Shown in pieces: positions 1 to 24,109 of a stretch of 24,109 bases of DNA. Numbering within the stretch: position 1 is the first letter of the stretch; every line of letters starts with the position of its first letter. Origin of the DNA: a virus. A model generated the notes under the pieces. The model ran no database searches, was not told the origin of the DNA, and saw nothing but the letters and a program-made list of their open reading frames with translations. The stretch is from positions 1 to 24,109 of IMG/VR virus record IMGVR_UViG_3300028388_000542; one strand, 5' to 3'. Made by a program: the position numbers and the translations under genes.

Positions 1-15
1 TTTATAGATTATTAC

Positions 16-45
16 TTGATTTACACCTCTGTTTTGAGGTATAAT
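16..45 (+). promoter_or_regulatory. Putative sigma70-like promoter for the late/structural block
   Basis: A -35-like TTGATT (16-21) is followed after 18 bases by a perfect -10 TATAAT (40-45). A 5-bp inverted repeat, ACCTC (25-29) with GAGGT (36-40), lies in the spacer. The predicted start of transcription, about base 52, is only a few bases before the ATG at 55, so the first gene's message would be nearly leaderless. The hexamers are seen; promoter activity is inferred. The element resembles the candidate at 18,423-18,452, which has the same 18-base spacer and GG just before the -10. Confidence 0.55.
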
Positions 46-54
46 ACATACACA

Positions 55-483
55 ATGTCTAAACTAAAAATAGTAAATAATGCTACCGTACTAGATGGTT
101 TATTTCTCTTTGCAGTATCGGAAAACCATCGATATTATACCGTATATGAACTTTTCCATTATTTCATATACCCCCTCATGCACGACAAAGTGCGCGTCTG
201 GTACGACGAAAATAATAAGCCTATCGGTCTTGTCACCTGGTGCTTCCTAAGTACTGAAAGGGCCGCTGCTTTTCTCAACGACGACTGCTTACTCGAAGAG
301 AAGGATTATATGGCAGATGAAGGTGACGAATTTTGGGGAATTGAATTGATTGCCCCATTTGGTCATGCCCGAAAGATCATGACCGACCTCAAAACGCAAT
401 ACCGCAAAAAGTATGGCAAACAACGGCCAATATACTGGCGGCGAATGCACCAACCATATCACAGGAGAAAAGGGAGATTTTAA
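55..483 (+). CDS. HlyC-like toxin-activating lysine acyltransferase family protein
   Basis: This 142-residue protein matches the HlyC/CyaC family, whose members transfer a fatty acyl group from acyl-ACP to internal lysines of RTX toxins. Seen: an N-terminal S-x-x-H-R block with the putative catalytic His at residue 25 (HlyC His23 region), a central PIGLVTWCFLS strand like HlyC's PVAYCSWANLS, and the signature WGIELIAPFG matching HlyC's WFIDWIAPFGD, with Glu where HlyC has the functionally important Asp. Length is slightly below the usual 165-175. ATG 55 is chosen because the ATG at 16 lies in the putative -35 region. No good ribosome site precedes 55 (GAGGT at 36-40 is too far), consistent with a leaderless message. 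The stop is one base before the fibre gene, so the two are probably co-translated. No RTX toxin with nonapeptide repeats is visible; the substrate may be a virion protein, which is inference. Confidence 0.72.
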   Translation: MSKLKIVNNATVLDGLFLFAVSENHRYYTVYELFHYFIYPLMHDKVRVWYDENNKPIGLVTWCFLSTERAAAFLNDDCLLEEKDYMADEGDEFWGIELIAPFGHARKIMTDLKTQYRKKYGKQRPIYWRRMHQPYHRRKGRF

Positions 484-484
484 C

Positions 485-1897
485 ATGGGCGGCGGATCAC
501 CAGCACCACCACCACCACCACCGACTCCACCGGATTATGGGCCATACTTCTCCAACCTTCAGTCGGGGCAGGGCACTATTCGGCAGGACATCAGCGGTCT
601 TAGTAATACATTTAAGGACGAAGCGCGAGAGATTCAGCGTGATGTAGATCAGGGCTTTAATGCCCAGACAGGTCGTTTCGATACCATTGATCGGTCTCTG
701 ACCGGACTCGATAAGTCAATGACTACCGGCTTCAGCGGTGTCCGCGACGACATCAGCGGTCTCGGTACTACCCTCGACACACGCTTGACTCAGACGGATC
801 AAAACATCAATACCGGTTTTTCAGGCTTGGGTGAACAAGTTAACACCGGGTTTAACACCCTCGGTGGCCAGGTAGATACCCGGTTTGGCGAAGTAGCATC
901 TGGCATGAACACTGGTTTCCAAAACCTCGGCACACAAGTTGGCACAGGGTTTAGTGATCTAGGTAACATCGTCAACGTCAATGACGCGATGATTCTTTCC
1001 GGTCAAGAAACTGGGTTCGGCTCTCTAGGAAGTAACCTTGCAGAAGTCGAGTCTAATCTCACAAACATCTTGAATACGTTCTCTAATGACACAGCAACAC
1101 GTCAGCAGCAGATCCAAGATATGTTGACAACCTATGGCGGAAACCAGGATGCATACTTCCAGGCGCTATCGTCAGGTCAAAGTGAGCAACAGGCGTTGAT
1201 GGGCGCACTTCAAACAGGTCAAGACGATTTCCGTCAAAGCTATGACCGTGATACGACGCTTGCTAACCAGCAACGTGGCCGTATCTCAGACGCGGTTGTA
1301 TCTGGTCAAGAAGGTATCCGAAGCGACATTGCATCTGGTCAACAAGCACAGACAACCGCGTTAGGTAACGTGGGCCGCTCTGTTCGAGATGTCGGTCGCG
1401 GTGTGGCGGACGTTCAAGCCGGTCAACAGAAAAACTTTGCGAATATTGCAAAGCAGATCACGACCGGTTTTGATGATGGTTCACAACAGATGGCGGTTGA
1501 TAAGCAAGACTTCCGTGACCGTCTTAACACCATCAATACAGTCCTTAGTGAGCAAGGCGCAAACATTGATGCAGGAATTCGTGAAACATACTCGACCCTG
1601 GTGAGTTCTTTTGATAATCAAGGGGCTCTTATTCAAAACAGCGTTAATCAAAATGGTGATCGTATTTCACGAGCAATTGATGGGCAAGGTAACCTTTTGG
1701 TTGCTGCGTTTGATACAACAGGAACTCGGATTGATCAACAAGCACTCAATATCAACCAGTTGATGTTCTCAATGGATCAGTTTGGATACCGTCCTGGTAG
1801 CAACCAAGCAATGGGGACAATGAGCCCCGGTGCAAGTGCTACACAACCAGCAGCGGTATACTCGGGCCTAGCATCACCATTCATGCAAACTCGATAA
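485..1897 (+). CDS. Coiled-coil fibre-like virion protein with hendecad repeats
   Basis: The 470-residue protein starts with Gly/Pro-rich sequence (GGGSPAP then a run of six prolines), followed by a long low-complexity, Gln/Asp/Thr/Gly-rich region. Residues about 81-164 follow an 11-residue period, clearest at 110-164 as five consecutive TGF-x-x-LG-x-QV-N-like units. This is the pattern of hendecad, right-handed coiled coils found in trimeric fibres. Residues 172-316 carry scattered S/T/A-GQ motifs. The C-terminal 40 residues are Ala/Ser/Pro/Met-rich. It has only five lysines (44, 77, 316, 323, 340). The start at 485 is preferred over an in-frame ATG at 413 because GGGAG (472-476) sits eight bases upstream and 413 is deep in the acyltransferase gene. 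Position beside the lysis and virion genes suggests a tail fibre or other elongated virion component. I do not recognise a named family. Confidence 0.65.
   Translation: MGGGSPAPPPPPPTPPDYGPYFSNLQSGQGTIRQDISGLSNTFKDEAREIQRDVDQGFNAQTGRFDTIDRSLTGLDKSMTTGFSGVRDDISGLGTTLDTRLTQTDQNINTGFSGLGEQVNTGFNTLGGQVDTRFGEVASGMNTGFQNLGTQVGTGFSDLGNIVNVNDAMILSGQETGFGSLGSNLAEVESNLTNILNTFSNDTATRQQQIQDMLTTYGGNQDAYFQALSSGQSEQQALMGALQTGQDDFRQSYDRDTTLANQQRGRISDAVVSGQEGIRSDIASGQQAQTTALGNVGRSVRDVGRGVADVQAGQQKNFANIAKQITTGFDDGSQQMAVDKQDFRDRLNTINTVLSEQGANIDAGIRETYSTLVSSFDNQGALIQNSVNQNGDRISRAIDGQGNLLVAAFDTTGTRIDQQALNINQLMFSMDQFGYRPGSNQAMGTMSPGASATQPAAVYSGLASPFMQTR
812..976 (+). repeat. Five tandem hendecad (33-base) coding repeats in the fibre-like gene
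   Basis: Five successive 11-residue units: TGFSGLGEQVN, TGFNTLGGQVD, TRFGEVASGMN, TGFQNLGTQVG, TGFSDLGNIVN. The register extends more loosely upstream to about base 725 (TGFSGVRDDIS, GLGTTLDTRLT). DNA similarity is weaker than protein similarity, so this is an old, selected protein repeat rather than a fresh duplication. Confidence 0.75.
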
Positions 1898-1912
1898 AGG
1901 TAAGTGAGAGAC

Positions 1913-2179
1913 ATGACAGAAGATCGCTTGAGTCGAATTGAAAACAAACTCGATAAATTAGCGGAGGCTGTCGTGTCTCTTGCCAGAATGGAGGAGAGGA
2001 TGGTAACTCTCTTCAATCGAATGAATAAGTATGAAGACCGTCAAGACGAACTAGAAGTCCGCATTGATAGCGTCGAGAAAAGTGCTATCAGAAATGGGCA
2101 TACCTTACGCTTTGCGGAGCGTATATTTTGGGTGGTTATTACCGCCGCAGTAAGTACAGGATTTTGGTACCTCAAATGA
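1913..2179 (+). CDS. XhlA-like small coiled-coil membrane protein (possible holin component)
   Basis: This 88-residue protein has an N-terminal amphipathic coiled coil (RLSRIENKLDKLAEAV through RQDELEVRIDSVEK) and one C-terminal membrane segment (IFWVVITAAVSTGFWYL), ending in a single Lys. This is the architecture of haemolysin XhlA / phage holin-associated proteins. It lies directly before the lysozyme and overlaps it by ATGA (2176-2179), so the two are translationally coupled, supporting a role in membrane permeabilisation during lysis. A GTG at 1904 would add three residues. AAAGG (1896-1900) is 3 bases from GTG 1904 and 12 from ATG 1913, so the start is uncertain. Membrane topology and lysis function are inferred. 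Confidence 0.6.
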   Translation: MTEDRLSRIENKLDKLAEAVVSLARMEERMVTLFNRMNKYEDRQDELEVRIDSVEKSAIRNGHTLRFAERIFWVVITAAVSTGFWYLK

Positions 2180-2904
2180 TACCCTCAAATGTCTCAGCAT
2201 CAGGTGTGAACCTTATTAAAAAGTTTGAAGGTCTACACAAGTTAACCGATTCAGGAACTGTTCGTGCGTATCGCTGTCCCGCAGGGAAGTGGACAATCGG
2301 GTGGGGCCACACAAAGGGCGTTAAGTCCGGTATGCGGGCTACAGTTGATGAGTGTGACAACATGCTTATGGACGACATTAATGAAGCCGCCGCAGTCGTC
2401 CGCAGACATGTCAATGTGCCACTATCTGATTATCAGTTTGATGCCTTGGTTTCATTTGTATTTAACTTGGGTGAAGGAAACTTTCGATCCAGCACACTGC
2501 TCAAGAAGCTAAACAAAGGCCTGTATGACGAGGTTCCTGAACAGATAATGCGGTGGAACAAGGCGCGTGTGGACGGTGTACTAACACCCCTTCGCGGTCT
2601 TACCCGTAGACGCTCGGCAGAAGCAGCTTTGTTCTCGATGGATGCACCACTCCCTATAGATGGCGACGATCTTATGCCACAGAAGCCGGAGCAGAAAGCG
2701 ATTAAGAGCCTGTCAAAATCAAAGACGATTGCGGGCGCTAGTGTTGCCGGATTGGCAACGGTCGCTCAAGAGGCTGCGGGCCAGCTTGAAGGATTAGTCG
2801 CTTATTCTGACGTGCTACAATACGCTTTTCTTGCACTGACCGTTATGGGTATTGCGCTTGTTGCGTATTCTCGGATCAAAGATCACAACGAAGGAATTCA
2901 TTAA
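2176..2904 (+). CDS. Endolysin: GH24 phage lysozyme with C-terminal membrane segment
   Basis: This 242-residue protein hydrolyses peptidoglycan. Residues about 8-150 form the GH24 (T4/P22-type) lysozyme domain: the catalytic Glu is E18 in KKFEG and the GH24 signature is PAGKWTIGWGHT with Thr40. The usual middle Asp position is Cys34, as in P22-type members. Downstream are the conserved DALVSFVFNLG core and MRWNKA. Residues about 170-242 form an extra tail with an Ala/Gly-rich stretch and a clear membrane helix (VLQYAFLALTVMGIALVAY), absent from minimal GH24 lysozymes. There is no N-terminal signal peptide. ATG 2176 overlaps the preceding stop (ATGA). The 2128 start upstream would lie inside the holin-like gene and adds residues that do not belong to the family. 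Confidence 0.92.
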   Translation: MIPSNVSASGVNLIKKFEGLHKLTDSGTVRAYRCPAGKWTIGWGHTKGVKSGMRATVDECDNMLMDDINEAAAVVRRHVNVPLSDYQFDALVSFVFNLGEGNFRSSTLLKKLNKGLYDEVPEQIMRWNKARVDGVLTPLRGLTRRRSAEAALFSMDAPLPIDGDDLMPQKPEQKAIKSLSKSKTIAGASVAGLATVAQEAAGQLEGLVAYSDVLQYAFLALTVMGIALVAYSRIKDHNEGIH

Positions 2905-3167
2905 TGGGTTTCTTCAGCGGAATTCTTACTAAGTTACAGATTGCGCTTGCCGCTACGGTGGCTGTATTACTTCCAATTCTCTACGTTATTGGCCGTCGCG
3001 ACGGAGCAAGAAAAGAAAAAGTTCGGAGAGTCGCGGAAGCCCTCGAAGCAGAACAGGCTCGGGCAGACTTCTATAAAAACATTGAGAGTGCAAACAATGA
3101 AGCTGAAAATAATAAGCCTCGTTCTAGTGCCGATCTTACTGACCGGCTGCGCGAACACGGCCTATAA
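2904..3167 (+). CDS. Putative i-spanin (Rz-like)
   Basis: The 87-residue protein has an N-terminal membrane anchor (about residues 10-29, IALAATVAVLLPILYVIG), then a basic stretch (RRDGARKEKVRR) and a charged helical periplasmic region, as in Rz-type inner membrane spanins. Its ATG overlaps the lysozyme stop by one base (TAATG), with AAGGA about eight bases upstream. The o-spanin-like lipoprotein starts inside its 3' third in another frame, the classic overlapping Rz/Rz1 layout. Sequence alone does not prove the assignment; the order holin-like, lysozyme, Rz-like, Rz1-like supports it strongly. It would act with the outer-membrane partner to disrupt the outer membrane at the last step of lysis. 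Confidence 0.72.
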   Translation: MGFFSGILTKLQIALAATVAVLLPILYVIGRRDGARKEKVRRVAEALEAEQARADFYKNIESANNEAENNKPRSSADLTDRLREHGL

Positions 3168-3363
3168 AACAGAGGTCGAAGTATACTGCCCACCAATAGC
3201 AGAATATGACGATGCTTTTAATTATAAGCTACTAGATGAGATCGAGAGCCTACCGGATACATACGGCCATCCCGCCATTGTTGAAGCCCTTTCTGATTAC
3301 GCAGCGTTGAGAGATAAAATTCGCGCTTGCAAGAACGAGCGTGACAGACTCAAGGATAAATAG
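3097..3363 (+). CDS. Putative o-spanin lipoprotein (Rz1-like)
   Basis: The 88-residue protein has a lipoprotein signal peptide: MKLKIIS, a hydrophobic core (LVLVPIL) and lipobox LLTGC with the lipidated Cys at residue 18. The mature part is charged and predicted helical, with a CPP motif at residues 33-35. It begins inside the i-spanin gene in the +1 frame and extends 196 bases beyond it. A GAGAG-like ribosome site precedes ATG 3097. An earlier in-frame ATG at 2941 would bury the signal peptide 52 residues in, so 3097 is preferred. It would sit in the outer membrane and span the periplasm with the 2904-3167 product. Confidence 0.75.
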   Translation: MKLKIISLVLVPILLTGCANTAYKTEVEVYCPPIAEYDDAFNYKLLDEIESLPDTYGHPAIVEALSDYAALRDKIRACKNERDRLKDK

Positions 3364-3367
3364 GAAA

Positions 3368-5074
3368 ATGGCTGTAGATCCAACGACACAAAACGGACTT
3401 GTAGGCGATGCCACTGCAACCAATACCACTGTCGCGCCAGCAGTACTCCCTGCTTCGCCAGGGGGTGGCGGTGCTGTAGGTGGCGGTGGTGTTGTGTCTA
3501 GTTCTGTGGCCAACAACATTGATTATGTTGGTGACGTAAATCTTACGCAAATGTCCGGGGATATCGTCAATAACCCGACAGACTTTCTTGATGATCGTGA
3601 CGCTCTTCTTGCAGACCGTGTACCGACGATCAGTGCCGACACTGAGGGCACAAGTATTGATAATAATAAATACACTATGGACGCCGATGCCCTTGATGTA
3701 GCTGCGGCACAGGCTGGTGTCGCCCAAGCGGGCAGCGTAACCCGTCCGATTACAACACCAACATACACCGCACAAACATCATTTGATCGTATTTCAGATC
3801 CCGCTAACCTAGTAGATGCTTCAACGATGGCGGCTAACCCACAGGCGATTGTGGATGCAGATCAGATCGACCAGCAGGGCATTGCAACCGGAGTCAACGC
3901 GGATGGTTCAATCAACAATACCGGAGTTGCTCTAAATCAATTTGCTCACCAAAACATCAGTAATATTATTGACACCACGACGGCTGAAGGTAAGTTGCTG
4001 GCGCAGACTCTTGGTGAAGGTAATTACACAGATGCCAAGGCAACGGTACAAGGCCAGCTTGCAATCTTGCAAGGACAATTTACGGATGCCAATGGTAATC
4101 CTAAGATTCCAGGATGGGCCTCGGGCATTGCAAAGGAAGTGGGTCGAAGTGTTGCATTTAAGGGTGTAACCGGTACTGCCGCCGTCGAGGCTATGACAAG
4201 TGCTTTGATGCAAGCCACCCTACCAATTGCACAGTCAGACTCCAAGTTCTTTCAAACGGCTATGTTAACTAACCTCGACAACAAGCAGCAGATGATCGTT
4301 AATAAGGCGAACGTCTTGTCGAAGTTTGAGCAGACAAATCTCGATACGAAAACAAATGTTGCTGTTACTAACGCCAAGACGTTTATGCAGTATGACATGA
4401 CTAATCTAAACAACGAACAACAGGCATCGATTGTAAACTCTCAGGCCAAGCAACAGGCGATTCTAGAAGACGCTAAAGAAGTCAACGTATCCCGTCGTTT
4501 TAACATTGAGAATGAAATTGAGCGCGACGAGTTTTATACGCAGCTTGGTACTCAAATCGATCAATTCAACGTGACACAAAAGAATACGATGGAAAAGTTT
4601 AACACCGGCGAATTGAACGATATATTCGAGTTTAATTCGACGATGGAAAACAACCGAGAGCAATTTTATCAGAGTATGCAGTATCAGATCGACTCTGCAA
4701 ACGCTAAATGGAGGCAGTCTGTAACGCTTACAAATGCAGAAATGGAGTTCCAAGCAGCGGCTACTGATGTTAAAAACACTCTAGCCATTACAACAGAACA
4801 GCTTAATCAGATGTGGGATCGTACCGATTCTTTACTGGACTATGCTTGGAAAGAAGGCCAGAACCGTGAAGATCGTAAGATTCAGATGGAGAAGATTAAG
4901 GCCGACATGTATGCTGCCCAGCTAGCACACCACGCTAAGACAAGTAGCAACAGTGGAGTTATGGGTGCAATTGGGTCAATTGCTGGTGCAATCGCAGGGC
5001 CAGCCGCAGGAGCCGCGTTTGGCCCGGCAGGTATCTTGGCGCTTGCGGGCCCGGCTGCTGCTCCAGGTGGATAA
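3368..5074 (+). CDS. Putative virion/internal (ejection) protein with Gly/Ala-rich hydrophobic C-terminus
   Basis: I do not recognise the family of this 568-residue protein. Seen: a low-complexity N-terminus (Thr/Ala/Val then Gly-rich GGGGAVGGGGVV), a central Asn/Asp/Gln-rich region, a long helical region (about 300-525) full of Gln, Asn and Glu with few Cys or Pro, and a C-terminal hydrophobic Gly/Ala segment (about 533-568: GAIGSIAGAIAGPAAGAAFG) that could insert in a membrane. Helical virion proteins with glycine-zipper tails are typical of podovirus internal proteins ejected with DNA. AGGA (3362-3365) lies very close to ATG 3368. The gene starts four bases after the o-spanin stop. Virion location is inferred from content and position between lysis and M23 genes. 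Confidence 0.5.
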   Translation: MAVDPTTQNGLVGDATATNTTVAPAVLPASPGGGGAVGGGGVVSSSVANNIDYVGDVNLTQMSGDIVNNPTDFLDDRDALLADRVPTISADTEGTSIDNNKYTMDADALDVAAAQAGVAQAGSVTRPITTPTYTAQTSFDRISDPANLVDASTMAANPQAIVDADQIDQQGIATGVNADGSINNTGVALNQFAHQNISNIIDTTTAEGKLLAQTLGEGNYTDAKATVQGQLAILQGQFTDANGNPKIPGWASGIAKEVGRSVAFKGVTGTAAVEAMTSALMQATLPIAQSDSKFFQTAMLTNLDNKQQMIVNKANVLSKFEQTNLDTKTNVAVTNAKTFMQYDMTNLNNEQQASIVNSQAKQQAILEDAKEVNVSRRFNIENEIERDEFYTQLGTQIDQFNVTQKNTMEKFNTGELNDIFEFNSTMENNREQFYQSMQYQIDSANAKWRQSVTLTNAEMEFQAAATDVKNTLAITTEQLNQMWDRTDSLLDYAWKEGQNREDRKIQMEKIKADMYAAQLAHHAKTSSNSGVMGAIGSIAGAIAGPAAGAAFGPAGILALAGPAAAPGG

Positions 5075-5093
5075 GATAAAATGAGGTGCTGCC

Positions 5094-5192
5094 ATGACGT
5101 TTGAAGATGCAATTAAAAAATCAATTAAAAAGTACTTCGAGGGAACCCTACCGGAAGAGTTGATGAAGACATCCGGAAAAGAAACGCTATGA
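5094..5192 (+). CDS. Small conserved-looking phage protein, probably frame-shifted at its 3' end
   Basis: A 32-residue frame (starts MTFEDAIKKSIKKYFEG) is preceded by GAGG (5083-5086) seven bases before the ATG, a good ribosome site. It ends at TGA 5190-5192. In the +1 frame the sequence stays open past this stop and reads KRYDDEEESDDVID before TAA at 5224-5226, giving a 43-residue protein with an acidic tail. Similar short basic-then-acidic proteins occur in phage structural regions as far as I recall, so the shifted tail may be the true end. The crossover would be in the A-rich stretch AAAAGAAA (5176-5183). The function is unknown. Confidence 0.55.
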   Translation: MTFEDAIKKSIKKYFEGTLPEELMKTSGKETL

Positions 5193-5212
5193 CGACGAAG
5201 AGGAGTCTGACG

Positions 5213-5803
5213 ATGTCATTGACTAACCCAGCAAAAGCTGATGCACCGATCCCTGGCGAAAACTACACGTCAGATACACGGAACTACCCGTGGCACCGCC
5301 CACCAGATATAACCAATGTGGATGAGGCTATTGAGTATATTAGCACAAACCTAGTAGAGACTAATGATGGTATGCGCTACATGGCGATGCTTGATGTAGG
5401 CATTCCCGTATCTGCTGTAACCGACATGATCGTAACAATGGGTGTAGGTGACGGTAAGTTTACGGTTGATTTTGCTATTCTCATTGCAGGGCCGGTAGCC
5501 CGTTTGCTTACAGTGATGGCAAAGCAATACAACATCGACTACAACATGGGTCTTGAAACTGGTGAGATTGTTGTCACACCAGCATTTTTCCGTGCATATA
5601 TGGATCAAGGCGGGGATGAATCCGCCGCAGAACAGGCCGTGACAGAAGAAGCAGATGCAATTATAGCAGAAGGGATGGGTGAGGATACGCCAGTGGAAGA
5701 TGATGGCGGATTAATGGCCCCTGCACCACAAGACGAACAAAATGCGATGCTTGGTTATGACTCAGATGATAACAACGAGATAGAAGAGCAAATCGATGGC
5801 TAA
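5213..5803 (+). CDS. Hypothetical virion-region protein with acidic C-terminus
   Basis: This 196-residue protein begins MSLTNPAKADAPIPGENYTS, followed by DTRNYPWHRPPDI, a Trp/Pro/His-rich opening that I associate with proteins of uncharacterised marine phages, but I cannot name the family. The middle (about 60-130) is hydrophobic/amphipathic (DFAILIAGPVARLLTVM). The last 60 residues are strongly acidic. The start at 5213 is chosen over ATG 5189 because AAGAGGAG (5198-5205) is an excellent ribosome site seven bases upstream, whereas 5189 has none. It overlaps the next gene by eight bases. Position among virion genes suggests a structural or assembly role; no more can be said. Confidence 0.6.
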   Translation: MSLTNPAKADAPIPGENYTSDTRNYPWHRPPDITNVDEAIEYISTNLVETNDGMRYMAMLDVGIPVSAVTDMIVTMGVGDGKFTVDFAILIAGPVARLLTVMAKQYNIDYNMGLETGEIVVTPAFFRAYMDQGGDESAAEQAVTEEADAIIAEGMGEDTPVEDDGGLMAPAPQDEQNAMLGYDSDDNNEIEEQIDG

Positions 5804-7976
5804 TGGTTTTGACGACTTTGCAACGGGTTTTGCTTCTACCTTTGTTCCGACTTTTACTAAGTCGTATAACAAAGCAGAAGACCGCTATGATGATCGCATT
5901 AAAGAAAATGTTGTGACGTGGCGGGCAAACTATAAGACCTACCAAGAAACCGAAAAAGCAAACAAAAAAGCAGTAGAAACCGCAAAGCTATTTGTAAAGC
6001 AGTTTGGGCAGCCAGAAGGTTCCATAGCGGATGTTGCTGCTAACATTAAAGTATTGGGAGCAGATGCAACATTCAAGTTGTTGCAGAATGGTGCGTCGTT
6101 TAAATTAGATCAGAGCAGGTCAAAGACTTCCGTAACTACCCCAACCTCTGGTGACGCAAATCAACCTACAACATCAGATAGCGTCATTGAAGGAATGATC
6201 GCGCCTGTGAGCGGTAAGTTTCCTATTTCTTCTAAATTTGGCCCACGCAGGGCTCCGACTTCTGGTGCATCAGAGAACCACCAAGGTATTGACCTAGCCA
6301 CGCCAGAAGGTACGCCTATTCAGGCAGTTCTTGACGGTACTATTTCGCGTATGGGCTTCCAGGAGGGTGGCGCGGGTAATTACGTCGTCATTGATCACGG
6401 CAACGGCGTTGAAACGAAGTACTTACATTTGGCTGACCTCCCTAGCGACATAAAGCAAGGAGATGATGTAAAAAGAGGTCAAGTATTTGCCAAATCCGGC
6501 AACACCGGCATTAGCACCGGGCCACATCTAGACTTCCGTATTGTAAAAGACGGCAAAGCAATCGACCCAGAGTTCGTATTCAATAATCAGTCTACGGACG
6601 TTCGTACTGCGCCTGATGCAACCGTGCCTGTTGATTCACAGATGGGACAACTCGGCCTAGCAGACGATGCTACTCCGGAGGCCTCAGTAGAAAAGACAGG
6701 ATCTCCAGACACTGACGCCCAAACAGAAGAATCCTTCTTTGGCCGACTGCGGCGCGAGGCTGGTGAGAACTACGAAAGCAATATCCGCAGCGAAACAATT
6801 GCGCGTCTCGGCGTTAGTGAAGATGTGTATGACAAGGTTTTGGCCGGAACATACACGACTTCTGTAGAAGGAACCGGGCAGTATACTCTTCAGATGCCGC
6901 CGAAAAAACCAGATTATCAATCTGTGTACACATCTAGTGGTCAAATTCAGACATTCAACGTCGCAGAGGCATCCGGGCAACAGAAATACACCGCAGCGGT
7001 TAATAGCGGGGGAAACCCGATAGGAAAGCCAAAACTGTCCACAATTCTTAAAATGAATGAAGTCGATATTCCAGAAGTAAAGATGGAAACACTTTATAAT
7101 GCAGAAAACAATGAGTATGTTCAGGTTAATACTAAATCTGAGGAAGGGGTCAAACAACTTAATAATCTTGTGAGCGAGGGTTACATGAAAGTGTCTGCTC
7201 CTGACGCAGACGACCTAAATAAGACTGGACTGGATATCGATTTGCAAGATCTTACAACATTCGGCAAAGCGTATGCGGCCTCGCAAGATATTAAGTATAA
7301 GCAATCTATTGGTGAAGAAGTTCCTGAAACGCTTATTGTCGCTGTTGATGCGATCATGCAGGAACTAAATCCTGAAGATCTGAACAAGAAGCCGGACTTT
7401 GTATCGGTAAAAGTTGACTCAGGCCCAACTAGATATTTTGACCAGAATAACCCAGACGACGTTAAAAAGCTAAAACAACTGCGTGAAGATCTAGGGGAAG
7501 GCCAAACCTTGTTTATCGGTAACTTGACAACAGAATCTAAGGCTGACGAATTTGAGCCTCCAATTTGGAGTGGTACTGATAACAGCTACAAGTCAATCAA
7601 GCACCAAGCGGAGATGGCTAAAGGCGAGAATATACCAGCCTGTACAGTGCAGCACAAGGTAAAGGGCCGGATTCAGAAGAGGTCAAAGCGTTCAACGCAT
7701 TCAAGCAGAATACGCTTCCAGGATACCTTGAGATCTACCGCCAACTTAACCCGGATAAACCTCTCACGTTTGCCCAAGAACTCGCTAAACTCAATGAAAT
7801 GGAAGATGCGCCCTCGGGCACCTTTACTGATGATCAGATCGCAACACAAAGAACTAAAACCGATAATCTTCTTATGGCACAGACCGTTGAAGGAATTGCG
7901 GAAGACCAAGCGGGTAAACTCGTTCAAATTGTTAACCCAGATGACGGGCAATATATTGATGCAACACAGATTGTAG
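5796..7976 (+). CDS. Virion protein with M23 (LytM-type) peptidase domain, N-terminal part; frame lost near 7,620
   Basis: The frame codes for 726 residues, but only the first ~610 look genuine. Residues about 135-263 form an M23 metallopeptidase domain that cleaves peptide bridges in peptidoglycan: His162 and Asp166 in HQGIDLA, His211 in KYLHLAD, and His244-x-Asp246 in GPHLDFRI. The usual HxH zinc motif is therefore HxD. The N-terminus (about 1-110) is helical and charged; regions after 265 are unrecognised. Such a domain in a virion protein would open the cell wall during DNA entry. From about 7,630 this frame turns into basic, Ser/Arg-rich sequence (KGRIQKRSKRSTHSSR) typical of out-of-frame reading, while another frame becomes protein-like. 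The intact product would continue to 8920, about 1041 residues. Confidence 0.8.
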   Translation: MANGFDDFATGFASTFVPTFTKSYNKAEDRYDDRIKENVVTWRANYKTYQETEKANKKAVETAKLFVKQFGQPEGSIADVAANIKVLGADATFKLLQNGASFKLDQSRSKTSVTTPTSGDANQPTTSDSVIEGMIAPVSGKFPISSKFGPRRAPTSGASENHQGIDLATPEGTPIQAVLDGTISRMGFQEGGAGNYVVIDHGNGVETKYLHLADLPSDIKQGDDVKRGQVFAKSGNTGISTGPHLDFRIVKDGKAIDPEFVFNNQSTDVRTAPDATVPVDSQMGQLGLADDATPEASVEKTGSPDTDAQTEESFFGRLRREAGENYESNIRSETIARLGVSEDVYDKVLAGTYTTSVEGTGQYTLQMPPKKPDYQSVYTSSGQIQTFNVAEASGQQKYTAAVNSGGNPIGKPKLSTILKMNEVDIPEVKMETLYNAENNEYVQVNTKSEEGVKQLNNLVSEGYMKVSAPDADDLNKTGLDIDLQDLTTFGKAYAASQDIKYKQSIGEEVPETLIVAVDAIMQELNPEDLNKKPDFVSVKVDSGPTRYFDQNNPDDVKKLKQLREDLGEGQTLFIGNLTTESKADEFEPPIWSGTDNSYKSIKHQAEMAKGENIPACTVQHKVKGRIQKRSKRSTHSSRIRFQDTLRSTANLTRINLSRLPKNSLNSMKWKMRPRAPLLMIRSQHKELKPIIFLWHRPLKELRKTKRVNSFKLLTQMTGNILMQHRL
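7617..7798 (+). other. Frame junction and upstream coding sequence that lacks a start codon
   Basis: Up to about 7,628 the protein-like reading is in the frame of 5796 (SIKHQAEMAKGEN). From 7,622 the -1 frame opens directly after a TAA at 7619-7621 and reads EYTSLYSAAQGKGPDSEE, then FQ-free helical sequence through LNPDKPLTFAQELAKLNEM, joining without a break the frame starting at ATG 7799. Adding one base in GAGAATATACC (7626-7636) would give a continuous 1042-codon gene 5796-8920; the present length, 3125, is one short of a multiple of three. No canonical X-XXY-YYZ slippery heptamer is present at the junction, so a single-base loss (mutation or sequencing error) is more likely than programmed frameshifting. 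Confidence 0.75.
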
Positions 7977-8920
7977 GAACCGATGGCTCAATAGCCTTCA
8001 GATTAAGGGATGGGTCAACAGTCAGTGCTGCGAATAATTTCCGACCTGTGAGGGATAGTGAGATTGCTGACGCGGAAGCTGCCATATCATCTGGTAAACC
8101 CGCCCGCGAAAAATTTGCAAAAGATAGAGCAATGGTAGAGTCAGTTGTCACTCTCGGAGGAGAAATCGTTGAAATTGTTAACAATGACAAAAGGGCTTTG
8201 ACATTTACCGCTCGGAAGCTGGTTCCGGCTATTAAAAGCCTATTCCAAGAGGTAGACACAATTTCAAGCGTACTTGGATCTTATTTTACCGAAAATGGGT
8301 ATGACCCAAACAACCCAGCTACAATAACTGAAGATAAAATCACACTTGAGGGGGCCGAGAGTAGGTTACGTCAGGCGGGTATATTGCAGCCTGGTGAAAC
8401 CTTTGAGTCTCTCATCAATAGAGAAACAAGAGACCTTGCAAGTAAGGGACAGCAGCTAGAGGCTAAAGTCTTCCTAATGGCATTCCGTACGGGCGCGGTT
8501 GAGGGGCAATCTGGACAAGCGATGTCTAACCGAGACTTTGACCGGCTGCTCAAAATTATCGGCGACACCACTGATGAGGATACTTTCCGTGAGAAGATGA
8601 ACTCATACCTTGCTGGTTCCGTCGCTTCTCTGAATACACGGTTTGAAGATGTCAACGAGCCGGATCGTATCGACCTCTTTATAAAAAATTATGGGTATTC
8701 TCCACTACGAGGCGACGATTATGTAAGATCCTGGGAGTCTGTTTCTACAGATCCACGCAATACAGAACTTACACGGGCTATCCGTATTCTAGATCCGAAG
8801 ACTCCACCATTACCGGCGTACCAGTATCTCAAAGAAAATCCCGAAACCGCCGGGCAATTCGCCGAGGAATTTGGCGCGAAATATCTCCCGTATTCGATGA
8901 GAGGCACCTATGGAAACTGA
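7799..8920 (+). CDS. C-terminal part of the M23-containing virion protein
   Basis: From the first ATG this is 373 residues, but the frame codes convincingly from 7,622. ATG 7799 has no ribosome site and is unlikely to be a natural start. The sequence is soluble, acidic and helical, with no domain I recognise. It looks like the distal part of a large internal virion protein: repeated charged helices, TFREKMNSYLAGSVASLNTRFEDV, and LDPKTPPLPAYQYLKENPE near the end. It overlaps the next gene by 11 bases. It is best read as one gene with 5796-7976. If the break is real, it would be a separate polypeptide only if translation restarts. Confidence 0.65.
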   Translation: MEDAPSGTFTDDQIATQRTKTDNLLMAQTVEGIAEDQAGKLVQIVNPDDGQYIDATQIVGTDGSIAFRLRDGSTVSAANNFRPVRDSEIADAEAAISSGKPAREKFAKDRAMVESVVTLGGEIVEIVNNDKRALTFTARKLVPAIKSLFQEVDTISSVLGSYFTENGYDPNNPATITEDKITLEGAESRLRQAGILQPGETFESLINRETRDLASKGQQLEAKVFLMAFRTGAVEGQSGQAMSNRDFDRLLKIIGDTTDEDTFREKMNSYLAGSVASLNTRFEDVNEPDRIDLFIKNYGYSPLRGDDYVRSWESVSTDPRNTELTRAIRILDPKTPPLPAYQYLKENPETAGQFAEEFGAKYLPYSMRGTYGN

Positions 8921-11900
8921 AAATCCTTACAAGCAATTCCGCACGGACAATGTCACAGATTCTCCTACTAACACTGGGTCTGATCAAGTAAATCCATACT
9001 CGCAATTCAACAATACGCAGTCTTCCGACGATATGATGCCTGGTAACAATACTGCCAATACCGCCGAAGATGACAACCAAGAAGAACTGAAAAACAACCC
9101 TTTTCAATATCTCGACGACTTTGATTCAAAAGGCTTCACCGAAGCAGATTATGCAAAGGTAGAAGAGCGTGGTGGTCTTCCTAAACCTCAACTCAATATG
9201 TATAGTGATATTGATGTTGAAGGTGGCTTCATGGGTTTATCAAACCCGTTTGGTCAAGAAAGAAAGGATGCTTTTGAAAAAGCAATGAACCGATATAGGC
9301 TCTATGCCAACAACCCAGAGGCAACGCAAAACTTACTTACCGGGGAAGTTATATATAAGGGAACCCTCGTCCCGTTACCAAATCAAGGACTTCTTACTGG
9401 TGATATGGGTGTTGGTATCGGGCAAAAACTCGCGCTTGGTGTCCGCAATACCCCTTCTGTAATTCTTGAGGCTGGCGCATCTTTAGTGGATGTTGCTGCT
9501 AATGCTATTGAAAATAACATCCCGTTGGGTGCCGTAGAATACTTCGACGAGAACGGCGAATTTAATCCTAAATACATATCCGGTGAGGAATTAGCAAAAC
9601 GCCGGGAAGAAGACCCAAACTATATGACTTTAACCCCGGTGGCGCAGTCGGCGTTTGCTGATGTACCTAAAGGCGACGGTATCATCGACACTATTGCCGT
9701 CGAAGGCCCGTCTATGGTTACCGGATTCGGCGCAGGATTGAAGATAGCAAAGGCCGTTCCATTAATCGGTAAAAGTAAGATATTTCGCTTCTTAGGTGGC
9801 GAGGCCGGTATGACCGCCGGAACAAGTTCTGAGGCAGGCACACTTCTTATTGGCGAGAAGGCGATGCTGTCCGGCCTACAGGAAGACATTCCGTTCTTCC
9901 GGGGCATCGAAGCAGAGCCGGGTAGTGAAGAATACAACAAGGTACTTGCCGCTCGAACTAACATCCTTGTGGATGCAATTATGTTGGGTGGGGCAATCGA
10001 TACTACCATAAAAGCTATTAAAGGCAGCACCGTGCTAGCCTATAACCTTGTAGCAGGGCCAATTCTTGACCTCGTTAGCCCACCGGCGAAACAGGCGAGA
10101 CTGACAGAACAGATCCTAGACCGCCTGGCTGGTGTAACAGGCGACCCTGTGCGCGATGACGTGGCCCGTCGTGAAATCATTAGGCTTATAGAAGAAAATA
10201 AAGATGTGTTGATCGAGGTTCCCCCGGAGATGGGTAAGAACATTGAGTATGCAACTAGCACAATGGATGCTTTGGAGCGGGCGTTGGCGGATAACAACGA
10301 CGAACTTGCAATGAGGATCTTGAATGATGCTCGTTCTCTTCAAAAAGGTGCATTAAATAGCCCTGAATTATCCACGCTGCCCAACGTCGCCAACAAACCA
10401 AAGGCAAAGGCGGTAAATGTTCTCGAACAAACCGAAGAAGCCCTCGGGGGAAGTGACGCAATCGAAGAATCTGCGTCCGGGCTTCGTGCGTCAGGTAAAG
10501 CCGAGGTAGATGCTCTTACAGGCGAGGTAGATCGACTTAGCGCGGAACTTGAATCTCTTGGGGAAGACTTGGCTTCCCGTCTTAGAGACGATCCAGAACT
10601 TGGGGCTCAGATCGATGGCCTTGAACAAGCAAGTGGCATTTCAATCTACAAAGGCCCCGAGCAATCTTCGACAGAGATCGTTAGTAATGTTCGTGCAGCG
10701 TATGAATCAATGACCGCTACTAAGGACGAATTGTTCAATGCGGTTGAGGGCGGGGTTGTTGAAGCAGACACACTTATTAATGTCATGGATGGCCTTGGCC
10801 CAGATGATGCACTTGATGCGTCAATATCTGCGATGCCCGGCACGACTCAAATCCGTGAACTTATTCGTGTTACACGAAAACAAAGGGTTCCTGAATTGGA
10901 TGAGGCGGGTAAACAAGTCTTAAACGACTCTGGGCAGCCAGCAACTCGTCTTGAAACCGACGACGAACTGTCAGATCGTGTTACTGAATATATATCCGAA
11001 AATGGCCTTGATTATGGCCGTTTATACAAAGACATCAGGCCACTTACATCCCAGGCTGCAAACGATTTATTCGCGGGCACAGGTGCCGAGAAAGCAGCCG
11101 GGCGTAAATTGAGAATGTTTGTGCAAGAAATTGATGGCCGCTTCCTTGATGATGTGGCTAACTCGGGGGATGAGGGCGTAGCAGACGCCGCTACAAAGGC
11201 CCTGAATTACTACCGTACACAATATGCTCCATTCTTCCGCGATGGGCCTGGGGGCCAATTTGCAGAAGTGTATGAAAGCACAGTAGGTAGAACCTCTACT
11301 GCTATGGCAGACGAGGGGGTTGAGATCGGGTCTACAGATTTCAAGAGCAAGGCCCGCAAAATCGTTGAGAATGCACTACAGGATAGTGAGTTCGAGTTTG
11401 GCAACCAGATTATTGATATTGTAGCCCGTCCTGAAGGCGGAAGCAATGTCGGCCTTGTAACAGACTACTTTATAGCAAATGCTTTGAAAAAATTGTCTGG
11501 TAGAATTGATGAGGCAGTCGCTAATGGTAAGGGCCTTGATTCCGTTAACTATACTGACATCAGAAACGCCCTAGAGGGGTATAAAGGGCTATTGCAAGGT
11601 CGTGAAGAATTCGCCGACCAGGTTACACGACTAGACACGCTAGTCGATAATCTAAAGACCGGTAAGTTGCAAAGTAATGAATTGCAGACTGAATTAATAA
11701 CCGCAAAGGAAGCCGCAGAAGAGGCTAAAGTACGCATTCTTGATAATGAACTCGGTGTGTTCTTTAAGAAGCAGGGCATTGACGCCCCGAACGCATACGA
11801 ATCATTCCGCCAATTACTGACTAGCCCGCAGTCCGCCGACACGTTACAAAGCCTTGTAGACCGGGCTAAAGCAAGCGATAACCCGATAATCTTAGAGGGT

Positions 11901-12563
11901 ATGCAAGCGGCCTATATGCGGTTTATAAGAAGTCCCAGTGGGTTTATTGGTACAGCAACCGAATCTGGTGGTGCGAGAAACATACTTGTTCGCAACCAAC
12001 AGCTTGCTAAAGACCAGATTAAGCCGATTCTTGAGTACGGGGATATTATCTTTCAAGACCGGCCAGAGATTATGGAAGCAACGACGGCCATCCTGCGTGA
12101 AGCGGGTTTAGTGTCGAAGTCACAAGCGACTAGGTCGATCCGGGTTGGTAGTGACACCGCATTTAATAAAGAGGCAATGGAGGCGGTTAACCGGTTCGTG
12201 ATGTTCACTATGGGGCCATTGAGCCGTGGGGGTGCCCGCCTTAGAGCCGGTACCGCAGGGGCGATAAACAGGTTAGTAGATCCTACTGAGGCGAACCGAA
12301 TGCTCGACAAATTGTATTCAGACCCCAATGAATTCGTCCGTGTTGCAAAAATTGTTGCTGGTAGAAAATCGCCACCGGATAAAGAGAAAGCAAAGGCTCT
12401 TCGTATTTTCTTAATACGGTCACAAATCTACAGCGAAGATAATGCCCCTTCCGAAACCGATTTGCTTACGGCACTTAGTGATGCCGAGTTTGCCTTCCGG
12501 GACATTCGTAACACCACAAGGGACGCTGTGGACAACCAAATGAACCAAATACTCAGCCCATAA
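8910..12563 (+). CDS. Large internal virion / DNA-ejection-type protein
   Basis: The protein has 1217 residues, the largest in the window. The N-terminus has two copies of the NPYxQF motif (residues about 5-10 and 28-33), which I know from N-termini of large podovirus internal virion proteins. Then come an Asn/Asp-rich linker, a conserved-looking block, and amphipathic, Gly/Ala-rich segments (about 255-400, such as MVTGFGAGLKIAKAVPLIG and ILVDAIMLGGAIDTTIKAI) that could traverse membranes. The remaining 800 residues are mostly charged helices with coiled-coil stretches (about 525-570). No lysozyme or transglycosylase catalytic motif is evident; the wall-cutting domain is in the upstream M23 protein. 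Size and last position in the late block fit a T7 gp16-like role in genome ejection, which is inference. GAGAGG lies five bases before the ATG. Confidence 0.62.
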   Translation: METENPYKQFRTDNVTDSPTNTGSDQVNPYSQFNNTQSSDDMMPGNNTANTAEDDNQEELKNNPFQYLDDFDSKGFTEADYAKVEERGGLPKPQLNMYSDIDVEGGFMGLSNPFGQERKDAFEKAMNRYRLYANNPEATQNLLTGEVIYKGTLVPLPNQGLLTGDMGVGIGQKLALGVRNTPSVILEAGASLVDVAANAIENNIPLGAVEYFDENGEFNPKYISGEELAKRREEDPNYMTLTPVAQSAFADVPKGDGIIDTIAVEGPSMVTGFGAGLKIAKAVPLIGKSKIFRFLGGEAGMTAGTSSEAGTLLIGEKAMLSGLQEDIPFFRGIEAEPGSEEYNKVLAARTNILVDAIMLGGAIDTTIKAIKGSTVLAYNLVAGPILDLVSPPAKQARLTEQILDRLAGVTGDPVRDDVARREIIRLIEENKDVLIEVPPEMGKNIEYATSTMDALERALADNNDELAMRILNDARSLQKGALNSPELSTLPNVANKPKAKAVNVLEQTEEALGGSDAIEESASGLRASGKAEVDALTGEVDRLSAELESLGEDLASRLRDDPELGAQIDGLEQASGISIYKGPEQSSTEIVSNVRAAYESMTATKDELFNAVEGGVVEADTLINVMDGLGPDDALDASISAMPGTTQIRELIRVTRKQRVPELDEAGKQVLNDSGQPATRLETDDELSDRVTEYISENGLDYGRLYKDIRPLTSQAANDLFAGTGAEKAAGRKLRMFVQEIDGRFLDDVANSGDEGVADAATKALNYYRTQYAPFFRDGPGGQFAEVYESTVGRTSTAMADEGVEIGSTDFKSKARKIVENALQDSEFEFGNQIIDIVARPEGGSNVGLVTDYFIANALKKLSGRIDEAVANGKGLDSVNYTDIRNALEGYKGLLQGREEFADQVTRLDTLVDNLKTGKLQSNELQTELITAKEAAEEAKVRILDNELGVFFKKQGIDAPNAYESFRQLLTSPQSADTLQSLVDRAKASDNPIILEGMQAAYMRFIRSPSGFIGTATESGGARNILVRNQQLAKDQIKPILEYGDIIFQDRPEIMEATTAILREAGLVSKSQATRSIRVGSDTAFNKEAMEAVNRFVMFTMGPLSRGGARLRAGTAGAINRLVDPTEANRMLDKLYSDPNEFVRVAKIVAGRKSPPDKEKAKALRIFLIRSQIYSEDNAPSETDLLTALSDAEFAFRDIRNTTRDAVDNQMNQILSP

Positions 12564-12566
12564 AAT

Positions 12567-12612
12567 AACCCCCGGCTTTCATGCGGGTGGTTAATCCGCA
12601 GCCGAGGGCTAT
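12567..12612 (-). terminator. Intrinsic terminator ending the minus-strand replication block
   Basis: Read on the minus strand, AGCCCUCGGC pairs with GCCGGGGGUU (10 pairs, including two G-U), with an inner 5-bp stem UGCGG/CCGCA separated by an internal bulge, followed by UUAUUUU. It lies about 40 bases after the stop of the 12,650-12,913 gene and directly after the plus-strand stop at 12,563. On the plus strand the hairpin is not followed by a T run, so its direction is minus. Confidence 0.7.
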
Positions 12613-12649
12613 TCGCTAACGATTCAGAACAATCTAAATCAAGTATATT

Positions 12650-12913
12650 TTACATATCAGAAGCCTCGGTGTCAACATCTGACTCCGGGGTTTTTTCGTT
12701 TTTGGCATTCTCAGTTGCCTCATTCTTTTTCTCGAACAGGCTCATTTCAAACACTGACTTATTAAGCAACCAATGCATCATTGGAATGTTGTTCAAAGAA
12801 CTAGACATAATGTAATTCCCGTCATTGTCGAAACCAACGACTAGGCAGCTTTGAAGGGTTCCTTTGAGCCCATTAAGGATCTCATCAGTCTTTTGTGTAT
12901 TTTCCGTGGTCAT
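12650..12913 (-). CDS. Hypothetical small acidic phage protein
   Basis: The protein has 87 residues, family not named. Residues about 18-55 form a compact block (LQSCLVVGFDNDGNYIMSSS, then IPMMHWLLNKSVFEMSLF) resembling short proteins I associate with T7-like and marine phages, with a beta-hairpin-like VGFDNDGNY and a helix containing HWLLNK. The C-terminal 30 residues are Glu/Asp/Lys-rich and probably disordered; their codons also carry the plus-strand terminator. AAGGAG lies six bases before the ATG, an excellent ribosome site. It is the last gene of the minus-strand block. Confidence 0.72.
   Translation of the reverse strand: MTTENTQKTDEILNGLKGTLQSCLVVGFDNDGNYIMSSSLNNIPMMHWLLNKSVFEMSLFEKKNEATENAKNEKTPESDVDTEASDM
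12661..12697 (+). terminator. Intrinsic terminator for the plus-strand late block, inside an opposing gene
   Basis: The stem CCUCGG (12664-12669) pairs with CCGGGG (12685-12690). One U-U mismatch is followed by GUCA/UGAC (12671-12674 with 12680-12683; four pairs) and a five-base ACATC loop. The hairpin is followed by six T (12691-12696), then CGTTTTT. The preceding AAG can pair with the first T residues. It is the better of the two terminators here. It lies about 100 bases past the large virion gene and within codons near the 3' end of the minus-strand gene 12,650-12,913. Confidence 0.8.
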
Positions 12914-12935
12914 ATTTTACTCCTTTTTAGTAAGG

Positions 12936-13109
12936 TCATGCGGTTTTAAGTTTGTTTGAGAAGTATGCAGAATTAAATCCACGCTCCCACTCTCGATGGA
13001 GAACCGAGGTCTTCTTATAGGGGCTCGTAAAAATACCCTTTAAGAATGCCCGCTTCCCCATCTCGAATGCTTCTTCGGTAGGTTGCTTTTTGCTAGTGCT
13101 TCCACCCAT
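12936..13109 (-). CDS. Ribosome modulation factor (RMF)-like small protein
   Basis: A 57-residue protein starting MGGSTSKKQPTEEAFEMGKR. Its pattern matches RMF, which dimerises ribosomes into inactive 100S particles in stationary cells: A14, G18, A21, G25 at the same spacing as in E. coli RMF (A12, G16, A19, G23), then PY (30-31), W41, G44-F45 and A48, against E. coli PY (30-31), W40, G43-W44 and A47. The length is also close (RMF is 55). AAAGGTG precedes the ATG by about five bases, and the gene starts 10 bases after the ribonucleotide reductase stop, so it belongs to the same operon. The comparison uses the E. coli sequence from memory. Function in the phage is inferred: it could modulate or bind host ribosomes during infection, or be an RMF-fold protein with another job. 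Confidence 0.68.
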   Translation of the reverse strand: MGGSTSKKQPTEEAFEMGKRAFLKGIFTSPYKKTSVLHREWERGFNSAYFSNKLKTA

Positions 13110-13119
13110 CAGAACACCT

Positions 13120-15033
13120 TTAGTTTGAGATATCTACCACCTCACAAACCGAGCCAGTACATGCCAGGGTCTGTGAAGACACGGTATTATCAGTATGCTC
13201 ATACTCCGAAAGCTTAGACCAATCGATCTTTTCAGGCATCGAATTAAGCATCTCTTCATACTGCTCAAAAGTGCAGTCTTGGTACGGGGCCTGTCGGTAT
13301 GTATGATCAGAAAACGGCAAGAAACTAATTCCGCTAATCTCATCAAAATGTTTGTACACCCAGGCACCTACGGCCAACCATTCGTCATCCTTGACGCTGA
13401 TTGTGACGCTCGGCTTGTGTTCACACCACTCACGCTGGTAAATCAACCACAATTCAAGCTGCTCAATTGCAGACTTATCATGACGACATATCGCACCATC
13501 GGGGGCCTTCTTGGGGAAGCTGAAGACGGTTGTGCTGTTAGGGTTCATGACATCGTCTTCCGCAGGTATTCCGCTGTCGATCATGAATTGAGTAAGCGCA
13601 TCTTTCTTATCTCCGCGCACTGTGCGGATATACTGCGGGTTGTGTCGTGTATGAATGCCACTAGCTGCATCAACAAGCTGAGATACTGTACCCGAAGGCT
13701 TAACGCATGTAATCGAGGCACTTACTGGAATACCTAGCAACTCTGCATATTTTGCATTAGTATCAACCGATACCTGTCGCATTGTGTTAAGCCACCGCGC
13801 ACTGTCCGTTGTCTTAGAAAGCACGTTATGATCCATAATGCCGGTTAATGACACGCCTAGCAGACGCTCTTCTTCCGTATTCTTCTTCCAGATCTTACGA
13901 AGATATGGCATGTGCGTCAGAGTACTCTGGATCGTACCAATGATTGTCGCAATTCGCACCTTGCGAGTAAGATCGTCAAGATCATCCGATTCACGAACGA
14001 CAACTTCCGACAGGTTACAGAACTGATATGGGCGTAACACGATCTCTGAACATGGGTTAGTGCCCCACTCAAAACCGTCCTCCCGGCGTTCGTTTTTCTT
14101 AACCTGATTGTTGGCAGCCTCACGGTTGAAGATACCGCGCTCACCCGACTTAGATTCGACCAAGGACAGCCACTCGCGCATGAAGGTTTCCATATCAGGG
14201 CGTTCATTATACACGGCACTGTTATTGGCAAGCCCGCGCTGTGCGTTATTCTCCCACCACTGACCGGATTTAGCATGACGCATACGGTCATCTTGTAGAT
14301 CTGACAGGCTAATCATGGCGCTGCGGCGAACACCGCCAGAGACAACGACTTCGCCGATCTTACACATGATGTCGTGACACTCTAGGCTATTCAGTCTGCG
14401 CCCCGCCGCCGCTTGAAACGCCTTAATGGTAAACTTGAATAGGTCGTCTAAGGGCCCTGGGCCACTCGCACGTCCCCCAAATGTCTTTAGGCGGGCTCCT
14501 GCCGGTCTGACACGCGACAGGTTATACTGAGGGATCTCACCGGAGTATAAGAGCGCAATAAGCTGGCGTAGTGCTTTTGCCCACCCTTCCTTACTATCCT
14601 TAACCATGATTGTGGTGTCGCTATTGAACAATTCATCAGGGATCTCAGGAAGCTTCTTAGTGTATTTATGCTCAACGCTAAAGCCCACGCCTGTACCACA
14701 CAAAAGAATAAACATAGCTTCATCAAATGCTTTAGGATCGTCGATGGGCAAGAAGCTACAATTATACCCTGCCGTGTTGTCACGGGCCAAGGCTGGGCCC
14801 GCTGTCATCAACGCCCGCATCGATGGCATAACTTCAAAATTAAAAACAGCCGCCCGGATCTCTTCCCAATCAATTTTGTCGGACACGTCTTCGTTTAGTT
14901 TACCGCGCATAAAATCAACATAGCGATCAACAGTTTCATGCCACTTCTCTCGGCGGCCTTCGGATTCAATCCATCGAGCATACCGAGAGGTGTAAATGAA
15001 TTCTTCATAGTCTGAAGGAAATATATTAGACAT
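13120..15033 (-). CDS. nrdJ: Class II (adenosylcobalamin-dependent) ribonucleotide reductase, monomeric type
   Basis: This 637-residue enzyme reduces ribonucleotides to deoxyribonucleotides with a cobalamin-generated thiyl radical. Seen: Cys92 in YNCSF and Cys339 in QFCNLSE (active-site redox pair), Cys328 in NPCSEI (radical Cys, with Asn326 and Glu330), the KPSGTVSQL substrate-binding loop, and the C-terminal CTGSVC pair (Cys625, Cys630) that is re-reduced by thioredoxin. All five expected cysteines of the Lactobacillus-type monomeric enzyme are present. No small subunit or activase gene is nearby, as expected for class II. ATG 15,033 is chosen because GAGGT lies five bases upstream; an in-frame ATG at 15,069 would overlap the oxygenase gene. 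The host must supply B12 or the phage depends on B12-replete cells. It provides dNTPs for the replication genes upstream. Confidence 0.95.
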   Translation of the reverse strand: MSNIFPSDYEEFIYTSRYARWIESEGRREKWHETVDRYVDFMRGKLNEDVSDKIDWEEIRAAVFNFEVMPSMRALMTAGPALARDNTAGYNCSFLPIDDPKAFDEAMFILLCGTGVGFSVEHKYTKKLPEIPDELFNSDTTIMVKDSKEGWAKALRQLIALLYSGEIPQYNLSRVRPAGARLKTFGGRASGPGPLDDLFKFTIKAFQAAAGRRLNSLECHDIMCKIGEVVVSGGVRRSAMISLSDLQDDRMRHAKSGQWWENNAQRGLANNSAVYNERPDMETFMREWLSLVESKSGERGIFNREAANNQVKKNERREDGFEWGTNPCSEIVLRPYQFCNLSEVVVRESDDLDDLTRKVRIATIIGTIQSTLTHMPYLRKIWKKNTEEERLLGVSLTGIMDHNVLSKTTDSARWLNTMRQVSVDTNAKYAELLGIPVSASITCVKPSGTVSQLVDAASGIHTRHNPQYIRTVRGDKKDALTQFMIDSGIPAEDDVMNPNSTTVFSFPKKAPDGAICRHDKSAIEQLELWLIYQREWCEHKPSVTISVKDDEWLAVGAWVYKHFDEISGISFLPFSDHTYRQAPYQDCTFEQYEEMLNSMPEKIDWSKLSEYEHTDNTVSSQTLACTGSVCEVVDISN

Positions 15034-15035
15034 TT

Positions 15036-15611
15036 TTACCTCAATGGTTCTATGCCGTGGAACCAACACACGATTGACTTACGACGACCCCACCAAACTG
15101 GCATGGCGACGTGGTTCAAATGGCTTGGAAAAAGGATAAGTTTACCACGAGTCTTTGATGCTCGATTGAAACCTTTCCCACGGCAAGTTGGTGAAAGACC
15201 CTCTATTTTAAGCGAACCGCCTATATAATCTTTAGGGTCGGAGAGTTGGACAACAGCAGTTAGTTTTCTAGTTGCAACTAAATCGTCGCTGCTGTCCGTA
15301 TGGTGGCCGTAGTATTGGCCAATTCCATATTCAAGATACTGAAGATGTTCCATCTCGCCATCGAGCAGGAACCTAAAAGAGCGAATATTTATTTCACGAA
15401 CAGTGTTGTTAATAGCCTCGAAAATCCATTTCGTATCCAAGGTGGGCGCAAACCACTTAACATCCGAGTTTCGTGCAAAGTTACGGCCAACGCTTTTGCC
15501 ATTACTTAGGACTGAGCCACCAAGCATTTGGAAACTGTTAGAGATATCAACGATACGCTCACAATCGTTGTAATCAAATAAATCATACTCCAAAAACTGC
15601 TGGATATGCAT
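15036..15611 (-). CDS. 2OG-Fe(II) oxygenase, prolyl-4-hydroxylase-like
   Basis: The 191-residue protein has the double-stranded beta-helix signature of 2-oxoglutarate/Fe(II) dioxygenases: YGIGQYYGHHTDSSDD gives the HxD iron motif (His104, Asp106), RKLTAVVQLSDPKDYIGGSL is the central strand pair typical of the P4H/PiuC group, and FPSHLNHVAMPVWWGRR gives the distal iron His (His167) and the 2OG-binding Arg (176/177). It is a short, stand-alone catalytic domain without a signal peptide, thus cytoplasmic. AAAGGA precedes the ATG by about eight bases. Its stop is three bases before the reductase start. The substrate is unknown; phage members of this family are candidates for hydroxylating proteins or modified bases. 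Confidence 0.88.
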   Translation of the reverse strand: MHIQQFLEYDLFDYNDCERIVDISNSFQMLGGSVLSNGKSVGRNFARNSDVKWFAPTLDTKWIFEAINNTVREINIRSFRFLLDGEMEHLQYLEYGIGQYYGHHTDSSDDLVATRKLTAVVQLSDPKDYIGGSLKIEGLSPTCRGKGFNRASKTRGKLILFPSHLNHVAMPVWWGRRKSIVCWFHGIEPLR

Positions 15612-15616
15612 AGCCT

Positions 15617-15877
15617 TTATCCTTTCTTTAGTCGATCAATTTCGTCCTGGATATAAAAAGCCGCCTTTTCCAGATCCTCAATAGGGTTGTCGGATTTAAT
15701 GCCAGCCCGCCACACATACTTAATGACGTTTCCGAGGTTGAAGTTAAACCACCGGGTGATTTGAATGCATTCAATACCGCTAGGATGCTTTAAGTAGTGA
15801 GGCGGTTTGTTAACCATATCAGGCTCCTCTGGGGTTACCTCCGGCTCGGGGGACATGTGTGCATAAATCGTTTTCAT
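15617..15877 (-). CDS. DUF3310 family protein (T7 gp1.7-related domain)
   Basis: Up to 86 residues. From about residue 22 it matches DUF3310: VNKPPHYLKHPSGIECIQI, then GNVIKYVWRAGIKSDN and EDLEKAAFYIQDEIDRL. The same domain occurs in the T7 gp1.7 nucleotide kinase, and it is widespread in phages. An internal ATG at 15,817 is preceded by a strong AGAGGAG six bases upstream and begins exactly where the domain starts, so a 66-residue product is possible. The upstream 20 residues are Pro/Glu-rich. Its place beside the oxygenase and reductase fits nucleotide metabolism. Kinase activity is not shown for such short versions. Confidence 0.85.
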   Translation of the reverse strand: MKTIYAHMSPEPEVTPEEPDMVNKPPHYLKHPSGIECIQITRWFNFNLGNVIKYVWRAGIKSDNPIEDLEKAAFYIQDEIDRLKKG

Positions 15878-15883
15878 GGTAAA

Positions 15884-16231
15884 TCAGTGCTTCTTTTTCT
15901 TTGGATCAGGATTGTACTTTGCAAGGTCAATAACCTTTTCTTCTCCCATTTGTGAAAGCAAATCAGGGTCTGGCTCAAAAGATACAACACCTTCTTCATC
16001 GTAGGACTGTGGAACATCAAAATCAGAGACCGTGCGTACAATCTCACCAACCGTAATTAAGTCTTCTGGGTGGCTGCTAAAGATTCCGTAGAATCCTGCA
16101 ACAATCGTCTTAAAATAGTCGATCATGTCGGGGTCAGTGCCTTCTGGAAATTGGTAACCACACCGAAACTCCATCGACTCTTCACTGGTCGGAGTAATCT
16201 CAATAAAAATACCTTCAAATTCTGCCATCAT
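15884..16231 (-). CDS. Hypothetical acidic phage protein
   Basis: The protein has 115 residues (or 114 from the second ATG at 16,228, which is better spaced from the AAGGGG ribosome site). No family is recognised. The N-terminal 60 residues look like a small alpha/beta domain (FEGIFIEITPTSEE, MEFRCGYQFPEGTDPDMIDY), the middle is hydrophobic (FKTIVAGFYGIFSS), and the tail is acidic with a Lys-rich end (PKKKKH). Its start shares one base with the endonuclease stop (TAATG), so translation is coupled. It is conserved by position only, as part of the replication operon. Confidence 0.65.
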   Translation of the reverse strand: MMAEFEGIFIEITPTSEESMEFRCGYQFPEGTDPDMIDYFKTIVAGFYGIFSSHPEDLITVGEIVRTVSDFDVPQSYDEEGVVSFEPDPDLLSQMGEEKVIDLAKYNPDPKKKKH

Positions 16232-16683
16232 TAGCCCCTTAATTTCTGAAGAAGAGCCAGTGCCTTCTTATTGATTTTCTCAAGTATCCATGCTTCGGGG
16301 ATTTCTGATCCAGCATACATGAATCCGTTCTTCACACACCATTCGGCATATGTCGTCTTTGCACCCTTACGCAGTTTTCCATTGGCGTTGCTGAACACAA
16401 ACCTAATATCTAAGTCAGGCCCGTACTGATCCTTCAGCCAGATATGCTTTTTACGATCTTCTGTGGTAAACCTACCCTTCGTCTCAATGACAATACCGTT
16501 AGGCAGCACATAGTCCGGGGTATACTTCCGGTGAGTTTCAGGTTGTGTGTAAGGTATCGCAAACGGCTCATATTCGGCATCAACACCAAACTGTTTAAGC
16601 TGTATTCCAATGTCCTCTTCTAAGCCACTACGATACCCAGCGGCGAGGGCTTTATTCCTTAGATTCCGGAACGCCATCTTCAT
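16231..16683 (-). CDS. T7 gp3-like endonuclease I (Holliday junction resolvase)
   Basis: The 150-residue protein is almost the same length as T7 endonuclease I (149). It cuts four-way junctions and branched DNA. The family pattern is complete: YRSGLEEDIGIQLKQFGV with the catalytic Glu22, RKYTPDYVLPNGIVIETKG with Asp57, Glu67 and Lys69 (T7 Glu20, Asp55, Glu65, Lys67), and the C-terminal LDIRFVFSNANGKL, KTTYAEWCVKNGF and IPEAW. It overlaps the 3' end of the Cas4-like nuclease gene by 32 bases. Together with that exonuclease it probably resolves replication intermediates before packaging and helps degrade host DNA. Confidence 0.94.
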   Translation of the reverse strand: MKMAFRNLRNKALAAGYRSGLEEDIGIQLKQFGVDAEYEPFAIPYTQPETHRKYTPDYVLPNGIVIETKGRFTTEDRKKHIWLKDQYGPDLDIRFVFSNANGKLRKGAKTTYAEWCVKNGFMYAGSEIPEAWILEKINKKALALLQKLRG

Positions 16684-17539
16684 AATACTCGCTATACCAA
16701 TAGTGGCGCGGATTGACTGCCTTACTACCCGCCTGGGGTTTGTAGACGGCCTTTGGCCAACACTGGTTCATATACGAGCAAAACGTACACGACGTGTGTA
16801 GACGCATGTTGCCCGTCGGCACCCGTCGGAAGTATTCCGCTTCAGGCTCAAAACATTTGACGAAAGGTGCGCCGTCATCTGTAAGAACAGATACCGTGTT
16901 GTGTATTTCGCCGCGTGTCTTTTCTTTATCTTGTTGAGTAAAGTCTGCTTCGACAACCTTAACTTCGCCCGTGCTTTTATTCGTGACTATCCAACCACCA
17001 GGTTCTAAACCGAGCCCGTCAGAATAACCTAAAAGCTGTGCAACATAACCAAAGCTATCTTCAGCCTTAACCGCTCCAAACCCCATACCCCATTTGTTTT
17101 CAAACGCCCAGGGACTGCTTGACTTTGTGTCAAAGACTTTATGATCAATCTCAATATCATCTTCACCGGACACAGTAATGCCCGCCACATCGAGTTTCGC
17201 TTGAGACTTACCGCCGGTGATGTTTACCCCCGCAATCTTGAGCATCAACTCAATAAAGACCTCGTGGATATCCCCCGTGTGAAATTTAAGAACGCTTTCG
17301 TAGGGCATCCGGGCAGCAACAGCATCTGCCTTCTGCATCTGTAGTTGACACAGAGGTCGCCCAATGTTGGACATTCTGATACGAAATTTATCTTTACCAC
17401 GCTGAAGAGACCGGCGAAGCAGGGCCTCGTATTGGGCCACTGCTTCCTTAATGTCTTCTTCCTTGACCTCAACCGGCTCACCGTTGGAAAGCCGATCCAT
17501 GACCATATGGATTTGCGCTTCTAAAATATCTGCGCTCAT
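16652..17539 (-). CDS. Cas4/RecB-like PD-(D/E)XK exonuclease with Fe-S-type cysteines
   Basis: This 295-residue nuclease has the RecB/Cas4 layout: an N-terminal Cys in IGRPLCQL (Cys64), His87 in FHTGDIHE, the PD-(D/E)XK core with IEIDHKVFDTKSS (Asp132, Asp137, Lys139), a downstream QLLGY helix (about 168-172), and a C-terminal CTFCSYMNQC cluster (Cys251, Cys254, Cys260). The four cysteines (64, 251, 254, 260) are placed as in Cas4/AddB-type 4Fe-4S nucleases. No CRISPR genes are nearby, so it is a phage replication/recombination exonuclease, in the genomic position where T7 has gp6. It starts two bases after the SSB-like gene. Confidence 0.86.
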   Translation of the reverse strand: MSADILEAQIHMVMDRLSNGEPVEVKEEDIKEAVAQYEALLRRSLQRGKDKFRIRMSNIGRPLCQLQMQKADAVAARMPYESVLKFHTGDIHEVFIELMLKIAGVNITGGKSQAKLDVAGITVSGEDDIEIDHKVFDTKSSSPWAFENKWGMGFGAVKAEDSFGYVAQLLGYSDGLGLEPGGWIVTNKSTGEVKVVEADFTQQDKEKTRGEIHNTVSVLTDDGAPFVKCFEPEAEYFRRVPTGNMRLHTSCTFCSYMNQCWPKAVYKPQAGSKAVNPRHYWYSEYYEDGVPESKE

Positions 17540-17540
17540 C

Positions 17541-18392
17541 TTATTGGTCGTCTTCTAGGTCGCTTTCAAGTGATGCAACGCTAACAGCATCAATTGCATC
17601 CGCAGTATCATCCGTGAAATTGCGCTTACGAAGTGCATTCTGGTAGGCTCGGTCAATCTCTTTGTTTTCTTGATCGATCTGCTCTGCCATTACTCGCATG
17701 GTGTCGAGTGTGTCTTGGTCTAGTGTAACAAGATTTACAAAGTCAGGTTCAAAGTGCCACACGGGGTAATATACTTGTCCGTTCTTCTTCTCTTCAAAAG
17801 TTACGGTAATGTTAAATTCATAGAATTTCTTCGAGCGTGGCATCTTCTTGATAACCTCGTCCTCAAATCCCATGAAGTTTGCACCCTTGAGAATAAACAA
17901 AGCTGGTTGGTTCTCGATAGTAATTTCATCACCTCCGGCAGTATGGCCGGTATATGAAACCAAGCACCGAATCTGGCGCTGACATTTGATGTTTTCAAAT
18001 TTCTTCTGCTCTGCCTCTGGCATTTCCCGCAAAACCTTACTGATTGGCTTACCACAGCGGGTTGAGCCTAAACGGTCTCGTGCTTCATCCTGAAGACGGT
18101 TAACAAGAATCGTTTTGTTACGAGTGTTTTCGTTCTCAGGGTCATATTCGACCCACTGAAATTTCTGGCTTAAAACTCGAATTGAAATTGTCTCTGCATA
18201 AACAGGATCTTCTTGACCTTCGATGTAAAGATTCATGTAGAAGTCGCCCAAGTTCCGTCCTTGGTCGTCCTTTCTATCCATGCAATATTTTACTCGTGGA
18301 AGAAGATTGTTGTTTTCGGTGGTATCGCTTGTACCAAGCATCCGAGCAAGTTCAAGTTCGGCTGCTTTATCGATTACTGCTAATTCTGACAT
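17541..18392 (-). CDS. Putative single-stranded DNA-binding protein
   Basis: The 283-residue protein is assigned by position and shape. It lies between DNA polymerase and the two nucleases and has a strongly acidic C-terminal tail (SLESDLEDDQ), the feature by which SSBs and T7 gp2.5 contact polymerase and helicase. The core (about 30-235) is beta-rich with many aromatics (LGDFYMNLYIEG, KFQWVEYDPEN, KKFYEFNITVTFEE, YYPVWHFEPDF), plausible for an OB-like fold. Four cysteines (37, and a CGKP plus CQRQIRC group about 112-143) might bind metal, which is speculative. AGAGGA lies about seven bases before the ATG. A putative promoter lies just upstream (18,423-18,452), which would fit the high copy number needed. 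Confidence 0.6.
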   Translation of the reverse strand: MSELAVIDKAAELELARMLGTSDTTENNNLLPRVKYCMDRKDDQGRNLGDFYMNLYIEGQEDPVYAETISIRVLSQKFQWVEYDPENENTRNKTILVNRLQDEARDRLGSTRCGKPISKVLREMPEAEQKKFENIKCQRQIRCLVSYTGHTAGGDEITIENQPALFILKGANFMGFEDEVIKKMPRSKKFYEFNITVTFEEKKNGQVYYPVWHFEPDFVNLVTLDQDTLDTMRVMAEQIDQENKEIDRAYQNALRKRNFTDDTADAIDAVSVASLESDLEDDQ

Positions 18393-18422
18393 AGGATTTT
18401 CCTCTAAGTTAGTTAGGCTACT

Positions 18423-18452
18423 GTTATACCATCTTCATGATGCTTCAGTCAA
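18423..18452 (-). promoter_or_regulatory. Putative sigma70-like promoter before the SSB-like gene
   Basis: On the minus strand TTGACT (18,452-18,447) and TATAAC (18,428-18,423) are separated by 18 bases, five of six consensus bases each. The -35 box overlaps the stop codon of the DNA polymerase gene. Predicted transcription would start near 18,415, about 23 bases before ATG 18,392, leaving room for the AGAGGA ribosome site. Activity is inferred. Confidence 0.5.
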
Positions 18453-20613
18453 TCGGAATCTCTGTTTGTTCCATCCAGTTTGGGCCACTAGTCATCTCGA
18501 TGTCTAATGGCAGTATCATCTTGTAATTAAAACGTTTTTCTATCTCCTCACTGATATCACGCATTGCCCAAGATAATATACTTTTGACGGTTTGTTCCTC
18601 CCCTGGAAACACATCTACAACAATACTGTCATGCACCGTTATAATAAGACGTGATTTGCATTCATTTTCCTTAAAGCCGCGTAAGGCACGAACGCAAGAC
18701 AAGACAACAATATCAGCAGTTGCAAAAGATTGCACCGGATAATTTACCACTTGTGTTGCATTACTGATTCTACCATTACCAATCCTTTTTGGATTCTCCC
18801 AGAAAAACTCGCGTCCGGATGGTGTCCTTACAATGCCGTCCGCCATAACTCCGTCCATCAGCTTTTTGTGCCACTTTCGGAGCCCCTTGTAGATGTTGAA
18901 GTATTCTCGGAAGTATTGCTGAACGTGGGGCGGTTCATTAGCCCCCATGCCGCCGTACAACGGGGCGAAGGTATATGCTTTCGCCGCCTGACGCATTTCC
19001 TTGGTGACATCAGATACCTCGCAACGGTTGATGATTACTGCTGTCTGTTTGTGGACATCCTTGCCGTGCAAGATATCCTCAATGATCTGTTCATCTTGGC
19101 TTAATTCCCCGGCAACTCGAAATTCAAGTCCTGAAAAGTCTGCCTCAAGAATAGTACCACCATCAAAGCGCGAAACAACACACTTCCTTACGGGAAACTT
19201 ATTGCCCTTTGGTTGATTCTGGAAATTTGGGTTGCTGCTTGATAATCGCCCAGTTTTTGTCATGCACTGATTAAATTGAGCATGAAGAAAGCCGTCAGGC
19301 CGAGTCCACAGTTGAATATTTTTAATGAACGAATCAAGATATGTACTAATCGCTTGTAGGCGAGTAAACTTAGTCAAAAAAGAAACAGCAAGTAAGTTGT
19401 CCTTACGCTTGGCTTGATCAAGCAATATCTTAATCGTGTTCTTATCAACCTTAAATCCGTTAACGCTTACATCCATTGCCCGTTCAGGGACAAGCTTTAG
19501 GCCCGCTGTTTTACCTGTTATCTGGTAAATGAAACCACGGCCATCACACTCCCTACACTTTGTTTGCAGCTTGTAAGGGGTGCCGTCTTTCTTAAACTTT
19601 TGCACCTTTCCTGTTCCTTCACATGTGGTGCAATGGTTCGCAATTGTCTTCTTCATGACCTTCGTGGTCTTTCGGATCGCATTGGTAAACTGCCCAGGGG
19701 TCATCTTCGGAGGCATCTTCTTCCTGCCACTAGGATAACTGCCGATGTTGAAAACCTCACAGTGATAATCCCGGTCGGGTACATAACGGCTATACACCAC
19801 CTTACTCATGTCAGCACCTGAGTTCAAGTTTATCGGGGTATCCCCCATGATTTCTTCGACGATCTCTTTCAAGTCATGTTCAATCTGTTTCTTTTCATTA
19901 ACATATTCTTTCTCGACTGTCGAAAGAACGTCCAAGTCTATACATATTCCATTACGCTCAATTTCACATAAGAATAAGAGCATGTCATTCATTAGATCAA
20001 AGACCGGATTAAGCCCTTTATTAGAATCCTTCAAAAGATCCTTTTTCTGATCGATGAAGATCTCGGCACAAGATAAAACATCAGCATCGGCATATTCGAC
20101 AACAGTATCGAGGGGCATTGCCTCGAAACCAGTACCAGACTTAAATAAGTCGTCCACGAGATCTGATTTTTTACGGTGTACATCGCGTCGTTCGGCAGTG
20201 TTCTTGAGCGACTTTGACCGTCCCTGGGCTCGATCAAGTATGTATTCACCGATCATAGTACACCATACTTTTGGCGGTAGAGGTATATTTGCCTCTTCGC
20301 AGTACAGCCAGTCAAACTTCGCGTTGTGAGCAACTCCCAGTAAACATCGCTCCACATCTAAAATAAAAGGCCCAAGGCTGTCGGGAGTATCAACTTCATT
20401 GTGAAATAGGACACAATGTTTGACAGGCCCCGGTTTGCCATTTTCAATAACAAGCCAATGGACACTTACAATTTTGTTTTTAGGATTAAACGGGCTGTTA
20501 TCAATTACCCTGTCCCACCGATCAACTGTGGTTTCAAGGTCAAAAACCAAAACAGGAGATTTATGCAACATATCGGCTGATGGGGGCATCGATGTTGCAG
20601 ATAATGGTTCCAT
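18445..20613 (-). CDS. Family A DNA polymerase with 3'-5' exonuclease and inserted DnaJ-type zinc domain
   Basis: Replicative polymerase, 722 residues from ATG 20,613, chosen because AGGA lies a few bases upstream; ATG 20,676 would lie deeper in the helicase gene and ATG 20,571 has no ribosome site. Exonuclease motifs: FDLETT (Asp25, Glu27), HNAKFDW (Asp101), YADADV (Asp178). Polymerase motifs: A, DFSGLEFR (Asp492); B, RQAAKAYTFAPLYGG (Arg541, Lys545, Phe549, Tyr553); C, VHDS (Asp662). Phe549 is at the position of E. coli Pol I Phe762. Between the two parts, residues 328-361 carry CTTCEGTG and CRECDGRG (Cys328, 331, 353, 356), two DnaJ-type CxxCxGxG repeats 21 residues apart. I recall this fusion from phage HMO-2011. 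It overlaps the helicase gene by 53 bases. Confidence 0.95.
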   Translation of the reverse strand: MEPLSATSMPPSADMLHKSPVLVFDLETTVDRWDRVIDNSPFNPKNKIVSVHWLVIENGKPGPVKHCVLFHNEVDTPDSLGPFILDVERCLLGVAHNAKFDWLYCEEANIPLPPKVWCTMIGEYILDRAQGRSKSLKNTAERRDVHRKKSDLVDDLFKSGTGFEAMPLDTVVEYADADVLSCAEIFIDQKKDLLKDSNKGLNPVFDLMNDMLLFLCEIERNGICIDLDVLSTVEKEYVNEKKQIEHDLKEIVEEIMGDTPINLNSGADMSKVVYSRYVPDRDYHCEVFNIGSYPSGRKKMPPKMTPGQFTNAIRKTTKVMKKTIANHCTTCEGTGKVQKFKKDGTPYKLQTKCRECDGRGFIYQITGKTAGLKLVPERAMDVSVNGFKVDKNTIKILLDQAKRKDNLLAVSFLTKFTRLQAISTYLDSFIKNIQLWTRPDGFLHAQFNQCMTKTGRLSSSNPNFQNQPKGNKFPVRKCVVSRFDGGTILEADFSGLEFRVAGELSQDEQIIEDILHGKDVHKQTAVIINRCEVSDVTKEMRQAAKAYTFAPLYGGMGANEPPHVQQYFREYFNIYKGLRKWHKKLMDGVMADGIVRTPSGREFFWENPKRIGNGRISNATQVVNYPVQSFATADIVVLSCVRALRGFKENECKSRLIITVHDSIVVDVFPGEEQTVKSILSWAMRDISEEIEKRFNYKMILPLDIEMTSGPNWMEQTEIPID

Positions 20614-21784
20614 GCCATCCTGTAAGTTTATTCTTGCCGACGGTAAGGTATCTGGTTGGATCTGGTTCACTATCATCTATATCCCCTTGTTCGTGTTTAC
20701 CTATTCCAATTATTAAATCGCTTTCTGCGGCTTTACCAATTTTACTTCCTTCCATATCAAAAGGAGATAGGCGAGTGCTGCCCCGGGCTTCATTACTAGC
20801 CTGACTGACCCCAATAAGCGCAACGTCATACTTCTTACTTATTTCTCTAAGCCTTCGATACAGTTCACGAAGACGTTCATGACTACTGTTAAAGCTGCCA
20901 TTAAGGTTGATCTTATCTGCCTGGTCGATGATAACAACACCGGGCCTCACCCTATCGATCAGGGCTTGATACTGCTCAATATCCCACTCTTGCGTCTGAT
21001 ACATAATAAACTTATCAGATATCTTACTGAACTGTCGAACGGCTTCGTCCGGGTTTTTCATGATCTGATCTTTTGTCATACCACAATACGATTGATGGGC
21101 GCGAAGTTTTGTCCATGTACCCTTTTCTTCATTACCGAGATATAGGACGGTAGCGCCTTGCTCACAGAACCCACCAGGGCCACAAGAAATGCTTACCAAG
21201 AAAGCGGTTTTACCCGTCTCTGGGACAGCAAACACCACACCAAACTCACCACGACCAATGCCGTATACCCGGCGAGATAGTGTCTCGATGTTAAACTTAA
21301 ATCTGTTTTTATCGCTAACATCTTCAAGGATTAACGAAAGGTCATCGGTGACTGGCTCACCAAAATCATAATTGGTAAGGTCTTCTTCGTTTTGCTCGAT
21401 CAGCTTCCGGATCTTGTTGAGTGCGGTTGGGCTACCTTCACTAAAATCGACTGAAAGATTGGCGAGGCGTGTTCCGAGGTCACGTCGATATAGTTGCTGA
21501 ATTGCATCATCAGCCACGTCATGATTAATCGGTTCAGCTTGATCAATCATCCGAATAAGTTCGGCTGTATCTGTTATCTCAGCGTTAGTTGCGACAGGGT
21601 TCTGTGCCAACCATAGCGTTTCAAGTTCGGCAGCACTTAGATCATGCCCAAACTTATCATGTGCTTTTGCAAGAATTTTGAAGATCTGGTGAAAGTCTTG
21701 CCCGAATAAGCCGGGTGTTAGCTGGTGCTTAACCTCATTGAAGAAGTCATGACGCATCAGCGCCTTGATTATATTTTTGTCCAT
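20561..21784 (-). CDS. DnaB-like replicative helicase
   Basis: The 407-residue protein has an N-terminal helical domain (about 1-140) and a RecA-like DnaB C-terminal domain. Seen: Walker A AVPETGKT (about 186-193; the first Gly of GxxxxGKT is Ala), the catalytic-Glu strand TVLYLGNEE, Walker B VVIIDQADK (Asp287), GVSQASNEARG (motif 3-like), GSKIGKAAESDLIIGI, and GKNKLTGWHGT near the end. No zinc or TOPRIM domain is fused; primase is a separate gene just upstream, unlike T7 gp4. ATG 21,784 is chosen since AGGGA lies about eight bases upstream; an ATG at 21,814 lacks one. It would unwind DNA ahead of the family A polymerase. Confidence 0.92.
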   Translation of the reverse strand: MDKNIIKALMRHDFFNEVKHQLTPGLFGQDFHQIFKILAKAHDKFGHDLSAAELETLWLAQNPVATNAEITDTAELIRMIDQAEPINHDVADDAIQQLYRRDLGTRLANLSVDFSEGSPTALNKIRKLIEQNEEDLTNYDFGEPVTDDLSLILEDVSDKNRFKFNIETLSRRVYGIGRGEFGVVFAVPETGKTAFLVSISCGPGGFCEQGATVLYLGNEEKGTWTKLRAHQSYCGMTKDQIMKNPDEAVRQFSKISDKFIMYQTQEWDIEQYQALIDRVRPGVVIIDQADKINLNGSFNSSHERLRELYRRLREISKKYDVALIGVSQASNEARGSTRLSPFDMEGSKIGKAAESDLIIGIGKHEQGDIDDSEPDPTRYLTVGKNKLTGWHGTIICNIDAPISRYVA

Positions 21785-21835
21785 TTGTGGTTCCCTACAT
21801 TGTGTATGGAACATACCACTGACGTATGCGTTTGG

Positions 21836-22624
21836 CTAGCTGTTTTTTTGGTGGAGAATCTCGGAGATCATGCTAGCCCCGAAGTTCTTGAGATCATTAG
21901 GTAAAAATACAATTGTGGTTGGAACCAACGACCGCATCCGTTGCATTAACTTTAATCCGACAGTGTTGGCATCTTTGTCGAGGGCAATTGTTAAGTTGCT
22001 GAAGCGCATTAACTGTTGCTTTTGGAGCGGGCTTATGTTGGTGCCAAGCAAAGCCACGCCGGTCAATGTACCGGTAGCCGCAACCGCACAGGCGCTTGCT
22101 GCATCCTCCACGACAACAGCATGACTATGATTACCTACAGCAAGAATTCCGGATGTATCACCATATGACATCCACTTTGGTTTTGCATCCCCCAGGTGTC
22201 GGCCAACTGCCCCAAGCCCATCGTTCATGAAAAACATGACACGATTGTCCGCCGGGTTATATCGGATTCTGACTAAACCAGACTCGAAGGCCTTCATGCA
22301 ATTTGTACGGCATATGTAGTCTATAGCTACAGGGTGATTGCGCGGGTCTGACACGACCTCGGGTAACGGTCTAGTTCGCTTAATAACCGCATTTCGTTTT
22401 CCTGTAAGCTTGTCTTTTATTTCAGTGTGGCTGAAGCCGGAGCGAACAGCCCCTTTCGACCCACAACTTGCACGATAGCAATTCCAGATGGTAACCCCAT
22501 CACGCTTTGATATTGTGAACTTCTTAGTGCCACCACAGAAGGGGCAGTCTAGGGTCTTGCTCGACCCCTCTTCAATTTTGATTGTGTTGATGAAGTCACG
22601 CTGCTCACGAATTATTGGCTTCAT
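21836..22624 (-). CDS. DNA primase: zinc-binding and TOPRIM domains
   Basis: This 262-residue protein makes RNA primers. The N-terminal zinc finger is CPFCGG (Cys27, Cys30) and WNCYRASCG (Cys49, Cys54), as in T7 gp4-type primases. A TOPRIM domain follows: VVVEDAASACAVAATG (Glu173), then NLTIALDKDAN (Asp216, Asp218), the Glu and DxD metal ligands. There is no helicase domain, and the next gene supplies it. GAGAG is placed about four bases before the ATG. Its start overlaps the upstream oxygenase gene by 20 bases, and 51 bases separate it from the helicase start. That gap holds a short inverted repeat (GTATG-GAA-CATAC, 21,804-21,816) with no assigned function. Confidence 0.92.
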   Translation of the reverse strand: MKPIIREQRDFINTIKIEEGSSKTLDCPFCGGTKKFTISKRDGVTIWNCYRASCGSKGAVRSGFSHTEIKDKLTGKRNAVIKRTRPLPEVVSDPRNHPVAIDYICRTNCMKAFESGLVRIRYNPADNRVMFFMNDGLGAVGRHLGDAKPKWMSYGDTSGILAVGNHSHAVVVEDAASACAVAATGTLTGVALLGTNISPLQKQQLMRFSNLTIALDKDANTVGLKLMQRMRSLVPTTIVFLPNDLKNFGASMISEILHQKNS

Positions 22625-23240
22625 AATTCTCTCGCAACCACGCCTCTGTTCTTATAGCTGAATCATATTCGTCATCGTCCATTGTGCAAGGGGCTGGATC
22701 GTCTTGCAACATCTCAATGACGCTATCATATTCAAGCATTGTCGAAAGCGTCAGACTTATCCGTTTATCTGCCGGTTTGGTCAGGGGTCGAACACTATGT
22801 GTCTTTGTAACATCAAGCACATAAATGTCGCCTGTCTCAGCCACGAACGAAGCCTCGTCATCGACGTCTTTGAAGTTATACACGACCCCATCAGTCTGTG
22901 TATTTAATTGAAATGCGGGGGCATCTTCTTTAATATTATGAAATGTTGTAACGTAATTTCCCGCGTCAACATAAAAGTTAATTGCGGTGGCTGTGTTGCT
23001 GTCGGTATGAGGATTAACTCGGGCGTTAATTGACATCACACTGATGTTAAAAAGATGACTTACCTCGTCGGGGAGCAAATCGATAAGATCAAAGTATTTA
23101 TCGAGGTGCAGGGCCGATGGCTTGGAGTATTTAATGCCTTTGAACTCTAAGTTTTTTGTGTAGCCATATTTGATTATGTCATCTAACACCGCAGGGACAG
23201 GCGCACCAAGAATGCGGCGGTTAAGTTTCTTGAAGTACAT
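22605..23240 (-). CDS. Second 2OG-Fe(II)-type oxygenase (cupin/DSBH fold)
   Basis: The 211-residue protein has INARVNPHTDSNTATAINFYV (broken here after NFYV), giving an HxD motif (His78, Asp80), and GDIYVLDVTKTHSVRPL with a distal His148, followed by KRISLTLS with Arg160: the iron triad and 2OG-binding Arg arrangement of non-haem Fe(II) oxygenases. It is not closely similar to the 15,036-15,611 oxygenase; the spacing and surrounding residues look more like the aspartyl/asparaginyl hydroxylase or phage cupin-type groups. The acidic C-terminal 40 residues (DDPAPCTMDDDEYDSAIR) are outside the fold. AAGGAG is six bases before the ATG. The substrate is unknown; its place next to primase suggests a DNA-, nucleotide- or protein-modifying role in early infection. 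Confidence 0.7.
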   Translation of the reverse strand: MYFKKLNRRILGAPVPAVLDDIIKYGYTKNLEFKGIKYSKPSALHLDKYFDLIDLLPDEVSHLFNISVMSINARVNPHTDSNTATAINFYVDAGNYVTTFHNIKEDAPAFQLNTQTDGVVYNFKDVDDEASFVAETGDIYVLDVTKTHSVRPLTKPADKRISLTLSTMLEYDSVIEMLQDDPAPCTMDDDEYDSAIRTEAWLRENYEANNS

Positions 23241-23273
23241 GAATATCTCCTTCGTTAAATTGATCCTATATCG

Positions 23274-23585
23274 TCACCCAAAAACACCCAGTGACTTCCG
23301 GACATGATCTATCTTTTTCTCTCTAGTCCAGCCCTTGAGATAGTCATTTTCCCTGTCGAAGATCTCAAGCATCTCTTCTTCGGTACAGATCTTTTCATCT
23401 ATGACGGTCTCGCCTAGCCATTCCTGTGAGAACTCTTCCACCTTTTCAGCAATGACAGCATCGGTGGCCTTATCAATAAGACCTTGATCTGTGTCTGCTG
23501 AGAGTGCTTCCTCTGGTATCGCATAGCGAATTTTATGGGTGCTGATCGCTGTAAGCATCACATATCTTCTTGCCATTTGTTTCAT
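23274..23585 (-). CDS. Hypothetical protein of the early replication block
   Basis: The protein has 103 residues. The N-terminal strand block MARRYVMLTAISTHKIRYAI is the kind of opening seen in small conserved proteins of T7-like marine phages, as far as I recall, but no function is known. The rest is acidic and helical (EKVEEFSQEWLGE, CTEEEMLEIFDRENDYLKGW). The first ATG overlaps the upstream stop as ATGA. GGAG lies two bases before that ATG and 11 before the in-frame ATG at 23,576, so the product may start at either. Confidence 0.65.
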   Translation of the reverse strand: MKQMARRYVMLTAISTHKIRYAIPEEALSADTDQGLIDKATDAVIAEKVEEFSQEWLGETVIDEKICTEEEMLEIFDRENDYLKGWTREKKIDHVRKSLGVFG

Positions 23586-23905
23586 TGCTCCAATAATGAT
23601 AGCCAGTCTGTAGTGCTAGGTAGCACCTCAACATTATCGCCGTGGTGCTTTTCCAAACCTAAATAAACATCGGCAGTTAATGTCGATAGTCCATAGGAAT
23701 CTTTGTGGCACTTGTAGATAGACCCACTATGGCCGTGGAATAGGTAGTAGTCGCCGTCTTCTTCAACCTTGGTAATGCCGCTGTTGATGCGCCACGAGTC
23801 GCCGTCAAGGTATCCTCCATACCAACCAGCCAGAACGCGGTGGTGTGGATCGTCCCCCTTCACCTCAAAGACCACCCACTTGTCTGGATGGTATGTGTTG
23901 CTCAT
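23582..23905 (-). CDS. Hypothetical phage protein with conserved YHPDKW...GGYLDGDSW...SGS pattern
   Basis: This 107-residue beta-rich protein starts MSNTYHPDKWVVFEV, followed by HRVLAGWYGGYLDGDSWRIN and YYLFHGHSGSIYKCHKDSYG. I associate this pattern with a widespread phage/marine metagenome family of unknown function, from memory. It has no signal peptide or membrane segment. The start overlaps the upstream gene's stop by four bases (ATGA), and the 3' end overlaps the next gene the same way, so three genes form a tightly coupled run. Confidence 0.7.
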   Translation of the reverse strand: MSNTYHPDKWVVFEVKGDDPHHRVLAGWYGGYLDGDSWRINSGITKVEEDGDYYLFHGHSGSIYKCHKDSYGLSTLTADVYLGLEKHHGDNVEVLPSTTDWLSLLEQ

Positions 23906-24109
23906 GCTTCCTCACATATAGCATTATGGATTGCCATATAACCACAATCCATACCACGCCCATACATACTTGCATCAAAGCCAAACACATCGTACAGTGC
24001 ATAGCGATATGATCCTTTGTCCTCCAACTCTGCTTTGTGAATACGTTTCACAACAGCATAGAAGGCATCTTCACGTTCTTCTTGCGTAAGGTTATTCCAC
24101 CAATCATCT
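23902..24109 (-). CDS. Hypothetical protein, 5' end outside the window
   Basis: The last 68 codons are visible: DDWWNNLTQEEREDAFYAVV, then KRIHKAELEDKGSYRYALYD, VFGFDASMYGRGMD and a Cys-containing end (CGYMAIHNAICEEA). The frame is open to the window edge and ends in TGA overlapping the next ATG (23,902-23,905). The sequence is helical, with Trp/Tyr-rich positions, and I recognise no family. The coupling with the next gene and clean composition support a real gene. Confidence 0.7.
   Translation of the reverse strand, partial: DDWWNNLTQEEREDAFYAVVKRIHKAELEDKGSYRYALYDVFGFDASMYGRGMDCGYMAIHNAICEEA

Follow-up and report, generated by a model that had tools for sequence, protein, structure and literature searches.

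The stretch of viral DNA analysed here (the window; 24,109 nt, positions 1 to 24,109 of IMG/VR record IMGVR_UViG_3300028388_000542) carries a genuine gene under selection, which encodes a small basic protein with the predicted fold of ribosome modulation factor (RMF), distant homology to the Rmf/CrpP superfamily and a conserved genomic place, and which may act on the small ribosomal subunit of its host. In bacteria, RMF brings ribosomes into a dormant state (hibernation). The position and length of this 57-aa ORF, hereafter the RMF-fold gene (Table 1), had been given correctly in the initial annotation, which lacked its strand: the gene is read from the minus strand, and the plus strand contains stop codons in the same interval. 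The encoded protein (MGGSTSKKQPTEEAFEMGKRAFLKGIFTSPYKKTSVLHREWERGFNSAYFSNKLKTA) has a net charge of +6 and a pI of 10.0, and its ATG is preceded by an AGGTG ribosome-binding site at a spacing of 5 nt. Only 10 bp separate it from the upstream class II ribonucleotide reductase (RNR) gene, which starts with ATG at 15033 or GTG at 15069, while the downstream gene is 48% identical to gp18 of CRP-212, likewise located downstream of the RMF-fold gene in that phage. The 1217-aa gene on the opposite strand faces the end of the replication-side operon, and this convergent junction recurs in relatives.

Table 1. Features of the 24,109 nt window
Feature	Position	Strand	Remarks
RMF-fold gene	12936..13109	-	57 aa; ATG at 13109, stop ends at 12936
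Ribosome-binding site AAAGGTG	13115..13121	-	overlaps RNR stop codon
Class II (B12-dependent) RNR gene	13120..15069	-	directly upstream of RMF-fold gene; PF02867, PF17975, PF21995
Downstream neighbour	12650..12913	-	87 aa, function unknown (phrog_11040)
Convergent gene	8910..12563	+	1217 aa
Family A DNA polymerase with DnaJ central-domain insertion	18445-20676		PF00476 and PF00684
2OG-Fe(II) oxygenase	15036-15611	-	PF13640
Second protein, oxygenase-like by eye	22605-23240	-	
Frame with LytM/M23-like stretch	5796-7976	+	726 aa
Next frame	7799-8920	+	
Endolysin	2128-2904		
Probable spanin pair	2904-3363	+	

Several other features of the window were noted in passing. The RNR gene is immediately preceded by a 2OG-Fe(II) oxygenase gene, and a further protein was judged oxygenase-like by eye. 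The tail of the 726-aa frame looks out-of-frame past approximately position 7630, and this frame overlaps the following one by approximately 178 nt, probably reflecting a frameshift, either a sequence error or programmed. Beside the endolysin there is a probable overlapping spanin pair, consisting of an 87-aa inner-membrane-type protein and a lipoprotein in the other frame with the lipobox LLTGC.

HMO-2011-type phages are one of the most abundant phage groups of the ocean, and the window can be assigned to this group as a fragment of a marine podophage, since it encodes a polymerase with the DnaJ insertion and its nearest polymerases are those of CRP-3, CRP-212 and CRP-235 (54-57% identity). 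This polymerase architecture is the hallmark that defines the group (PMC9038755), of which the isolates have Roseobacter RCA strains and SAR116 as hosts (PMC6918029). The RMF-fold gene was detected in 6/11 HMO-2011-type isolates (CRP-212, CRP-3, CRP-235, CRP-345, CRP-1 and HMO-2011), and it is an accessory gene, as neither the family profile nor Pfam RMF matched anything in the five remaining isolates that have this polymerase. The expectation that such a short gene would easily be missed in annotation was correct, with the ORF being unannotated in the deposited records of CRP-3, CRP-212 and CRP-235.

The sole Pfam match of the window protein was RMF (PF04957; E 0.0014, 19.1 bits versus a curated cut-off of 27.9), the same ORF was the sole RMF match in a six-frame search of the window (E 1.1e-4), and the sole NCBIfam match was Rmf/CrpP (E 0.15, 11.6 bits versus a cut-off of 28). 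The HMM similarity predicted in the initial annotation was therefore recovered as a weak but repeated signal, present in 26 of the 39 family members, which stayed below the Pfam cut-off in all relatives from the records searched (best 22 bits). The NCBIfam Rmf/CrpP model NF041886 was matched by 12/39 members, and the best E-values of the family against NF041886 and NF041887 were only 0.0019 and 0.035. Comparison of the family profile with a broad Rmf/CrpP profile using hhalign gave a probability of 91.6% and a score of 32.6, which was reached by none of 400 column-shuffled controls (maximum 19.1); this broad profile was made of PF04957 matches from bacterial genomes, some of them sub-threshold, with the cores cut by a motif pattern. 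The match to a narrow gammaproteobacterial RMF profile was borderline (score 20.3, exceeded by 1/150 column shuffles), and against all PDB sequences two RMF entries ranked first and second with weak E-values (0.16 and 0.28). Searching the phage records by tblastn with E. coli RMF and two bacterial Rmf-like proteins gave no matches, so that the tie to RMF rests on profiles and structure, and PHROGs returned weak matches of unknown function only. Matches to P63C (PF10546) in 14 members were set aside as partial helix matches, as they covered approximately 28/93 profile positions and were absent from the window protein. A distant kinship of the phage family to the Rmf/CrpP superfamily is thus supported.

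The AlphaFold2 model of the window protein (mean pLDDT 88.6) contains two helices, spanning residues 10-24 and 36-56, with TSPY in the loop between them, a predicted fold that corresponds to the two helices and connecting loop of the RMF structures 2jrm, 6h4n and 9iot. As had been anticipated, solved RMF chains were its best structural match, with 2jrm and 9iot ranking first and second in a Foldseek search of the PDB (E 0.7 and 2.0), and three RMF entries reaching Z-scores of 7.5, 7.1 and 6.3 in VIA, versus 5.0 for the best non-RMF chain. A longer family member was modelled separately, for which VIA again placed RMF first (Z 5.7 and 5.5, next 3.2) and Foldseek ranked RMF third by E-value and top by probability. 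Hairpins of two helices occur commonly, and Z-scores under 8 may reflect such frequent arrangements.

The RMF-like residue spacing described in the initial annotation is present at near-identical positions, with A14, G18, A21, G25, P30-Y31, W41, G44-F45 and A48 of the window protein corresponding to A12, G16, A19, G23, P30-Y31, W40, G43-W44 and A47 of E. coli RMF. Within this set, A14 and A21 vary across the family (31/39 members have Q in place of A14) and are weak evidence, leaving the G/G/P/W/G/A positions as the robust part of the match; RMF residues G16, G23, P30, W40 and G43 are retained in 39, 38, 37, 39 and 39 of the 39 members, respectively. Mutagenesis of E. coli RMF showed that G16, C29, W40 and W44 are required for ribosome binding, which is abolished by C29A and W44A, and that R3, K5, R11, G23, P30, G43 and R45 are necessary for ribosome pairing but dispensable for binding, with the authors placing G16, G23, P30, W40 and G43 in helix packing and the loop (PMC8126665). 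In the phage family, the C29 position is occupied by S or N (C once), the W44 position by F or Y (mainly F), and the R11 position by I, V, F, E and others but never Arg, while R45, which contacts the anti-Shine-Dalgarno sequence and functions in dimerisation, is represented by N in 35/39 members (N, D or S overall). The basic N-terminal segment, comparable to R3 and K5 of RMF, contains K7 and K8 in the window protein and 6-8 basic residues in most relatives, and is not alignable by position. Thus, the scaffold is retained and the contact surface looks rewritten. The identification as RMF did not hold up: judged by its sequence, the phage family is not RMF proper, because it falls below every curated cut-off, has C29, W44, R45 and R11 replaced family-wide, and has gained the residues H38, R39, E40, E42 and R43 around the Trp, which are near-invariant in the family (HRE-W-ER motif).

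Relatives of the window protein are encoded by 74 other viral contigs and, counting four isolates, number at least 78; almost all of them occupy the same position following RNR, and a few further contigs came from a second scan. The family shares the motif G-x3-F-x2-G...P[YF]...HREWERGFN-AY, with G18, F22, G25, P30, W41, R43, G44, F45 and A48 of the window protein being conserved, and many start codons are preceded by ribosome-binding sites such as AAGGAG. Pairwise dN/dS of the family core had a median of 0.15 (48 pairs with usable divergence), with higher values of up to 1.17 in a few distant pairs, and the family is under purifying selection. These relatives and this selection, along with the sole Pfam match and the AGGTG site, indicate that the resemblance is more than chance, and similarity to RMF was found by HMM as well as by structure. 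No bacterial copy was detected in the GTDB genomes scanned with the family profile.

The gene context was counted over 79 loci: the window itself plus its relatives in 74 contigs and four isolates, with many of the contigs being fragments. RNR homologues were located upstream in at least 71/79 loci, DUF3310 was present in 78/79, and a convergent structural gene followed in at least 55/79. A MazG gene was detected in 58/79 loci, and in most of these it touches or overlaps the RMF-fold gene at its 3′ end; the RMF-fold gene is retained with or without adjacent MazG. The earlier placement in a nucleotide-metabolism operon was supported. The arrangement suggests that the RMF-fold gene and MazG overlap and may be translationally coupled in MazG-bearing relatives; in L036, L018 and most others of these, the start of the MazG match precedes the RMF-fold stop codon by approximately 19-58 nt. 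The slot after RNR looks like an accessory-gene hotspot, since CRP-603, which has no detectable copy of the RMF-fold gene, has glutaredoxin and PhoH genes there (L249, record positions 18067-20026).

A clear RMF was found in none of 385 genomes of the Alphaproteobacteria, the host class of the relatives, where the best match scored 38.9 bits compared with 63-82 bits for canonical RMFs elsewhere in the phylum, and any RMF-like match over the cut-off was present in 6/385; genomes were placed in the class via the alpha_tmRNA match of G012. An RMF-dependent pathway is therefore not expected in these hosts, and a protein acting exactly like RMF would lack its usual pathway. Phage-encoded HPF was not found in 12 phage records.

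The explanation that we favour, tentatively and at a level somewhat short of probable, is that this basic protein of the RMF fold binds the small ribosomal subunit of the host, or another RNA, and tunes translation while leaving ribosomes unpaired. The product would be a small basic member of the Rmf/CrpP superfamily with helices packed through conserved glycines and aromatics and a P[YF] loop, encoded by an accessory gene that closes the replication and nucleotide operon of HMO-2011-type phages, and probably made together with RNR (in many relatives also MazG) during phage DNA replication. It would then bind structured RNA, most likely the 3′ region of 16S rRNA in the small subunit, like RMF, and either modulate translation initiation or protect 30S or 70S particles, with the HRE-W-ER surface as its own contact site. 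Pairing of the RMF type would be absent, since Asn takes the place of R45, the residue that contacts the anti-Shine-Dalgarno sequence. Against this explanation, two binding residues of RMF (C29 and W44) are changed and R11 is lost, and the structural Z-scores are middling for a common type of hairpin, next to the borderline match to the narrow RMF profile. Several phage genes in the window also have good Shine-Dalgarno sites, and blocking the anti-Shine-Dalgarno sequence would therefore harm the phage too. The chief rival, which we consider possible but rather unlikely, leaves the ribosome untouched and has the hairpin re-used as a small partner or regulator of the neighbouring nucleotide enzymes RNR and MazG, or as some other nucleic-acid-binding protein. 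Glutaredoxin is a known RNR reductant, and its presence with PhoH in the CRP-603 slot agrees with such re-use, as do the position directly after RNR or against MazG in most relatives and the replacement of several ribosome-contact residues alongside the new, near-invariant HRE-W-ER. However, a slot that may hold RMF-like, MazG, glutaredoxin or PhoH genes makes adjacency weak evidence of partnership, and the gene is kept whether MazG is adjacent or not.

A genuine hibernation factor, which with host HPF would make ribosomes pair or stall (100S or 70S) and so shut down or preserve translation, is improbable: the predicted RMF fold and structural residues are in its favour, as is the ability of E. 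coli RMF to bind ribosomes without R45 or R11, but complete dimer formation depends on R45, the binding residues C29 and W44 are changed, no clear RMF was found in the genomes of the host class, and the phage records searched showed no HPF gene. We give still less credence to a host-takeover or anti-defence protein that merely uses a small helical fold; a short, diverging accessory gene found in part of the isolates would suit it, but the near-invariant core and fixed position fit a constant intracellular target better than an arms-race gene. Chance resemblance of an unrelated two-helix phage protein, compatible with single-sequence scores that are all under the curated cut-offs and with the modest Z-scores, is very improbable, because independent tests agree: HMM matches recur in diverged members, the profile-profile score beats all 400 shuffles, and VIA ranks RMF first for two different models.

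A bolder form of the favoured ribosomal explanation, which we regard as unlikely, is that abundant ocean phages carry a ribosome-binding RMF derivative that acts in RMF-less hosts via the new HRE-W-ER surface, biasing 30S initiation or guarding ribosomes from decay during replication. A phage RMF-fold protein in alphaproteobacterial hosts would offer a way for viruses to control ribosomes that can be tested directly; phage-encoded bS21, bL12 and HPF were previously reported (PMC6375957). Even with another function, the family adds a conserved gene that was unannotated in three sequenced isolates.

Compared with known systems, the phage family shares with RMF (PF04957; E. coli and Vibrio; PDB 6h4n, 9iot, 4v8g and 2jrm) a length of 55-57 aa, a basic character (charge +6 in the phage protein, +7 in RMF), two helices, the P-Y loop, the glycines at 16, 23 and 43 and Trp40, and differs in its sub-threshold score, the residue replacements and HRE-W-ER motif described above, and its location in a phage operon rather than as a chromosomal gene of bacteria. 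The superfamily motif G-x6-G...PY...W-x2-G-aromatic is shared with NF041886 (Rmf/CrpP) and NF041887 (phage Rmf/CrpP fold protein), from which the HMO-2011 group differs by the low score of the window protein and as a distinct subfamily with HREWERGFN. Among bacteria, the nearest sequences seen were rare frames of 59-73 aa in alphaproteobacterial genomes (L201, L202, L214 and L215) with the shared motif NP[YF]...R-N-[ED]-W-F-x-G-Y-D, which are possibly the bacterial counterpart of the phage family. Two candidates from other phages were rejected, as the anti-CBASS sponge Acb4, whose paper mentions hibernation proteins, has a different, dsRBD-like alpha-beta fold, and the TayeBlu 'hibernation factor' was likened in its source to a different, newly described family. 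Small RMF-domain proteins are annotated in Agrobacterium phage Milano (PMC6588377) and Caulobacter phage CcrBL9, which also infect Alphaproteobacteria; neither was among the tblastn matches of the family in phage records, no functional test of these two proteins was found, and the literature searched contained no functional study of any phage RMF-like protein. Phage proteins with the RMF/CrpP fold are thus already recognised (NF041887, Milano and CcrBL9), and the HMO-2011 subfamily, which has the HREWERGFN motif and lacks some of the RMF contact residues, is a distinct variant among them.
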